Notes under the pieces: generated by a model
What the model was told of the DNA's origin: nothing
Seen by the model: the letters and a program-made list of their open reading frames with translations, nothing else
Databases searched by the model: none
NCBI RefSeq assembly: GCF_036014115.1
Contig: NZ_CP107913.1
Coordinates: forward strand, 9,008,501 to 9,072,500
Length of the DNA stretch: 64,000 bases
Direction: 5' to 3'
DNA from: Streptomyces sp. NBC_00448
Lineage (GTDB): Bacteria > Actinomycetota > Actinomycetes > Streptomycetales > Streptomycetaceae
Position numbers and translations under genes: made by a program
Part shown: piece after piece, positions 1-64,000 of the stretch
Numbering within the stretch: the first letter of the stretch is position 1
Layout of the letters: each line of letters starts with the position of its first letter

Positions 1-275
1 CAGTTCCGCTTGGCGGCGTGCTGGAACTCCGCCAGGCCGGCCAGCCCGCGGTGACCGCCCACGGGGAACCGCAGGTCCAGGTCTTCGGTGAACAGCGAGC
101 GGTAGAAGGAGTCGTCGCGCGGCGGGTCCGGGCGGCTGTCGAAGTCCAGCAGGTAGCGGTCGAGGAGACCGCCGATCTCGGCGCGGTCGAGCAGGTCCGC
201 GAGGCCGGCGGCGTCCTCGTGCGCGGGCGGGCCGGGGGCGGCGGTGCGGGTGGTGGCGCGGAGGGGACGGGTCAT
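1..275 (-). CDS. SnoaL/NTF2-like protein (3' end outside window)
   Basis: The gene starts at ATG 275 and runs off the left edge, so only about 91 N-terminal residues are visible. After a Thr/Ala/Pro-rich start, residues 27-75 read like the first helices and strand of a SnoaL_4/NTF2-like alpha+beta cone (LLDRYLLDFDSRPD, then FYRSLFTEDLDLRFP). The family includes polyketide cyclases, hydroxylase-like accessory proteins and small dehydratases. As the last visible gene of an aromatic PKS operon, a tailoring or cyclisation role is likely but inferred. The catalytic region of the fold lies outside the window, so activity cannot be judged. The 86 bases up to the next gene show no other feature. Confidence 0.75.
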   Translation of the reverse strand, partial: MTRPLRATTRTAAPGPPAHEDAAGLADLLDRAEIGGLLDRYLLDFDSRPDPPRDDSFYRSLFTEDLDLRFPVGGHRGLAGLAEFQHAAKRN

Positions 276-361
276 GGCGGTACCGCCTCTTCGGTAGCGG
301 GCCGGCGGGCCGACGGGTCGACGGGTTGGCGGGCCGGGGTTCAACGGGTCGGCGGGCCGGT

Positions 362-2017
362 TCAGCGGGAGGTGCGGGCCGGCGGGCCGAACCAGCGGCG
401 CAGGGCTCTCCGCGCGCCGGCCAGCGCCCGGGCCGGCGTGGCGTCGGGGCCGGTCGCCCAGGCCACGTGGCCGTCCGGGCGGACCAGCGCGGCTCCGACG
501 TCGTCCAGCCGGACCGCCCCGGGCCCTGACGTCTGCGCGCGGACGTGCCGTACCCGCGGGAGCCAGGGCGCGACGGCGCGGGCCAGCCGCTCCCCGTGCG
601 CGGCGTCGCCGGTGAGGTCCAGCAGCAGGCCGCGCCCGTCGCGCAGGAGCGCGGCGCTGTGGGTGACCGTTCGCCACGGGGCCGTGCCCCCGCCCGTGCC
701 CGTATCCTCGCCGGTGCGCTCGGACGTGTGCAGGGGGACGTGCGGCAGCAGCGCGCCGGTCAGCCGGTGGCCGCCGCCCAGGTCGTAGCGCGTGTCGAGG
801 CCGCTGACCGCGCCCGCGAGGTGCCGGCGGGCCGGGGCCAGCGCGATCAGCTCCTCGAACACCGCCCGCACCGGGCCCACTTCGGGGCCGCCGAGCAGCA
901 GCAGTGCCTGCGCGGTGATCGAGGTGAGCACCTGCTGCCCGGCCGGGTGCCGCTCGGCGTGGTAGGTGTCCAGGAGCGCGTCGGCGAACGTGCCCGGCCC
1001 GGCGGCCTCGGCCCGGACGGCCGACGCGAGTTTCCAGCCGAGGTTGAAGGCGTCCTGGAGGCCGAGGTTGAGTGCCTGCCCGCCGACCGGGAGCTGCCGG
1101 TGGGCAGCGTCGCCGGCGAACAGCACGCGTCCGTGCCGGTAGCGGGTGAGCTGGCGGACGGAGTCGTCGAAGGACCCGGACCACAGCGGGGTGCCGTGGC
1201 CGATCTCCTCCCCGGTGACCCGCTTCCAGACGTCGGCGACGGTCGCGAAGTCCGTGGCGCGGCTGGGGGAGGGCTGCGTGCCGAACTCGTGGACCATCAC
1301 CCGCGTCACCCCGTCGCCGCGCCGGGCGGCGATGGCCAGTCCGCGATCCAGCCGCTCGAAGCGGCGGTCGGGGATGTCGAGGCCGGCGACGTCGGCCCGC
1401 AGCAGTTCGCGTTCGGCGGGCCGGCCGGGGAAGTCCGCCCCGAGCAGGCCGCGCAGCCCGCTGTCCTGCCCGTCGCAGGCGACGGCGTAGCGGGCCCGTA
1501 TCCGCGTGTCGGTGCCGTCCGGGGTCCGGGCGAGCAACGCGACGTGGTCGGGGCCGGGTTCGACGGCGTGCACGTCGTGGCCGCGCAGCACCCGCACGCC
1601 CAGGTCCGCGGCCAGGGAAGCCAGCAGCTTCTCGGTCACGGTCTGCGGCGCCTTCCACTGGCCGGGGTGGGGGCCCGGCACGGTGAGGTCCAGCGGGATG
1701 CCGCCGAAGTGGCCGCGCGGGTCCTGGGGGAGGACGCCGAACCGGGTCAGCAGGTCCCGGCTGTCGAGGAGTTCCATGGTGCGCGCGTGCAGGGTGGAGG
1801 CGCGGGACTCGGTGGTGGGTTCCGCCAGCCGCTCCAGTACGAGCACGTCGGCGCCGCCCAGCCGCAGTTCGTCGGCGAGCAGCAGCCCGACGGGGCCGGC
1901 GCCGATGACGACGACGTCGGCGTCGAGGCCGGGGGCACCGTTCGTGGGGGCGCCGGTCGTGGCGGTGTCGGTCGCGGGGGTGCGCTTCGGGGAGGTGGTG
2001 CCGTTCACGGTGGTCAT
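362..2017 (-). CDS. FAD-dependent aromatic polyketide hydroxylase (PgaE/RdmE type)
   Basis: The 551-residue protein is a class A flavoprotein monooxygenase expected to hydroxylate an aromatic polyketide intermediate with NAD(P)H and oxygen. The FAD dinucleotide motif VVVIGAGPVGLLLADEL lies near residues 35-51, after a 30-residue Thr/Pro-rich extension. The DG motif region (YAVACDGQDSGLRGLLG) is mid-protein and the GD motif is GRVLFAGDAAHRQLPVGG. The C-terminal thioredoxin-like domain ends with VRPDGHVAWATGPD, as in PgaE/RdmE relatives. It lies 3 bases after the aromatase/cyclase gene, so it is probably translated from the same mRNA. Two more paralogues lie at 7517 and 14450. The exact substrate cannot be read from the sequence. 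Confidence 0.9.
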   Translation of the reverse strand: MTTVNGTTSPKRTPATDTATTGAPTNGAPGLDADVVVIGAGPVGLLLADELRLGGADVLVLERLAEPTTESRASTLHARTMELLDSRDLLTRFGVLPQDPRGHFGGIPLDLTVPGPHPGQWKAPQTVTEKLLASLAADLGVRVLRGHDVHAVEPGPDHVALLARTPDGTDTRIRARYAVACDGQDSGLRGLLGADFPGRPAERELLRADVAGLDIPDRRFERLDRGLAIAARRGDGVTRVMVHEFGTQPSPSRATDFATVADVWKRVTGEEIGHGTPLWSGSFDDSVRQLTRYRHGRVLFAGDAAHRQLPVGGQALNLGLQDAFNLGWKLASAVRAEAAGPGTFADALLDTYHAERHPAGQQVLTSITAQALLLLGGPEVGPVRAVFEELIALAPARRHLAGAVSGLDTRYDLGGGHRLTGALLPHVPLHTSERTGEDTGTGGGTAPWRTVTHSAALLRDGRGLLLDLTGDAAHGERLARAVAPWLPRVRHVRAQTSGPGAVRLDDVGAALVRPDGHVAWATGPDATPARALAGARRALRRWFGPPARTSR

Positions 2018-2020
2018 CGT

Positions 2021-2962
2021 TCAGCGCCTGCTTTCCGCGTAGTCCCGGCCGAGGCCGAGCGTTGCCAGGCTGTTGGCGCTCAGCGCCCCGCGGACGTACT
2101 CGCGGGCGGACGCCACGTCCGCCTCGGGACCCAGGACGCCGCGGATCGCCCCGGGGTCCAGGACGACCGTGTGCCGCGACGCCGCCGTGACCCGGCGGCC
2201 GGTGTCCGTGAACGTCCACAGGCCGGTGTGCAGCGACAGCAGCGCCGGCAGCGTGACCTGCTTGTAGGCGATCCGGTGCGGGGGCAGGCAGACCCGGTGG
2301 GACGCGGTGGTGTGGGTGCTGCCGTCCTTCGCGCGGGTGTCCATCTCCAGCGTCTGAAGGCCGGGGGTGTGCTCGGTGAGCCGGACCCGGGCGACGTGCG
2401 GCAGCCGGTGCTCCCACCGGTCGGCCTCGTTGACGAAGTCGTAGACGTCCTTCACCGAGCCGTCGATCCGCACCACGTCCTCGAAGGTGAACGTCAACTC
2501 CTCGGCGCCGTGGGCGCGTTCGACGTTCTCGCGCAGCGCGGCCAGCTCGGTGCGGGAGTTGCGGTCCACCGCGCGGTCGATCCACTCCAGCCCCTGCGGG
2601 CTGTCGTCCACGGCGCGGTAGTCGTGCAGCAGCCGGACCCGGGAGCCCTCGCCCGCCTCCTCGACGATCCACGTGCCGCTCATGCGCGCGACCGGCGGGG
2701 CGGAGACCTCCTGGCGGAAGTCGATCCGGCGGGCGTCCGGGTCCAGCGAGCGGTGCGACGTCCAGCTCTTCGCCTCGCCGTTGGCGGTGGCCCAGATACG
2801 GATGCGCTCCTGGTCGCCGGAGCGCTCCAGGTGGTCGACGTAGATGGTGGGCGGGAAGATCAGCGGCCAGTTCTCGACATCGGCGAGCAACTGGTAGACG
2901 GCGGCCGCCGGGGCCGCGACGGTGACGGTGTGCTCGGTCTCGTGTGTGCCGCTCGGCGGCAT
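2021..2962 (-). CDS. Didomain polyketide aromatase/cyclase (SRPBCC)
   Basis: The 313-residue protein contains two START/SRPBCC (Bet v1-like) halves. The first opens with HTVTVAAPAAAVYQLLADVENWPLIFP (residues 11-37) and the second with FEDVVRIDGSVKDVYDFVNEADRWEHRLP (about 160-190). This is the layout of ActVII/Gra-ORF4-type aromatase/cyclases, which close and aromatise the first ring of C9-reduced polyketides; a ketoreductase sits directly upstream, which fits. The start ATG 2962 is preceded on the minus strand by a Shine-Dalgarno-like GGAGG. The gene ends 3 bases before the FAD hydroxylase. Confidence 0.92.
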   Translation of the reverse strand: MPPSGTHETEHTVTVAAPAAAVYQLLADVENWPLIFPPTIYVDHLERSGDQERIRIWATANGEAKSWTSHRSLDPDARRIDFRQEVSAPPVARMSGTWIVEEAGEGSRVRLLHDYRAVDDSPQGLEWIDRAVDRNSRTELAALRENVERAHGAEELTFTFEDVVRIDGSVKDVYDFVNEADRWEHRLPHVARVRLTEHTPGLQTLEMDTRAKDGSTHTTASHRVCLPPHRIAYKQVTLPALLSLHTGLWTFTDTGRRVTAASRHTVVLDPGAIRGVLGPEADVASAREYVRGALSANSLATLGLGRDYAESRR

Positions 2963-3017
2963 GGGAACCTCCGTGAGGGGTCGGGTGGCCCGGGTACGGG
3001 GCGGGTACGGGGCCGGG

Positions 3018-3863
3018 TCAGAAGTTGCCCAGGCCGCCGCAGACGTTGAGGGCCTGCGAGGTGACCGACGCGGCCGCGTCGGAGACCAGGTAGCCGACGA
3101 GGCCGGCCACCTCCTGCGGGGTGGAGTAGCGGCCGAGCGGGATCTTCGCCTGGAAGCGGGTGAGGACGTCGCCCTCGCTGACGTCCCACGCCTGGGCGTA
3201 ACCGGCCCGCACCCGCTGGGCCATGGGCGTCTCCACGTAGCCGGGGCAGACGGCGTTGACGGTGATGCCGGTGGGGGCCAGTTCGTTGCCGAGCGCCTTG
3301 GTGAAGCCGACCACGCCGTGCTTGGACGCGGAGTAGGGAGCCCCGAGGACGACGCCCTGCTTGCCCGCGGTGGACGCGATGTTGACGATCCGGCCCCACG
3401 GCCGGTCCCGCAGGCCGCCGGTGGTCAGCACCTCCCGGGTGACCAGGAAGACGCTGTTGAGGTTGGTGTCGATCACGTCGTACCAGAGCTCGTCGGCGAT
3501 GTCGGCGGTGACGCCGCCGCCGGAGCGCCCGGCGTTGTTGACCAGGATGTCGACGCTGCCGTACGCGGCGACGGCGGCCTCGACGAAGAGCCGCACCGAG
3601 CCGGGGGCGCGCACGTCGACCTCGGCACCGGCCACGGTGAGCCCGGCGGCGCGCAGTTCCTTGACGGTGGTGGTGACCGCCTCGCCGGTGCGTGCGCCGA
3701 GGAAGACCCGATGGCCCTGCTCGGCGAGTTGGCGGGCGACGGCCAGGCCGATGCCGCTGGTTCCGCCGGTGACGACGGCGACGCGTTCGGGTCGTTCGTT
3801 GCGTTCGTTGCGTTCGGTCTGTTGGGGCCGGCCCTGCCGGTCCGGCTGTTCGCTTGGTGCCAC
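3018..3863 (-). CDS. Polyketide C9 ketoreductase (ActIII-like SDR)
   Basis: The 281-residue short-chain dehydrogenase has the TGGTSGIG cofactor loop at residues 32-39, the NNAG motif, and the catalytic Ser/Tyr/Lys set (NIASTAGKQG, then APYSASKHG). The ETPMAQRVRAGYAQAWDVSEGDVL segment around residues 205-230, split here as ETPMAQRVRAGY and AQAWDVSEGDVL, matches the substrate lid of ActIII-type reductases that reduce the C9 carbonyl of a nascent polyketide. An N-terminal extension of about 25 residues is rich in Glu, Arg and Asn. It lies between the ACP and aromatase genes, the usual order. The recognition of this subfamily is strong. Confidence 0.95.
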   Translation of the reverse strand: MAPSEQPDRQGRPQQTERNERNERPERVAVVTGGTSGIGLAVARQLAEQGHRVFLGARTGEAVTTTVKELRAAGLTVAGAEVDVRAPGSVRLFVEAAVAAYGSVDILVNNAGRSGGGVTADIADELWYDVIDTNLNSVFLVTREVLTTGGLRDRPWGRIVNIASTAGKQGVVLGAPYSASKHGVVGFTKALGNELAPTGITVNAVCPGYVETPMAQRVRAGYAQAWDVSEGDVLTRFQAKIPLGRYSTPQEVAGLVGYLVSDAAASVTSQALNVCGGLGNF

Positions 3864-3945
3864 GTCCTGCTCCTTGGTCCTCGCGGCGCCCTCGCGGGCG
3901 ACGGGTGTCGAGGCGTACCCGGGCCGGGTACGCGGGGGATGCGGG

Positions 3946-4215
3946 TCACGCGGGCGGGGCCGCGGCCAGTTCGCCGTTCACGGCGGCGATCAGCGCCCGG
4001 GGGGTGGTGTCCGGCGCGAGCGCGTCGTCGGCGAGCGCGATGCCGTACTCGCGCTCGATCCGGCTGCCGGTCTCCAGCAGGGCGAGCGACTCGTAGCCGA
4101 GCGCGTCGAAGTCGGTGTCGAGGATCTCGCCGTCGAGGTCGACGGTCTCGTCGGCGCCGGCCCCCTCCCGCAGGATTCGGCGCAGGTCATCGAGGTGGAA
4201 GGGCAGTTGGGGCAT
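3946..4215 (-). CDS. Type II PKS acyl carrier protein
   Basis: The 89-residue acidic protein carries the growing polyketide on a phosphopantetheine arm. The attachment serine is Ser43 in DFDALGYESLALLE; most homologues have GYDSLA, so the Asp-to-Glu change before the serine is a conservative variant. The length and four-helix pattern match aromatic PKS ACPs. It follows the CLF gene after 167 bases and precedes the ketoreductase, giving the typical KS-CLF-ACP order. The minus-strand start ATG 4215 has GAGAGGAC a few bases upstream. Confidence 0.95.
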   Translation of the reverse strand: MPQLPFHLDDLRRILREGAGADETVDLDGEILDTDFDALGYESLALLETGSRIEREYGIALADDALAPDTTPRALIAAVNGELAAAPPA

Positions 4216-4382
4216 GACGTCCTCTCATCGGTGCGGGGGAGTGGGGGAGCGGGGGAGCGGTGCCGGCGGGGGCCGAGGGCCCCGGGGCGCCCGGACCGCG
4301 GCGGGACGGCCGCGCGCCGGGCGCCGCCGGGACCGGCTCGGGCCGGCTCGGACGAGTTCAGGTCCGAGCGGCTCGGATCGGC

Positions 4383-5645
4383 TCAGATCGGTTCCGCCGC
4401 GCGGACCACCACGGCCGAGTTGAAGCCGCCGTAGCCGCGTGCCAGGACCAGGGCCGTGCGCAGCGGGACCTCGCGGGCCGCGCCGGTGACCAGGTCGATG
4501 CGGTACGCGGGGTCGGGCCGGACATGGACGGTCGGCGGGATCACGCCGTGCCGCAGGGCCAGCAGCGCAGTGGCCAGGTCCAGCGGGGCCGCGCCGGAGC
4601 CGAGCCGGCCGGTGGCGGTCTTGGGGGCGGTGACCGGGACGCCGCCGGGGCCGAACACCGCCGCGAGGGCGTCCGCTTCGACCCGGTCCAGCGCGGGCAG
4701 GCCCGCGGCGTCGGCGAAGACCACGTCGATCTGCTCGGCCGTGACCCGCGCGTCGCGGAGGGCGACGTCGATGGCGTGCCGCAGCCCCGGCTCCCGACCG
4801 GTCTCCGGCCGCGGGTCGAAGGAGGCGCCGTAGCCCGCGATGACGCCGTAGCCGGGCACCCCGCGGCCGCGCGCCGAGGCGGCGTCCTCCACCAGGAGGA
4901 TGGCCCCGCCCTCGCCGGGGACGTGGCCGGAGGCGGAGGCGTCGAAGGGCAGGTAGGCGCCGGCCGGGTCGTCGCTCGTACTGAGCCGCTCGCTGGCGAG
5001 TTGGGCCACCCAGCCCCAGGGGCACAGCGCCGCGTCCACACCGCCGGAGACGATCACCGGGGTGCCCTTGCGGATGAGCCGCCGGGTGTGCGCGAGCGCG
5101 TCCAGGCCGCCGGCGTGATCGCTGACGACCACGCCGGACGGCCCCTTCATGCCGTGGCGGATGGAGATCTGGCCGCTGTTGACGGCGTAGAACCAGGCGA
5201 AGGACTGGTACGCGCTCACGTACTGCCCGCCCTGGCTCCACAGCTTCCGCAGCTCGTTCTGCCCGAACTCGAAGCCGCCGGAGGTGCTGGCCGTGACCAC
5301 GCCCATGTCGAACGCGGCGTGCTGCGACGGGTCGATCCCCGCGTCGTCCAGTGCCCAGTCGGCGGCGACCAGGGCCAGTCGCGTCATGCGGTCGGTCTGC
5401 GGGATCAGCCGGCCCGGCAGGTGGTCCTCGGCGACGAAGCCGGTGATCTCCCCGGCCAGCCGGGCGGGATACCGGTCCGCGTCGAAGCGGGTGATCGTCC
5501 GGATGGCGCTGCGCCCTTCGACGGCCGCGGACCAGTACGCGCGCGTGCCGAGGCCGGTGGGCGACACGATGCCGAGACCGGTGACCACCGCCCCGGTCAC
5601 CGGCGCCCGGGTCGCCACCGCCCCGGTCGCCGCTGCCCCGGTCAC
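4383..5645 (-). CDS. Ketosynthase beta / chain length factor
   Basis: The 420-residue protein is the non-condensing partner of KS-alpha and sets polyketide chain length. I chose GTG 5645 because it overlaps the KS-alpha stop (GTGA), a classic coupled KS/CLF junction, and because the homologous part ([16 protein letters not shown]) begins about 18 residues later. As in other CLFs the ketosynthase nucleophile is missing: the motif reads [13 protein letters not shown], so the position is His177. Most CLFs have Gln here (AEQAGG pattern), so this one is atypical. The C-terminal glycine-rich [13 protein letters not shown] is intact. Chain length cannot be predicted by eye. Confidence 0.95.
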
Positions 5646-6913
5646 GCCGCGCTCCGGTCCGGCTCGGCGAGCACCATGGCGCTCTGGAAGCCGCCGAAGC
5701 CGCTGCCGACGGTGAGCACGGTGTCGGTGCGGTGCTCGCGTGCGTTGAGCGGGACGTAGTCGAGGTCGCACTCGGGGTCGGGGGTGTGCAGGTTCGCGGT
5801 GGGCGGCACCACGTCGTGCCGTATCGCGAGTGCCGACGCGGCGATCTCGATGGAGCCGATGGCGCCCAGCGAGTGGCCCACCATCGACTTGATCGAGCTG
5901 ACCGGGACCCGGCGGGCGTGCTCGCCGAGGCTGCGCTTGAACGCGGCCGTCTCGTGCCGGTCGTTCTGCTTGGTCCCCGAACCGTGGGCGTTGACGTAGT
6001 CCACGGCGGAGGGATCGAGCCGGGCCTCGTCCAGGGCGACCCGGATCGCCTCGGCCATCTCGGCGCCGTCCGGCCGCAGTCCGGTCATGTGGAAGGCGTT
6101 GCAGCGGGAGGCGTAGCCGGCGATCTCGGCGTAGACCCGGGCACCTCGCCTGCGGGCGCTGCCGAGTTCCTCCAGGACGAAGAAGGCCGCGCCCTCGCCG
6201 AGCACGAACCCGTTGCGGGTGCCGTCGAAGGGGCGGGAGGCGTGCGCGGGGTCGTCGTTGCGGGGGGTGGTGGCCTTGATGGCGTCGAAGCAGGCCACCG
6301 TGATGGGGGAGATGGGGGCGTCGGAGGAGCCGGCCACCATGACGTCGGCGCTGCCCTCCCGGATCAGCTCGACCGCGTGGCCGACCGAGTCGATGCCGGA
6401 GGTGCATCCGGTGGAGACCACGGCCGAGGGCCCCTCGGCGCCCGCGGTCCAGGCGACTTCGGCGGCGAACGAGCTGGGGACGAGGTAGTCGTACAGGTGC
6501 CGCACCGCGTAGGTGTGGTCGACCTCGGCCAGCCGGCCGCCGTCGCTGACGACGCGGTACTCCGTGTCGAGCCCGGTGGTCGCGCCCACCGCGCTGCCGA
6601 CGGTGACGCCGACCCGGTGCGGGTCCAGGGCGCCGATGTCGAGGCCGCTGTCGTCGAGCGCCTCGCGGGTGGCGGCCACCGCCAGTTGGGCCGCCCGGTC
6701 CATCCGCCGGATCTCCTGCGGGCCGAGGCCGTGCGCCTCGGGGCAGAAGTCGATCTCGGCCGCGATGCGGGACCGGAAGGGCGCGGGGTCGAAGAAGGTG
6801 ATGCCCCGCGTCGCGGTGCGGCCCTCGCTGAGCAGGCTCCAGAAGTTCTTGACGCCGACGCCGCCGGGGGCGAGGACGCCGATACCGGTGATGACGACAC
6901 GCCGCCCGCTCAT
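5642..6913 (-). CDS. Ketosynthase alpha (type II PKS)
   Basis: The 423-residue condensing enzyme has Cys170 as nucleophile in [16 protein letters not shown]. The two active-site histidines are in [13 protein letters not shown] and [12 protein letters not shown]. The start [12 protein letters not shown] overlaps the stop of the TcmI-like cyclase by ATGA (6910-6913), and its stop overlaps the CLF start. Length and motifs are those of a functional aromatic PKS KS-alpha. With CLF and ACP it forms the minimal PKS, extending with malonyl-ACP in the cytoplasm. Confidence 0.97.
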
Positions 6914-7239
6914 GCCGAACCGTCCCAGTCGTAGAACCGGGTGGCCATGGCGTCGGACGGGGACCGCCAGGTCGCCGGGTCGTAGGCGACGATGAACGGC
7001 TTGAGGTCGGCGCTGATCCGCACGAAGCGGGGGTCGGTCTTCGCCTCCTCGATCCGGGTGCCGCCGTCGTTGTCGTCGAAGTCCTGCAGGTGGAAGTAGA
7101 GGCCGTGGTAGGAGAACAGCTGGCGGCGCCGGGTGCCCATCCGGTGCGGCACGTCGGTGCGGTCGAAGTCGGCGAAGAGCGCGCCGACGTCGGCGGCGTG
7201 GCCGGGTTCCATCCGGGCCACGATCAGGGTGCTGTGCAT
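6910..7239 (-). CDS. TcmI-family polyketide cyclase
   Basis: The 109-residue protein matches the small ferredoxin-fold cyclases of aromatic PKS clusters, which close later rings. Recognisable parts are the start [30 protein letters not shown] in the middle and ATRFYDWDG at the end. It lies immediately upstream of KS-alpha with an ATGA overlap, a common arrangement. Minus-strand GAGAGAAGGACC precedes ATG 7239. Which ring it closes depends on the product and cannot be decided here. Confidence 0.92.
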
Positions 7240-7413
7240 GGGTCCTTCTCTCGGTCGTTCCGTTGGCGGGGTGACAGGAGAGCGGGGGCACGTCGTCGGG
7301 CCCTGCGGTGCGGGGTGGTCAGGGGGACGGTCGGTCGGGCGGGGGCCGGTTACGGGTTGGGCGGTGATGGGGGCGGAGTCGCTTGCGGGAGCGGCGGGTT
7401 GAGGGGGACCGTC

Positions 7414-7445
7414 GGGCGGGGGCGGGGGCGGGGGCGGGGGCGGGG
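7414..7445 (+). repeat. G-tract repeat (GCGGGG)n, possible G-quadruplex
   Basis: Five consecutive GCGGGG units lie in the 277-base spacer between the TcmI-like cyclase and the second FAD hydroxylase. The plus strand has six runs of three to five G separated by single C, the pattern of a very stable G-quadruplex. The flanking genes read leftwards, so their RNA carries the C-rich strand here. Any regulatory effect is speculation. Confidence 0.55.
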
Positions 7446-7516
7446 TCGGACAGGGGCGAGGCCGCGAAGGGTGCTCGGGCGGACTTCGGAGACGCGGCCG
7501 CGGCCTCGCGTACGGG

Positions 7517-9007
7517 TCAGGCCGCGGCGGCGCGGACGGGCCGGTGGGCGGGGCCGAACCACCGGGTCAGCGCCTCGTCCAGCCGGACGCCGGTGCCCGG
7601 CGCGGTCCAGGCCACGTGGCCGTCCGGGCGGACCAGGACGGCCCTCGTCCCGGTCGGAGGCGCGGAACCGCCGTGCCGGGGCGCGCCGGTGACGATCGTC
7701 AGCCGGTCGCGCCAGGCGGCGGCGCGGCGGCGCAGCCCCGGGTCGTCGGCGAGGTCGAGAAGCACACCGCGGGCCGGGTGGAGCAGTTCGGTGGTGCCCA
7801 CCGTGCCGCCGGCGGTGGCCAGTTCCTGGTGCGGCAGGCGGCGGCCCAGCAGCGGGTGCGTGCCGGGCCCGACGTCGTAGCGGATGTCGAGGCCGCTGAC
7901 CATCCCGGCCAGGTGCCGGCCCACCTCGTCGTGGACCACCAGGCCGGTGAGCACGTCGCGCAGCGGCTGCACCTCGCTGCCGCTGAGGTAGAGCAGGCCC
8001 TGCGCGCGGGTGTTGGCGAGCAGCCGGCGCCCGACCGGGTGGCGCTCGCCGTGGTAGGTGTCCAGCAGGGCTTCGGGGGCGTCGCCGCGTACGACGGCGC
8101 CGAGCTTCCAGCCGAGGTTGACGGCGTCCTGGACGCCGGTGTTCATGCCCTGGCCCCCGGCGGGCAGGTGGATGTGGGCGGCGTCGCCGGCCAGCAACAC
8201 CCGGCCGCGGCGGTACTCGGTCGCCTGCCGGGCGGCGTCGCCGAAGGCGCTGATCCACAGCGGCGTGGCCCCGGCGATGTCCTGGCCGGTCAACCGCTGC
8301 CAGGCGGCGGCCACTTCGGCGTACCGCAGGCCCTCCGGCCGGGCGCGGGGGCGGGCGCCGCGCTCGCAGGCGATGATCCGGTGCACGCCGTCGCCGATCG
8401 GGACCGACATCGCCATGCCGCCCGGTAGCGACTCGCCGATGGGGCGCGGCGCGATGTCGCAGTCGCCGATGTCGGCGAGGAACATCTCCATCGTGGACTC
8501 GGTGCCGTCGAAGGCGAATCCGGCGAGCCCGCGTACGGTGCTGCGGCCGCCGTCGCACCCGACCAGCCAGGCCGCCCGCAGCGTGCGGCGGCCCCGCGGC
8601 CCGTCCACGTCGACGCTGACGCCGTCGGGGTCCGCGCGAAGCCCCACCACCGCGGTGCCGCGCAGCACACGCGCGCCGAGTTCGGTGATCCAGTCGCCGA
8701 GCACCGCCTCGGTGCGGTGCTGGGGCACGCCCCGCACGCTGAAGTGCGCGCCGTCGAGCACGCCGAAGTCCACCGGCACGCCGCCGAAGTGGCCGAGCGG
8801 GCTGGTGTCGAGCGGTCCGTAGCGCGGCAGCAGCCCGCGCTGGTCGAAAACCTCCATGGTGCGCGGGGTGAAGCCGAGCCCGCGCGACTCGCCGCTGGGC
8901 CGGGGCAGCCGGTCCAGCACGAGGACGTCGACGCCGGCCAGCCGCAGTTCGCCGGCGGTCATCAGTCCTGTGGGGCCCGCGCCGACGACGATGACGGCAG
9001 CGTCCAT
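7517..9007 (-). CDS. FAD-dependent aromatic polyketide hydroxylase 2
   Basis: The 496-residue flavoprotein monooxygenase is a paralogue of the one at 362-2017. The FAD-binding motif AVIVVGAGPTGLMTAGEL starts at residue 3, the DG region is AAWLVGCDGGRSTVRGLAG, and the GD motif is GRVLLAGDAAHIHLPAGGQGMNTG. The C-terminal end LVRPDGHVAWTAPGTG matches the thioredoxin-like domain of PgaE-type hydroxylases. An in-frame upstream ATG at 9133 is less likely: ATG 9007 has AGAGGAGG nine bases before it and puts the FAD motif at the usual place. It is the first gene of the leftward PKS operon, so its promoter should lie in 9008-9400. Confidence 0.92.
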   Translation of the reverse strand: MDAAVIVVGAGPTGLMTAGELRLAGVDVLVLDRLPRPSGESRGLGFTPRTMEVFDQRGLLPRYGPLDTSPLGHFGGVPVDFGVLDGAHFSVRGVPQHRTEAVLGDWITELGARVLRGTAVVGLRADPDGVSVDVDGPRGRRTLRAAWLVGCDGGRSTVRGLAGFAFDGTESTMEMFLADIGDCDIAPRPIGESLPGGMAMSVPIGDGVHRIIACERGARPRARPEGLRYAEVAAAWQRLTGQDIAGATPLWISAFGDAARQATEYRRGRVLLAGDAAHIHLPAGGQGMNTGVQDAVNLGWKLGAVVRGDAPEALLDTYHGERHPVGRRLLANTRAQGLLYLSGSEVQPLRDVLTGLVVHDEVGRHLAGMVSGLDIRYDVGPGTHPLLGRRLPHQELATAGGTVGTTELLHPARGVLLDLADDPGLRRRAAAWRDRLTIVTGAPRHGGSAPPTGTRAVLVRPDGHVAWTAPGTGVRLDEALTRWFGPAHRPVRAAAA

Positions 9008-9302
9008 GGTGGTGCCTCCTCTCGGTGTGTTCCACGGCAGGTGGAAGCGAAGGGGCGACGGGGGAGGGATCGGGCGGCGGTCGCAGCCGCAGCCGTAGCC
9101 GGGCCGCGGACCGCCGGGAGGTTCCGGGCGCACCGGGGCCGGCAGGGAAAGGACGCCGGGCGCAAGGGTGCCGGGCGGACAGGGCGCCGGGCCGGACCGG
9201 CGCCCGGGGCGCGGCGTCGCCCTCGGGGCGAGGAGAGCGCTCCGGGTCTCCCGCGGGAGCCAGTAAGGCTTCCCGATGTGGGCACAGGTGTGCCGCGGAA
9301 AA

Positions 9303-9332
9303 AGTGTGACAGTGCCCTTCCGGCAATGTCAA
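9303..9332 (-). promoter_or_regulatory. Possible PKS operon promoter
   Basis: On the minus strand a perfect TTGACA (9332-9327) is followed 17-18 bases later by TCACAC/CACACT. The -35 match is strong and the -10 is poor, so it may need an activator. It would leave a leader of about 290 bases before ATG 9007. Confidence 0.35.
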
Positions 9333-9360
9333 TAGCCGATCTGAATCGCGATCATACGCC

Positions 9361-9419
9361 CGGTGCAAAGCTGGACGGCGACCGGTTGGCAGGACGGTGC
9401 AAAGCTGGTCGGCGGCCGG
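9361..9419. repeat. 25-bp direct repeat pair
   Basis: Two 25-base copies at 9361-9385 and 9395-9419 both start CGGTGCAAAGCTGG and differ at only two positions; start-to-start distance is 34 bases. The position upstream of the predicted PKS promoter suits a tandem activator site, but no known family consensus was recognised. Confidence 0.5.
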
Positions 9420-9532
9420 TCTCCGCGCCGGTGATCGCTGCTCGGCGGGGTCTCCACACACGTCCTTCATCCGCATGTCATTGGGCGAAACATTTCCCCC
9501 GGTCGGCCGCCGCCCGCCCCGCCCCTATTTCC

Positions 9533-9562
9533 TTGACGTCCCGCCGCGGGACTGCCTAGTGT
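9533..9562 (+). promoter_or_regulatory. Promoter for the regulator pair with internal dyad
   Basis: TTGACG (9533-9538), an 18-base spacer and TAGTGT (9557-9562) resemble a vegetative Streptomyces promoter, about 95 bases before ATG 9659. The spacer contains the dyad TCCCGCCGCGGGA (9539-9551), a possible repressor site. Confidence 0.55.
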
Positions 9563-9658
9563 TCTGCCGGACTCAGCTGCGAACAGCCCTTCGATTCACC
9601 TCTCCGGCCGGGACGAGAATTTCGACCACCCGGCCGGCCGACCAGAAAGGGTGTCCTC

Positions 9659-10423
9659 ATGTGCCCGCCCCCGCTCGTGACGCAGGCCCGTGCACCGCGG
9701 CATGCACCCGCCACGCCCGTCGACCGCGTCGCCGCGTGTGCGCGCTGCGGCGGCGAGGCCCGGCCGGGCAGACCTGGCTCCCCCTCGGGCCGACGGCTGT
9801 GCGGGCGGTGCGTGGAGCGACTGCGGACCGACCTGTGCCGGGTGCTCACCCTCTACGAGGAGTCCGAACGCGCCCTGGTGCGCTCCCCGGTGGGACTGCG
9901 GCAGCGGGTCAGCGGCAGCCGCTCGGTCGGGATCGTGCTCGACGACGAGACGGTGGCGGTGCGCTCGGCGATCCGCTCCGTGCTCCAGTCGTGGGCGCGG
10001 CTGGTCGCCGACGAGCGGGGGGTGCCGGGGGCCGGTGACACCGAGGTCAGAGGGTTGCTGCGGTTCCTGGTGTGCCATCTGGACTGGCTCTGCGGCCACC
10101 CGGCGGCGCAGGACCTCGCCGACGAGGTGGCCGAGCTGCTGGCGTCCGCGGGCGTGCCCGCGGGCCCAGCGCCGCAGGCGTCGGCGCCGCTGGGGCCCTG
10201 CTCGCAGCCGGGCTGCGGCGGCACGCTGCGCGGACCGGCCACCGCCGCGGGCGATGCGCTGCCCGCCGCCGATCAGGTCCGCTGCGAGCACGGCCACGCC
10301 ATCCCCCCGCGCCAGTGGTTCCTGCTGGCCGAGCGGATACGCCGCGGGCCCGGCGACCGGCGACCGGGACCCGCCACGCCCACCCGCCCCGGCCGGCCGG
10401 CCCGGGAAGGCGCCGTGCGGTGA
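9659..10423 (+). CDS. Zinc-finger-like regulatory protein
   Basis: The 254-residue protein has a CxxC pair at Cys27/Cys30 and another at Cys48/Cys51, a helical middle (residues 52-165), and a second Cys/His group at about 181-213 (GPCSQPGCGG, then RCEHGHAIPPRQW). This suggests two metal-binding modules. Small proteins of this layout, followed by a short helix-turn-helix gene, occur widely in Streptomyces; I recall the name OvmZ for one in an aromatic polyketide cluster but could not check it. The start ATG 9659 has AAAGGG upstream. The stop overlaps the next start (GTGA). A regulatory role is inferred from the pairing and position beside the PKS. Confidence 0.6.
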   Translation: MCPPPLVTQARAPRHAPATPVDRVAACARCGGEARPGRPGSPSGRRLCGRCVERLRTDLCRVLTLYEESERALVRSPVGLRQRVSGSRSVGIVLDDETVAVRSAIRSVLQSWARLVADERGVPGAGDTEVRGLLRFLVCHLDWLCGHPAAQDLADEVAELLASAGVPAGPAPQASAPLGPCSQPGCGGTLRGPATAAGDALPAADQVRCEHGHAIPPRQWFLLAERIRRGPGDRRPGPATPTRPGRPAREGAVR

Positions 10424-10725
10424 GCGCCGGCCGGCGCCGCGCGCGCACCGTGCCCACGGAACTCGCCGCACTCGCGATGGGCGTTTCCGAGGCGACCATA
10501 AGGAAATGGGCGAGCCGCGGGAAGATCACCCGGTACGGAACTCCGCAGCGCGCGGAATACGACCTCGACGAACTCTTCGAACTGGCCGATGGCGGCAACC
10601 GGGAGATTCCGGCGGACCATTCCTCGGAAGACCGCGCATCCGAGGGAGATGAAATCGGTGGAGCACCCGAAACGCATATCGAGAACGGCCTCCGTGGAGA
10701 AGTCGACTGCGGCGCCTGCCGGTGA
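10420..10725 (+). CDS. Small helix-turn-helix protein
   Basis: The 101-residue protein begins at GTG 10420, overlapping the preceding stop. Residues 12-42 (PTELAALAMGVSEATIRKWA, then SRGKITRYG) form a MerR/excisionase-type winged helix-turn-helix, followed by EYDLDELFELAD, the usual end of such domains. The acidic tail has two cysteines in its last few residues (DCGAC). It is translationally coupled to the zinc-finger-like protein, so the two probably work together on DNA. The coupled pair is divergent from the PKS operon. Confidence 0.7.
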   Translation: MSAGRRRARTVPTELAALAMGVSEATIRKWASRGKITRYGTPQRAEYDLDELFELADGGNREIPADHSSEDRASEGDEIGGAPETHIENGLRGEVDCGACR

Positions 10726-10958
10726 GACGTAAGTGCGCGTCGCGCCGCCGGGCGCGAGGGGTTTCCGAGCGGTATTTCGCGGAACGCGCACGTCCGCGCC
10801 CGCGGATTCCCCTTTACGGAGAGACGTCCTTACGGGTGCGGTCTCCGCGATGCCGGACCCCTGGAGCGGCGGCTCCTGACGCCCGACCGCCGCCCCACTG
10901 CCGCGCCACCGCCGCCCCGCCGTGGTTCCCTCGCGGCCCCGCCGCGGCCCGGCGGGCC

Positions 10959-11885
10959 TCATGGTGCGGGAGGCATCTCCAGCACCACCTTCCCCACGGT
11001 GTGACCGCCCTCCACCGCCCGCACCGCCTCCGGTGCCTGGGCGAACGGCACCACCCGCGTCACCTTCGGGTCCAGGGCGCCGGCGCGCACCAGCTCCACC
11101 ACCGCGCCGAGCAGCGCGGGGTCGCGAACCGGTCCCACCGGCGCGCCGCCCAGCGCGCCGACCGCCTCCCGGTCCGCCCCGCTGACCACCTTGGCCGGGT
11201 CCGCCACCAGGGCCGCGGCCTCGCGCAGCACCTCGCCGCCGACCAGGTCGAGCACGCCGTCGATGCCCTGGGGCGCGGCTGCCCGCACCCTCGCGGTGAG
11301 CCCCGGCCCGGAGGCGACGTGCCGTACGCCCAGCGACTCGACGAACTCCCGCTTGCCGGCGGACGCGGAGCCCACCACCGTCAGGCCGAGATGGGCGGCG
11401 ACCTGCGCGGCGGCCACCCCCACCCCGCCGCCGACCCCGGTCACCAGCAGCGTCGCCCCGGCCCGCAGCCCCAGTTGGCGCACCGCGCCGTACCCGGTCG
11501 CCGCCGCTATCGGCAGCACCGCCGCGTCCGTCCAGGCCACCTCGGGGGGCTTGCGTACCGCCGCGTCCGCGGCGAACAGCGTGAACCGGGCGTACCCGCC
11601 GGTCAGCGGACCGCCGAGGACCGCGTCGCCGACCGCGAACCCGGCCACCCCCGACCCCACCGCCACCACCTCACCGGCCGCCTCGCCGCCCATCACGGCC
11701 GGCAGGTGCACGACCGGCGCCCCGCGCGGCCGGCGGCCCGAACGGCGCTTCCAGTCCACCGGGTTGACGCCGGCCGCGCGGACCGCGACGAGCAACTGCC
11801 CCGGCCCCGGCGCGGGGCGCGGCAGGTCCGCGAAGTGCTCGACCTCCGGGCCCCCGTAGCGAGCGTGTACATAGGCCAGCGGCAT
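10959..11885 (-). CDS. NADP-dependent oxidoreductase (quinone oxidoreductase-like MDR)
   Basis: The 308-residue medium-chain dehydrogenase/reductase starts MPLAYVHARYGGPEV. It has the GroES-like N-terminal part with AAGVNPVDWKRRSG, and a Rossmann domain with VTGVGGGVGVAAAQ near residue 135. The zinc ligands of alcohol dehydrogenases are absent, so it should be a zinc-independent quinone or enone reductase. ATG 11885 was preferred over an in-frame upstream extension because homology begins there. It is divergent from the FAD oxidoreductase at 12244, with repeat elements between them. Confidence 0.87.
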   Translation of the reverse strand: MPLAYVHARYGGPEVEHFADLPRPAPGPGQLLVAVRAAGVNPVDWKRRSGRRPRGAPVVHLPAVMGGEAAGEVVAVGSGVAGFAVGDAVLGGPLTGGYARFTLFAADAAVRKPPEVAWTDAAVLPIAAATGYGAVRQLGLRAGATLLVTGVGGGVGVAAAQVAAHLGLTVVGSASAGKREFVESLGVRHVASGPGLTARVRAAAPQGIDGVLDLVGGEVLREAAALVADPAKVVSGADREAVGALGGAPVGPVRDPALLGAVVELVRAGALDPKVTRVVPFAQAPEAVRAVEGGHTVGKVVLEMPPAP

Positions 11886-11987
11886 GTGTTTCCCCGGTCT
11901 TCCCAAGCGGTTTCCGCACCATACGGAAACCGGTCCGACGACTTCCCCTGCACGGCGATTCCTTCTGCCGATCGGCGGCTGATCGAT

Positions 11988-12019
11988 GACCGATCCACGA
12001 CCGATCCACGACCGATCCG
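11988..12019. repeat. Three tandem 11-bp repeats, possible operator
   Basis: GACCGATCCAC occurs twice back to back (11988-11998, 11999-12009) and is followed by GACCGATCCG (12010-12019). The 11-base periodicity puts each copy on the same helix face. It sits between two divergent redox genes. Confidence 0.5.
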
Positions 12020-12080
12020 TGCGGGTTCCCGGCAACGGAGACTCCGTTCGTCCGCGACTCCCGCGAAAATGCCATGCAGA

Positions 12081-12110
12081 TTGCATTTTACCTAAGACGC
12101 TGGCTAGGCT
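12081..12110 (+). promoter_or_regulatory. Promoter for the FAD oxidoreductase gene
   Basis: TTGCAT (12081-12086), 18 bases, TAGGCT (12105-12110), in a locally AT-rich patch (TTTTACCTAAG) that could also be a regulator site. The leader to ATG 12244 would be about 125 bases. Confidence 0.45.
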
Positions 12111-12243
12111 CCACCGAAGTACGACGGAGCCTCAGTTCTCCGTCGAAGGCACGGCATTCGGCCCGCGCCGCGCGCCCGGCGAGCCCCTCGGCCGTCCCCG
12201 CGCGATTCCCGGCGGCGGGCGACACGGACAAGGAGCACAGCGA

Positions 12244-13350
12244 ATGGCAAGCACGGTCGTGGTCGTCGGTGGCGGATACGGCGGGGCGGCATTGGCCCGT
12301 CAACTCGACGCGGACTTCGATGTGGTGCTGGTCGACCCCAAGGACGCCTTCGTCCACACGGTCGCCGCCCTGCGCGGGCTGGTGGACGAGGACTGGTCAC
12401 AGCGGATCTACTTCCCGTTCGACGGGCTGTTGCGGCGGGGCCGCCATCTGCGCGACCGGGCCGTGGCGGTCGACGAGCGCGGGGTGACCACCGCGGGCGG
12501 GGTGCGGCTGGACGCGGACTACGTGGTGCTCGCCACCGGCTCCTCCTACCCGTATCCGGCAAAACCGGAGACCGACGACTCCGCGGTCGCGCGCGCCCGG
12601 CACGCCGCGACGCGGACCGCGCTGGCCGCCGCCGAGCGGGTCCTGCTGCTCGGCGCGGGGCCGGTCGGGCTGGAGCTGGCCGGCGAGATCACCGAGCGCT
12701 GGCCCGGTCGGCAGGTCGTCCTGGTCGACCCGGCCGACGACGTGCTCGGCGGACGCTACCTGCCCCAGTTGCGCGACGCGCTGCGCGAGCAACTCACCGC
12801 GCTGGGCGTGGAACTCGTCCTCGGCAGCGCGCTGGCCTCGCCCCCGCCGGTGCCCTCCGGCGAGCACGCGCCGTTCACCGTGCACACCCTCGCGGGCGTC
12901 CGCATCGAGGCGGACCTGTGGTTCCGCTGCTACGGCGTCTCACCGCTGAGCGACATGCTCCGGGGCGCCCTCGCCGCCGCGCGCCGGCCCGACGGTTTCG
13001 TGGAGGTGGACGAGCACCTGCGGGTGCCCGGGGCGCCGAACGTCTTCGCCGTCGGCGACGTCACCGCGGTGCCCGAGCCCAAGCGGTCCAAGGCCGCCTC
13101 CGAGCACGCCGCCGTGGTGGCCGACAACATCGCGGCGCTCGCCGCCGGGCGCTCCCCGCAGCGGGTCCACCAGCCGGGCGGGGACGGCGTCCTGGTCCCG
13201 TTGGGCTCCACCGGGGGCGCGTCGCAGGTGCCGGGGCCGGACGGGCCGGTCGTCCTGGGCGCGCAGGACACGGCGCGCTACAAGGGCGGCGACCTCCTGG
13301 TGGGCCGCTACGCGGAGCTGTTCGGCCTCGGGCAGCCGGTCGCCGGATGA
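12244..13350 (+). CDS. FAD/NAD(P)-binding oxidoreductase (NDH-2/FSP1-like)
   Basis: The 368-residue protein has two dinucleotide folds: VVVVGGGYGGAALA at residues 5-18 for FAD and VLLLGAGPVGLELA around 136-149 for NAD(P)H. NVFAVGDVTAVPEPK near residue 275 is the second FAD contact. It lacks the CxxC of disulfide reductases, so it resembles NDH-2 and FSP1/AIFM2-type quinone reductases. The start has AAGGAG nine bases upstream. It diverges from the MDR gene at 10959, and both may respond to quinones or redox stress; that link is inference. Confidence 0.87.
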   Translation: MASTVVVVGGGYGGAALARQLDADFDVVLVDPKDAFVHTVAALRGLVDEDWSQRIYFPFDGLLRRGRHLRDRAVAVDERGVTTAGGVRLDADYVVLATGSSYPYPAKPETDDSAVARARHAATRTALAAAERVLLLGAGPVGLELAGEITERWPGRQVVLVDPADDVLGGRYLPQLRDALREQLTALGVELVLGSALASPPPVPSGEHAPFTVHTLAGVRIEADLWFRCYGVSPLSDMLRGALAAARRPDGFVEVDEHLRVPGAPNVFAVGDVTAVPEPKRSKAASEHAAVVADNIAALAAGRSPQRVHQPGGDGVLVPLGSTGGASQVPGPDGPVVLGAQDTARYKGGDLLVGRYAELFGLGQPVAG

Positions 13351-13536
13351 CCAGGAGCCCGAGCCGGAGTCCGGGACGGCGCCCCGGCAGATGTGACGGT
13401 CCGTCATGTTCCTTCACATGAAGGCGCGTTGACCGAGATCCCGACACAACTCCGCAGCGCCGCCGTCACACGTGTCCGCCAGGATCGGGAGCACATCCCG
13501 GCTCGAACGAGGGCTCGAACGAGAGGTGGTCCATCG

Positions 13537-14340
13537 ATGGGCAACGGAACGCAGTCCCTTGCGGGCAAGGTGGCCGTGGTCACCGGCGGTGCGGGAGGCA
13601 TCGGTGTCGCCACCGTGGAGGCGCTGGCGACGGCGGGTGCGGACGTCGTCCTGGCCGACGTCGAGGACGCCCCCGTCCAGGACATCGCCGGCCGGCTGGC
13701 CGCGAAGGGGCTCTCCGTGGTGGGCCGCACGGTCGACGTCGCCTCCGAGGACAGTGTCCGGGCCCTGGTGGACTTCACCGTGGACACGTTCGGCGGCATC
13801 GACGTGCTGGACAACAACGCGGCCCTGACGTCGGCGATCCGGGCCGACCGGGACGTGGTGTCGATGTCGGTGGAGCTGTGGGACCAGGTGCTCGCGGTGA
13901 ACCTGCGCGGCCCGATGCTGCTGTGCAAGCACACCGTGCCGGTGATGATCGAGCGCGGCGGCGGCTCCATCATCAACATCACCAGCGGGCAGGGCCTGTC
14001 CGGCGACCGGGTCATGGTCGCGTACGGCAGCTCGAAGGGCGGGCTCGTCTCGCTGACCCGTTTCGTCGCCGCCGCCTACGGTGCCGACGGCATCCGCTGC
14101 AACGCCGTCGCGCCCGGGCTGGTCCGCACCCCGGCGCTGGAAGCGGACATGCCGGTGCCGGTGCAGCAGATGTTCCAGAGCGCGAACCTGATCCCGCGCC
14201 TGGGTACGCCGGACGACGTCGCGCAGCTGGTGGCGTTCCTCGCCTCTCCGGCGGCGTCCTTCATCACCGGTCAGGTGCTGCCGGTCGACGGGGGCTTCCT
14301 CTCCCACCTGCCCACGCTGTCACCGCTGCCTCCGCGCTGA
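13537..14340 (+). CDS. Short-chain dehydrogenase/reductase
   Basis: The 267-residue SDR has TGGAGGIG at residues 17-24, NNAAL in place of the common NNAG, the catalytic serine in [10 protein letters not shown], and Tyr/Lys in [12 protein letters not shown] 13537 follows GAGAGGTGG; an in-frame upstream start at 13393 would add 48 residues without homology. It converges with the FAD hydroxylase at 14450. Its substrate is unknown, but it could tailor the polyketide. Confidence 0.88.
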
Positions 14341-14371
14341 CGCGGGGCGCCGCGCCCGGCACCGACCGGCC

Positions 14372-14409
14372 GTGGCCCGGGCCGACCCTCGCGGGCCGGT
14401 CCGGGCCAC
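14372..14409. terminator. Bidirectional hairpin between convergent genes
   Basis: GTGGCCCGG (14372-14380) pairs perfectly with CCGGGCCAC (14401-14409) around a 20-base loop. It sits between the ends of the SDR and the leftward FAD hydroxylase and has no U-tract, as usual in Streptomyces. Confidence 0.45.
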
Positions 14410-14449
14410 CGCCGGTTGCCGGTGCCGGGGCGCGTACGCAGCTGGAGGG

Positions 14450-16078
14450 TCACCCGATCCAGGGTGCGAGGCCGGCCTGGAGGGCGTCCGCGGTGGCCGG
14501 GCCGGCCCAGGCGACGTAGCCGTCGGGGCGTACCAGGACGGCATCCGTTGCCGCGCCGCCGTTGCCGTCGCCATCGGTGGGAGGGGTGCGACGGGCCACC
14601 ACCAGGCGGTCCTTGCGGTCGGCGAGGACCGGCAGCAGGTCAGCCGGGTCGTCGTCCGCCGGGCGGGTGTCCGCGGTGGCGCCGGCTGCCGCGGCTGCGG
14701 GAAGGGCCAGGACGAACCGCCCCTCGCGCAGCAGCTCGTAGAGCCGGCCCGCGTCCAGCTCCAGATCCGGGGCGCGCCTGCCGACGTCGCGACGGGCGCC
14801 GCGGGGGGCGGGATAGGAGTAGCCGATGCCGGTGATCTCGCCGACGGCCTGCCGTGTCACCGGCCGGACGTGGGTGACCACGAGTTTCCGCAGGGTGCGC
14901 AGCGCGACCTCCAGCGGATTGTGGGCCATCGCCAGCCGCAGGTTCAGGCCGCTGGTGCGCAGGACGGCCCGGCCGATCGGGTGGCGCTCGCTGTGGTAGC
15001 TGTCCAGAAGGGCGTCGTCGCCCCAGCCGCCGAGCACCGCGGCGAGTTTCCAGCCGAGGTTGGCGGCGTCCTGAAGGCCGGTGTTCATGCCCTGGCCGCC
15101 GGCCGGCGAGTGCTGGTGGGCGGCGTCCCCGGCGAGGAACACCCGGCCCACCCGGTACCGCGGCACCTGGCGTTCGTCGCTGTGGAACCGGGAGAGCCAG
15201 CGCGGGTCGTGCATGCCGTAGTCGCTGCCGAAGGCCCGCTCGATGATCGACCGCAGCTCCTCGAACTCCAGCGGGGAGTCGTCCGGTTGGCCCCGGTGGG
15301 CGCGGTCCCAGCCGCCGACCCGCCACCAGCCGTCGCCGAACGGGGCGATGAAGCCGAACGCGTCGCCGGTGCCGTGCACGCGGACCACCAGTTCGGGCTC
15401 CTCGGTGAACTTCACGTCGGCGAGCGCGACCGACCGTATGACGACCTTGCCGGGGAAGGGCAGCCCCAACGCCTCGCGCACCGCGCTGCGTACGCCGTCG
15501 GCGCCCACGAGGTAGGCGGCGCGCACCGTCGTCTCCTCGCGGGCCCCGCCGGTGCCGGTGCCGTCCTCGCGGCCGGCGTCGGCATCGGTGTCGGTGTCGG
15601 CATCGGTGTCGGTGTCGCGCACCGAGACGGTCACCCCGTCGGCGTCCTGCGTCAGGCCGTGGACCTCGGTGCCGTAGCGGATCGTGGCGCCCTGCTCCAA
15701 CGCCCGGCGCAGCAGCAGCTTTTCCACCTCGTACTGCGGGGTGACCAGCAGGAACGGGAACCGCGAGGGCAGTTGGCCGATGTCGAACGGTATCGCGCCG
15801 AACAGCCGCAGCTCCCGGATGACCTGTCCGGTGGGGACCAGCTCGTCCGCCAGGCCCCGGGCGTCGAGGAGTTCGAGGGTACGGGCGTGGACGCCGAAGG
15901 CGCGGGTGAGGTTGCTGACGCCTTCCGGGCGCCGTTCGAGGACCACCACGTGCACGCCGGCAGCCGCGAGGTCGCCCGCGAGCAGCAGCCCGCTCGGGCC
16001 GGCGCCGGCCACCACGACCGTGCGGGAGGGCGGTTCGGCCGCACCCGTGCCGGTGCGGTGCCGAGGTTCCTGGGACAT
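14450..16078 (-). CDS. FAD-dependent aromatic hydroxylase 3
   Basis: The 542-residue class A flavoprotein monooxygenase has the FAD motif VVVAGAGPSGLLLAGDL at residues 21-37. The DG region is AYLVGADGVRSAVREALG and the GD motif is GRVFLAGDAAHQHSPAGGQGMNTG, given here in part. The C-terminal VRPDGYVAWAGPATA matches the other two hydroxylases in the window. An unusual Asp/Thr/Ala run (DTDTDADTDTDADA, about residues 155-170) encoded by a GGTGTCGGT-like microsatellite lies in the substrate-domain loop. ATG 16078 was chosen because the FAD fold begins there; the frame stays open upstream without homology. It may act on the polyketide or on another aromatic compound. Confidence 0.88.
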   Translation of the reverse strand: MSQEPRHRTGTGAAEPPSRTVVVAGAGPSGLLLAGDLAAAGVHVVVLERRPEGVSNLTRAFGVHARTLELLDARGLADELVPTGQVIRELRLFGAIPFDIGQLPSRFPFLLVTPQYEVEKLLLRRALEQGATIRYGTEVHGLTQDADGVTVSVRDTDTDADTDTDADAGREDGTGTGGAREETTVRAAYLVGADGVRSAVREALGLPFPGKVVIRSVALADVKFTEEPELVVRVHGTGDAFGFIAPFGDGWWRVGGWDRAHRGQPDDSPLEFEELRSIIERAFGSDYGMHDPRWLSRFHSDERQVPRYRVGRVFLAGDAAHQHSPAGGQGMNTGLQDAANLGWKLAAVLGGWGDDALLDSYHSERHPIGRAVLRTSGLNLRLAMAHNPLEVALRTLRKLVVTHVRPVTRQAVGEITGIGYSYPAPRGARRDVGRRAPDLELDAGRLYELLREGRFVLALPAAAAAGATADTRPADDDPADLLPVLADRKDRLVVARRTPPTDGDGNGGAATDAVLVRPDGYVAWAGPATADALQAGLAPWIG

Positions 16079-16319
16079 GCGCGACTCGCTTCCTGAAGAG
16101 AAGACGGGGCAACGCGTGCCGGCCCGGAGTCGGCGGTGCGGCGGGAGCGCGGCGGGCACCGCGGGCTCCGCGGAACAGGGGGCGCGGGGCCGGCTCGCGA
16201 CACGTCTCATCCTGCTCCGCGTCTGTGAACCCCGTGCTGCGGCGGCATGTCGGCCCCCGGGGCTCCGCGTACGGGCCACCACGGGCTGCCGGTCCCGGCG
16301 CGGGCCCCTTCGCAGGCGC

Positions 16320-17108
16320 CTACCGTGCCGCCCGGCGGGCCGCGGCCAAGTCGGTGACCAGGAGCTCCTCGACGGGGACCGAAGGGTCCGAGTACTGGCC
16401 CGACAGGCAGACCGGCCCGTGGTAACCGAGACCGGCCAGCACCTCCAGCGCGGTGGCCCAGTTCGCGAGCCCCTCCTCGCCGGGAACGAACCAGGTGTGC
16501 CAGCGGTCGCCGGTGGAGGAGCCGCCGGCTTCCACCGGGGCGTAGACGGCGTTCTTGAGGTTGACGATGCCCAGCCGGTCGGCCGCCAGCGGCAGGGTGA
16601 CCCTCGGGTCGTCGCCGGCCAGCGCGTCGTGCGCGGCGTCCCAGACCAGCCTGAAGTGCGCGGAGGGCAGGCCGTCGAGGAGGGCCAGCACCCCGAGTGT
16701 GGACGAGACGTAGCTCCCGTGGTGAGGCTGCACACCGACCTGCACGGAATACCGCTCGGCGAGCGGCGCCGCCGCTTCGAGCCAGGCGCGTGCGCGGTGG
16801 GCGGACGCCGCGTAGCCGTCCGGGCCGAGTGCTGCCATCACCCGGATCATGGGGACTCCCGCGGCGGCGCACGCCGCGAAGAAGGACTCGTCGAGGTAAC
16901 CGGCGATGCTGATCACTTCGACGCCGTCGTCCCTCAACCGGTGGGTGAGCTTGGGCAGTTCTCGCTCGGCCACCGCGGGCGTCACATACGAGGTGTCCCG
17001 CACGGGCACCTCGGCGCCGGCGAAGCCCAGGCCGGCGACGAGGGGCCCCAGCCGGTCGCCGGGGAGTTCGGACCAGGGTTTGGTGAAGACGGACCACAGG
17101 AATGTCAT
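16320..17108 (-). CDS. Sugar phosphate isomerase/epimerase-like TIM barrel
   Basis: The 262-residue protein fits the xylose isomerase-like/AP endonuclease family 2 barrel. Visible strands include GFAGAEVPVRD, VEVISIAGYLDE, MIRVMAALG, VGVQPHHGSYV, LVWDAAHDALAG and IVNLKNAVYAP, which carry the usual Glu, His and Asp metal ligands. ATG 17108 has GGAGG ahead of it; an upstream ATG at 17135 lacks such a site. It is separated by a 221-base repeat-rich spacer from the enolase-family gene transcribed in the same direction, so the two likely act in one catabolic route. Confidence 0.82.
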   Translation of the reverse strand: MTFLWSVFTKPWSELPGDRLGPLVAGLGFAGAEVPVRDTSYVTPAVAERELPKLTHRLRDDGVEVISIAGYLDESFFAACAAAGVPMIRVMAALGPDGYAASAHRARAWLEAAAPLAERYSVQVGVQPHHGSYVSSTLGVLALLDGLPSAHFRLVWDAAHDALAGDDPRVTLPLAADRLGIVNLKNAVYAPVEAGGSSTGDRWHTWFVPGEEGLANWATALEVLAGLGYHGPVCLSGQYSDPSVPVEELLVTDLAAARRAAR

Positions 17109-17177
17109 GGTTCGGCGGCCTCCGAGCCCGCTCATGGTGATGCTCGTCAGGGAAGGGACCAGCGCCGTCGCCGGCCC

Positions 17178-17309
17178 GGAAGGCGGCCCTGCTCGGCCCG
17201 GACGGCGGTCCTGTTCGGCCGGGACGGCGGTCCTGTTCGGCCGGGACGGCGGTCCTGTTCGGCCGGGACGGCGGTCCTGTTCGGCCGGGACGGCGGTCCT
17301 GTTCGGCCC
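17178..17309. repeat. 22-bp tandem repeat array
   Basis: Five nearly identical 22-base units beginning GGACGGCGGTCCTGTTCGG lie at 17200-17221, 17222-17243, 17244-17265, 17266-17287 and 17288-17309. They are preceded by a degenerate copy at 17178-17199 and followed by a decayed start at 17310. Each unit contains the small dyad GGACGGCGGTCC. The array lies in the spacer between two leftward genes and does not encode a conserved frame, since 22 is not divisible by three. There are no spacers, so it is not a CRISPR. Confidence 0.9.
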
Positions 17310-17329
17310 GGACGACCGTCCGGGCCGGG

Positions 17330-18460
17330 TCACCCGCGGCTCAGGGCTTTCGCTTCGGCGCGGATACGCTCCTCGTCGACCTCCACGCCGAGCCCGGGCG
17401 CGGTGGGCACGGTCGCCGTGGCCGCGGTGATGGACAGCCCTTCGACGTAGAGGTCGGCGAGCAGTTCCGGGCCGTTCAGCTCGGCCGGCAGGGCCAGCTC
17501 CAGCTGGCTGAACAGATGCAGCGCCGCGGCGAACCCGATGCCGCAGTCGGTCAGACCGCTGCCGAGCACTTCGAGCCCGTCGGCCGCGGCGAGTTGCGCG
17601 GTCTTGAGGGCGTTGCGGATGCCGCCGGACTTGCAGATCTTGACCACCACCAGATCGGCGGCATCCAGGCGCAGGCACCTGGCCAGGTCCCGTGCGGTGA
17701 AACACCCCTCGTCGATGGCGACCGGCAGAGCGGTCATCTGCCGCAGCCGCCGCATGCCGAGCGTGTCCGTGCTCGGCACGGGCTGCTCCACGCAGTGCAG
17801 GGTCGAGACGTCCCGGAGCCGGTCCAGGAGACGCAGCACCGCGGTGGGACGGTAGGACTGGTTGGCATCCAGCCAGATCGGCTTGTCGCCGGCCACGCCC
17901 GCCACGGCCGTGACCGCCGCGGCATCGGCGACGGGGTCGCCGGCGATCTTCACCTTGTACGCGCCGTAGCCGCGGGATTCCTGCGCGTGGGAGCGGACGG
18001 CGGCGGGTTCACCGACTCCGATGGCCGAGCAGAGCGGTATCTCGTCACGCACCTTGCCCCCCAGCAGGGCGTGGACCGGTTGGCCGGCCAGTTTGCCCGC
18101 GGCGTCGTGCAGGGCGATGTCCACCGCGGCCCGCGCGAAGGGGAAGCCGTTGGACACCGACGGGCTGAGCCGGCGCGCGGCCCGGGCGTGGAACAACTCC
18201 ACGTCGAAGGGCGTGAGTTCCAGCAGGATGGGGGTCAGCTCGCGCTCGATCACCGAGCGGATCGTCTCCGCCGTCTCGTAGCTCCAGCTCGGCAGGGCTC
18301 GCTGCTCGCCCCAGCCGCTGACGCCGTCCTCGGTCGTCAGTTTCACGAAGACGACCGAACCCGCCTGGTCGGGGCCGCCGACGGCTCCGCTGCCGAGCAC
18401 GAAGGGGCGGGCGAAGGGGACGGCGACGGTGAAGACGTCAACCGCCGTGATTCGGGACAT
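17330..18460 (-). CDS. Enolase-superfamily enzyme (muconate lactonizing/mandelate racemase type)
   Basis: The 376-residue protein has the capping domain (residues 1-130) and a barrel with the expected catalytic set: Lys in YKVKIAG, metal ligands Asp (WLDANQ), Glu (CVEQP) and Asp (AIDEG), and Lys in VVVKICKSGG. The KxK on strand 2 and the lysine on strand 6 place it in the MLE subgroup, which covers cycloisomerases, epimerases and some acid sugar enzymes. The precise substrate cannot be read. It lies between a hydroxyacid dehydrogenase and a sugar isomerase-like gene under a divergent LysR regulator, which suggests catabolism of a sugar acid or related carboxylate. Confidence 0.88.
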   Translation of the reverse strand: MSRITAVDVFTVAVPFARPFVLGSGAVGGPDQAGSVVFVKLTTEDGVSGWGEQRALPSWSYETAETIRSVIERELTPILLELTPFDVELFHARAARRLSPSVSNGFPFARAAVDIALHDAAGKLAGQPVHALLGGKVRDEIPLCSAIGVGEPAAVRSHAQESRGYGAYKVKIAGDPVADAAAVTAVAGVAGDKPIWLDANQSYRPTAVLRLLDRLRDVSTLHCVEQPVPSTDTLGMRRLRQMTALPVAIDEGCFTARDLARCLRLDAADLVVVKICKSGGIRNALKTAQLAAADGLEVLGSGLTDCGIGFAAALHLFSQLELALPAELNGPELLADLYVEGLSITAATATVPTAPGLGVEVDEERIRAEAKALSRG

Positions 18461-18540
18461 GGAAGTCGAACCTTTCGCATCGGGTGCCGGGCGCGCGGAT
18501 GTGAGGACGCGGTACGGTCCGGCGGCCGGCCGGGGACGGC

Positions 18541-19527
18541 TCAGGCGGCGGTGGACCACGCCGCCGGGTCGACCCAGGAGGGACCGCGGGCGCCGCTTTC
18601 CCACCACGCGGCGACATCGGCCATGACGTAGCCGGTCAGTGCGAGGTGGCCCTCCACCGTGTCGCCCGCGACGTGCGGGGTGAGCAGAAGGTTCGGGCAG
18701 CTCAGCGTGTCCGCGTCGAGCACCGGGGGCTCCGAGTCGTAGACATCGAGGGCGGCGAGGAGCCGGCCCGCGCGGGCCTGCTCGATCAGCGCGGACTGGT
18801 CGACGGCCGGGCCCCGGGAGGAGTTGACGACGATCGCGCCGTCGGGCATGGCGTCGATGAGCGTGCGGCTCACCATTCCCTCGGTCGCGGGCAGGTTCGG
18901 CACGTGGACGGAGACGACGGGACAACTCAGCGCCTCTTCGAGGGAGGTCGTGCGCACGCCGAGCCGCCGGGCCCGCTCCTCGTCGAGATAGGGGTCGTAC
19001 ACCGCGATGTCGCAGTGGAAGGGCGCCAGCAGGGTGATCAGGGCCCGGGCCGTCGAACTGGCGCCCAGGATGCCCACCCGGCGGTGGGCGAGTTCGTGGC
19101 CCCGCAGCCGCGGCTGTGTCCAGCCGCCGGCCCGCACCGCGGCGTCCAGCTGCGGAAGCCGCCGGGCGAGGGTGAGCATGGCCCCGAGGCAGTATTCGCC
19201 CACCGACCACGCGATCCGGCTCGCCGCCGAGAAGACGGCGACGCCTTGGTCGAGGACCTCCCGGTCGAGGAGCCTCTTCACGGTGCCGGCCGCGTGGGCC
19301 ACCGCGCGCGGGCCGTCCGCGCCGGCCCAGATCGACCGGTCCAGGTGGGGCGTACCCCAACCCGTCAGCAGCACGTCGCTGCCGACGGCGAGCCGGGCGA
19401 CCTCCGCACCGCTCATCCGCGCACCGCCCCAGACCACTTCGTAGCTTCCCTCGATCTCGCGGCGGAGCTCCCGCCCGCACACGTCGTCAACGCGCTGCGG
19501 TGTCATGGCTACGGCCAGTTTCAGCAA
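18541..19527 (-). CDS. D-2-hydroxyacid dehydrogenase
   Basis: The 328-residue NAD(P)-dependent enzyme has the Rossmann loop GILGASSTARALI around residue 150. The catalytic Arg is in VVNSSRGPAVDQ, Glu in VYDSEPPV and His in LLTPHVAGDTV. The glycine motif GxGxxG is altered (GASSTA), so cofactor preference is uncertain. It is the first gene of a leftward set with the enolase and TIM-barrel genes. The LysR regulator starts about 105 bases away on the other strand. Confidence 0.88.
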   Translation of the reverse strand: MLKLAVAMTPQRVDDVCGRELRREIEGSYEVVWGGARMSGAEVARLAVGSDVLLTGWGTPHLDRSIWAGADGPRAVAHAAGTVKRLLDREVLDQGVAVFSAASRIAWSVGEYCLGAMLTLARRLPQLDAAVRAGGWTQPRLRGHELAHRRVGILGASSTARALITLLAPFHCDIAVYDPYLDEERARRLGVRTTSLEEALSCPVVSVHVPNLPATEGMVSRTLIDAMPDGAIVVNSSRGPAVDQSALIEQARAGRLLAALDVYDSEPPVLDADTLSCPNLLLTPHVAGDTVEGHLALTGYVMADVAAWWESGARGPSWVDPAAWSTAA

Positions 19528-19620
19528 CCTGAACTCCTGGATGTGGGATGCCTCGTGCTACCGGGCACGAGACTAGGAAGGACCGCTCATGCGCGTCCAA
19601 GCCCAAATTCGCATCGACCG

Positions 19621-19635
19621 ATACCGTGACGGTAT
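19621..19635. promoter_or_regulatory. LysR-type binding box (T-N11-A)
   Basis: ATACCGTGACGGTAT is a perfect dyad with the T-N11-A spacing of LysR-family operators. It overlaps the likely LysR start codon and lies upstream of the divergent dehydrogenase gene, so it could mediate both autoregulation and activation. Confidence 0.6.
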
Positions 19636-20563
19636 GAACTACTCACTTCAGCAGCTCCGCGGCTTCGTCGCGGTGGCGGAGGAGCAGCACTTCGGCCGCG
19701 CCGCGGTTCGCCTCAACATGACCCAGCCGCCGCTGACCCGGCAGATACAGGCCCTCGAACGCATCCTGGGAGTCACCCTGTTCGAGCGCGGCGGCCGGGG
19801 CACGCGGCTGACGGCCGCCGGGGCGGTCTTCCTCGACCACTGCCGCCGGGTGCTCGCCCTGCTGGAGGCGGCGCCGGCCGCGACGCGGCGCGCCGCCGAC
19901 GGGCGCAGCGGTACCCTCCGCCTGGCCTTCACCTCGATCGGCGCCTATGCCGTACTGGCCGACATGCTGAAGCTCGCGGACGCCCATCTTCCCGACGCGG
20001 CGGTCGAACTCACCGAACTCGCCAGCCCCGACCAGTTCACCGCCCTGTCGGAACTGCGCGTCGACATGGGACTGGTGCGCCCACCGATCCCGGAGCAGTA
20101 CGAGTCGGTCCTGGTGCACACGGAGGACCTGGTGCTCGCGGTCCCCGCCGGGCACCCGCTCGCCGCGGCGGGACCGGTCCTCCTGGCCGACGTCACGCAC
20201 GAGTACATCGGCTACAGCCCCGAGGGCTCCCGCTACCTCCACGATGTCTGTGCCGCGCTGATCGGAGTCGACCGTTATGCCGTCAGCCAGTTGACCTCGC
20301 AGGTGCCGACCATGCTGGCACTCGTGAGGGCGGGCCTCGGCTGCGCCCTGGTGCCGCGCTCGATCATGGCGATGGGGGTACACGGCGTCCGCTACCGCGA
20401 CCTCGCCCCGGCCGACGCCCACTCCGTCACCTTGCACGCCTGCTGGAGCCCGGACAGTCCCAATCCCGTGCTGCGCCGCCTGGCCGACGTCCTGCGCACC
20501 TCCGGCTCCGGTCTGCCGGCCCTGCCCGACGCGCGCGGCAGCGAGCGGACCGCGAGCGCGTAG
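19634..20563 (+). CDS. LysR-family transcriptional regulator
   Basis: The 309-residue protein begins MNYSLQQLRGFVAVAEEQHF and has the winged helix-turn-helix with AAVRLNMTQPPLTRQIQALE at about residues 22-41. The periplasmic-binding-like effector domain follows (LRLAFTSIGAYAVL onward). An alternative ATG at 19589, with AGGAAGG before it, would add 15 residues but would bury the T-N11-A box in the coding sequence. Family members usually start where 19634 starts, so both remain possible. It probably controls the divergent 19527-16320 gene set in response to a pathway intermediate. Confidence 0.9.
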   Translation: MNYSLQQLRGFVAVAEEQHFGRAAVRLNMTQPPLTRQIQALERILGVTLFERGGRGTRLTAAGAVFLDHCRRVLALLEAAPAATRRAADGRSGTLRLAFTSIGAYAVLADMLKLADAHLPDAAVELTELASPDQFTALSELRVDMGLVRPPIPEQYESVLVHTEDLVLAVPAGHPLAAAGPVLLADVTHEYIGYSPEGSRYLHDVCAALIGVDRYAVSQLTSQVPTMLALVRAGLGCALVPRSIMAMGVHGVRYRDLAPADAHSVTLHACWSPDSPNPVLRRLADVLRTSGSGLPALPDARGSERTASA

Positions 20564-20657
20564 CTGCCAGGACCGGGCGGTCGCACCCGGGCGATGTCGC
20601 CCCGGGCGGCGGCGAGCAGTTCCCCGGCGTCGGCGAAGCGGGCCCGCGCCTGCCCGG

Positions 20658-21803
20658 CTACAGCGCCCGGTGCGGGGAGCGGCGCACGGCGAGGACCGCG
20701 AGGTCGTCCTGCTGTACCCCCGCGGCGAAGGAACGCGCGTCGTCGACGAGCGAACTGGTGAGCCGATCGGCGGTGATGTCGGTACGACCGCTGAGGCGCG
20801 CCTCCAGCGGGTAGAAGGCGCCGTCGGGCGAACGGGCCTCGGTCAGACCGTCGGTGCACAGCAGCAGCGTCGCCCCGGCGGGGAAGGCGAACCAGGACAC
20901 GGTGCGCGGCTCGTCGACCAGCTTCGCCAGACCGAGCGGCACATGCTCCGTTCCCACGCCGATGGCGGTGACGTCGCCGGCGTGCAGCAGATACGGCGGG
21001 ATGTGGCCGCACGAGACGACCTGGGTGTCGACGGCCCCGTCCACCCCCAGGACGAGCGCGGTGACGAACCGTTCCGGCTCGCCGCGCCCGAGCGCGTCGT
21101 CGTTGTGGCGGACCACCGCCCCCTCGAGGGCGTCGACGAGCGAGGTCACCGTCGGCTCGCGGTGCGCGGCCTCGCGGAAGGCGCCCACCACGTCGATGGC
21201 CATGCCGATGGCGGGCAGCCCCTTCCCCTGGACGTCCCCGATCAGCACCCGGGTGCCCCAAGGGGTGGCCGCCACGTCGTAGATGTCGCCCCCGACGAGC
21301 TTGTCCTGCTGCAGCGGCTCGTACACGCCGTCCACGAGGACGTCGTCGGTGAGCATGGGCAGCGGCCGCAGGATCTGCCGCTGCATCGCGGCCGCGGTCG
21401 ACCGCAGCCGTACCAGTTCCGCCTCGCGGCTGATCCGCGCGCGGGAGGCGTAGACGGCCAACGCGCCGAACGCGACGGCGAACAGCGAGAGGACCACCCG
21501 GTCGACGATCCGCCCCGTGGGCTGCAGCGCCACCGGGATGATGACGATGGCGCAGACCCAGGTGGAGACCATCGCGGTCTGGCGCGGGCTGCACCGCGCG
21601 GCGGCGAACGCCGGCAGGAACACCAGCAGGCCGAGAACGAGCACCGCGGTACCGGTCAGCAGGACGAGGGCGAGCGCCACCGCCGTCGACACCACGGTCG
21701 TCAGTACGACATTGCGGGTGGGCGGGGTGCCGATGGGGGCGTCCTCGTCGCTGTCCGTCAGCCCTCGTGCCGAGGGCAGCGCTGCTCGGAGCAGACGGGG
21801 CAT
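20658..21803 (-). CDS. Membrane PP2C/SpoIIE-type serine phosphatase
   Basis: The 381-residue protein has three or four hydrophobic segments at about residues 29-110 and a C-terminal SpoIIE-type PP2C domain. Metal-binding motifs are visible: VGGDIYDVAATPWG, LIGDVQGKGLPA, LLLCTDGLTEAR and QQDDLAVLAVR. Such enzymes dephosphorylate anti-anti-sigma factors or sense membrane signals in Streptomyces. ATG 21803 follows GGAGGAA; upstream in-frame ATGs lack that site. It lies downstream of the class II lanthipeptide precursors on the same strand, but a functional link is not shown. Confidence 0.9.
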   Translation of the reverse strand: MPRLLRAALPSARGLTDSDEDAPIGTPPTRNVVLTTVVSTAVALALVLLTGTAVLVLGLLVFLPAFAAARCSPRQTAMVSTWVCAIVIIPVALQPTGRIVDRVVLSLFAVAFGALAVYASRARISREAELVRLRSTAAAMQRQILRPLPMLTDDVLVDGVYEPLQQDKLVGGDIYDVAATPWGTRVLIGDVQGKGLPAIGMAIDVVGAFREAAHREPTVTSLVDALEGAVVRHNDDALGRGEPERFVTALVLGVDGAVDTQVVSCGHIPPYLLHAGDVTAIGVGTEHVPLGLAKLVDEPRTVSWFAFPAGATLLLCTDGLTEARSPDGAFYPLEARLSGRTDITADRLTSSLVDDARSFAAGVQQDDLAVLAVRRSPHRAL

Positions 21804-22140
21804 GCGCGGTTCCTCCAGCGGCGATCGCGGCGAGCCGGCGGCGAGTACCGCACCCGGCAGCAGACAGACCGCCCCGATCATTCCCTCCCGCCGACCGCCC
21901 GTCGGAAGGCTGGCCGCGACCGCGCCGAAATGGGCCCGTACGGGTGGCGACACCGCTGTCCGGGTGGCGGTACGCGCGCGGGCCGGCGCCGTACCGCCAG
22001 GTCACCGGCCGCGTCGTGCGCGCGCCCGCAGGCGTCCCGGACCCGCCGCCTGCCGGGGGCGCGTCCGTGACACCTGCGGGACGGGGCCTACGCCGCGGGA
22101 GCCGCACCCCGGGGGATGCGGCCCACGCGAGCAGCGGTGG
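21804..22140. other. Intergenic gap after precursor genes
   Basis: These 337 bases between the phosphatase start and the last class II precursor show no convincing gene. The right end (about 22088-22130) repeats sequence found after the neighbouring precursor copy, part of the tandem duplication described below. Confidence 0.5.
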
Positions 22141-22323
22141 TCAGGCCGTGCAGCCGGCGCACAGCGTCGTGTCGCAGCAGCTGAACGACCATTCCCAGCT
22201 CTGGGCGATCATGCCGCCGTGTGCGACGTCGGCGATGTCGATGGAGCTGACGGGGCTGGAGTCGGGCGTCCCGGTGGGGGTGTATTCCTTCCAGGAGCGC
22301 ACGATGTCGTTGTCCATGTCCAT
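22141..22323 (-). CDS. lanA: Class II lanthipeptide precursor, copy 1
   Basis: The 60-residue peptide starts MDMDNDIVRSWKEYTPTG and has an Asp-rich leader of 37 residues ending ADVAHGG, a double-glycine cleavage site. The predicted 23-residue core contains Ser42, Ser46, Ser48, Thr52, Thr53 and Thr59 and cysteines 49, 50, 55 and 58 (core centre WSFSCCDTTLCAGC). AAAGGG precedes ATG 22323. The leader type matches the C39 peptidase in the divergent LanT and the upstream LanM, which should dehydrate and cyclise it. A second copy lies 76 bases upstream. No known lantibiotic ring pattern was recognised. Confidence 0.85.
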   Translation of the reverse strand: MDMDNDIVRSWKEYTPTGTPDSSPVSSIDIADVAHGGMIAQSWEWSFSCCDTTLCAGCTA

Positions 22324-22399
22324 GTGTCGACCCTTTCTGAGGCGGGCCACGCCGCGGGAGTCGCACCGTCGCGATGCGGCCCCCGGCCGGCAGTGGTGA

Positions 22400-22585
22400 T
22401 CAGTGGATGGAGCAGTCGGAGCAGAGCGTCGTGTCGCAGCAGCTGAACGACCACTGCCAGCTCTGGGCGATCATGCCGCCGTGTGCGACGTCGGCGATGT
22501 CGATGGAGCTGACGGGGCTGGAGTCGGGCGTCCCGGTGGGGGTGTATTCCTTCCAGGAGCGCACGACGTCGTTGTCCAAGTCCAT
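22400..22585 (-). CDS. lanA: Class II lanthipeptide precursor, copy 2
   Basis: The 61-residue peptide is nearly identical to copy 1. Leader changes are M3 to L and I7 to V; the core differs at Glu44 to Gln and at the C-terminus (CSDCSIH instead of CAGCTA). The AHGG cleavage site at residues 34-37 and all four cysteines are kept. It lies 122 bases downstream of the LanM gene on the same strand with the same GAAAGGGTCGACAC leader before ATG 22585. Together the two copies could give a pair of related peptides, possibly a two-component product; this is inference. Confidence 0.85.
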   Translation of the reverse strand: MDLDNDVVRSWKEYTPTGTPDSSPVSSIDIADVAHGGMIAQSWQWSFSCCDTTLCSDCSIH

Positions 22586-22707
22586 GTGTCGACCCTTTCG
22601 TTCGTTTCTCTGGTGGTGCCGGATGTGGTGCCGCAACATCGCCGGGAACTCCCGGCGGATGCGCGCTTGCCGACCCGCGGGCCCAGGACGGGGACCGTCC
22701 GCGGATC

Positions 22708-25700
22708 TCAAACCGGTGGAGGCGGCGCCAACAGCAGTACGGGGGCCACCTGTTCGGGCGCGGCGATCCGCAGCAGCCCGTGGCCGATCCCGGCCAGACC
22801 GGTCATCAGCCCCGGCGTCGCGATGCCGCCCGGCGTTCCGCAGACCGGCCCGTCCCGCTCGATCTGCGCCACCGCGGCCGACGCCTCCCGGGACCAGGCG
22901 AGCTGAACCGCCGTGTGGTGTGCGCCATCCGCGCCATCCGCGCCATCCGCGCCGCCCGCGCCATCCGCGCTGACCGACGTCCCCAACGTCCTTGCGGCGG
23001 AGAGCAGTTCGAGGTTCCCCAACGCGCCATGGCACAGGCTGTGGTTGCGGTGCCGGCCGAACCGGGCGGTGCTGTCCAGCGCGCGCCGCAGGTCCGCGAG
23101 GTTCGCCACGAAGGCGGGTGCCTCGGGGGCCCGTGCGTACGCGTGCAGGACCGCGGCCCTGGCCAGGCCGACACCGGGCGCCCCGTGGCACCAGGAGTGC
23201 TGGCTGCTCGGCTCCGCCTTGCGGTGATCCGGCCAGTTGCCCGACCGCGCGTCGTACGCGCCGCGTTCGTAGCCGAACGCGCGCAGGCCCGTGGCGCGCG
23301 CACCCCCGTCACCGGTCCGCGCGGCGTACGACAGCAAGGCCCAGCCGGCGCCCGCGGCACCGTGCGAGAAACCGAGCAGCGGGCGGTGCGCCGTCCCCGG
23401 CCACCCGACACCGTCGCCGGCCGGCACCGCGCCCGCGACGAGCGCCTCGGCGCAGCGTTCGGCCAGCCGGTGCGCGGCCGGCCGGTACGCCGCCCATCCG
23501 TGATCGGACGACAGGGCCTCGGCGACCGCGAGGCAGCCCGCGGTGCCACTGATGACGTCGTGGGCGACGTCCTGCGACACGCGCTCCCGGGCGAGTTCGA
23601 GCAGCGGCGCGACAAGAGCGCGCGCGGACGCGTCGCCGAGCAGCGCGGAACAGCAGGCGAGCGCGTACGCCACCCCGCTCATCCCGGTGAACGCCCCCAC
23701 GATCGCCTCGGCTTCGTGCGCACCGCCGGCGTCGAGCACCTCCCGCGCGTAACCCGCGACCGGGCCGAGGGCTCCCCGGGCGAGGTCGGCGTGGCGGGGC
23801 TCGCCCGTGACATGGGCGAGCTGCGCCAGGAACAGGGCGATGCCCGCGTAGCCGTTGTACAGATCGACGCCCAGCGGCCGCACCGACCAGCGCGACTCCT
23901 GCCAGAGGTCGAGCCCGAGCCAGCCGAGCCGCCCCCCGCTCGCGTACGCCGACGCTTCGAGGCGGTCCGCGACGGCCCGCGCGGCGGACAACGCCCGCTC
24001 GGGCAGGTCCGGTGGCAGGAGGCCCTGCTCGGGCAGGGCCCGGCCGGACCCGGCGGTGTCGCCCGACGGTCCGGGCTCGGCGCCGCTCGTACGCGTGGCC
24101 AGGTGCGCCGCCACGATCCACCGCTGGTCGTCCAGGTCGCGCCCGCCCATCCCGGCCAGGGTGCGCCCGACCAGGGCCGCGCCGGATTCCGGCAGCAGGT
24201 CCGCGAGGACCGCGCCGCCGGCCGTGCGCACGTCACGGGAATCGCCGCGGGCGGTGAACAGCGGGACGTCGCCCGCCCACAGATCGGCCACCTCGTGCCG
24301 GACCAGCCGGGCGCGGGCCGGATCGGTCGCCGCCCTGGCCCACAGCACGCCGAACACCTGGTCCCGGTCGAGCGCGTCGCGCAGCACGTCCGGGTGCGTG
24401 GTCTCGGCGAGCAGCGTGGCGTACTCGTGGGTGGGCCGCGGGATGACACGCGCGAGGTCGCCCGCGAAGGGGGCCAACGGCCCGCCCGGCGCCTGCAGTT
24501 CGCCGGGCGAGGCGGGCGCCTCGCGCGACGTGCGTGCCTCGCTCGTCGGCAACGGCTGTCCTGGGTACAGCAGTTCGCCGCGTCCGGCGGCGATCGCCGC
24601 GTATCCCTCGCGGTAGCCGTCCAGCAGTGGGCCCGCGTACCGCACCGCGTCCAGGTCTGCGCCGTCCAGCCGGGGCCGGTTGTGGACGCTGCCGAGGACG
24701 GGCTGGACCCGGTCCAGGCGCATCGCGTCGGTGCCCGCCCCGGTCCAGTCCACCACCCGGTACGGCAGCGCCGCGTCCTCGTCGCCCCCCATGCCGCCCG
24801 CGTCGAACGCCTGCCCGTCGGCGCCGACCACGACGGAGGGCAGCAGGCCGACCCGGCCCACCGACTCGCGGTACGCCGTCACCGCCGGGTCGCCGTCCAG
24901 GGTCGCGCTGCCGTAGGAGCGGGGCAGGTCGGCGCAGAACAGCGATTCGAGGTCGATCGGGACGGGCTGGTCGCCGACGGCGATCAGGTTCTCGAAGTGG
25001 AAGTCGACGCCGCCCAGGCTGTGCAGGAGCGCGAGCAGCGCGCCCTGGCGGTGGAAGTAGCGCGTCGCGGCGGCGCCGTCCGCGCAGGGCGCCGGCGCGA
25101 CGAACTCGACCCAGCCGTGCTCCCCGCGGTCGACGACGGTCAGGGTCCGCAGCCGGGACGGGCCCGGCAGCCGCCCGTTGTACCAGTCGATCACGTCGTT
25201 GAAGTGGCGGTGCATGCTCAGCGGCCGGGGCTTGTAGACTGCCCGGGCGCCCGAGGCGAAGGTGGCGACGCCCACCGAACGGCCGCCACCGTGCGTGTCG
25301 CCCTTGGCCAGTTCGACGCGGGCGAGGGGGCCCGGGTCGGCGCCGCCGAACAGCCGGCGCACCAGCTCGGGCCGGTCCTGGACGAGCCGCTGGAGGAACT
25401 CGGCGTGGACCGCGGCCACTTGGCCGGCCGCGGCGATCAGCAGACGGGCCAGCACGGCGTACTCGTCGAGCAGTTCGGCGAGCGGCGCGGGGCGGCGGAA
25501 GTGCCGGACGAACGACCAGAAGCGCTCCTCGGGCGCGTCGCCGTCGAGCCGGCCGGTGACGCGCAGGACGTTCAGTTCGAGCACGAGCACCCGGCTGGCG
25601 AGGCGTACGAGACGGCGGGTGACCTCGCCGCGCGCCGCGTCCCTGACCGCCGCGCGGTCCGCGGCGCTTGACGGGCCGACGTTGTCGGTCGCGGCGTCGA

Positions 25701-26229
25701 ACCGGCGCAGCGACTCGTGCACGAACGGCTCGACGACGAAGGCGAAGCCGCGCTGCCAGCTGCCGAGTCGGCCTGCCTCCTGTTGGCCTGCTCCGTGTTG
25801 GCTTCCGCCGGGGGCGGGACGGCCGGCCGGTTCCTCCGCGCCGTGGTCTCCCGTCACCGACGCCGCCACCCGTTCGACGTCCAGGGCCCACGCGGGCTTG
25901 GCCACGCGCTGCGCGAGGCGCTCGGGCGGTTCGGCCAGCAGTGTCCTGAGCTGCCGGGGCGTACCGCCGTACTCGCCCGTCTGGCGGTCGAGCGCGTCCG
26001 CGGCGAGGTCGGCGAAGGCGTCGCGCCAGCGCCGCAGCCGGATGTCGGCCACGGCCGCGGCGTCGTCGCTCTCGGCGTCCCCGTCGTCGGCCTCCGGCCA
26101 CCCGGTGGCGCAGCGCTCGTCGAGGCGGAGCGCCCGGACCCACCAGGCCCCGGTCAGGGCCGGCCGGCCGCGACGCTCCCAGGGCATGGTGAGCGGGCGG
26201 GCAGCGGTCGGCCGGGTCTTCGACGCCAT
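22708..26229 (-). CDS. lanM: Class II lanthipeptide synthetase LanM
   Basis: The 1173-residue bifunctional enzyme dehydrates Ser/Thr and forms thioether rings. The dehydratase part (DUF4135-like, about residues 130-700) has VYKPRPLSMHRHFND and VDFHFENLIA followed by VPIDLESLF, the active-site loops. The LanC-like part holds the zinc ligands in SWCHGAPGVG (about residue 1013) and SLCHGALGNL (about 1065). A (GAD)n stretch near 22920-22975 sits in a loop between these last motifs and the end. ATG 26229 is preceded by GGGAGG. It is divergent from LanT and upstream of the two double-glycine precursors, its probable substrates. Confidence 0.95.
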   Translation of the reverse strand: MASKTRPTAARPLTMPWERRGRPALTGAWWVRALRLDERCATGWPEADDGDAESDDAAAVADIRLRRWRDAFADLAADALDRQTGEYGGTPRQLRTLLAEPPERLAQRVAKPAWALDVERVAASVTGDHGAEEPAGRPAPGGSQHGAGQQEAGRLGSWQRGFAFVVEPFVHESLRRFDAATDNVGPSSAADRAAVRDAARGEVTRRLVRLASRVLVLELNVLRVTGRLDGDAPEERFWSFVRHFRRPAPLAELLDEYAVLARLLIAAAGQVAAVHAEFLQRLVQDRPELVRRLFGGADPGPLARVELAKGDTHGGGRSVGVATFASGARAVYKPRPLSMHRHFNDVIDWYNGRLPGPSRLRTLTVVDRGEHGWVEFVAPAPCADGAAATRYFHRQGALLALLHSLGGVDFHFENLIAVGDQPVPIDLESLFCADLPRSYGSATLDGDPAVTAYRESVGRVGLLPSVVVGADGQAFDAGGMGGDEDAALPYRVVDWTGAGTDAMRLDRVQPVLGSVHNRPRLDGADLDAVRYAGPLLDGYREGYAAIAAGRGELLYPGQPLPTSEARTSREAPASPGELQAPGGPLAPFAGDLARVIPRPTHEYATLLAETTHPDVLRDALDRDQVFGVLWARAATDPARARLVRHEVADLWAGDVPLFTARGDSRDVRTAGGAVLADLLPESGAALVGRTLAGMGGRDLDDQRWIVAAHLATRTSGAEPGPSGDTAGSGRALPEQGLLPPDLPERALSAARAVADRLEASAYASGGRLGWLGLDLWQESRWSVRPLGVDLYNGYAGIALFLAQLAHVTGEPRHADLARGALGPVAGYAREVLDAGGAHEAEAIVGAFTGMSGVAYALACCSALLGDASARALVAPLLELARERVSQDVAHDVISGTAGCLAVAEALSSDHGWAAYRPAAHRLAERCAEALVAGAVPAGDGVGWPGTAHRPLLGFSHGAAGAGWALLSYAARTGDGGARATGLRAFGYERGAYDARSGNWPDHRKAEPSSQHSWCHGAPGVGLARAAVLHAYARAPEAPAFVANLADLRRALDSTARFGRHRNHSLCHGALGNLELLSAARTLGTSVSADGAGGADGADGADGAHHTAVQLAWSREASAAVAQIERDGPVCGTPGGIATPGLMTGLAGIGHGLLRIAAPEQVAPVLLLAPPPPV

Positions 26230-26553
26230 GGGGGCCTCCCTCGTCGCGGTCGGGTAGCTGCCATGAGTCGACCGCTAGGTGCCGTCGCACCGCATGCGCG
26301 TTCACCACCCACATTCGCGCGTGCGCGCCGGGGCGAGGTCCGGCCGCCGCCGGTCGCGGCCGTCAAGGGCGCCGGGTGGGGCGGAACTTGGGTGCTCAGC
26401 ACGCATGTCCGTGCCGCGGGCCGCTGCGATCGTCGATCCCGGTCGCGCCGATCCGGCGCCGATCCGGCGCCCGGCCGGAACCGAGATGCCGCGCCGCGAC
26501 CCACCCGCACGAACGGACGTCACCGGGTGCGTACGACGAGGGAGGAGGGTCTG
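26230..26553. other. Divergent promoter region of the mixed lanthipeptide locus
   Basis: These 324 bases separate LanM from the rightward operon. Promoters for both must lie here, but no clear -35/-10 pair stands out. Sequence is GC-rich without obvious dyads. Confidence 0.4.
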
Positions 26554-26880
26554 GTGCCGACAGTCGACGAGAACGGGCGGAAGCTCCTCGCCCCCGCCCG
26601 CCCGGCACCGCCCGCCGGCCGGTCGAGCGGTGCCCTGCCGAGCCGTGCCCTGCCGGTTCGTCGACGGCCGCCGGTCGCTGGACGGCCGCTGCTTGCCGAA
26701 CGGCCACCGGTCCTCGAACGGCCGCCGGTTCTCGAACAGCCCCTGGCGCTCTGGCAGTTGACGGCGCCGGCCCGGGTCGGCCCCGCCCCACGGCCTGCCG
26801 ACGCGCGGTACGGGTCGCCGCTCCTTCGCGCCGCGCCGGAAAGCGTCACGTCCGCCCTTCCCCTGGAGGAACAGCCATGA
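26554..26880 (+). CDS. Small repeat-containing protein upstream of LanT (hypothetical)
   Basis: A 108-residue reading frame starts at GTG 26554 with GGGAGGAGGG just before it and ends in TGA overlapping the LanT ATG (ATGA), the same junction used between LanT and the next gene. The middle has five tandem hexapeptides of the type VLERPP, encoded by 18-base units at 26656-26745. There are no cysteines, no signal peptide and no membrane segment. Third positions are mostly G/C, as in coding DNA here. I do not recognise the family; the ribosome site and overlap argue that it is translated, and it may be only a leader that couples LanT translation. Confidence 0.45.
   Translation: MPTVDENGRKLLAPARPAPPAGRSSGALPSRALPVRRRPPVAGRPLLAERPPVLERPPVLEQPLALWQLTAPARVGPAPRPADARYGSPLLRAAPESVTSALPLEEQP
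26656..26745 (+). repeat. Five 18-bp tandem repeats
   Basis: Imperfect units at 26656, 26674, 26692, 26710 and 26728 follow the pattern GTCCTCGAACGGCCGCCG. The length keeps the frame of the small protein at 26554, giving a proline/arginine hexapeptide repeat. Confidence 0.75.
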
Positions 26881-29159
26881 GCCTCCCCCCGTTCGCGCGT
26901 CGCCTCCTTCCGGCCCGGCGGGTCCCGTTGCGCGTCCAGCTGACCAGGACCGAGTGCGGCGCCGCGTGCCTGGCGATGGTGCTCAGCTTCCACGGCCGGC
27001 AGACGTCGGTGCCCGAGAGCCGCGCGCGCCTGGAGATGGGGCGCGACGGGGTCTCCGCCGGCGAGATCGCGCGCGCTGCCGAGACGTTCGGGCTGCGGGT
27101 GACGCTGGACACCTCCGACGACGCGTGGGCGCGACCGCGGAGCGGGCCGACGATCGCGTACCTGTCCCGCCACCACTTCGTCGTGGTGGCCAAGGTGTCG
27201 GGCTCCCACGTCTGGATCGCCGACCCCGGCGCCGGGCGGCGCCGGCTGCCCCGCGCCGAGTTCGCCGAGGGCTACGGCGGGGTGCTGCTCCGCTTCGCAC
27301 CGGGCCCGGACTTCGCCCACCGCCGGTCGGCGGTCCGGGACCTGCCGATGGTGCGCTACCTGCGGCAGTTCGTCGCCATGCCGGGCGGGCGGCGCCGGCT
27401 CGCGCTCGCCGCGCTGCTCGCCGCCGGCCTGCAGGGGCTGGGGCTGGCCGCGCCGATGGCGACCAGGGCCATCGTGGACTCGGTCATCCCCGGCCACCGT
27501 GTGGGCTCGCTCGGCTTCTTCCTCGTGGCCGCGGTGGGCGTCGCGGTGCTGTGCGGGGTGCTCGCCGCGGCCCGCGGCCTGGCGATGCTCGCCCTGCGGG
27601 TGCGCGGGGACCAGCGGCTGAGCCGGGAGTTCGTGACGCATCTGTTCGCCCTGCCGCTCGGCTTCTTCGGCGACCGGGGCCGAGGCGACCTGCTGATGCG
27701 CCTGGCGAGCGTGTCGTCGACCCGGGAGGCGCTGACCCAGCAACTGCTCACCACCGTCCTCGACGGCTGCCTGCTCTCCGGGTACGTCATCGGCCTGCTG
27801 GTGACCGCGCCGCTGTTCGCCGTGGCCGTGGTCCCGCTGTTCGTGCTCCAACTCGCCGTCGTCACGGGCAGCTACCGCAAGACGCGGATTCTCGCGCAGC
27901 GGGAGCTGGCGGCCAAGACCGAGGAGCAGGGCTACCTCGTGGAGGCCCTCGAAGCGATCAGCGCGCTGAAGGCCAACGGCGTGGAGCGGCGCGCCACCGC
28001 CCGCTGGGAGCGGCTGTTCACGACGTACCAGACGGCCAGCGCGCACCGCGGCCGATGGACCGCCTGGCTGACCGGTGCCCAGAAGGGCCTGAGCATGTTC
28101 GGGCCGCTGGCGCTGCTCTGGCTGGGGGCGTGGCTGGTGCTCACCCACCGGATGAGCGTCGGCACCATGCTCGCCGACAACGCGATCGCGCTGTCCGTCC
28201 TCAGCCCCATCGAGACGTTCGCCAACTCCGGCCAGATGTACCAGGGCATCAGGGCGCAGGTCGAGCGGGTCTTCGACGTCCTCGACGCCCCGCGCGAGCG
28301 GTCCGGCACCGTCCGGCTGCCCGCGGCGGCGTCCTCGGCGATCTCCCTGAGCGACGTCGCGTTCCGCTACCCGGGAGGCCGCCGCCCGACGCTGGAGGAC
28401 ATCACCTTCACCGTCGCCGCCGGGCGGAAGACGGCGATCGTCGGCCGGACCGGCTCGGGCAAGAGCACGCTCGGCGGGCTGCTGCTCGGCCTGCACCTGC
28501 CCGAGCGCGGCGAGATCCGGCACGACGGTGTCGCGCTGGCCGACCTGGACCTGCCGGACCTGCGCGCGCACTGCGGCGCCGTCCTGCAGGACCTGACCCT
28601 GTTCGACGGTTCGATCCGGGACAACCTGGTGCTCAGCAGACCGGACGCCGGACTCGACGAGATCGTCAGGGCGGCGCGGCTGGCCGGGCTGCACGACGAC
28701 GTCGCCGCCCTGCCGATGGGCTACGACACGGCGGTGGGCGAGGGCGGCACCGGGCTGTCGGCGGGCCAGCGCCAGCGGGTCGCGCTCGCCCGCGCACTGA
28801 TCCACCGGCCGCGGCTGCTGCTGCTCGACGAGGCGACCAGCCACCTCGACCCCGAGACCGAGCGCCGGGTCGACGCGGCGCTCAGCGAACTGTCCATCAC
28901 CCGCGTCGTCATCTCGCACCGCATCAACGCGGTCCGCAACGCCGACCAGATCATCGCGCTGGAGCGCGGCCGGATCGTCCAGCGCGGCGACCACCGCCGG
29001 CTGATCGCGCAACCGGGCGTCTACCGGGATCTGTTCGGCCACGACGAGGCGGCCGGCGCGGACCCCGGCCCGCACCCCGACTTGGCGGCGCCCGCAGCTG
29101 GTGCGGCCCCCGATCTGGCGGCACCCACCGCCGGCCGCCGCGTGGAGGTCACCTCATGA
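26877..29159 (+). CDS. lanT: LanT: C39-peptidase ABC exporter
   Basis: The 760-residue exporter cleaves double-glycine leaders and pumps the peptide out. The C39 peptidase (residues 1-135) has Cys27 in TRTECGAACLAM and the His/Asp pair in RHHFVVVAK and VWIADPGAG, so it looks active. The membrane domain spans about 150-440. The nucleotide-binding domain has Walker A GRTGSGKST (about residue 522), the signature LSAGQRQRVALARAL and Walker B LLLLDEATSHLD. A Pro/Ala-rich tail of about 35 residues follows. ATG 26877 has GGAGGA upstream. Its natural substrates are the AHGG precursors on the other strand; the class III precursors downstream have no such site. Confidence 0.95.
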   Translation: MSLPPFARRLLPARRVPLRVQLTRTECGAACLAMVLSFHGRQTSVPESRARLEMGRDGVSAGEIARAAETFGLRVTLDTSDDAWARPRSGPTIAYLSRHHFVVVAKVSGSHVWIADPGAGRRRLPRAEFAEGYGGVLLRFAPGPDFAHRRSAVRDLPMVRYLRQFVAMPGGRRRLALAALLAAGLQGLGLAAPMATRAIVDSVIPGHRVGSLGFFLVAAVGVAVLCGVLAAARGLAMLALRVRGDQRLSREFVTHLFALPLGFFGDRGRGDLLMRLASVSSTREALTQQLLTTVLDGCLLSGYVIGLLVTAPLFAVAVVPLFVLQLAVVTGSYRKTRILAQRELAAKTEEQGYLVEALEAISALKANGVERRATARWERLFTTYQTASAHRGRWTAWLTGAQKGLSMFGPLALLWLGAWLVLTHRMSVGTMLADNAIALSVLSPIETFANSGQMYQGIRAQVERVFDVLDAPRERSGTVRLPAAASSAISLSDVAFRYPGGRRPTLEDITFTVAAGRKTAIVGRTGSGKSTLGGLLLGLHLPERGEIRHDGVALADLDLPDLRAHCGAVLQDLTLFDGSIRDNLVLSRPDAGLDEIVRAARLAGLHDDVAALPMGYDTAVGEGGTGLSAGQRQRVALARALIHRPRLLLLDEATSHLDPETERRVDAALSELSITRVVISHRINAVRNADQIIALERGRIVQRGDHRRLIAQPGVYRDLFGHDEAAGADPGPHPDLAAPAAGAAPDLAAPTAGRRVEVTS

Positions 29160-31789
29160 GCGTCGACGTGTTCACCTTCGCCGATCCCGACTTCTACCTG
29201 CCGCCGTCCGCGGTCGCGGACCGCGCGCCCCACCTGCGGCCGGGGACCGTACCGCCGGACTGGACCGCCGCGATGACCGGGTGGTGGACCCAGTGGACGC
29301 CCGACGGCGGGCGGCGGTTCGGGGCGGGCGACCTGCGCGTCCACGCCTCCGCGCACCCCGAACAGCTCCAGCCGGCGCTGGACGCCTTCGCCGCGGCCTG
29401 CTTCGCGCGCGGCATCCCCTTCCGGCACGTCGCGAACCGGAGCGTCCACCGCCATCTGAACCACCCGCGCGGCTCGCGGGCGCAGGCGGGCAGGTTCTGC
29501 GTCGCCGCCCCCGCCGACGCGGCCTCCTCGGAGGACCTGCTGCGGGCGCTGCGCACGGCCGCGGTCTTCGAGGCCGGGCCGGCGGGGGCGGCAGAGGCGC
29601 AGCACCAGGGCCCGTCGTTCGTACGGCCCGGCCGCGTCCCCTCCCCGGCCGCGTCCGCGATCCGCCCGGACGGCACGCGGGCCACCGAGGACTATCTGAT
29701 GGACGGCCCCGCGCCCACCCCCGTGCCACCCGAGGGCTTCGAGGTACGGCGGCTCAAGGCGGCCTCCACCGCCGGATATGCGTACACCGCGCGCAACGTG
29801 CTCGACGGCTCCGAGATCTTTGTCAAGCAGGCGTTCCCGCACGCCGGGCCGACCGAGAACGGGGGCACGGCGGCCGATCGGCTGCGCGCGGAGTGGCGGG
29901 CGCTGACCCTGATCCACAAGGAGGCGCCCGGCCTGTGCCCGCGCCCGCTGGTCTTCGTCGCGGGGCGTCAATACCCGTATCTGCTGGCCGAGTTGGTGGA
30001 GGGAGTGCCGCTGACCTCCTGGGTGGTCGCGAACAGCCCGCTGGCCGACCCGGCCGCGTCGGCGGGCGACTGGGCGCGCTACCACCGGCGGGCGGCGGAC
30101 CTGATGGCCCGGATCGAGCGCGACCTGCACCGCCTGTGGCTCCTCGGCCGGCCGGTGGACCGCGTCGAGGCGCGCGACGTCCTCGTCGACGGTGACGACG
30201 GCATCCGGTTGACCGGCGGTTTCGTCGGCGCGGGCATCGGCAGCGGCCCGGACGGTGACGGTGACGGTGACGGTCCCGGTGAGGGCGCCGGTGACAGCGC
30301 CGGTTCCGGTGGCGCCCGACGGGGGAGCACGGACGGTCCGGCCGCGACCGCCGCCCGCCTGGGGCTGCTCCTGCTGACGCCGCTGGCGCCGTCGGCCGAG
30401 CGGAACCCGGGCGCCTTGGCGCACCTCCTGCGCGACCTCACCGAACGCGGCCCGGTGCCGCCGGAGCTGTGGCGCCGGGCGACCCGCTCGGCCGGATCGT
30501 CCGTGACCGCGGCGGCCACCGCCGCGCTCCCCACCCCCGAACAGGTCGACGCCGACGAGCGCAAGGCCCTCACCGAGCTGCGCGACCGCGTCGCGGCGGG
30601 CATCGTGGACGCGGCGGCCGACCGTCCCTGGGGCGTCTTCCCCACCGTCCCGCAGGGCTACGAGACCAACACGCTCGGCGTGGCCTACGGCACCGCCGGC
30701 GTGGTGCACGCCCTGCGCAGGTCCGGGGTGGACGTCCCCGACTGGATCACCCGGCGGCTGCGCGAGGACGCGCTGGCGCAGGCCGACTCCCTTCCGCCCG
30801 GGCTCTGTTCGGGCCTGGCCGGCATCGCCTGGGTGCTGGCCGACCTCGGGTGCCATGACGAGGCGGGCGCCCTGCTCGGCGTGGCGGACCGCCATCCGCT
30901 GACCCGCGACTCGGCCACCCTCGCGTGGGGCGCCGCGGGCGTCGCCATGGCGCACCTGGCCCTGTACGGGCACAGCCGCGACGAGCACCACCTCGACCGC
31001 GCCCTGGAGTTGACGAGCCTGCCCGAGCGGCCGGCCGCGCTGAGCGCACGGCTCGGCCCGCACGACATGACCGGCCTGTGCTACGGACGCACCGGGATCG
31101 CCCACGCCCTCCAGCAGGTGGCGGCCGTCACCGGCGAGGACCGCCTGCGGCGTGACGGCGTCCGGCTGCTGCACGCGGAACTCGACCGGGCCCGGGAGTC
31201 GGGGACCGGCGAACTCGTCTTCCCGGTCTCCGCGAAGGACCGCAGGGGCATGTACTACCTGCACTGCGGCACCGCCGGCTTCCTCACCGTGGCCGCCCGC
31301 CACCTGGCCGCCGCACCGGACGAGCGGCTGGCGATGGCCGTACCGAAGCTCGTGGCGAAGTCGTCGATCACGTACGTGGCGCACGCCGGGCTCTTCCAGG
31401 GGCTGGCGGGACTGGGGTTCGCCCTGGCCGAGTGCGGCCGGCTGCTCGACGACGCGCGGGCGCGGGCCGCCTCGTGGAAGTCGGCGCGCACCCTGTTCGC
31501 CCACGCGCGGCCCAGCGGCGACGGCGTCCGCTTCCTCGGCGACCTGCGGCTGCGCCACAGCTGCGAGTTGTGGAGCGGAGCCTCCGGTGTCCTGCTCTTC
31601 CTCTCGCACCTGCTCGACCAGCGCCCCGACCCGCTCTTCAGCGTCGACTCCCTCGCGCGCGGCACCGGTTCACCGTCCCCCGCCCGCCGCGCCGGCCACC
31701 CGGCCCCCGCCGCCCGCCGCGCCGTCACGCCGGCCCCGGCGCGCACCCCCCAGATGTCCGCCCGTCACCCGACGGCGCGGAAGCCGTGA
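29156..31789 (+). CDS. LanKC-like protein with degenerate kinase and lyase sites
   Basis: The 877-residue protein overlaps LanT by ATGA and aligns end to end with the LanKC at 32028. Lyase-region lysines of the partner are arginine here (FKHV becomes FRHV; GKLVV becomes GRFCV). In the kinase the nucleotide lysine is kept (EIFVKQAF, about residue 223), but the catalytic loop GDVSPGNVLV is replaced by VDRVEARDVLV and the metal-binding VDFE by LTGGF. A Gly/Asp linker (residues 360-390) stands where the activation segment should be. The cyclase domain retains GLCYGRTG (about 641) and YLHCGTAG (about 702), that is Cys and His/Cys at the LanC zinc positions. I infer a pseudokinase that may supply cyclase or scaffold function to its neighbour. 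Confidence 0.85.
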   Translation: MSVDVFTFADPDFYLPPSAVADRAPHLRPGTVPPDWTAAMTGWWTQWTPDGGRRFGAGDLRVHASAHPEQLQPALDAFAAACFARGIPFRHVANRSVHRHLNHPRGSRAQAGRFCVAAPADAASSEDLLRALRTAAVFEAGPAGAAEAQHQGPSFVRPGRVPSPAASAIRPDGTRATEDYLMDGPAPTPVPPEGFEVRRLKAASTAGYAYTARNVLDGSEIFVKQAFPHAGPTENGGTAADRLRAEWRALTLIHKEAPGLCPRPLVFVAGRQYPYLLAELVEGVPLTSWVVANSPLADPAASAGDWARYHRRAADLMARIERDLHRLWLLGRPVDRVEARDVLVDGDDGIRLTGGFVGAGIGSGPDGDGDGDGPGEGAGDSAGSGGARRGSTDGPAATAARLGLLLLTPLAPSAERNPGALAHLLRDLTERGPVPPELWRRATRSAGSSVTAAATAALPTPEQVDADERKALTELRDRVAAGIVDAAADRPWGVFPTVPQGYETNTLGVAYGTAGVVHALRRSGVDVPDWITRRLREDALAQADSLPPGLCSGLAGIAWVLADLGCHDEAGALLGVADRHPLTRDSATLAWGAAGVAMAHLALYGHSRDEHHLDRALELTSLPERPAALSARLGPHDMTGLCYGRTGIAHALQQVAAVTGEDRLRRDGVRLLHAELDRARESGTGELVFPVSAKDRRGMYYLHCGTAGFLTVAARHLAAAPDERLAMAVPKLVAKSSITYVAHAGLFQGLAGLGFALAECGRLLDDARARAASWKSARTLFAHARPSGDGVRFLGDLRLRHSCELWSGASGVLLFLSHLLDQRPDPLFSVDSLARGTGSPSPARRAGHPAPAARRAVTPAPARTPQMSARHPTARKP

Positions 31790-31814
31790 AGTCCCGACAG
31801 ATCAGGAGAGACCC

Positions 31815-31928
31815 ATGAGCCAGGTGCTGAACCTCCAGGAGATGGAAATCCCGGCCCCCGACCAGCAGCAGGAGGTAGAGGGCAGCTACTTCATCTGCAG
31901 CGACGCCAGCTGGTTCCTCTGCGCGTGA
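31815..31928 (+). CDS. lanA: Class III lanthipeptide precursor with one labionin motif
   Basis: The 37-residue peptide starts MSQVLNLQEMEIPAPD, with the hydrophobic LxLQ leader motif typical of class III precursors. The C-terminal part SYFICSDASWFLCA contains Ser29-x2-Ser32-x3-Cys36, the labionin signature, and Ser24-x3-Cys28 for a further ring. ATG 31815 has AGGAGAG upstream. It lies between the two LanKC genes, 25 bases after the first and 99 before the second. There is no double-glycine site, so leader removal probably uses another protease. Confidence 0.88.
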   Translation: MSQVLNLQEMEIPAPDQQQEVEGSYFICSDASWFLCA

Positions 31929-32027
31929 GGCACTGCCGGGGCGGCGCGTCCGTGACACGCGTCGCCCCGGCCCCCCGCGGGCGGACGGCCCACCTGCTCA
32001 CCCACGTCCGGGAAACGCGAGGCAGCA

Positions 32028-34691
32028 ATGATCGAACAGACCTATGCGATGGCCGACCCCGACTACTACCGGCCCGTCGAGACCCTCGCGGACCGCGGCC
32101 GGGAGTACGCCCCGTCGAAGGTCCCGGACGGCTGGCAGTCCTTCGACCACTACCTGTGGCGGTCCTGGGGGCGCAAGGGCCGGCCGATGCCCGACCAGGG
32201 CTGGAAGGTGCACGTCTCGGCCCGCGCCGACCGGATCGCCGACGTCCTCGACGTGGTCGCCGACGAGTGCTTCGCGCGCGGCATCCCCTTCAAGCACGTC
32301 GCGGCCACGCGTTTCGTGCTGCTGCTCCAGCACAAGCACGCCTCCCGCACGCAGAGCGGCAAACTCGTGGTCGCCTACCCGGCCGACGAACGGGCCGCCC
32401 GGACGCTGATGGGCGCGCTCGCCGCGCGACTGGAGTCCGAGCAGGGGCAGTTCATCCTCACCGACCGCCGCTTCGGCGACTCCCAGGTGGTCCACTACCG
32501 CTACGGCTCCTTCACGCCCCGGCGCCGGCTCCAGCCGGACGGCACCGGCACGCCGGTGCTGCGTGACGGTCGCGGCCGGATCGTCACCGACCGCCGCGAG
32601 CCGAGGTTCCACCTGCCCGAGGGGATCACCGACCCGTTCGCGCCGGACAGCGCGCCCGACGACACGGGGACCGACTTCCACGGCTTCGCCTTCGACCACG
32701 CCGTCCGGCACAGCAACGGCGGCGGGACCTACGCCGGCCGCGAACTCGCCACCGGCCGGAAGGTCTTCATCAAGGAGGCCCGCGACCACACCGGGCTCTC
32801 CTGGGACGGCCTGACCGCCGTCGAGCGCACCCGGCGCGAGTGGGACACCCTGCGGGCGCTGCACGACGCGCACCCCGGGATCTGCCCCGAGCCGATCGCG
32901 TACTTCCGCGAGTGGGAACACGAGTTCCTGGTCACCGAGTTCATCGAGGGCATGACGCTCAACTCCTGGGTGGTCGCCCGCAGCCCGGTGACCCAGGTGG
33001 AGGCGCGGCGGCCGGACTTCGACCGGTACACCGCCGACTGCGAGGCGGTCGTCGCGTCGCTGGCGGAGCAGGTGCGGGTCCTGCACGCGCTGGGGTACCT
33101 CTTCGGCGACGTCAGCCCCGGCAACGTCCTGGTCGGCGACGGCGACCAGCCGCGCCTGGTGGACTTCGAGGCGGCGCGCGGGCTGCGGGACAAGGGCGTC
33201 TCGGTGGCCACCGACGGATACGCGCCCCCCGCCCACCTGGTGCAGGACGACCCGGCGGTCCAGGACGACTACGGCATCTCGGCGCTGGTCCGGCTGATGC
33301 TCGGCCCGACCTTCGCCACGGCGGACCGCTACCCCCGCTCGCTGGAGCACCTGCGGGCCGACCTCCAGGAGAGGATGGCCGTGCCCCCGGCGCTGTGGGA
33401 GCGCGCGGTCCGCTACCACCCGGCCGACGGCCCGGAACTGCTGCCGGGCCCGCGGGAGGTGGCGGCCGACCCGGTACGCCACCTCCGCGATCTGCGCGAC
33501 AAGGTCGCGGACGCCCTGACCTCGATGGCCGACCCGGACCGCGCGGACACCCTCTTCCCGACCATCCCCGACGGGTACGCCAGCAACACCGTGTGCGTCG
33601 CCTACGGTTCCGCGGGTGTCCTGCACGCGCTGCGGCACAGCGGCGTCACCGTGCACGAGGACCTCGTCGCACGCTTCCGCCGCGACGCGCTGGCCACCGC
33701 CGGGAGCCTGCCGCCGGGGCTGCACGTCGGGCTGGCCGGCGTCGCCTGGGTGCTGGCCGACCACGGATACCTCGACGAGGCGCGCGACCTGCTCGCCGCC
33801 GCGACCGAGCACCCGCTGACCGGCCGGCGGGCCGGCTTCGCCGAAGGCGCGGCCGGGGTGGCGATGACCCACCTGTCGCTCTTCGAGCACACCGGCGACC
33901 ACCGGCACGTCGACACCGCCGAGCGCCTGCTGTCCGCGCTGCCGGCGGACGGGGAACTGGCCGGACTGCTGGCGCCCGACGACCCGACCGGATGGCTGCA
34001 CGGCAGGTGCGGCATCGCCTGGGCGCTCCACCCGCTCGCCGCGGTCACCGGGGACACCGGCCATCTCGACCGCGGGGTGCGGCTGCTGCACCACGAGTTG
34101 GACCGGGCGATGCCCGCCGCGTCGGCGTCGCCGCACTTCCCGCTCTCCGCCACCGACCGCCGGTCGATGCCGTACCTGTTCAGCGGCACCGCCGGAATCC
34201 TGCGCGCGGTCTGCCGCTACACCACCGTCTGCGCGGACGAGCGCCTCGCCGCCGTCGAGAGCGACCTCCTGCCGCGGCTGCGCACCACGTACACGGTCAT
34301 GCCGGGCCTGTACCAGGGCCTGGCCGGGCTGGGCTTCGCGCTCGCCGACCACGCGGCCGTCAGCGGCGACGAGGCATCCGCCCGCTCCGCGCTGCGCACC
34401 GCCCGGGCCCTGTTCAAGTACGCGGTCCCCGGCGCCACCGGCGTCAGGTTCCACGGCGAGAAGCTCAAGCGGTTCAGCGCGGACCTGTGGAGCGGCGGCG
34501 CGGGCGTCCTGCTCTTCCTCGACCAGGTGCTCGGCGCGGGCCAGGACCGGCTGTTCAGCCTCGACCGGCTGAGCGCGCGCCACCGCGCGGCTGCTACGGC
34601 ACCGGCCGCCACCGACCCCCGCGCCGACGACGGCACGGGACGCAACCGACACGACCCCTCCCACGGAAAGAGCGGACCATGGACCAAGTGA
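32028..34691 (+). CDS. lanKC: Class III lanthipeptide synthetase LanKC
   Basis: The 887-residue trifunctional enzyme phosphorylates Ser/Thr, eliminates phosphate and cyclises. The N-terminal lyase region has GWKVHVSA, GIPFKHVAATR and SGKLVVAYP with the basic residues expected. The kinase has VFIKEAR (Lys about 248), the Glu of RREWDTLRAL, the catalytic loop LFGDVSPGNVLV (about 361) and VDFEAARG (about 379), all intact. The cyclase region has GWLHGRCG and YLFSGTAG, lacking the zinc ligands, as usual in class III. Its end overlaps the next precursor start by 13 bases. It should modify the precursors at 31815 and 34679. Confidence 0.93.
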   Translation: MIEQTYAMADPDYYRPVETLADRGREYAPSKVPDGWQSFDHYLWRSWGRKGRPMPDQGWKVHVSARADRIADVLDVVADECFARGIPFKHVAATRFVLLLQHKHASRTQSGKLVVAYPADERAARTLMGALAARLESEQGQFILTDRRFGDSQVVHYRYGSFTPRRRLQPDGTGTPVLRDGRGRIVTDRREPRFHLPEGITDPFAPDSAPDDTGTDFHGFAFDHAVRHSNGGGTYAGRELATGRKVFIKEARDHTGLSWDGLTAVERTRREWDTLRALHDAHPGICPEPIAYFREWEHEFLVTEFIEGMTLNSWVVARSPVTQVEARRPDFDRYTADCEAVVASLAEQVRVLHALGYLFGDVSPGNVLVGDGDQPRLVDFEAARGLRDKGVSVATDGYAPPAHLVQDDPAVQDDYGISALVRLMLGPTFATADRYPRSLEHLRADLQERMAVPPALWERAVRYHPADGPELLPGPREVAADPVRHLRDLRDKVADALTSMADPDRADTLFPTIPDGYASNTVCVAYGSAGVLHALRHSGVTVHEDLVARFRRDALATAGSLPPGLHVGLAGVAWVLADHGYLDEARDLLAAATEHPLTGRRAGFAEGAAGVAMTHLSLFEHTGDHRHVDTAERLLSALPADGELAGLLAPDDPTGWLHGRCGIAWALHPLAAVTGDTGHLDRGVRLLHHELDRAMPAASASPHFPLSATDRRSMPYLFSGTAGILRAVCRYTTVCADERLAAVESDLLPRLRTTYTVMPGLYQGLAGLGFALADHAAVSGDEASARSALRTARALFKYAVPGATGVRFHGEKLKRFSADLWSGGAGVLLFLDQVLGAGQDRLFSLDRLSARHRAAATAPAATDPRADDGTGRNRHDPSHGKSGPWTK

Positions 34692-34825
34692 TCGCCCTGC
34701 AGAGCCTGCCCGACGCACCCCGGCACGACCCCGCCCCCGAGAACGGGGAGATCGCGATCTCCGAGCTGAGCTTCGCGATCTGCGGACCGTTCCCCAGCGA
34801 GTTCAGCGTCAGCGTCTGCATCTGA
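34679..34825 (+). CDS. lanA: Class III lanthipeptide precursor with two labionin motifs
   Basis: The 48-residue peptide starts MDQVIALQSLPDAP with the class III leader motif (IxLQ). The C-terminus holds two Ser-x2-Ser-x3-Cys motifs: SELSFAIC (residues 28-35) and SEFSVSVC (40-47), separated by GPFP. This spacing is what labyrinthopeptin-type enzymes convert into two labionin rings. The start codon lies inside the last codons of LanKC, with GGAAAG ahead, so translation is coupled. No double-glycine site is present. Confidence 0.9.
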   Translation: MDQVIALQSLPDAPRHDPAPENGEIAISELSFAICGPFPSEFSVSVCI

Positions 34826-35058
34826 GCACCCGCCTCCGCCCCCGTCCCCGGCCCCGTCCCCGCCCGGGCCCGCGCCCCCACCGCGGGCCCGCCCGGACGG
34901 CCGGCGGACCCTGTGCGGCACCGGAGGCTCGGCCACTTGGCGGGTGGACCTCATTCGCGTGAATCGCGGGGCCGGATCGCTTGAGGATGGGCGGGGGAGC
35001 GTAATTCTCCTGGGAACGCCACCCCCGGACGTTCGTCCGCCGACCGGAAGGCGCCCCC

Positions 35059-35580
35059 GTGCGTATTCTCCGTCCCGCCACGGGCGCTGCCGCGCTCGTG
35101 CTCGCCGCCTGCACCACGCTCACCGCCACGTCGGCGGCCCACGCCACCGCGGTCGACCTGGCCTGCACGAGCACCATCGCCCCGCAGTACACCCCCGGGC
35201 TGACCCTCACCCCCGCGGCCGTCACCCTGAACGGGCCCGGCACCCTGGACAACTGCGTCGGGAAGGCGGGAGTGACCTCCGGGACCATCGCCGCGCAGGG
35301 CTCCAGCGACTCCTTCTCCTGCACCGCCGGGAGCCTGAAGGTCGAGGGCGACATCACCTGGAACGACAAGACCACCTCGCACTTCACCTTCACGGCGCTG
35401 CGCGTGCTCCAGACCAACGGCTCCCTGGTCAGTGTGAACAGCGGCACCATCACCTCGGGCCCCTTCACCGGGGACACCATCACCGCCTCCTACACCCTCA
35501 GCAACCTCCCCTCGGCCTGCGCGCTCCCGGGCGGGGTGACCACCGCGACCGGCACCGGCGTGTACACGCTGTCGAACTGA
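35059..35580 (+). CDS. Secreted protein, unknown function
   Basis: The 173-residue protein starts at GTG 35059 (GGAAG upstream) with a signal peptide: MRILRPATG, a hydrophobic AAALVLAACTTL core, and a probable cleavage after AHA at about residue 29. The mature part is Thr/Ser/Gly-rich, beta-strand-like, with four cysteines (DLACTST, DNCVGK, FSCTAG, SACALPG) that could form two disulfides. A lipobox reading (LAAC) is possible but falls unusually early. Similar small secreted proteins are common in Streptomyces. It ends 26 bases before the convergent LuxR regulator. Confidence 0.75.
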   Translation: MRILRPATGAAALVLAACTTLTATSAAHATAVDLACTSTIAPQYTPGLTLTPAAVTLNGPGTLDNCVGKAGVTSGTIAAQGSSDSFSCTAGSLKVEGDITWNDKTTSHFTFTALRVLQTNGSLVSVNSGTITSGPFTGDTITASYTLSNLPSACALPGGVTTATGTGVYTLSN

Positions 35581-35606
35581 CCCCCGAGGGGGCCGCGGAC
35601 GCCGCG

Positions 35607-38060
35607 TCACTGCTGGGACTGGGCGGCCCATGCCGCGATGTGGGAGCGCGAGCGCAGGCCGAGCGTGCCGCGGATGTTGCGGACGTGGGTCTCCACCGTG
35701 CGCACCGACACGTGAATCCGCGACGCGATCTGACGGTTCGTCAATCCCTGTATCAGCAAGGCGGCCACGGCCCACTGGCGCGGGCTCAGCGGGCCGTGCC
35801 GGACCTCGTCCCGCGCCGGCGGCGCTGCCGGTGCGTCGCCCAGCGCGTAAGCCACCACCTCGTCCGGGCGGAGCGAACGGCCCAGGGCCAGCTCGCGGTC
35901 CGCCCGGGAGGTCAGGCCGTTGACGCCGGCGGCCCTGGCGGCCTCGACCCGCTGACGCCACCAAGGATGGGACCGCAGCCCGCAGGTGACCGACTCGGCC
36001 ATCTCCTCGGCGGCCGAGATCAGGTGGAGCCCGCGCTCGAACTGGAAGCGCCGGACGGCCACCACGGCGAGCCCCTCGATCAGCCCGGCCGCGTCGCCGG
36101 GGCCCTTTGCCGGCGACCGCAGCGGCGCGGTGAAGTGCCGCTCCGCCGTCGAGAGGTCGTCACGTTCGACGGCGAGTGCCCCCGCCACGTGCATGACGTC
36201 GCACTGCCACTCCGGCGGGACGGCGGGTACGGCGGGGAGCGCCCGGTCGATCAACCGGGCCGCCGAGGTGGGATCGCCGCGGGTCAACTCGTGCCTGGCG
36301 AGGTGGCCCACGCACACCGCGAAGGTCAGCTCGTCCGCCGGCTGTTCGCCCGCGCGGACGCTCGCCGTGAGGTCTTCGAGGGCGCCGGAACGGTCGCCGG
36401 CGTGCTCCTTCAGCAGGCTGAGCCGGAGCAGCAGGCGGCACAGCAGGGGGCTCGGCGCGCTCGCGCGTTCCCGGTCGACTGCCTCCTGCATGGCGTGCAG
36501 CGCCTCGCGGTGCGCGCCGCGCCGAGCGGCCAGCATCCCCGCTGCCTCCAGGGCGATCGCCCGGTAGCGCGCCTCGGGCTTCGTGGCGCGTAAGGCGCCG
36601 TGGACGAGGAGGGCCGTATCCGTACCGGCCCCCGGGTCCGTGTCCGTGTCCGTGTCCAGGGTGACCAGCCCGCCCACCAGCAGCAGCCGGCGCTCGTCAT
36701 CGTCGGCGGCCGGCCCTTCGAGGGCGTGCCGCAGGTTGGCGAGTTCGGCCCCCGCCGTGCGCATCGTCTCCCGGGAGGCGATCCCCGTTCGCCACAAAGG
36801 ACTCACCAGGGCCGCGAGCCACCGGGTGAGTCCTTCGTACGCCTGCTCCTCCTCGTGCAGATCGCGGAGTTGCTGGTGGGCGTAACATCGGACCGGTTCC
36901 AGCATGTGGAACCTGCCGGCCCCCGCCTCCTCGCGACCCGGGCCGGCCGGGGACCGGATGACGGACTTCGATTCGAGCGCCGTCAGCAGCCCGGGCACCG
37001 ACGACGCCGGGACCTCGTCCGCGACCACGGCGACCGCGGCGTCCACGCCGAAGCCGCCCGGGAAGACCGAGAGCCGCCGGAACAGCATCTGCTCCATCGG
37101 CTTGAGCAGGTCGTAGCTCCAGGTGAGCGCCGCCCGCCAACTCCGGTGCCGGGTGGACGCCGTCCGCCACCCGCCGACCAGGAGGGAGAGCGGGTCGTCC
37201 AGCCGCTTCCGCAGCTCGGCCACCGAGAAGGTCCGGATCAGCTGTGCGGCGAGTTCGATGGGGAGCGGCAGGCCGCCCAGCCGCTCGCAGACCGCCCCGG
37301 TGTCCGCGGCGTTCTCCTGGGTGAGTGCGAAGTCCGGCACCACGGCGCGGGCCCGGTCGGCGAACAGCCGGACCGCGTCCGATCGCAGGTATTCGCTGGC
37401 CGAGGGCCTGCCGTCAGGGTCCGGCAGCGGCAGCCCGGTCACCGGATATACGGTCTCGCCGGGTATCCGCAGCGCCTCGCGGCTGGTGGCGAGGATCTGG
37501 AGCCCCGGATACCGGGCGAGCAGCCGGCCCACCAGGAGCCCGCACTCGCCGATCACGTGCTCGCAGTTGTCGATCACCACCAGCCAGCCGTCCAGCTTGA
37601 CGCCCGACCCCTTCGCCTCCGCGAAGAGCGTGTCGGCGTCGATACGGCCGTGCAGCGCGGCGAAGACGCGACTGGCCACGGACTCCGGTCCGGCACACGC
37701 GCCGAGTTCGACCACCGCGATCGCCTGGCGCCCGCCGCGCTGCTCCTTCCTGGCCACTTCGAGGGCCAGCCGGGTCTTCCCGGCGCCCGCGGTTCCCGTC
37801 AGCGTGAGCAGCCGGGTGCCCCGCAGCAGTCTGCTCGCCTCCACCATCTCGTCCACCCGGCCGACGAAGCTGCTCAGCGGGGTCAGCAGATCACCGGACG
37901 TCTCCGTCGCCAGAGACTCGCTCTTCATACGTCGTCGATAGGCGCGCTGCCGGCATGCGTTCGAGCAGTACCGAGCGGACGAGGCCTCAGTTCTCAATCC
38001 TTTTTCCAGGGGGGAGCCACATGAATTGCAGGAATGCGGCATGGAATTCGGATGAACCAT
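35607..38060 (-). CDS. LuxR-family ATPase regulator with N-terminal zinc finger
   Basis: The 817-residue protein has an N-terminal Cys-rich motif (CNSCGSPLE and YCSNACRQRAYRRR, residues 11-45), then a STAND-type NTPase: Walker A LTGTAGAGKTRLALE (about 89-103), Walker B WLVVIDNCEH, followed by helical repeats. The C-terminal LuxR helix-turn-helix is LSPRQWAVAALLIQGLTNRQ onward. A TTA leucine codon at 36591-36593 makes translation depend on the bldA tRNA. A DTDTDTD microsatellite lies at about 36640. The start ATG 38060 has GGAG eight bases ahead. It is divergent from MbtH and may control the NRPS-related genes; this is inferred. Confidence 0.88.
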   Translation of the reverse strand: MVHPNSMPHSCNSCGSPLEKGLRTEASSARYCSNACRQRAYRRRMKSESLATETSGDLLTPLSSFVGRVDEMVEASRLLRGTRLLTLTGTAGAGKTRLALEVARKEQRGGRQAIAVVELGACAGPESVASRVFAALHGRIDADTLFAEAKGSGVKLDGWLVVIDNCEHVIGECGLLVGRLLARYPGLQILATSREALRIPGETVYPVTGLPLPDPDGRPSASEYLRSDAVRLFADRARAVVPDFALTQENAADTGAVCERLGGLPLPIELAAQLIRTFSVAELRKRLDDPLSLLVGGWRTASTRHRSWRAALTWSYDLLKPMEQMLFRRLSVFPGGFGVDAAVAVVADEVPASSVPGLLTALESKSVIRSPAGPGREEAGAGRFHMLEPVRCYAHQQLRDLHEEEQAYEGLTRWLAALVSPLWRTGIASRETMRTAGAELANLRHALEGPAADDDERRLLLVGGLVTLDTDTDTDPGAGTDTALLVHGALRATKPEARYRAIALEAAGMLAARRGAHREALHAMQEAVDRERASAPSPLLCRLLLRLSLLKEHAGDRSGALEDLTASVRAGEQPADELTFAVCVGHLARHELTRGDPTSAARLIDRALPAVPAVPPEWQCDVMHVAGALAVERDDLSTAERHFTAPLRSPAKGPGDAAGLIEGLAVVAVRRFQFERGLHLISAAEEMAESVTCGLRSHPWWRQRVEAARAAGVNGLTSRADRELALGRSLRPDEVVAYALGDAPAAPPARDEVRHGPLSPRQWAVAALLIQGLTNRQIASRIHVSVRTVETHVRNIRGTLGLRSRSHIAAWAAQSQQ

Positions 38061-38676
38061 GAAAAAAACTCCACGACACTAATGGGGGGAAGTCTCGCGC
38101 GGTGGACATGGCGGATCTCATGGGTGGTGACGATCAGTCAGCCGCTGTGATCGTAGGGCCCGTTGACCGGGGTTTCAAGGCTTCATCTTTCGTCATATTA
38201 TGACAGCGTTCCGGCTTGTCGGGAGGTCGGGCGGGTGTACGCTCACGGGTTTCCGTCCGCGCGCGGGGCTGAACACACCGCCGAGTGAGGCTGATTTCGG
38301 TCATCCGGAAAAGAGGATGGCGGATAAACTCCGGTCGGTCGCGCGGCCGGCGGGGACCGTATGCCTCCGGCCCGGGCGGACTGCGACCCAGTTCACGAGG
38401 TGTGTGCACCGCCTTCGCGCCGTCCGTACGGGGCCGGGGCCGGCTCCACGGGACCTGTGCCGGCCGCCGCGCACTTCCCGTTGCCGCCTCTGGGCGATTC
38501 CTCCGGTGGGAAATGACGCACGTTCTTCATTTGAATCACGAGTCTGCGCGGATTTCATGGAGGGGGACGCCGACGCGTGCTTCAGCGGTCGGTGGTACGG
38601 GCCCCGGCGGCGCGAACCGGCGTAACTGCGGTCATCACCGATACCCGAAGTGTTCGATGTCTGGAACCTTCGGGGC
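38061..38676. other. Divergent intergenic region between LuxR and MbtH
   Basis: No gene is supported in these 616 bases. An AT-rich island at 38060-38210 contains the palindrome listed next and is the likely control region for the LuxR gene. A further AT-richer stretch at 38510-38670 precedes MbtH. Confidence 0.5.
38192..38204. promoter_or_regulatory. Perfect 13-bp palindrome, possible operator
   Basis: GTCATATTATGAC is a perfect dyad (GTCATA, T, TATGAC) in an unusually AT-rich patch about 130 bases upstream of the leftward LuxR start. The family that binds it is not clear. Confidence 0.5.
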
Positions 38677-38883
38677 ATGAACCCCTTTGACGAACCGGAC
38701 GGCGAGTTCCTGGTGCTGGTCAACGACGAAGGACAGCACTCCCTCTGGCCCGCGTCCTTCGACGTGCCCGACGGCTGGCGCGTGGGCCACGACCGGGCCG
38801 GCCGCACCGGTGCCCTTGCCTACATCGAGGAGAACTGGACGGACATGCGGCCCAGGAGCCTGGCCGAGGCCATGGACGGGTGA
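38677..38883 (+). CDS. mbtH: MbtH-family NRPS accessory protein
   Basis: The 68-residue protein starts MNPFDEPDGEFLVLVNDEGQ and has the conserved tryptophans in SLWPASFDVPDGW and EENWTDMRPRSL. MbtH proteins bind and stabilise adenylation domains. An in-frame start nine codons upstream (38650) is possible, but family members begin at MNPF. Upstream of a truncated NRPS, it is probably what remains of, or a helper for, an NRPS cluster. Confidence 0.95.
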   Translation: MNPFDEPDGEFLVLVNDEGQHSLWPASFDVPDGWRVGHDRAGRTGALAYIEENWTDMRPRSLAEAMDG

Positions 38884-39380
38884 GTTGCAGCTCCCGTCGC
38901 GCGCGCCCGCTCGACCGGGCACCGATCCCAGGCGGTGCACCGATCGAGAAGCGCCGCGCGGCGGGTCACCCGGCCGGCACGCGCGCCCCGGTGAGAGAGG
39001 GCTCTCCGCGTCGCGGGCCGGCCGGTCGGCGACGGCCCGCCAAGCCGTCGGCCACCAAGCCGGGCGGGGGCCCTTCCGCCCCGGTGCACCCGGCGCACCC
39101 GGCATGTCCGGCGCACCCGGTGTACCCGCTGCACCCGGCATGTACGGCGCACCCGGCACCTCCGCGAGCGGTTCGGTCCGCGCCCGCGGGCCCACCTCGC
39201 CGCCCGGTCCGCAGGAGCCGGGCAGGGAAAGCGGGTTACGCAACTGTGCGGACTCCGCCGATGACGCCCGCGGACCACTCGGCACACTCCGGCGACGTGC
39301 GCCGAGTCCCGGAGACCGGTCGGACGGCCCCGTGGTGCCACGTCCACGGGGCCCTTCCGCCGGCCCCGACTGGAGGTTGA
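38884..39380. other. Gap with GCACCCGGC-type repeats
   Basis: These 497 bases hold no recognised gene. At 39084-39160 GCACCCGGC-like 9-base units repeat, some joined to ATGTCC or ATGTAC. Just before the NRPS fragment, GGAGG (39372-39376) precedes an ATG at 39388, but that frame closes after about 38 codons. Confidence 0.5.
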
Positions 39381-41441
39381 CCAGCCCATGAACACGCTGC
39401 GTGCCGCGACCGCCGAGACGACGCCTGGCTGCGCCCCGTCCCGCCGGGCGTGCCCGGCGAGTTGTACGTCGCGGGGGCCCATGTGGCGCGCGGCTATCTC
39501 GGCCGGGCCGCGCTGACGGCGGAGCGTTTCGTCGCCGACCCCCACCGGTCCAGGGAGCGGATGTACCGCACCGGCGACGTGGTGAGGTGGAGCCCCGAGG
39601 GGCTGGTGGAATTCGTCGGCCGGGCCGACCACCAGGTCAAGATCCGCGGCTTCCGGATCGAGCCGGTCGAGATCGAGGCGGCCCCCCTCGCCGACGATCG
39701 GGTCTCCCGGGCCGTGGTGGTGGTGCGGGAGGACACGCCCGGGGACAAGCGCCTGACCGGCTACGTCGTCCCGGCCGCCGCCGGCGCGGACGTCAGCGCC
39801 GCGGAGTTGCGGGCGGCCGTCGCGGACCGGCTGCCGGCCCATATGGTGCCCGCCGCCGTGGTCGTGCTGGACGCGCTGCCGCTCACGGCGAACGGGAAGC
39901 TGGACCGGCGGGCCCTGCCCGTGCCCGCGTATCCGGCCGACGTGACCGGCCGGGAGCCGCGGTCGCGGCGCGAGGCGGAACTGTGCGCGCTGTTCGCCGA
40001 GGTGCTCGGCGTCGAGCGGGTCGGCGTCGACGACAGCTTCTTCGTCCTCGGGGGCCACTCGCTGCTCGCCACCCGGCTGGTCGGGATCGTCAACGAACGC
40101 CTGGCCGCGGCCCTTCCGCTGAAGGTGATCTTCGACCACGACACCGTCGCCGCGCTCGCGCCGCTGCTGGACGCGGCCCCGGCGGCCGGGGCGACGAGCC
40201 TGCCCGCCGCCGCGGACCGGCTGATCGCCGATGTCCACCTCGACCCCGCCGTCACCGCCGAGGGGCACACGCCCCGGGTGCCGGACGGGCGGGCCCCGCG
40301 CAGCGTGCTCCTCACCGGCGCCACCGGTTTCCTCGGCGCGTTCATCCTGCGCGAGGTGCTGGACCGCACGGCCGCGGACGTCTTCTGCCTGGTGCGCGCG
40401 GCCGATCCGGGCCAGGCCCTGAAGCGGGTCCACCGGACCTTGGACGGGTACGGACTGTGGGAGGAGCGGTTCGCGGGGCGGATCGTCCCCGTCCCGGGGG
40501 ACCTGGAGCAGCCCCTCCTGGGACTGCCGCCGGAGCGCTTCGACCGGCTCGCGCGCCAGGTCGAGGCGGTCTTCCACAACGGCGCCCGGGTCAACCTCAC
40601 CGAACCGTACGCGCGCCTGAGGAACGCCAACGTGCTGGCGGTACGCGAGATCTGCCGGCTGGTGGCCCTGCACCGGGTGAAGCCGGTGCACTACGTCTCC
40701 ACGCTCAGCACCGCCATCGCGGGCCCCGGCGACCCCGAGGTCCTGCCCGAGGCATGGCGCAGCGACCCGGCCCTGCTGGAGTTCAGCGGCTACGCGGCGA
40801 GCAAGTGGGTCGCGGAGGGCATCCTCCGCCTCGCGCACGAACGGGGCATCCCGACCGCCGTCCACCGCCCGGCGCACGTCAGCGGCGACTCCCGCAGCGG
40901 CGTGGTGAGCGGCGACGACGCGCTCTGGCACTTCGTCAGGGCCTGCGTCGAGCTGGGCGCACGCCCGGCCACGGAGGTCGACTTCCAGGCGAACCTGGTC
41001 CCCGTGGACTTCGTGGCCAAGGCGTTCACCCATCTCGCGCTCGGCGGACGGGCGGACGGCACGGTCTACAACATCGCCGCCCCGGCCGCGACCGAGACCG
41101 TGACCGTGACCGTGCTGGACCGGGTGGCCGCCCTCGGCTATCGCCTGGAGCCCGTCCCGTACGACGCGTGGCGGCAGCGGCTCGCGGACGCGGCGGCGAG
41201 GACGCCCGTCTCCGAACGGACGTCGCTGCACGCCGCCCTGCTGCTCGACAGCGCTCCGCGGCCCACCACCGGGGCCTATCGGCTCCGGGCCGACCGGCGC
41301 AACCTCCTGCGGGGGCTGGCCGGCACCCGGCTCATCGGGGCCCCCGTCGGGTCCGCGCTGCTGCACCAGTACCTCACGTACTTCATCGAGACGGGCTTCC
41401 TGCCGAGGCCGCCGGAGGACGCCCACGAGAGCGGTGCGTGA
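39381..41441 (+). pseudogene. 5'-truncated NRPS: adenylation tail, carrier protein, reductase
   Basis: The open frame begins in the middle of an adenylation domain: after [19 protein letters not shown] it shows A7 (YRTGDVVRW), A8 ([15 protein letters not shown]) and A10 ([11 protein letters not shown]). The carrier domain has Ser in [17 protein letters not shown]. The C-terminal thioester reductase has [21 protein letters not shown] and [10 protein letters not shown], which would release the product as aldehyde or alcohol. The condensation domain and A1-A5 core, including the substrate pocket, are missing; the first in-frame start is GTG 39450. An ATG with a ribosome site at 39388 is out of frame with the rest, consistent with a large deletion plus frameshift. 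The reductase itself reads as intact and could still be expressed. Confidence 0.8.
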
Positions 41442-41470
41442 TGCCGACCGCCCGAGGAGAGGGAACACCC

Positions 41471-42814
41471 GTGAGCGCGAAGGACGTTGTCCGCAACAGC
41501 ACGGTCCCGACGCACACCGCACGCCACTACGACCTGGTCTGCCGGGCCTGCGGCCACACCATGGCCGACGACGGACTCACCCTGCGCTGCCCGCGGAGCC
41601 ACCCGCCCGCGCTGCTGCGCACCCGCTACCACGACCGGGAACTCGCGGTGAGCCCCGCGGCCGACGGCCTGTACCGCTACCGGCGCTGGCTGCCGGTCGT
41701 CCGCACCCTTCCCGGGGCGGGCCGGACGGTCGTCTACCGCGGCGAGGAACTGGGGCGCGCGCTGGGGCTCGACGACCTGTGGATCGCGTTCAACGGCTAC
41801 TGGCCGGAACGCGGCGCCGACCTGCGGACCGGCACGTTCAAGGAACTCGAGGCGTACGCCGTCTTCGGCCGGCTGCCCGAGCATCCCCCCGTCCTCGTGG
41901 TGCCGTCCGTCGGCAACACCGCCGCCGCGTTCGCGTCCGTGTTCTCCAGGACCGGGGTGGAGTGCCTGCTCGTGGTGCCGGACAGCGGACTGCACCGGTT
42001 CGCCGCGGTCCCCGACCTCGCGCCGACCGTCCGGCTGGTGTCGATCGCGGGCGGCGACTACGACGACGCCATCGAACTGGCCGAACGGGTCTCGGCGTTA
42101 CCGGGGTTCCGGGCCGTGGGCGGGGCGTGGAACGTCGCCCGGCGCGACGGTCTCGCCACGGTCCTGCTGTCCGCGGTCGAGGTGATGGGCGCGCTGCCGG
42201 AGGTCTACGTCCAGGCCGTCGGCAGCGCGGTCGGGGCGATCGCGGTCCACGAGGCGGCCACCCGGCTGATCGCCTCCGGCCACTACGGCCCGGCGACACC
42301 GCGGCTGCTGATCTGCCAGAACGAGGGCGTCGCACCGGTGCACCGGCTGTGGCACGAAGGCCCCGCGGCGCGCGGTCCGTTGGACAAGCAGCAGCGCCGC
42401 GCCGCGACCGGCCGGGTGTACGCGGACGAACTCGTCAACCAGCACCCGCCGTACGCCCTCACCGGAGGCATCGAGGAGGCGCTGCGCACGAGCGGCGGTG
42501 ACGTCCTGCACTGCCCCGGCGAGGCGGCCCGCGCGGCGGCCGGACTCTTCGCGCGGACCGAGGGGATCGACATCGAACCCGCGGCGGCGGTGGCCCTCGC
42601 CTGCCTGGGCCGATCCGTGCGGGAGGGCCGCGTGCCCAGGGGCGCCCGCGTCCTGTTGAACATCACCGGCGGCGGCCGCGCGCGGCTGTCCGCCGGGACC
42701 CGGGACGACCTCGCCGCCCGGCCGGTCCTGCGCCTGGACCCCGCCACGCTCGAATCCCCCGGCACCCTCCAGCGGGTCCGGGAGCTGTTCCCCGCGGCGG
42801 AGGCGTCCGCCTGA
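41471..42814 (+). CDS. PLP enzyme, threonine synthase/cysteate synthase-like
   Basis: The 447-residue fold type II PLP protein begins with a short Cys-rich segment (HYDLVCRACGHTM and LRCPRSHPP). The PLP lysine is in RTGTFKELEAYA (about residue 127), the cofactor-binding loop is SVGNTAAAF, and the phosphate loop is AVGSAVGAIAV. The arrangement recalls threonine synthase and the methanogen-type cysteate synthase (phosphoserine plus sulfite); by eye I cannot decide. GTG 41471 has GAGGAGAGGG upstream; ATG 41441, overlapping the NRPS stop, is an alternative. A TTA codon at 42098-42100 suggests bldA control. It may make an unusual amino acid for the former NRPS. Confidence 0.8.
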   Translation: MSAKDVVRNSTVPTHTARHYDLVCRACGHTMADDGLTLRCPRSHPPALLRTRYHDRELAVSPAADGLYRYRRWLPVVRTLPGAGRTVVYRGEELGRALGLDDLWIAFNGYWPERGADLRTGTFKELEAYAVFGRLPEHPPVLVVPSVGNTAAAFASVFSRTGVECLLVVPDSGLHRFAAVPDLAPTVRLVSIAGGDYDDAIELAERVSALPGFRAVGGAWNVARRDGLATVLLSAVEVMGALPEVYVQAVGSAVGAIAVHEAATRLIASGHYGPATPRLLICQNEGVAPVHRLWHEGPAARGPLDKQQRRAATGRVYADELVNQHPPYALTGGIEEALRTSGGDVLHCPGEAARAAAGLFARTEGIDIEPAAAVALACLGRSVREGRVPRGARVLLNITGGGRARLSAGTRDDLAARPVLRLDPATLESPGTLQRVRELFPAAEASA

Positions 42815-42915
42815 GCGCGCGGCAGGCCGCCCGGCCCGGCACGCGGCGCGAGCGGACGCGGTATGTCCATGATGGGCGATACGAGTGGGCCGTGGCGAGA
42901 GATCCCGCGGGCGGC

Positions 42916-45915
42916 TCAGGGGAGCTGCGTGATGAGTTCGGTCGCGTAGTCGCACAGGGCCGAGCGGTGCGGCCGACCGGTCTTGGCGAGCAGCTTGGCG
43001 ACGTGCTTCTCCACCGTCCGCGGGGAGATGTACAGCCGCTCGGCGATCTCCTGGTTCCCCAGGCGCGGCGCGAGCAGCAAGAACACCTCGTACTCGCGTG
43101 CGGTCAGCCCCTGGCGTCGCAGCTGGGTCGGCACGCCGGGCGTTCCGTCCCGCCGCTGCCGGACGGTCGCGCCCGCCCGGCGCAGCAGGTCGCGGCAGCT
43201 GTTGGCCACGGCCGGCACGCCCGCGCCGTAGAAGTACTCCTCGGCGTCGCGCAGCCAGCCCACCGGGTCACCCCAGCCGTCGGCCAGCGCCACCGGCGCC
43301 ACCAGCCGCTGGCCGAGCCGGCGGGCCATCAGGAACGGCTCGCCCGCTTCCTGCGCCTGCGCCACCGCGGCCTCGGCCGCCGCTCCGCGGCCGGCCCGGC
43401 CCTCGTGCACCGCGAACGCGAGCCGTTCGAACTGCCGGTTCCACGGGAGCGCCGCGGAGGGGTCGGCGACGATCTCCGCGTGCTCCTCGGGGTCGGCCTG
43501 CCCGGTCAGCGCGCGCAGCAGCGGCCGTAGTCCGTAGCGGCCGTTGAGGTAGTGCACGGAAGGGTTCCCCTGCTCCCAGGCGAACGCCTCGTCGAGTTCG
43601 CGCAGCGCCCGCTCCTGGTCCTCCTCCAGCAGCGCGCAGATGGCGCGGCTGCCGAACGCCTGCGGCGACTGGAGCGACTGCTCACCGCCCCAGCGGCGGA
43701 ACTCGGCCAGCTCCCGTTCCATCTGCCGGCGCCGCCCCTGGTGGGCGGCGAGCGCCACGCGGGTGAGCAGGACGAACTGGTGGTTGTCGGCGTCCCGCAG
43801 CCGCGCGGTGCCCTCGGCGCAGCGCTCGGCCAGCTCCTGGGCCCCGGCGTAGTCGCCCCGCAGGACCTGCTGCATGGCCATGGCGGCCTCGGCCCGGTAC
43901 ATCAGTGCCAGCGCGCCATGGCCGAGCGCCGCCCGGTGGGCCCGCTCCAGCCGGGCGGAGGAGCCGGTACGCATGAAGTCGTTGACGCCCAGCCACATCA
44001 GGGTGTCGAGCTGCCACGCGGTCAGCCGGTGCTCGTTGGCCAGCACGAGGCACTTCTCCAGGTACGCGTCGGACTGCTCGAAGCCGTGCCGGCGGGCCAG
44101 CACGGCGAGTAACTGCCATGCCTGGCAGGCGATCTCCGGCAGCCCGGCGCGCTCCGCGCCGTCCGCGGCCTGCCGGGCCAGCCGTTCCGCCTCGTGGGTG
44201 CGGTCACCGCCGCTCTCCCGCACGCCGGAGAGGATCAGATGGGCCTCGACCATCTTGACCGCCGGCCCCAGCGCGGCGCCGGCGGACGGGCCGTCGCCGT
44301 CGGGAACCAGCCGGAGCAGTTGGCGGACCTGGCGCACCCGCCCCGCAGCGTCCTCGAACCGCGCGGCCGTCACGGCCGCCCAGGCGATCCGGGCCTGCAA
44401 GGTGGCGGCCCGCATCGCGTCCAGCGCGCCAGGACCGGCCTCCGGCAGCTCGTCGGCCAGGGCGCAGGCCCGGTCCAGCTGGCCGTTCTCCACCAGCGTG
44501 TACACCAACTGCTCGACCAGCGGCGCCCGTTCGGCGGCCTGGTCGGCCCCGGGCAGCAGGTCGAGGGCCCGTTCGAGCAGTGACACGGCGGAGTTGACGG
44601 CGCCGCTGTCCAGTGCGGACCGGCCGGCATCCGCGAAGCGAAGCGCGGCGGCCCGGGCGTCCCCGGCCGCCTGCCGCAGGGCGGCGACCAGGACGCACCA
44701 CTCACCCGGCAGCCCGGGGTGCGCGCGTTCGATCGCGTCGGCGCCCCGCGCCGCGATCGCGGCGCGTTCCGCGGGCACCAGCGCGGCGACGAGAGCCTCG
44801 GCGGTGAGCGTGTGCCGGAACTCGTACCAGTCGCCCACCGGACGGCTGGGCGAGATGAGGTGGGCGTCCATGCCGGCCCGCAGATGGACCAGCAGGTCGC
44901 GGTCCGGCAGCCCGCTGACCGCCTGCAGGACCGCCAGCGAGAACCGCCGGCCGAGCACGGCGGCGCTGTTGAGCAGGGCCCGCCCGTCCGGGCTGAGCCG
45001 GGCGGAGCGCTGGGAGACGCTGTGCACGACGGTCCGCGGGACATCGATGTCCAGATCGCCGCAGACCTGCCAGCCGCCGGCCGGCCCGCGGCGTAGCACG
45101 TCGGCGCTGATCATGCCGCTGAGCAGTTCCTCGACGACGAACGGGTTGCCGTCGGCGTCCCGGGCCAGCCGGTCGACCACCTCCTGGGGCAGCCCGACCG
45201 CCGCGTCGTGCGGCGGCGGTCCGGTGGCCGCGAGGGCCGCCTCTGCCATCACCCGGACCTCCTCGCCGGTCAGCGGGCGGGGTTCGGCGAGGACCGCGGA
45301 CCGGCGCTGGGCGACCTGCCGGGCCAACTGCTCGGCCGGGCCCGGCTCCGGGCGGAGGGTGGCCAGCAGGAAGATCGGCTGCCCCCGGAGGTTGTCGCAC
45401 AGGTACTCGATGAGGGCGAGGGTCTCGGTGTCGGCGTCGTGCAGGTCCTCCAGGACCAGCAGGCAACCGGGGTGCCGGTGCTGCGTCAGGTCCCGTCCGA
45501 TGGTGACCAGCAGCCGCAGCATCGCCTCGGCCGTCTCCACCGGCGAGGCCGGCGCCCCCGGGTGCCCGGTGGCCCGCCACTCGGGCAGCAGGCCGCCCAA
45601 CGCCGAACGGTACGGGGCGAGTTCGGCGTCCTCGGGCAGGCCGCCGAGCCGGACGAACGACAGCAGGGCCTCGGCGATCGGACGGAACGGGGCGGCGGCG
45701 CCGCTGGCGGCCCCGGACCGGCCGCGCAGCACCGCCAGGCCGCGGGTGAACGCGCGGAACGCGCACTCCGCGGCCAGGCGCGACTTGCCGATCCCGGCCT
45801 CGCCGAGCAGGAACACCGCCCGGCCGTCCCCTTCACGGGCAGCGGCGAGACTCGCGTCGAGCACGGCGAGTTCAGCGCCGCGCCCGATCACCGTTGGTGA
45901 TGTGATGAGCACCAA
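42916..45915 (-). CDS. Large LuxR-family (LAL) regulator with TTA codon
   Basis: The 999-residue protein is a LAL-type activator: an N-terminal AAA/STAND ATPase with Walker A LGEAGIGKSRLA (about 37-48) and Walker B CLLVLEDLHDAD, long helical repeats, and the LuxR helix-turn-helix GLTAREYEVFLLLAPRLGNQ near residue 940. The start is TTG 45915 or GTG 45912; GGAG lies ten bases before the former. A TTA leucine codon at 44110-44112 (in AWQLLAVL) is characteristic of bldA-controlled pathway regulators. It lies 69 bases from the precursor gene of the second LanM system, reading in the same direction, so that system is a possible target. Confidence 0.92.
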   Translation of the reverse strand: MVLITSPTVIGRGAELAVLDASLAAAREGDGRAVFLLGEAGIGKSRLAAECAFRAFTRGLAVLRGRSGAASGAAAPFRPIAEALLSFVRLGGLPEDAELAPYRSALGGLLPEWRATGHPGAPASPVETAEAMLRLLVTIGRDLTQHRHPGCLLVLEDLHDADTETLALIEYLCDNLRGQPIFLLATLRPEPGPAEQLARQVAQRRSAVLAEPRPLTGEEVRVMAEAALAATGPPPHDAAVGLPQEVVDRLARDADGNPFVVEELLSGMISADVLRRGPAGGWQVCGDLDIDVPRTVVHSVSQRSARLSPDGRALLNSAAVLGRRFSLAVLQAVSGLPDRDLLVHLRAGMDAHLISPSRPVGDWYEFRHTLTAEALVAALVPAERAAIAARGADAIERAHPGLPGEWCVLVAALRQAAGDARAAALRFADAGRSALDSGAVNSAVSLLERALDLLPGADQAAERAPLVEQLVYTLVENGQLDRACALADELPEAGPGALDAMRAATLQARIAWAAVTAARFEDAAGRVRQVRQLLRLVPDGDGPSAGAALGPAVKMVEAHLILSGVRESGGDRTHEAERLARQAADGAERAGLPEIACQAWQLLAVLARRHGFEQSDAYLEKCLVLANEHRLTAWQLDTLMWLGVNDFMRTGSSARLERAHRAALGHGALALMYRAEAAMAMQQVLRGDYAGAQELAERCAEGTARLRDADNHQFVLLTRVALAAHQGRRRQMERELAEFRRWGGEQSLQSPQAFGSRAICALLEEDQERALRELDEAFAWEQGNPSVHYLNGRYGLRPLLRALTGQADPEEHAEIVADPSAALPWNRQFERLAFAVHEGRAGRGAAAEAAVAQAQEAGEPFLMARRLGQRLVAPVALADGWGDPVGWLRDAEEYFYGAGVPAVANSCRDLLRRAGATVRQRRDGTPGVPTQLRRQGLTAREYEVFLLLAPRLGNQEIAERLYISPRTVEKHVAKLLAKTGRPHRSALCDYATELITQLP

Positions 45916-45984
45916 CGGAGGGTATCTCCGGCTCTGGTCATCTGCCAGGGGCGGGGGGAACGCTCGTCGGTTCCTCCGGTGCCG

Positions 45985-46206
45985 TCAGTAGCCCCCGGGG
46001 TCGCACATGGAGGTGAAGGTCAGGGAGTAGGTGGGAAACACGGTGGAGGGCTCCTCCTCCATCGTGGCCAGGCCGGCCAGCAACTGGGCGCGGCGGCCGA
46101 CGACCGCACCCGTGCCCAGGCGGATGGCGCCCGCTGGGTGGGCGACGACGGCCCCGTTCCGGGCCGCGGGGTTCTTCCACACGTTGACGAGGGCGTTGTC
46201 GCTCAT
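45985..46206 (-). CDS. lanA: Class II lanthipeptide precursor (mersacidin/lichenicidin-type leader)
   Basis: The 73-residue peptide starts MSDNALVNVWKNPAARNG and continues VVAHPAGAIR. The WKxP and HPAG elements match leaders of the mersacidin/lichenicidin family. The C-terminal part STVFPTYSLTFTSMCDPGGY is rich in Ser/Thr but has one cysteine (Cys68), so at most one lanthionine ring plus dehydrated residues can form. A double-glycine cleavage site before the core is not seen. AAGGAGAG precedes ATG 46206. It lies 34 bases downstream of the LanM gene on the same strand. Confidence 0.8.
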   Translation of the reverse strand: MSDNALVNVWKNPAARNGAVVAHPAGAIRLGTGAVVGRRAQLLAGLATMEEEPSTVFPTYSLTFTSMCDPGGY

Positions 46207-46240
46207 CGGATGCTCTCCTTCGAAGGGCCGGGGTGGGCGG

Positions 46241-49200
46241 TCACGAGGCCGGCGACTGCAACAGCAGTACCGAGGGAACACGGGAAGCGAAGCCGAGTTG
46301 CAGCAACGCGTGCCCGATGCCGGCCAGGCCGGTCAGCAGCCCCGGGCTGCTGACGGAGTCGGGTGTCCCGCAGCGCGGGCCGAACCGGTCCAGCGCGGCC
46401 AGCAGCGCGGCCGCGCGGGGCAGGGCCGCGCCGGGCCGGGCACGGCCCGCGCGGGACGCGGCGAGGAGGAGGTCGAGGGCTCCCGCCTCGCCGTGGCAGA
46501 GGCTGTGGTCGCCCGCGGTCGGCGCGGCGCCGCGCGCGACCACGAGATCCAGGAGCGCGGCCAGCTCGGGGACGTCCGCGGCGGCTGCGCTGCCGGCGAT
46601 CGCCAGCGCGGTGCCCGAGAGTTCGTCGCACCAGCCGGTCCCGACCGGGGCCGTCGCGCACCGGGCCGCCGCCGTACGCAGCGCGGCAAGGCCGGCCGCC
46701 GCGTATGCGGCTCCGCCGCCGGTCGCGGTGTGTCCGGGTCCGCCGCCCGGAGTCGTGTGTCCGGGCTGGCCGTTGGCCCTCGCGTGCCCGGGCTGGCTGC
46801 CGGTCGCGGTGTGCCCGGGTGTGCCGCCGGTCGCGGTGTATCCGGGTGTGCCGCCAAGTGCCGCGTGTCCGGGTCCACTACCGGTCGCCGTGGACCCGTG
46901 CTCGCTGCCAGATGCCGCGTGTCCGGGTCCGCCGCCGATCGCGGCGTGTCCGGGCTGGCCGCCAGGTGCCGTGTGCCCGGGTCCGCTGCCGGTCGCGGCG
47001 TGTCCGGGCGCGTCGCCGGCTGCCGCGAACCGCAGCAGCGCCCAACCGACGCCGGCGGCCCCGGTGCTGAAGCCACCGGCCGGCAGGGCGTCGGGTGCGT
47101 GGGCGGCGAGACGGTCGGCGCAGGCCCGCGCGACGCGGCCCGCCGCCGCCGACCCGGTGGCCCGCTGCACGGCGACCATCGCCGCCAGGCAGCCGGCGTC
47201 GCCGTCGAGGACCCCGGGCTGCGGGCTCGCACCGGCCGCGGCCGCGGCCAGGTCGACCGTCGCCGCGGCCCAGCCGGCGATCTCCGCGTCGTCCAGCAAG
47301 GCGGCGAGCCGGCTGAGCGCGTAGGCGATCCCGCCAAGGCCCGCGAAACCCGCGCCGATGGCGGGCAGGTCGGCCGGCCGGTCGGCCAGTGAGGTGAGCA
47401 GGCCCGGCAGCGGGGCCAGCGCGCGCCGCGCGACCGAGGTGTACCGCTCGGTGCCGGTGAGGTCGGCGAGCTCCGCCAGGAAGAGCGCGGTGCCGCAGTA
47501 GCCGTGCGGCAGTCCGGCGCCCAGCGGCTGGACCGCCCAGATCCGGTCGTCCAGGGGCTCCAGGCCCAGCCAGTTGACCCGCCGGCCGTCGTCCTGGGCG
47601 CTGGCCAGGATGCGGTCGGCTATGCCGCAGGCGGTCGCCAGCAGCCGCTCGGCGTCGGGCACGGTGGCGGCCGGCAGGCCGGGCGGCGCGACGGCGGCGC
47701 GCGGTCCGCCTTCGCGGCGCCGGGTCGCGAGCGTGGCGCGGATCATCCACTCCTGGTCGAAGCGGTCCGTCTCGCCCATCGCCGCGATCCGGCGCTCGGC
47801 CCGGGCCAGGCCGCACCCGGTGACCAGGCCGTCGACCGTCAGCGGGCCGACCGCCAGCTCCGTCGTCCCGGGGGAGCAGGCGGCCACGGGGACGTCCCCC
47901 GCCCACAGTTCGGCCAGCTCGGCGCCGACCAGCGCGCGCAACCCCGGGCCGCCGGCCGATTCGCGCCACAGAGTGTCGAGGAGCCGGTCCCGGTCGAGCG
48001 CGTCGCGCAGGACGTCGGGATGGGTGGACTCGTCCAGCAGGATCGCGTACGAGCGGGTGGGACGGACCACCGCCCGCGTCACATCGTGCGTGAAGCGGGC
48101 CAGCAGGCCGCCGGGGCCGGTGAGTTCCGTACGGTGGCCGGCGATCACGTCGTAGCCCGCCCGGAAGCCGGCGACGAGGGAATCCGCGTGGAGGGCGGGG
48201 TCGGCCTCGGCGTCGCGCAGCAGCGGCCGGTTGGCCGAGCCGCGGAACACCCCCACGGTCCGGATCAGTCGCATCTCGTCCGTGCCGGGCGCCGACCAGC
48301 CGGTCACCTCGCCGGGCAGCGGGGTGTCCCGGTCGCCGCCGAGACCGGAGACGTCCAGCACGCCGTGCTCGCCGACCAGGAAGAACGGCAGCAGCGCGGT
48401 CCGCGCGACCGACGCCGTCAGCACCGCCTGCGCCGGGTCGCCGCCCGCCGGCCCGGACAGGTCCGGGTGGAAGAGCGTCTCCAGGTCCACCAGGACGGGC
48501 TGGTCGGCGCAGGCGATCAGGTTCTCGAAGTGCATGTCGGTGGCGCCGAGCGCGTGGATCAGTGCCAGCAGCGCGCCGAGCCGCCAGTAGAACCGGCCCA
48601 CCTCGGCCGGGCCCGCGCAGGGTGCGGCCGCGGCGTACTCGACCCAGCCGTAGCCCGAGCGTTCGAGCACGGCCAGATCGCGCAGATCCAGGCCGTCCAG
48701 GCGGGAGTTGAGCCAGCGGACGGTGTCGTTGAAGTGCCCGTGCACGGTGACCGGGCGGGGCTTGAACACCACCCGGGCGCCGTGTTCGAAGGACAGTACG
48801 GCGACCGCCCGTCCGCCCTGGTGGCGGTCGCCGGCGCTCGTGTCCACCTGGACCAGCGGGCCGGGGTCGACGCCGGCGAGGAGACCGTCGACCAGTGCGG
48901 TCCGGTCGGCGGCCAGCCGCCGCAGCAACTCGGTCCAGGTCTCCACGGCCTGGTCGCAGGCCTGCGCCAGCAGCCGTGCCAGGACCGGGTACTCGGTGAC
49001 CAGGGCGCGCAGTCCCGCCCGTGCCGAGGTCTGCCGGACGAAGTCGCGGAACCGGCCTTCCGGAGTGCTGCCGCGCAGCCGCTCGCGCACTCTCAGGACG
49101 TTGAGTTCGAGCACCAGGGTCCGCCGGGCGAGCTGCACGAGCGCCCGGCCCAACCCGTCGGTGAAGCAGCCGCGGAGCGCCTTCTGGTCGGTCAGCCCGG

Positions 49201-49588
49201 CAAGGCCGTACCGGTCGACCGCCCGCAGCAGCCGCGTGGCCGCCGTCTCGGTGAACGGCGCGAGCACCGTGGCGAAGCCCGCCGACCACGAGCCGCCGGC
49301 CGGCAGCGGCGGGTCGAGCGGAGCGCACGCCAGCGCGTCCTCGACCGTGCCGACCCAGTCGGGCCTTTCGATCCGGCCGGCCAGGGCCGCGGGCTCCTCG
49401 GCGAGCAAGGCGCACAGGCCGTCCTCGTCCAGCCCCCGGTCCGCCAGCCGGGCCCGCAGCAGCGCGGGCGAGGAGTAGTCGGACCGCCAACTCTCCGCCA
49501 GGCCGTGGGTGCCGGCGGATATCGGGGGCGGCGGCAGCCGCTCGGCCAGGGCCACGCCGCCGGTCCACCACGTCTGCGGATCGATCAC
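46241..49588 (-). CDS. lanM: Class II lanthipeptide synthetase LanM with repeat insert
   Basis: The protein of about 1115 residues has a DUF4135-type dehydratase domain (VVFKPRPVTVHGHFND; TDMHFENLIA followed by VLVDLETLFHPDL) and a LanC-like domain with zinc ligands in TGWCDELSG and SLCHGEAG; the first site lacks the usual His-Gly after Cys. Residues about 860-958 are eleven tandem 9-residue repeats of the type GPGHTATGG, placed in a loop between two LanC helices. GTG 49588 is chosen because AGGA lies upstream; GTG 49618 is an alternative with the ribosome site too close. Its likely substrate is the downstream HPAG-type precursor. No dedicated LanT is adjacent. Confidence 0.92.
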   Translation of the reverse strand: MIDPQTWWTGGVALAERLPPPPISAGTHGLAESWRSDYSSPALLRARLADRGLDEDGLCALLAEEPAALAGRIERPDWVGTVEDALACAPLDPPLPAGGSWSAGFATVLAPFTETAATRLLRAVDRYGLAGLTDQKALRGCFTDGLGRALVQLARRTLVLELNVLRVRERLRGSTPEGRFRDFVRQTSARAGLRALVTEYPVLARLLAQACDQAVETWTELLRRLAADRTALVDGLLAGVDPGPLVQVDTSAGDRHQGGRAVAVLSFEHGARVVFKPRPVTVHGHFNDTVRWLNSRLDGLDLRDLAVLERSGYGWVEYAAAAPCAGPAEVGRFYWRLGALLALIHALGATDMHFENLIACADQPVLVDLETLFHPDLSGPAGGDPAQAVLTASVARTALLPFFLVGEHGVLDVSGLGGDRDTPLPGEVTGWSAPGTDEMRLIRTVGVFRGSANRPLLRDAEADPALHADSLVAGFRAGYDVIAGHRTELTGPGGLLARFTHDVTRAVVRPTRSYAILLDESTHPDVLRDALDRDRLLDTLWRESAGGPGLRALVGAELAELWAGDVPVAACSPGTTELAVGPLTVDGLVTGCGLARAERRIAAMGETDRFDQEWMIRATLATRRREGGPRAAVAPPGLPAATVPDAERLLATACGIADRILASAQDDGRRVNWLGLEPLDDRIWAVQPLGAGLPHGYCGTALFLAELADLTGTERYTSVARRALAPLPGLLTSLADRPADLPAIGAGFAGLGGIAYALSRLAALLDDAEIAGWAAATVDLAAAAAGASPQPGVLDGDAGCLAAMVAVQRATGSAAAGRVARACADRLAAHAPDALPAGGFSTGAAGVGWALLRFAAAGDAPGHAATGSGPGHTAPGGQPGHAAIGGGPGHAASGSEHGSTATGSGPGHAALGGTPGYTATGGTPGHTATGSQPGHARANGQPGHTTPGGGPGHTATGGGAAYAAAGLAALRTAAARCATAPVGTGWCDELSGTALAIAGSAAAADVPELAALLDLVVARGAAPTAGDHSLCHGEAGALDLLLAASRAGRARPGAALPRAAALLAALDRFGPRCGTPDSVSSPGLLTGLAGIGHALLQLGFASRVPSVLLLQSPAS
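46715..47011 (-). repeat. 27-bp tandem repeats encoding 9-residue units in LanM
   Basis: Eleven in-frame 27-base units code for GPGHTATGG-like peptides (for example GPGHTAPGG, QPGHAAIGG, TPGHTATGS). The His is kept in most units; the fifth (EHGSTATGS), seventh (TPGYTATGG) and ninth (QPGHARANG) are the most diverged. The array preserves the frame of the synthetase. Confidence 0.9.
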
Positions 49589-49621
49589 GCCCGCGATCCT
49601 GCCATCGATGGCCCGCACCTC

Positions 49622-49708
49622 CTATGGGGGACGGCCCCCATATTCCGGTGCGGGCGGGGGCCGCGACCGGTCGGCGCGGTGGAATGCGGGGGGCGGTCCC
49701 CATAGGAA
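49622..49708. promoter_or_regulatory. Pair of inverted CCTATGGGG elements, possible regulator sites
   Basis: CCTATGGGGGACGGCCCCCATA at about 49621-49642, here split as CCTATGGGGGACGG and CCCCCATA, is a dyad. About 50 bases on, GGGGGGCGGTCCCCATAGG (about 49688-49707) is a related element in the opposite orientation. They lie just upstream of the leftward LanM and 310 bases from the rightward LuxR gene, so a LuxR-type regulator may bind them. The rest of the 49589-50020 gap shows no gene. Confidence 0.55.
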
Positions 49709-50020
49709 GCCGGTACCCGGCAGGCGACGCTCGATCCATCACGACGACGGCTCGGCACGGCCGAGCAGCACGGGTGCGGGCGGGCACGTTTCCGGTCCGG
49801 CCGCACCCGGCACCGCACCCGTGCCGACGCGGGTGCGGCCGTGCCCGGACGGCGGTGGTGCGGGTCGCGCAGGGCTCCTGCGGACCTCCGAGAGCGGGAC
49901 ACCGGATCGAGGTGGTGCCAGGTATGCGTGCAACGTCCGTTACCGCCCGCGCATTCATCTCAGCCGACCGCCCCGGCGCCGCGGCCGTCGGCACGTACCC
50001 GAACTCCGTGGAGGCACGCC

Positions 50021-51436
50021 ATGCGCGATGACCAAGCCCGCGAGCAGCCGGCGCAGAGCCCCGACACCGTTCAGGCCCCCGCGGCGAGCCGCGCGTCCAC
50101 CGCTGCCTCCGCGGCGGACGACCTCCGGCCCGGCGCCGAGGCCCGCGGCCCGCGGCCGGCAGGCTCGGCCGCGCCCGCTCTCCCTCGCCGGTCTCCGGCC
50201 GCCGGCGCCGCGAGCCGGCGACTCGCGGCGCAGCGGCCCCACCGGACGGTCCTGACCTACCAGCGGGCCGTCCGGCACGGGACGCCGGGAGCGCGGGAGC
50301 GGGCCCGGCTGGAGGCGGTGCGGCTGCTCGGCGGCCACCCCGCGACACGGTCGGCCGACGCGGCGCGCCTGGAGGCCGCGGTCGCCGAGGCGAGCGCCGT
50401 CGCGGCGGTGATCGAGGCCCCCCGCAGACAACTCCTGCTGGCGGTGGACGCGTTGTTCCGCGGCCGCTTCTCCCAGGCGGCCGCGCTGGTGGACACGGCG
50501 TGGGTGGACATCGAGCGGCTGGGGCTCCTGGGCCTCGGAAGCCACGCGCTGGCCGTGCAGGCGCTGATCCACGCCCACCAGGGCCGGCGGGACGCGCTGG
50601 CCGACGCCTCGGCGCGCTTCGACGCCTGGCGCGGGGACCGCGAGGACGAGGTGCCGATCGTGCGGGGACTCGGCCACGCGGTCTGCGAGTTGCTGCACGG
50701 CGCCGGCGAAGCCGCACGGGCCCTCCTGCACCAGCTCCACGCCGGAGACGGCGACGGCGCGGGAAGCGGCGAGCGCTCCGACACCCACCACCTGTGCGGC
50801 CCGTACGGCCTCACCCTGCTGCTGGACTGCGTGGACGGCTCGGCGGGCCGGCGCGACCATGCGGCGATCTCCGCCCACCCGGCCGGCCGGCTGCCGTGGA
50901 ACGCGTTCTTCGTCCACCTCGCCGACGCCGTGCTGGCCGGCCGCGAAGGCGATGCCCGCGCCGCCGAGACCGCGCTCGGGCAGGCGTGCGCGGTCGCGGC
51001 GAGCTACCCGCCGGCGCGCCACCTCGGCCTGGGGCTGGTCGCCCGCACGGCTGCCCGTGACGGCTGGGGCGAGCCGGTCCGCTGGCTCCAGGAGGCCGAA
51101 CTCTTCTACGCCGCGCACGGGATACAGCCCGCCGCCCGGCACTGCCGCAGCCAGTTGCGCGACCTCGGCGAGCGGGTGCGGCAGCGCCGGACCGGCAGCG
51201 CCGACGTGCCCGAGCGGCTGTGGCGCCTCGGCGTGACCGTGCGCGAGTTCGAGGTGCTCACCCGGCTGGGCCGCCGCCACACCAACCGTGAGATCGCGGC
51301 CGCGCTCCACCTGTCGCACCGCACGGTGGAACGGCACGTGGCCAACCTCCTGGAGAAGACGCAGGCGGCCAACCGCCGGGAACTGGCCGCGCTCCTGACA
51401 CCGGAGCCCAGGGACCCGGTCGGCGCGTACGGGTGA
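50021..51436 (+). CDS. LuxR-type regulator without ATPase domain
   Basis: The 471-residue protein starts at ATG 50021 after GGAGG. Its first 75 residues are disordered Ala/Pro-rich sequence; the middle is helical (TPR-like) and matches the C-terminal half of LAL regulators such as the one at 42916 (compare ARDGWGEPVRWLQEAELFYA). The LuxR helix-turn-helix is LGVTVREFEVLTRLGRRHTN onward near residue 405. The Walker motifs of LAL proteins are absent. It is divergent from LanM and probably regulates it. Confidence 0.85.
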   Translation: MRDDQAREQPAQSPDTVQAPAASRASTAASAADDLRPGAEARGPRPAGSAAPALPRRSPAAGAASRRLAAQRPHRTVLTYQRAVRHGTPGARERARLEAVRLLGGHPATRSADAARLEAAVAEASAVAAVIEAPRRQLLLAVDALFRGRFSQAAALVDTAWVDIERLGLLGLGSHALAVQALIHAHQGRRDALADASARFDAWRGDREDEVPIVRGLGHAVCELLHGAGEAARALLHQLHAGDGDGAGSGERSDTHHLCGPYGLTLLLDCVDGSAGRRDHAAISAHPAGRLPWNAFFVHLADAVLAGREGDARAAETALGQACAVAASYPPARHLGLGLVARTAARDGWGEPVRWLQEAELFYAAHGIQPAARHCRSQLRDLGERVRQRRTGSADVPERLWRLGVTVREFEVLTRLGRRHTNREIAAALHLSHRTVERHVANLLEKTQAANRRELAALLTPEPRDPVGAYG

Positions 51437-51668
51437 GCACCGCTCGTGCGAGCCCGATCGCGATCCGCCGCCGGCCCGGCGGCGGAGACCCGCCCCGCAC
51501 GCCCTCCCCGCACGCCCCGCCGGCGACAGCCCGGGCGCGCCCGGGGGAGGCGCCGCCGCGGAGACGCCGCCTCGCCCGCCGACGGCCGCGGACACCCGGC
51601 CCGGAGCGGCGGACCCGGCACGACCGCCGGGGAACAGGCCGTACACGGAGAGGATCGCGCCACCCACG

Positions 51669-54407
51669 ATGAGACGTACAGCGACCCACACCCCGGTGAG
51701 CGTCGAGGAGTTGGTCGGCGCCTGCCTCGACGGGGCGTCCCTGCTGGTGGAGATCGCCGGTGAACCCGGCAGCGGCAGGACCCGGCTGCTCGGTGAACTC
51801 GCCGCCGGCGCGCGTCGTGGCGGGCTGCTGGTGGCGCACGGCCTTCAGGTCGTCCGGGCATCGCCGGGCCGCGGCGTGGTGCGCTGCCTGGACGACCTGG
51901 ACCGGGCCGGCCCCGAGACGGCGCAACCGCTGCGGCGACTGCTGGCCGAGCACCCGTCCGTGCCGACCGTGATCACGTACACGGTGTCGACCGGCCAGCC
52001 GCCGATCTGGCTGGTGTCCTGTCTTGCCGCGGCCAGCGACAGCTACCGGACCCACCGGATTCCGGTCGGGCCGCTGACCCCGGAGGACTTCGCCGCCCAA
52101 CTGCCCCCTGGCACCGGCCCGATGCGCGAGGGGCTGCTGTACGAGCTGAGTGGCGGCGTCCCGGGCTGGCTCGGCGTGCTGAGCCACCTGACGTCCCCTC
52201 AGTTGCGGGAGCTGGCGACCACCGACCACCCGCCGGGCACCGTCCCGCTGCCCGCCAACTGCCCTCCGCTGCGTGCCCTCGACGGGCTCGCCCCGGACCA
52301 GATCGAGGTGGTCCGCTGCGCGGCCGTGCTCGGAGATCCGTTCGCCCCCGCGCTGGTGGCGGCCGTCGCCGACCGAGCGACGCACGCGGTGCTGAGCGTG
52401 CTCGACGACCTGGTGGCACGCGACCTGATCCGCGCGGTCGACGGTGGCGCGCCGCTGTTCCGCTTCCGCCATCCCCTGCTGCGCACGCTGCTGTACGCGA
52501 GAACGCCCCCGGGTCGGCGCATCACCGCACACACGCGAGCCGCGGAAGCGCTGGACCGGGTCGGCGCGCCCCTCGTGCAGCGCGCGCCGCACCTGGCCCG
52601 GTCCGCCGAGCAGGGCGACCGGCGGACCGCGTGCCTGCTGGCCCGCGCGGCGCGGAACGTGCTGGACACCCGGCCGGCCGCCGCGGCGTCCTGGCTGCGC
52701 GCCGCCCTGCGCATCCTGCCCGACGACGACGACGCCGACCCCGACGACCACCCTGACGGCCCCGAAGGCATCAGGCCCGCCGAGCGTTTCCGTATCGCGG
52801 CGCTGCTGTACCACGCGGCCGAACGCACCGGGCAGTACGCCGAGTGCCGCCGCCTTCTGCCCGCCCTGCTGGAGGCCGCGGGGAACGACGCCACGCCCAC
52901 GACCTGTCCCGGGGACCTGCTCGACAGGACCCTGATCGTGGACCTGCACACCCGGCTGGAGTCCGACCTGGGGCGCCGCCGCCTCGCACGGGCGCTGCTG
53001 GACGCCGAGTTGGCGGCCACCCCGCGGCCCGGCGCCCGCGGCGAGCGCGTCCTGCGCCTGCGGATGGCCGCGATGGCCGCGGCCGAGGGAGACCTGCCGG
53101 CCACCCGCCGCCACGTCCACCAGGCGCTTCGGCACGCCGACCGCCCTCCCGACGTGCTGCGCGTGGACGCCGCGGCCACGCTCGCGCTGGCGGGGGCGAT
53201 GGCCGGCGATCCACCCCGACCGGCCGGGACCGACGGCGCCGACGGCATCCTGGACGCCGTCCGGCTGACCGACGCGCTCGGCGACCCCGAACTGGCCGGC
53301 AGGCTCGATGCCGTGGCCCGCCTGGGCTGGGCCCTCAACCTCGCGGAGCGGCACGGCGACGCGCTCCGGCTGCTCACCCGGGCACTGGGAATCGCCCGCC
53401 GTACGGGGCGCGTTGCCGCGTTGCCGCCGCTGCTGCTCGGCCGCGGCTACGGGCATGCCGCGCTCGGCGGCCTGTCCGCCGCGCTGCGCGACACCCGCGA
53501 GGCGGAGGAGACCGCGCTGCTGCTCGGCGACGGTGAACGGGCCGGCTGGGCGCGGGTGCTGCGCGCCTGGACCACCCTGTGGTGCGAGGGCCCGGACGGC
53601 GCGGCGGATCTCGCTGACCACGTGCTGCGGCAGCACCCGGGCCCTGGGGCGCTGGGGGAGGCGGCGGCCGGCGTGCTCGGGTGGGCCCGGCTGGCCCAGG
53701 GGCGGCCCGGGGAGTGCCTTGCGCTGGTGCTGCCGGCCGCCCGCGGTACGGATCGGCCGCCGGTGGCCGGAGTGCGGGTGCTGTGGTGGTCGGCGGCGAC
53801 CGCGGCGGCCTCGGACATGGGCGCGGCCGCCGCCCGGGAGTACGCCACCCGGGCCGCACAGGGGGCAACCGCCTTTCCCACAGCGGGAGCACGGGCCGAG
53901 GCCCTGCGTGCGCAGGCCCTGCACACGCCGGACGAGGCCGCCGTACGCTCGCTCTTCGCCGCGGTGGAGTTGTCGGCCGCGGCCGGCCTCGCGGTCCTGG
54001 AGTGCCGGGTCCGTCTCGAACTGGCCCAGCGGCTGGTCGCGGTGGGCCGGCTGGAGGACGCCGCCACCGAGGCGGGCCGGGCGAAGGAGCGGGCCGACCG
54101 GATGGGCGCCCGCTGGCTGCGCGGGGTCGCCGTCGACACCCAGCGCAGGATCGGGGCCAGCCGGCCGCGCCGGACATCCGCGCGGCAGGGCCCCCGGAGC
54201 CGGGAGGGGGAGGTGCTGTCGGCACGGGAGGAGCAGATCCTCGACATGGTCTGCCGGGGGATGTCCAACCGGGAGGTGGCCGGCGCGCTGTTCGTCTCCG
54301 TCAAGACCGTGGAGGCGCATCTGACCCGGATCTTCCGCAAGACCGGCGCCCGTTCGCGGGCCTCCCTGGTGGCCGCCTTCGCCCCGGTGCGGCCGGTTCG
54401 GGTGTGA
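51669..54407 (+). CDS. LuxR-family (LAL) regulator
   Basis: The 912-residue protein has a compact ATPase with Walker A IAGEPGSGRTRLLG (residues 29-42) and Walker B-like VVRCLDDLDRA, long helical repeats, and the C-terminal helix-turn-helix LSAREEQILDMVCRGMSNRE onward. An acidic DDDDADPDDHPDGP run lies near residue 360. The ribosome site before ATG 51669 is weak (GGAGAGG 14 bases away), so GTG 51696 is conceivable. It lies between the LanM regulator and the leftward LanL transporter genes and may control either. Confidence 0.88.
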   Translation: MRRTATHTPVSVEELVGACLDGASLLVEIAGEPGSGRTRLLGELAAGARRGGLLVAHGLQVVRASPGRGVVRCLDDLDRAGPETAQPLRRLLAEHPSVPTVITYTVSTGQPPIWLVSCLAAASDSYRTHRIPVGPLTPEDFAAQLPPGTGPMREGLLYELSGGVPGWLGVLSHLTSPQLRELATTDHPPGTVPLPANCPPLRALDGLAPDQIEVVRCAAVLGDPFAPALVAAVADRATHAVLSVLDDLVARDLIRAVDGGAPLFRFRHPLLRTLLYARTPPGRRITAHTRAAEALDRVGAPLVQRAPHLARSAEQGDRRTACLLARAARNVLDTRPAAAASWLRAALRILPDDDDADPDDHPDGPEGIRPAERFRIAALLYHAAERTGQYAECRRLLPALLEAAGNDATPTTCPGDLLDRTLIVDLHTRLESDLGRRRLARALLDAELAATPRPGARGERVLRLRMAAMAAAEGDLPATRRHVHQALRHADRPPDVLRVDAAATLALAGAMAGDPPRPAGTDGADGILDAVRLTDALGDPELAGRLDAVARLGWALNLAERHGDALRLLTRALGIARRTGRVAALPPLLLGRGYGHAALGGLSAALRDTREAEETALLLGDGERAGWARVLRAWTTLWCEGPDGAADLADHVLRQHPGPGALGEAAAGVLGWARLAQGRPGECLALVLPAARGTDRPPVAGVRVLWWSAATAAASDMGAAAAREYATRAAQGATAFPTAGARAEALRAQALHTPDEAAVRSLFAAVELSAAAGLAVLECRVRLELAQRLVAVGRLEDAATEAGRAKERADRMGARWLRGVAVDTQRRIGASRPRRTSARQGPRSREGEVLSAREEQILDMVCRGMSNREVAGALFVSVKTVEAHLTRIFRKTGARSRASLVAAFAPVRPVRV

Positions 54408-54466
54408 CGGCGTCGGGTTCGACGGCGGGCCGGTACGGGGTCGCGGGCCCTGTATCGGACGCCGTG

Positions 54467-56224
54467 TTAGGGGACCGGGGCCGGGAGGGGCGCGTCCCAG
54501 TGGCCGACCAGGGCGGCGTACCCCGGGTGTGTGGCGAGCAGTTCGGCGTGGCCGCCGAACGCGTGGCCTTCCGCGTCCAGGATCAGCACCCGGGCGGCCC
54601 GGGCGGCGCTGCTCAACCGGTGGGCGACCACCACGAGCGTGCCCGGGCGGCGGGCGAAGGCCGCCTCCACGGCGGCCTCGGCGGCGGGGTCGAGGTGACA
54701 GGTGGCCTCGTCCAGGATCACCAGCCGGGCGGCCGAGGCGTACACCCGGGCCAGCGCGATCAGTTGGCGCTCCCCGCTGGACAGCGTGCCCGCCGGGTCG
54801 GTGAGTTCGGCGTCGTAGCCGCCGAGCCGGGCCGGCAGCGGGCCCAGCCCGACCGCCGCGGCGGCCCGGTCCAGCGTGTCGTCGGAGGCGTCCGGCGCCA
54901 GGTAGGCGATGTTCTCCCGCAGCGTGCCGGGGAAGACGTACGCCTCCTGCGGCACCAGGGCGACCGAAGCCGCGCGCTCGGCCTCGGGCAGGGTGGCGAT
55001 CGCCCGCCCGCCCAGCGTGACCCGGCCCGCGTCCGGCTGCCCGATCCCCGCCAGCAGCCCGGCGAGCGTGGACTTGCCCACGCCGCTGGGCCCGACCAGG
55101 GCGAGGTGGCCGGCGTCGGGGACGGTGAAGGAGACGTCGCGCAGGACGGGGGCGGCGTGCGGACCGTAGGCGAAGGTGAGCCCGTGCACGGCGAGTTCCG
55201 CGTCGCCGTCGCCCGCGGGACCCTCCGCCGGTGCGGGCGGGTCGGGCCGGGCGGAGGTGGCCGCCAGCCGGGCGGCCAGCACGCGGAGCTGGCTCCAGAA
55301 GCCGGCCACCGACCCGGTCATCTGCTGGAGCGCCGGGATCAGGTACGCGGTGACGTAGCTGACCGCGCCGATCACGGCCCCCGGCGACACCGTCCCGTGG
55401 CGTACCAGGGACGGCCCGGCGAGCAGCAGGCCCAGGACCGGGAGTTGGCCGCCGATCAGGATCACCGGGACGCGGAGCGCGTTCGCCCAGGCCACGGTGG
55501 TCGCCGCCTCGGCCGAGGCGGCGGCCGCCCGGTGCACCTCGGCCAGCGCCTCGCGGCGGGCCCCGAGGGCGGCCACGTCGCGCGCCGCCCCGACCACCGA
55601 GCCGGTGGCGGCGGCCACCCGCTCCTCCGCGAGCAGGAAGGCGGCCCGGCGCCGGGTGAGGGCGCGCATCGCCGGGACGAAGGCCGCCACGGCCGCCAGC
55701 AGCGGCACCGCGACCACGACCGCCATCCGCAGGTCGAGCGAGGCCAGGCCGAGCAGCGCGGCCAGCAGGTTCACCGCGAGCGGCAGCGCCGTTCGCAGCA
55801 GCGCGGAGACCGTGCCGCGCACCGCGTCCACCTGGCTGCTCAACCGGGTCACCCCGGCGGCGTCGGGCCCGGCCCCGGGCAGTCCCTCGTACACGGCCCG
55901 GCGCAGCGCCCCGCGCACCACCCGGCGCACCAGCTCGTCCCGCATCGGCTCGACGATCGCGGCCAGCGGGTCGAACACCGCGCGCTGGGCCGCGGCGCGT
56001 ACGCCGTACAGCGCGGCGATCCCGGTCAGCCAGCCGATCCCGACCATCGGCCGGCCGGCCAGGAAGCCGTGGTCGAGGGCCGTGGCCAGCATGCGGCCGG
56101 AGGCCAGCGCGGGCGCAGCCTGGACGGCCGACCAGCCCAACGCCCGCACCAGCGACCGCCGGGAGCCGGCCGTCGCCTCCCGCAGCAGCCGCAGCCCCGG
56201 GTCAGATCCCACGATGTCCGGCAT
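54467..56224 (-). CDS. ABC transporter half (membrane plus ATPase), second
   Basis: The 585-residue protein has an ABC exporter membrane domain (about residues 25-310) and a nucleotide-binding domain with Walker A VGPSGVGKSTLAG, signature LSSGERQLIALARV and Walker B RLVILDEATCHLD. Its start ATG 56224 overlaps the end of the preceding half-transporter by 23 bases, with GGGGAG upstream. The two halves probably form a heterodimer that exports the LanL peptides. There is no peptidase domain. Confidence 0.93.
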   Translation of the reverse strand: MPDIVGSDPGLRLLREATAGSRRSLVRALGWSAVQAAPALASGRMLATALDHGFLAGRPMVGIGWLTGIAALYGVRAAAQRAVFDPLAAIVEPMRDELVRRVVRGALRRAVYEGLPGAGPDAAGVTRLSSQVDAVRGTVSALLRTALPLAVNLLAALLGLASLDLRMAVVVAVPLLAAVAAFVPAMRALTRRRAAFLLAEERVAAATGSVVGAARDVAALGARREALAEVHRAAAASAEAATTVAWANALRVPVILIGGQLPVLGLLLAGPSLVRHGTVSPGAVIGAVSYVTAYLIPALQQMTGSVAGFWSQLRVLAARLAATSARPDPPAPAEGPAGDGDAELAVHGLTFAYGPHAAPVLRDVSFTVPDAGHLALVGPSGVGKSTLAGLLAGIGQPDAGRVTLGGRAIATLPEAERAASVALVPQEAYVFPGTLRENIAYLAPDASDDTLDRAAAAVGLGPLPARLGGYDAELTDPAGTLSSGERQLIALARVYASAARLVILDEATCHLDPAAEAAVEAAFARRPGTLVVVAHRLSSAARAARVLILDAEGHAFGGHAELLATHPGYAALVGHWDAPLPAPVP

Positions 56225-58076
56225 ACCGCTCCCCACCCTTCTCCCCGCCCGTGCCGTGATGCACGGCGTCCTCCGGCCCCGGGGTGCCGTGTTCGGCTCC
56301 GTCTGCGGCGAACACCGCCCGGTACGCCGGGTCGCGCCACAGCTCGGCGTGCGTGCCGCGGGCCCGGACCCGGCCGCCGTCCAGCCAGACCACCTGGTCG
56401 CAGCGGGCGGCCGTGGCCACCCGGTGGGCCACCACGATCCGGGTGCGCCCGGCGAGCGCGCCGGTGACCGCCGCGCTGACCTCGGACTCGGTGACGGTGT
56501 CCAGGCCGGAGGTGGCGTCGTCCAGTACGTAGACCCGGGCGGAGCGGGCCAGGGTGCGGGCCAGACCGAGCCGTTGGCGTTCGCCGCCCGACAGGGGCAC
56601 CCGTTCCATCGGGGTGTCGTAGCCGTCGGGCAGCCGCCGGACGAAGCCGTCCGCGGCGGCGGCCCGCGCGGCCCCGCGCACGGTGTCCTGCGACAGCCCG
56701 GGCCGCCCGTAGCCGATGGTCTCGCGCACGGTGCCGCCGAGCAGGGCGGGCCGTTCGAAGGCGTACGTGACCGCGGCCCGCAGCGGGTCCTCCGCCAACT
56801 CCCGTACCGGGCGGCCGTCGAGCAGCACCTCGCCCTCGTCCGGGTCCGCGAGCCGGCCGGGGAGCCCGGCGAGCACGCTCTTGCCCGAGGCCGTGCGACC
56901 GACCAGCGCCACGCAGGCGCCGGCCGGGATGTCCAGGTCGATCCGGTCCAGCACCGGCGCGCCGGTCGGACGCTCGGCACCCGAGTCCCCGGTCGGCCGC
57001 TGCGCGCCCTCCGCCGCGGCGGCCAGGACGGTGACCCCGCGGAAGGACACCGCGCCCGCCCCCGGACCGGGGGCCCCGGTCCCGTACCGGACACCCGGGT
57101 GCGCGAAGGTCCCGGCGAGGCGGCCCGCGGCGGCGCGCGCCTGGGCGAGGGTGAAGAACACGTCGATCTGCTGCACCGCGGGGAAGGCGAGTTGGAGGTA
57201 CCCGGCCACCGCGACCAACTCCCCGGGCGAGAGCCGCCCGTCCGCGACGCCGAGGCCCGCCACCGCGAGCACCAGCGCCTCGGTGAGCGAGAGCAGCAGG
57301 CCGAACTGCCAGACGGTGCCCTTCTGCAGCCGCCACATCCGGTACCCGGCCGCGGACACCTCCCGCAGTGGCGCGAGCACCCGGGTCACCTCGCGGTCCA
57401 GCGTCCCGGAGGCCCGGATGGTCCGGGCCCCGGAGAGCGCGGCCAGCAGCCGGACGGCGATACGCGACTGGGCGGCCAGATAGCCGCTCTGGACCCGTGT
57501 CACCCGGCCCACGAAGCGACGGGTGATCAGCACCGTCAGCGGGACGACCAGCAGGAACGCGAGCCCGCAGCGCCAGTCCAGCCACCACAGGGCGACCAGC
57601 GCCGCGGCCGAACCGGCCACCGTCACCCCCCATTCGGCCATCGCGACGGGCAGCGCCCCGGCCTGCTGGGCGGCCTGGGTGACCTGGGTGACCGCCTCGC
57701 CGGTCTGCACCGGCGAGCGCCCGCCCAGGCCGAGCAGATGGCCGACCGTGCGCAGTTGCAGCCAGCGGGTCCCGCACGCGGCGCAGGAGACGCCGAGCGG
57801 TGCCATCAGCGTGTCGCCGACCGCGCCGGCCGCGGTCACCGCGCCCCAGGCCAGCGCCGGGCCGACGCCGCTTCGGCCGTGCAGCACCGCGTTCACCGCG
57901 GCGGCCAGCAGGGCGGGCAGGGCCAGCGCGGCGGCGATGCGCAGCACCATCAGGGCGACCAGCAGGGACAGCCGTCCGCCGGTGTGCCGGACGGCCCCGG
58001 CCAGCAACCGGCCCGCGCCCTGCGGGTGGTCGCCGCTGCCGGGCCCCGGTCCCGGTCCCGGTTCGTTCCTTGTCAC
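56202..58076 (-). CDS. ABC transporter half (membrane plus ATPase), first
   Basis: The 624-residue protein has a membrane domain (about 40-330) and an ATPase domain with Walker A VGRTASGKSVLAG (Thr/Ser replaced after Lys by Ser-Val), signature LSGGERQRLGLARTL and Walker B VYVLDDATSGLD, where the catalytic Glu is Asp. This degenerate Walker B fits the inactive-site half of a heterodimeric exporter. GTG 58076 has AGAGG upstream; the in-frame upstream extension overlaps the precursor and was rejected. A hairpin lies between it and the last precursor. Confidence 0.93.
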   Translation of the reverse strand: MTRNEPGPGPGPGSGDHPQGAGRLLAGAVRHTGGRLSLLVALMVLRIAAALALPALLAAAVNAVLHGRSGVGPALAWGAVTAAGAVGDTLMAPLGVSCAACGTRWLQLRTVGHLLGLGGRSPVQTGEAVTQVTQAAQQAGALPVAMAEWGVTVAGSAAALVALWWLDWRCGLAFLLVVPLTVLITRRFVGRVTRVQSGYLAAQSRIAVRLLAALSGARTIRASGTLDREVTRVLAPLREVSAAGYRMWRLQKGTVWQFGLLLSLTEALVLAVAGLGVADGRLSPGELVAVAGYLQLAFPAVQQIDVFFTLAQARAAAGRLAGTFAHPGVRYGTGAPGPGAGAVSFRGVTVLAAAAEGAQRPTGDSGAERPTGAPVLDRIDLDIPAGACVALVGRTASGKSVLAGLPGRLADPDEGEVLLDGRPVRELAEDPLRAAVTYAFERPALLGGTVRETIGYGRPGLSQDTVRGAARAAAADGFVRRLPDGYDTPMERVPLSGGERQRLGLARTLARSARVYVLDDATSGLDTVTESEVSAAVTGALAGRTRIVVAHRVATAARCDQVVWLDGGRVRARGTHAELWRDPAYRAVFAADGAEHGTPGPEDAVHHGTGGEKGGERYAGHRGI

Positions 58077-58121
58077 GTGATCGCCTCTCTTCCCCTCGCC
58101 GTGCGGGCGTCCCCCGGGTGC

Positions 58122-58160
58122 GCGGGAGGGGCGCCGGAACAGGTCCGGCACCCCTCCCGC
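58122..58160. terminator. Strong hairpin between precursor genes and exporter (attenuator)
   Basis: A 16-bp stem (starts GCGGGAGGGG, ends CCCCTCCCGC, one mismatch) with loop AACAGGT lies 36 bases downstream of the third precursor and 45 before the exporter start. It probably lets precursor mRNA accumulate above the transporter level by partial termination. Confidence 0.65.
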
Positions 58161-58195
58161 TCCTGCCGACCGGTCTCCGTGATGGGCCGGAGCCG

Positions 58196-58315
58196 TCAGC
58201 CGGTGTAGGTGCAGCTGTAGAGACAGGTCTCGAAGGTGCAGGTCACGGCGCACTGCGTCGCGTCGGTGTCCCGGTCCTCGGGCAGGGCATGCGGAGCGTC
58301 GAGGTCGAGCTCCAC
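58196..58315 (-). CDS. lanA: Class IV lanthipeptide precursor 3
   Basis: The 39-residue peptide starts at GTG 58315 with GGAGGG just upstream. The leader resembles its two neighbours (ELDLDAPHALPE); the C-terminal part QCAVTCTFETCLYSCTYTG has four cysteines at 22, 26, 31 and 35 with Thr or Ser directly before the last three. It is the third gene after LanL. No double-glycine site is present. Confidence 0.82.
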   Translation of the reverse strand: MELDLDAPHALPEDRDTDATQCAVTCTFETCLYSCTYTG

Positions 58316-58328
58316 CGGTCCCTCCGGA

Positions 58329-58448
58329 CTATTCGGTGAGGGTGCAGGTGGCGGGGCAGGAGTAGGTGCTGCACGTCCAGGTGCACTCCATCTCCGTGGT
58401 GTCCTCGCCGCCGGGGAGCAGTTCCAGCGCGTCGATGTCGGAGTTCAT
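58329..58448 (-). CDS. lanA: Class IV lanthipeptide precursor 2
   Basis: The 39-residue peptide starts MNSDIDALELLPGGEDTTEM; AAGGAG precedes ATG 58448. Its core ECTWTCSTYSCPATCTLTE has cysteines at 22, 26, 31 and 35, again with Thr/Ser before Cys26, Cys31 and Cys35 and Thr after Cys35. A GG at residues 13-14 is inside the leader and is not kept in the others, so it is unlikely to be a cleavage signal. Confidence 0.85.
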   Translation of the reverse strand: MNSDIDALELLPGGEDTTEMECTWTCSTYSCPATCTLTE

Positions 58449-58477
58449 GGGTTTCTCCTTCTGGGTGGTGGTGGTGC

Positions 58478-58606
58478 TCAGTTGGTGGAGGTACAGGTCT
58501 CTCCGCCGCAGGTCTGGCCGTAGCCGCAGGTGACGGTGCACAGCATCTGCGTGGTCGGCTCCTGCTCGGCCGGCAGGGCCTGCAGGGCGTCGATGTCGAT
58601 GTCCAT
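58478..58606 (-). CDS. lanA: Class IV lanthipeptide precursor 1
   Basis: The 42-residue peptide starts MDIDIDALQALPAEQE with AGGAGG upstream of ATG 58606. Its core LCTVTCGYGQTCGGETCTST has cysteines at 23, 27, 33 and 38; Thr precedes the last three. The loop between cysteines is longer than in copies 2 and 3. It lies 78 bases downstream of the LanL gene. Confidence 0.85.
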   Translation of the reverse strand: MDIDIDALQALPAEQEPTTQMLCTVTCGYGQTCGGETCTSTN

Positions 58607-58684
58607 GGGTTCCTCCTCTCGGGGTGGCGTGGTGTGCGGGGTGGCCGCGTGCCGTCGCGGGCACGCGGGCGGTTCCCTCCGCGG

Positions 58685-61525
58685 TCAGGGGCGGTCCGCC
58701 ATCCAGGGGCGCGGGCCGCCGTGGTCGAGCCGCAGGAGGAAGCTGATGACGCCGGCGGTTCCGGTCTGGTAGCCGGCGGTGAAGGCGCTCGCGCCCTCGT
58801 CCGGGACGAGGCGCAGGCCCCCCACGACCGCGTGCCGTGCGTACAGCACCGTGGCCAGGTCCTCGGCCCAGGCGCGGTAGGGACCGTCCGGCCGGGCCGC
58901 CGCGAGGTCGAGCAGGAACTCGCCGTCCCCGGCGAGGCCGTGGCAGACGGCGGTGGGGGAGGTCCAGGCGGCGGCGCGGACCGACTGGGCCGCCTCCCGC
59001 GCGAGCCGGAGGTGGCGTTCCTCGCCGGTGGCCTGCCCCAGCCGCAGCAGGAAGGTGCCGACGCCGGAGGAGCCACTGCACCAGTGGTAGATCAGTCCGG
59101 TGCCGGGCTTCTCGTCCAGGTCGGAGCGCCAGCGGGCGCCGACCTGACCGCGTTCGGCCTCGGCCGCCAGGGTGTCCCCGGCCATGACTGCCAGGTCCAG
59201 GGCGGACCGCTGTCCGGTCGCGTCGGCCGCGGCCAGCAGGAACGCGCCGATCCCGGCGACGCCGTGCGCGAACCCGAGGTGCCGGATGCCCGCCAGCTTG
59301 GAGTCGAAGTCCGTGGGCACCTGCCAGACCACCCGGTCCGCGGTGCGGTCGGCGGCAGCGACCAGCGCGTCGGCGCACTCCGCGACCCGCTCCAGGAACT
59401 CCCGCCGCCCGGTGGCCTGCCAGAACTTGAGGTGGGCGAGCCCGGAGCCGGCCGCCCCGTGGCAGATGTCCGGGTTGGGCCACACCACCGGGAGGGAGAG
59501 CGCCAGGTCGGTGGCGTGCGCGGCGAGCGTGTCGTCGCTGAGGTGCCGGGCGGCGTCGTACAGGGCCCAGGCGGTGCCGGCGCGGCCGAAGTAGAGGCCG
59601 GGCAGCAGTTGCGGCACCTCCGTACGGCGCCGGTCGATCCAGGCCGCGACGCGCCGGACGGCGATCCGCAACTCCTCCCGGTCCAGCGCCCGGTCGGCCC
59701 GCACCAGCGTGCCCAGCACGCCGGCCGCGCCGTACTGCACGTTGCACGGGTCGGTGCCGTCGCCGAACGCGCTGCCGGACCAGAGGCGTTGGGCCGGGCC
59801 CTCGGGATCGGCCATGCCCCTCAGCAGGTGGGTGAGGCCGTCGTCCACCAGCCCGGCCCGGATCTCGTGGCCCGCGGTGGGGCGGTCGGGCCGGCCGCCG
59901 CGCGACCAGACCGGGACCGGCACGGTCTCCGTCTCGGCCGCGTCTCCCGCGGTCTTCGCGGTGGCCGGCCCGGTGTCAGTCGCCGCACCAGCGGCTGCCT
60001 CGGTCACCTCGGCTGCCCCGGTCGCCCGGGCTGTCCCGGCTGCCGCGTCCGCGAGGAACCCGGCCAGCCGGGCCGACGTCCAGCGGTCCTCCGGGCGTTC
60101 GGCCATCAGGCCGAGGATCGCCGGGGTGAGCAGCCGGGCGGCCGGACGCTCCTCACCGAGCAGGGAGAGCACCAGGGCGATGCGCTCGCCTGCCGTGCGG
60201 CCGGCGGGGGCGTACGGCCTGTGCGAGCCGTGCGCGCCCTGCGGGTCGTCCGAGCTGTCCGAGCTGTCCGGGGCGAAGGACGGCGGTATCCCGGTGGCCA
60301 GGAAGTACAGCACGCCGCCGAGGGCGTAGCGGTCGACCTCCGTCCCGAACGCGGGCCCGACCCGCGGCTCCGCGGTCTGCTCGGGCGCGCCGAACCCGGG
60401 GGTGTGGACGCGCAGGATACGGGTGCCGGGGGTGGTGGCCCACTCCGCGTCGATCAGCACCAGCCGGTCCTCCGGCGTGACCATGATGTTGTTCGGCGTG
60501 AAGTCCTGGTAGACGACGCCGCGTCGGTGCACCTCGTCGAGCAGCGCACGCAGCTTCTCCGCCAGCGCCAGCACCTGCGGGACGGGGATGAACCCGGGCT
60601 CGGCCCGCCGGTCGGTGACCCAGGAGGCGAGCGCCTGCCCGGGCACCAGACTCTGCACCAGGAAGGCGTGGCCGTCCTCCTCGAAGAGGTCGACCAGTTC
60701 GGTGCAGAGCCCGGTGAGTGCGGTGAGGTTGGCGGCCTCCCGGCGCAGGCAGGCCCGGGCGTCCTCGCCGGTCACGTTCACCGCCACGTGCGCGCGGGCC
60801 TGCTTGACGATGACCTCGGCCCCGGTGCGCTGGTCGAGTGCCCGGTACACCCCGCCGCGGGCCGAGTGCCGGATCGCCTCCCGTACGACGAACCGGTCCG
60901 CGAGCAGCACCGGTTTGGCGCTCTGCGCGGTGGCCGGACGTCCCGGGCCGCCGGGGAACGGCAACTCCGCCCAGGGCGGCGGGCTGAACCACGCCTTGCG
61001 GTGGTCGTCCACCAGCGTCCCGTCCGGGGCCCGCAGGCGTACGTCGAAGGAGCCGTCGTTGCCCAGCACCCGTACGCCGTGGAAGCCGCCATAGCGGTAG
61101 TGCACCAGGCCGCCCTTGCGGTAAGGGCGGTCGGAGAGGATGGCCGGGCCGGGCAGCCCGGCGGTCGCGTCGTCCAACCGGGCGGCGAGCTCCCGCAGTT
61201 GGTCGTCGTCCCGCGGATACGCGGTGATGATCTTGCCGCACTGGGCGCGGTCGTGGTTGCCGGAGGTCATCTCCTCCACGGTCTGCAGGTCCCGGGCGGA
61301 CTTGAAGGCGCATCCGGCCCGGACCAGTACCCCGGCGGCCCGGTGCAGGACCTCCGGCGCGGACAGCCGGGTCGCCGAGAGGTGCAGCTTCCACCCCTGC
61401 ACCCGGGGTTCGTGCTTCGGAGGAGTCACCCGGCACCAGACGCCGTCCTCTTCGACCTGCCAGTCTTCCTCGTCCAGCGCGGTGAGCACGGAGCGCACCA
61501 CGTCCCGCAGAGAAAATGTGAGCAA
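58685..61525 (-). CDS. lanL: Class IV lanthipeptide synthetase LanL
   Basis: The 946-residue enzyme has an N-terminal phospho-Ser/Thr lyase region (GWKLHLSATR, GCAFKSARD, CGKIITAYPRDD), a kinase with VIVKQAR (about 240), catalytic loop GVVYQDFTPNNIMV (about 340) and VLIDAEWA, and a LanC-like cyclase with YHWCSGSSGVG (about 817) and AVCHGLAGDG (about 860). The Cys, Cys and His zinc ligands place it in class IV, not class III. TTG 61525 has GGGAG ten bases before it and the N-terminus MLTFSLRDVVRSVL fits the family, but a nearby GTG is possible. It heads an operon with three precursors and two exporter halves. Confidence 0.93.
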   Translation of the reverse strand: MLTFSLRDVVRSVLTALDEEDWQVEEDGVWCRVTPPKHEPRVQGWKLHLSATRLSAPEVLHRAAGVLVRAGCAFKSARDLQTVEEMTSGNHDRAQCGKIITAYPRDDDQLRELAARLDDATAGLPGPAILSDRPYRKGGLVHYRYGGFHGVRVLGNDGSFDVRLRAPDGTLVDDHRKAWFSPPPWAELPFPGGPGRPATAQSAKPVLLADRFVVREAIRHSARGGVYRALDQRTGAEVIVKQARAHVAVNVTGEDARACLRREAANLTALTGLCTELVDLFEEDGHAFLVQSLVPGQALASWVTDRRAEPGFIPVPQVLALAEKLRALLDEVHRRGVVYQDFTPNNIMVTPEDRLVLIDAEWATTPGTRILRVHTPGFGAPEQTAEPRVGPAFGTEVDRYALGGVLYFLATGIPPSFAPDSSDSSDDPQGAHGSHRPYAPAGRTAGERIALVLSLLGEERPAARLLTPAILGLMAERPEDRWTSARLAGFLADAAAGTARATGAAEVTEAAAGAATDTGPATAKTAGDAAETETVPVPVWSRGGRPDRPTAGHEIRAGLVDDGLTHLLRGMADPEGPAQRLWSGSAFGDGTDPCNVQYGAAGVLGTLVRADRALDREELRIAVRRVAAWIDRRRTEVPQLLPGLYFGRAGTAWALYDAARHLSDDTLAAHATDLALSLPVVWPNPDICHGAAGSGLAHLKFWQATGRREFLERVAECADALVAAADRTADRVVWQVPTDFDSKLAGIRHLGFAHGVAGIGAFLLAAADATGQRSALDLAVMAGDTLAAEAERGQVGARWRSDLDEKPGTGLIYHWCSGSSGVGTFLLRLGQATGEERHLRLAREAAQSVRAAAWTSPTAVCHGLAGDGEFLLDLAAARPDGPYRAWAEDLATVLYARHAVVGGLRLVPDEGASAFTAGYQTGTAGVISFLLRLDHGGPRPWMADRP

Positions 61526-62044
61526 GAGGACCCACTCCCAACGCCCGGCTGACGGAGCCGGACGCCCGGCTCGCGAACGGGTCCACTCTCGCCGCGGCCG
61601 GCGGCGCCGAGCATTGGGGGAATCCCTATGCTCGGCGCCGCCGACGGCCTCGGGTCCAGGCCGTCAGCTCACGGACGCACCACTCGGGCCCGGTTCACGC
61701 AGCAGGGTGATCCCGCCGGCACCGGCGAACGGCCGGCCGTCGGTTGCGAGGTGGCGGTGCGGCGCCGCCCGCCCCGACAGCCGGCTCCTCGACGCGCCGA
61801 TGGTGCCCGTCGCCCGCCAGGAGTGCGGTGCGCGGGTCGAGACCCGCAAGAGCAGTTGGGAGCAGACGAGCATCCAGTGGCACGCCGGCGCGCTGCGCGG
61901 AACGCCGGACGGCCGGCAGCGGCGCGGCGTTCCTGGCGTGCCGCGCGTTGGCGACGTCCATCCACGAGTCCGCGGCCCGCGGCATCGTCCGGGTCCAGAG
62001 CGAGACCCCGCAGGACGGCGGCGCCACCCCCGCCTCTGGGGGCC
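61526..62044. other. Gap with possible gene remnant
   Basis: No intact gene is evident between LanL and the hairpin at 62045. Rightward frames at about 61795-61910 (VARQECGARVETRKSSWEQT, then SIQWHAGALRG) and, in a shifted frame, 61921-62010 (GAAFLACRALATSIHESAAR) look like adjacent pieces of one coding sequence broken by a frameshift near 61915. The source family is not identified with certainty. Confidence 0.35.
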
Positions 62045-62093
62045 GCGAAGATGCGTCCGACCCGGCATCAGGCCAGGTCGGGCGCATCTTCGC
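62045..62093. terminator. Hairpin terminator before GH2 gene
   Basis: GCGAAGATGCGTCCGACC (62045-62062) pairs with GGTCGGGCGCATCTTCGC (62076-62093) with one wobble pair and a 13-base loop. The stability and the TGGTTTCC that follows suggest termination of rightward transcription reaching this point. Confidence 0.65.
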
Positions 62094-62150
62094 TGGTTTC
62101 CGGCAGGAACCGGGCGTCTTGGGGCGGTGGCGCCTTTGCGGCACGAGGTA

Positions 62151-62179
62151 TTGCACAGCGAGCGGCGATCTCCTATATA
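62151..62179 (+). promoter_or_regulatory. Promoter of the GH2 gene
   Basis: TTGCAC (62151-62156), 17 bases, TATATA (62174-62179) is a near-consensus vegetative promoter, giving a short leader of about 30 bases before GTG 62215. Confidence 0.7.
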
Positions 62180-62181
62180 TG

Positions 62182-62202
62182 CTTAGCAGCCTAGTTGTTA
62201 AG
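62182..62202. promoter_or_regulatory. Inverted repeat overlapping the start of transcription
   Basis: CTTAGCA and TGTTAAG (6 of 7 positions complementary) flank GCCTAGT immediately after the -10 element. The position suits a repressor operator that blocks the GH2 promoter. Confidence 0.55.
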
Positions 62203-62214
62203 AAAGGGTCGACC

Positions 62215-64000
62215 GTGATCCCACCGCGTCGCTCAACACCGGCCGCATCCGCCGCCGCAGACCCGGGAGTTCCCCGTGGTTTCTCCCGCCGGGCAGCACT
62301 GAAGGGCCTGGCGGCCGCGGGAATCCTCTCCGCCGCGGGGGAGGTGTTCCTCGCCGCCCCGGCCGGCGCCGCGACCACGGTCCCGCTCCCGCTCATCCCG
62401 CCGCTGCCCGACACCGTCTCCGGTGTGCGTACCCCCACGGTCCCGCTCACCACGGGCTGGCGGTACACCACGAGCCCGCCGGCGTCGTTCTGGGCGAAGG
62501 GCACCGACACCTCGTCGTGGCACCCGATCGCCGTGCCCGGCGAACCGGCGCTCCAGGGCGAGACCGTGCCGTCGAACACGGAGTGCGCCTACGCCGTATC
62601 CGTCGCCGTCCCGGCCGACTTCGCCGGCAAGCGGGTCCTGCTGCGGTTCGACGGCGTCTACAGCGACGCCCGCCTGTGGGTGAACGGCACGCCGGTGCGC
62701 ACGCACGACGGCGGATTCACCACCTGGTACGCCGACATCACCGCACTGGTCACCCCGGGGCGGCAAGCCGTGGTCACCGTCGGCGTCACCGACCGGCCGA
62801 CGAGCATCGCGGACCAGTCCGAGTACGCGCACCACGTCATCGGCGGCATCCTGCGCGACGTCACCCTCGTCGCCGTACCGAAGGCGTACCTCACGCGGCT
62901 GCACGCGGACACGACGTTCGACGCCACGTTCACCGACGCCAAGCTCGCCGTCACCGTGGCCGCCGACCTGCCGGCGGGTGCCGGCGGCACGGTGCGACTG
63001 GCGCTCGTGGACCCGCGAGGGCACGCGGTGGCGATCTCTCCCTCGACCGTGGCGCTGACCGCGGCGGCGCCGCAGGCCACCGTCGTGATCCCGGTCAAGG
63101 CACCGAGCAAGTGGGACGCCGAGCACCCCGATCTCTACACGCTGCGCGCCACCTTCCAGGCCCAGGGCGCGACCCAGACGGTGAGCAAGGCGATCGGATT
63201 CCGTCAGGTCGCCGTGCAGGGCAACCAACTGCTGGTCAACGGCGCTCCGGTGCACCTGCTGGGCGTCTGCCACCACACGATCACCGAGAAGATGGGGCGT
63301 TCGACGACATCGGCGATGGAGGAGCAGGCCCTTCGCGCCTACAAGGACGCCAACTGCAACTTCATCCGCACCTCGCACTACCCCCCGACGCCGGCCATGC
63401 TCGACTGGGCGGACCGGCTGGGCCTGTACGTCGAGGTGGAGGCGCCGGTCTGCTTCCAGTACGGCACGGTCGACGACCCCGCCTACACCGACCAGTACAT
63501 GGCGCAGTTCGCGGAGATGGTGGAACGCGACCGCAGCCACGCGGCGGTCATCGAGTGGTCGCTGGGCAACGAGAGCGGCATGGGCCGCAACTTCGCCGCG
63601 GAGAACACCTACGCCCACCAGACCGACACCAGCCGGCCGACCGTCTTCGAGGACGCGTCGCAGAACAACGGCGGCACCCAGGCCGACATCTACAGCGGGC
63701 ACTACCCGAACCTCGGCACCGCGAACGGCAACTCCGCCCAGCCGATCCAGTACGACGAGTTCGCCCACTGCCCGTGCTACATCGTGGACACGCTGCGCAC
63801 CGACCCCGGGGTACGCGACTTCTGGGGCCACAGCATCGCCAAGCTCGCCGCCAGGTTCCGTGCCACCAGCGGCGTGGTGGGCGGTGCGATCTGGGCCGCG
63901 ATCGACGACGTGTACCACCTGCCGTCCGGGCCGGTCGGCTACGGCGAGTGGGGCATCATCGACCTGTGGCGGCGGCACAAGCCGGAGCACTGGCTGACCA
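62215..64000 (+). CDS. Tat-exported glycoside hydrolase family 2 (3' end outside window)
   Basis: At least 595 residues are visible. GTG 62215 has AAAGGG ahead. A twin-arginine signal (FSRRAALKGLAAAGILSAAG) ends near AGAA at residue 53. Next come the sugar-binding jelly-roll (about 70-220, with VLLRFDGVYSDARLWVNG), an immunoglobulin-like domain, and the catalytic barrel from about residue 335 (LLVNGAPVHLLGVCHH). The acid/base Glu is in EWSLGNESGMG and the probable nucleophile Glu in IQYDEFAHC. The family covers beta-galactosidases, glucuronidases and mannosidases; specificity is unknown. It is probably induced by sugar through the adjacent operator. Confidence 0.93.
   Translation, partial: MIPPRRSTPAASAAADPGVPRGFSRRAALKGLAAAGILSAAGEVFLAAPAGAATTVPLPLIPPLPDTVSGVRTPTVPLTTGWRYTTSPPASFWAKGTDTSSWHPIAVPGEPALQGETVPSNTECAYAVSVAVPADFAGKRVLLRFDGVYSDARLWVNGTPVRTHDGGFTTWYADITALVTPGRQAVVTVGVTDRPTSIADQSEYAHHVIGGILRDVTLVAVPKAYLTRLHADTTFDATFTDAKLAVTVAADLPAGAGGTVRLALVDPRGHAVAISPSTVALTAAAPQATVVIPVKAPSKWDAEHPDLYTLRATFQAQGATQTVSKAIGFRQVAVQGNQLLVNGAPVHLLGVCHHTITEKMGRSTTSAMEEQALRAYKDANCNFIRTSHYPPTPAMLDWADRLGLYVEVEAPVCFQYGTVDDPAYTDQYMAQFAEMVERDRSHAAVIEWSLGNESGMGRNFAAENTYAHQTDTSRPTVFEDASQNNGGTQADIYSGHYPNLGTANGNSAQPIQYDEFAHCPCYIVDTLRTDPGVRDFWGHSIAKLAARFRATSGVVGGAIWAAIDDVYHLPSGPVGYGEWGIIDLWRRHKPEHWLT

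Follow-up and report, generated by a model that had tools for sequence, protein, structure and literature searches.

A conserved LanKC homologue with degenerate dehydration domains beside an intact class III lanthipeptide synthetase in Streptomyces

Genes and precursors of the locus

The window analysed here is a stretch of 64,000 nucleotides from Streptomyces sp. NBC_00448. It contains two LanKC homologues in tandem, KC1 and KC2, which are 41% identical to each other and lie at 29156-34691, where the initial annotation had placed such a pair (Table 1). The ATG of KC1 overlaps the stop codon of an upstream ABC transporter gene, a relative of which is present in one of three orthologous clusters (L033) within the flanks examined. 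Other lanthipeptide genes surround the class III pair (22141-26229, 46241-49618, 58329-61525) and make the window a lanthipeptide island. A precursor-like ORF at 22141-22350 accompanies one of two class II LanM genes, and another, MNSDIDALELLPGGEDTTEMECTWTCSTYSCPATCTLTE, accompanies a class IV LanL gene at 58685-61525. Relatives of several of these island genes also occur close to KC1/KC2 in other species.

Table 1. Features of the class III locus, in coordinates of the window
Feature	Position	Strand	Remark
Peptidase C39-type ABC transporter ORF	26376..29159	+	true start probably ~26.87 kb
KC1, LanKC homologue, 877 aa	29156..31789	+	degenerate lyase and kinase, conserved cyclase domain
KC1 lyase remnant, aa 26-180	29231..29695	+	
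KC1 pseudokinase, aa 195-455	29738..30520	+	
Gly/Asp-rich linker in place of the KC1 activation segment, aa 356-395	30221..30340	+	poorly conserved among orthologs
KC1 LanC-like cyclase domain, aa 492-832	30629..31651	+	without a zinc triad
Precursor A1, MSQVLNLQEMEIPAPDQQQEVEGSYFICSDASWFLCA, 37 residues	31815..31928	+	between KC1 and KC2
KC2, complete class III LanKC, 887 aa	32028..34691	+	
A2, second precursor-like ORF, SapB-like, two SxxSxxxC motifs	34679..34825	+	overlaps the end of KC2

The precursor A1 has a class III-type leader and a core with an SxxxC followed by an SxxSxxxC motif, and its C-terminal end is Cys-Ala. Two rings are predicted from this sequence, one from Ser24 to Cys28 and one from the lanthionine/labionin motif Ser29-Ser32-Cys36. 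Three class III-type precursors occur in a row downstream of a single LanKC at L061:5909-6586 (MTQVLLLQELA..., MVQVLLLQELA..., MTQILELQELD...).

When 35 genomes of the genus were searched with a profile, KC1 was present in four, namely this window, L033, L056 and L034. The order KC1-A1-KC2 is common to these four species, which are related soil bacteria of one genus, and A1 sits between the two synthetase genes in each cluster with the core GSYFICSDASWFLCA (GSWFIC... in L034). A2 was seen in this window only and was not found in the clusters of L033, L056 and L034. The wider family (395 genomes) was covered by the A1 motif only: the DNA pattern for CSDASWFLC occurs in exactly four of the 395 genomes, the KC1 carriers, once each, and a reversed-pattern control gave no match among the matches listed. 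Short peptide patterns run against a GTDB contig collection yielded no KC1 ortholog and one distant LanKC, and a plasmid collection yielded distant LanKCs only, which were taken as outgroups. In another family of the order we observed a tandem LanKC pair (L035:7209-12331) in which both copies keep the HRD, DFE and lyase residues.

The KC1 reading frame is open in three of the four species. In L034 the frame is broken between the lyase remnant and the pseudokinase (L034:7190-7220), at a G run that is one base short. The break presents a TGATG overlap with GGGAGG upstream, and the downstream part of the gene is open and conserved; either an assembly error or true gene fission may explain it.

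Catalytic residues and predicted structure

The dehydration domains of the two proteins differ in their match to the LanKC family. Against the NCBIfam LanKC model NF038151 (cut-off 575), KC2 scores 721.4 bits, above the family threshold, and KC1 scores 387.5 bits, below it. KC2 matches the Pfam Pkinase profile and a Pfam kinase match is absent from KC1. From KC2 to KC1 the kinase residues change from D361 to R336, from N366 to D341 and from D379 to G354, consistent with the loss of the catalytic Asp/Asn and the DFG-type Asp that the initial annotation had read by eye. Across the four KC1 orthologs the HRD Asp is replaced by R, G, G and A, the Asn by D and the DFE Asp by G. The alignment also bears out the substitution of a Gly/Asp linker for the activation segment. 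The KC1 pseudokinase retains the VAIK Lys224 and the αC Glu246. Among 71 other LanKCs surveyed (see below), ten otherwise intact ones have Arg in place of the VAIK Lys (L066, L067, L070, L073, L076, L089, L090, L091, L121 and L125).

In the lyase domain the Lys to Arg changes described earlier for KC1 were recovered at three positions (K60, K89 and K112 in KC2 numbering), and a fourth Lys (K103) is replaced by Pro. The C-terminal half of the domain, the region of ThurKC D152, R163 and R191, is gone from KC1, a loss that the initial annotation had missed. Expressed on the ThurKC lyase set (K65, H67, K94, K108, K117, D152, R163, R191), the KC1 orthologs carry R, H/Y, R, P and R, followed by deleted or substituted positions. 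Single substitutions in this set are severe in ThurKC (PMC10604976): turnover is abolished by K65A and by R163A, the K94A variant yields unmodified peptide, and with K108A no dehydro residues are formed.

In an alignment with 13 other LanKCs, KC2 and three KC2 orthologs included, KC1 and its orthologs deviate at 43 columns where the others vary little or not at all. About 40 of these columns fall in the lyase and kinase domains or in the post-kinase linker, and the 3 in the cyclase are all conservative. The same dehydration losses are present in the three further species, with the lyase part readable in two, and none of 71 other LanKCs, picked by family-score rank and hence biased to intact enzymes, had lost any of nine catalytic positions (0/71). 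Because the losses recur in three more species and in none of the 71 surveyed enzymes, they go beyond chance. KC2 keeps all ten catalytic sites checked and agrees with class III LanKCs in family score, kinase, lyase and zinc-free cyclase, as expected from the earlier reading that the second copy keeps its kinase and lyase residues. KC1 falls outside the class on score, kinase and lyase, and agrees with it in its zinc-free LanC-like cyclase. Comparison at these positions supports the view that KC1 cannot be a dehydratase and that KC2 can be.

An AlphaFold2 model of KC1 built from four sequences has a middling mean pLDDT of 60.7 and is read here for fold, not for active-site geometry. Its pseudokinase fits the kinase domain of CurKC (Z = 19.2, 224 residues aligned, 2.6 Å), its cyclase is helical, and its best whole-chain matches are LanL and LanKC enzymes, with full-length matches at an rmsd of ~11 Å. 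The model is disordered at the C-terminal remnant of the lyase (aa 138-187) and at the linker (aa 355-392).

The KC1 cyclase domain matches Pfam LANC_like. In ThurKC, S726, F770 and D771 occupy the positions of the NisC zinc ligands C284, C330 and H331 (PMC10604976). At these positions KC2 has F718, Y762 and Q763 (HMMER alignment to ThurKC) and KC1 has H703, F747 and Q748 (HMMER KC2-ThurKC alignment combined with a KC1-KC2 alignment). The Cys and His-Cys that had been assigned to zinc positions in the first copy thus lie elsewhere. The LCYG motif with Cys642 sits in LanC repeat 4, at the NisC H212 position and not in a zinc-ligand repeat; among KC1 orthologs Cys642 is Tyr, Phe or Trp, and His703 is Tyr in one. 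KC2 orthologs and one single-copy LanKC share the repeat-5 Cys (C704 in KC1, the LHC-type position). Because the proposed Cys and His-Cys fall one LanC repeat early and the residues vary in orthologs, we conclude from the alignments that the zinc site is absent from KC1. The KC2 cyclase is of the usual class III type without zinc, in which the absent ligands are the class norm and not a loss, and it is under constraint like that of KC1; the notion of a complementary loss of active sites in the two copies therefore does not hold.

At the position of NisC His212 and ThurKC Asp667, KC1 has Tyr and KC2 has His. Judged by this Tyr, cyclase catalysis could be lost from KC1, but in single-copy outgroup LanKCs the same position is Tyr in L014 and Leu or Thr in two others. 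Of 80 cyclase residues invariant in four outgroup LanKCs, KC1 retains 53 and KC2 54.

Constraint on the domains of KC1

Comparison of the four orthologs of each protein revealed a different pattern of conservation in each domain. Cyclase identity is 85.1% for KC1 and 85.2% for KC2, with nominal dN/dS values of 0.28 and 0.29, computed by the Nei-Gojobori method on GC-rich genes and for comparative use only. The lyase is 72% identical among KC1 orthologs and 86% among KC2 orthologs, and the kinase N-lobe 67% and 89%. The start of the C-lobe, the former catalytic loop (KC1 aa 283-355, 30002-30220), is 84% identical in KC1 and 74% in KC2, and the pseudo-catalytic segment ARDVLVDG...LTGG within KC1 is strongly conserved. 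In every KC1 domain tested dN/dS is less than 1, the value for the lyase remnant being 0.47 (interval 0.32-0.70). On the stem branch the lyase and kinase give 1.94 for KC1 against 0.47 for KC2 (~4-fold), and the cyclase gives 0.55 against 0.44. The longest invariant run of KC1 (aa 685-710) is in the cyclase, and further conserved segments are the N-terminal helix (aa 1-12) and the remnant lyase at aa 100-121.

These patterns support the view that selection has retained KC1 mainly through its cyclase domain. A constrained domain is not by itself evidence of catalysis. The KC2 cyclase is equally conserved, and KC1 is therefore not needed merely as a supply of cyclase. The better preservation of the C-lobe start in KC1 than in the active KC2 suggests that the pseudokinase has a non-catalytic or new role as well. 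The leader-contact residue Trp302 of ThurKC corresponds to W296 in KC2 and to R, P, R and G in the KC1 orthologs, and with this residue replaced KC1 by itself probably fails to capture A1; the Trp302 equivalent is also not universal in outgroup LanKCs.

A probable division of labour and its alternatives

A division of labour between KC1 and KC2 is likely on these comparisons. The form of it that we consider, on balance, somewhat probable is that KC2 carries out dehydration and that KC1, a retained partner of cyclase type without a metal, works in trans on the same precursor. The serines of A1 would be phosphorylated and eliminated by KC2 in the usual LanKC way. KC1, which would derive from the same group of synthetases and have lost both dehydration activities, would then act on the KC2-dehydrated A1, either within a complex or by hand-over. 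Its LanC-like domain would most likely close one of the A1 rings, or fix the site or stereochemistry of closure, and its remnant lyase and pseudokinase would probably act as a scaffold for docking, perhaps within a KC1-KC2 heterodimer. We infer catalysis by KC1, the assignment of a ring to it and formation of the complex. As a more tentative extension, the pair may form a heteromeric class III synthetase in which the zinc-free cyclase and the pseudokinase of a dehydration-dead LanKC direct the site or stereochemistry of a ring that the active LanKC alone does not make. The initial annotation had proposed a split enzyme with one partner for dehydration and the other, possibly zinc-bound, for cyclisation or scaffolding. 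Of that proposal a likely division of labour survives, and zinc-bound cyclisation does not.

The main rival is a purely structural role, which we regard as possible but doubtful: KC1 would be a catalytically dead scaffold or allosteric subunit that forms a heterodimer with KC2 and positions A1 or sets processivity or selectivity, without closing a ring. All three KC1 domains depart at least partly from the catalytic consensus, and conservation of ARDVLVDG...LTGG, the first helix and the aa 100-121 segment would fit such a subunit. So would the dimer-forming LanKC subclass of a 2024 Nat Commun paper, as cited in PMC12291118, the two-chain PneKC and SalKC PDB entries among the structural matches, and the ThurKC cyclase mutants that alter dehydration (PMC10604976). 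However, the cyclase is the KC1 domain that is constrained like its active homologue, and its repeats 5 and 6 are among the longest invariant runs, which a mere scaffold would not need.

It is very unlikely that KC1 is a pseudogene on its way out after tandem duplication, a reading that would account for the accelerated lyase and kinase halves and for the frame break in L034. Frameshifts in close homologues had been named in advance as a sign of decay; one of the three orthologs has such a break, possibly an assembly error, and the frames of the other two are open. A dN/dS below 1 in every domain tested, the conserved gene order with A1 and KC2, and a cyclase constraint equal to that of KC2 also stand against it, and we reject the pseudogene reading on conservation; on the sequence comparison KC1 is not decaying. 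We consider it highly improbable that the synthetases divide their substrates, KC1 taking A1 and KC2 taking A2. The window does hold two precursors, one beside each synthetase, but KC1 cannot dehydrate, and KC1 and KC2 persist with A1 only in the three other clusters; with A2 confined to the window this reading is rejected. Finally, that KC1 is the zinc-bound cyclase lacking in KC2 is scarcely credible and is rejected by the structure-based numbering and the orthologs, as the Cys642 and His703/Cys704 present in the window sequence belong to the wrong LanC repeats, vary in orthologs or, for the repeat-5 Cys, are shared by KC2 orthologs, and class III cyclases are metal-free.

The locus can be set beside several known systems. 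With the class III LanKCs (ThurKC 8sam/8sao/8sap, PneKC, SalKC, CurKC) KC1 shares the lyase-kinase-cyclase order, the overall fold and the zinc-free LanC-like domain, and A1 has the SxxSxxxC core and LanKC-type leader of their precursors; KC2 is a full member of the class. Unlike these enzymes, KC1 has no kinase or lyase catalysis, has lost half of its lyase domain, scores below the family cut-off, and adjoins an intact LanKC in all four genomes. By analogy, RosX of class V is the nearest precedent for ring formation that involves a dead kinase fold. RosX and TvaE(S-87), in which the kinase fold has no kinase catalytic residues, function as AviCys cyclases (PMC12291118). Like KC1 they have a kinase fold stripped of catalytic and Mg-binding residues and stand beside an active kinase and lyase. 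RosX differs in that it is described as a cyclase built on the kinase fold and makes AviMeCys with a cysteine decarboxylase, whereas KC1 keeps a LanC domain; KC1 has the catalytically empty kinase fold of this type, but A1 ends in Cys-Ala and not in Cys, a comparison of the precursor end only. The class V dehydratase pairs LxmK/LxmY and RosK/RosY are separate polypeptides that work as a complex in maturation, as KC1 and KC2 may do. They divide kinase and lyase between two proteins, whereas KC2 carries both domains and KC1 is an extra three-domain homologue, so the locus does not encode a split dehydratase. NisC of class I would resemble KC1 in function, as a trans-acting cyclase for a peptide that a second protein has dehydrated, but NisC needs zinc (C284, C330, H331) and KC1 has no such triad and bears vestigial N-terminal domains.

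The LanKC family is known, and in the literature searched no example was found of this arrangement, in which a conserved LanKC dead for dehydration adjoins an intact one. That search, which covered few subscription papers, returned no paper joining LanKC with "pseudokinase" and, in the titles and abstracts listed, no tandem pair with one inactive LanKC. Some genome-mining schemes demand a kinase match for class III (PMC7268733), and under them KC1-like proteins would stay unclassified. How a LanKC transfers its peptide between three active sites and how it chooses between lanthionine and labionin are still-open questions (PMC10604976). KC1 would offer a natural cyclase partner from which dehydration has been removed, and with a short precursor and only two predicted rings the activities of this system would be separable gene by gene.
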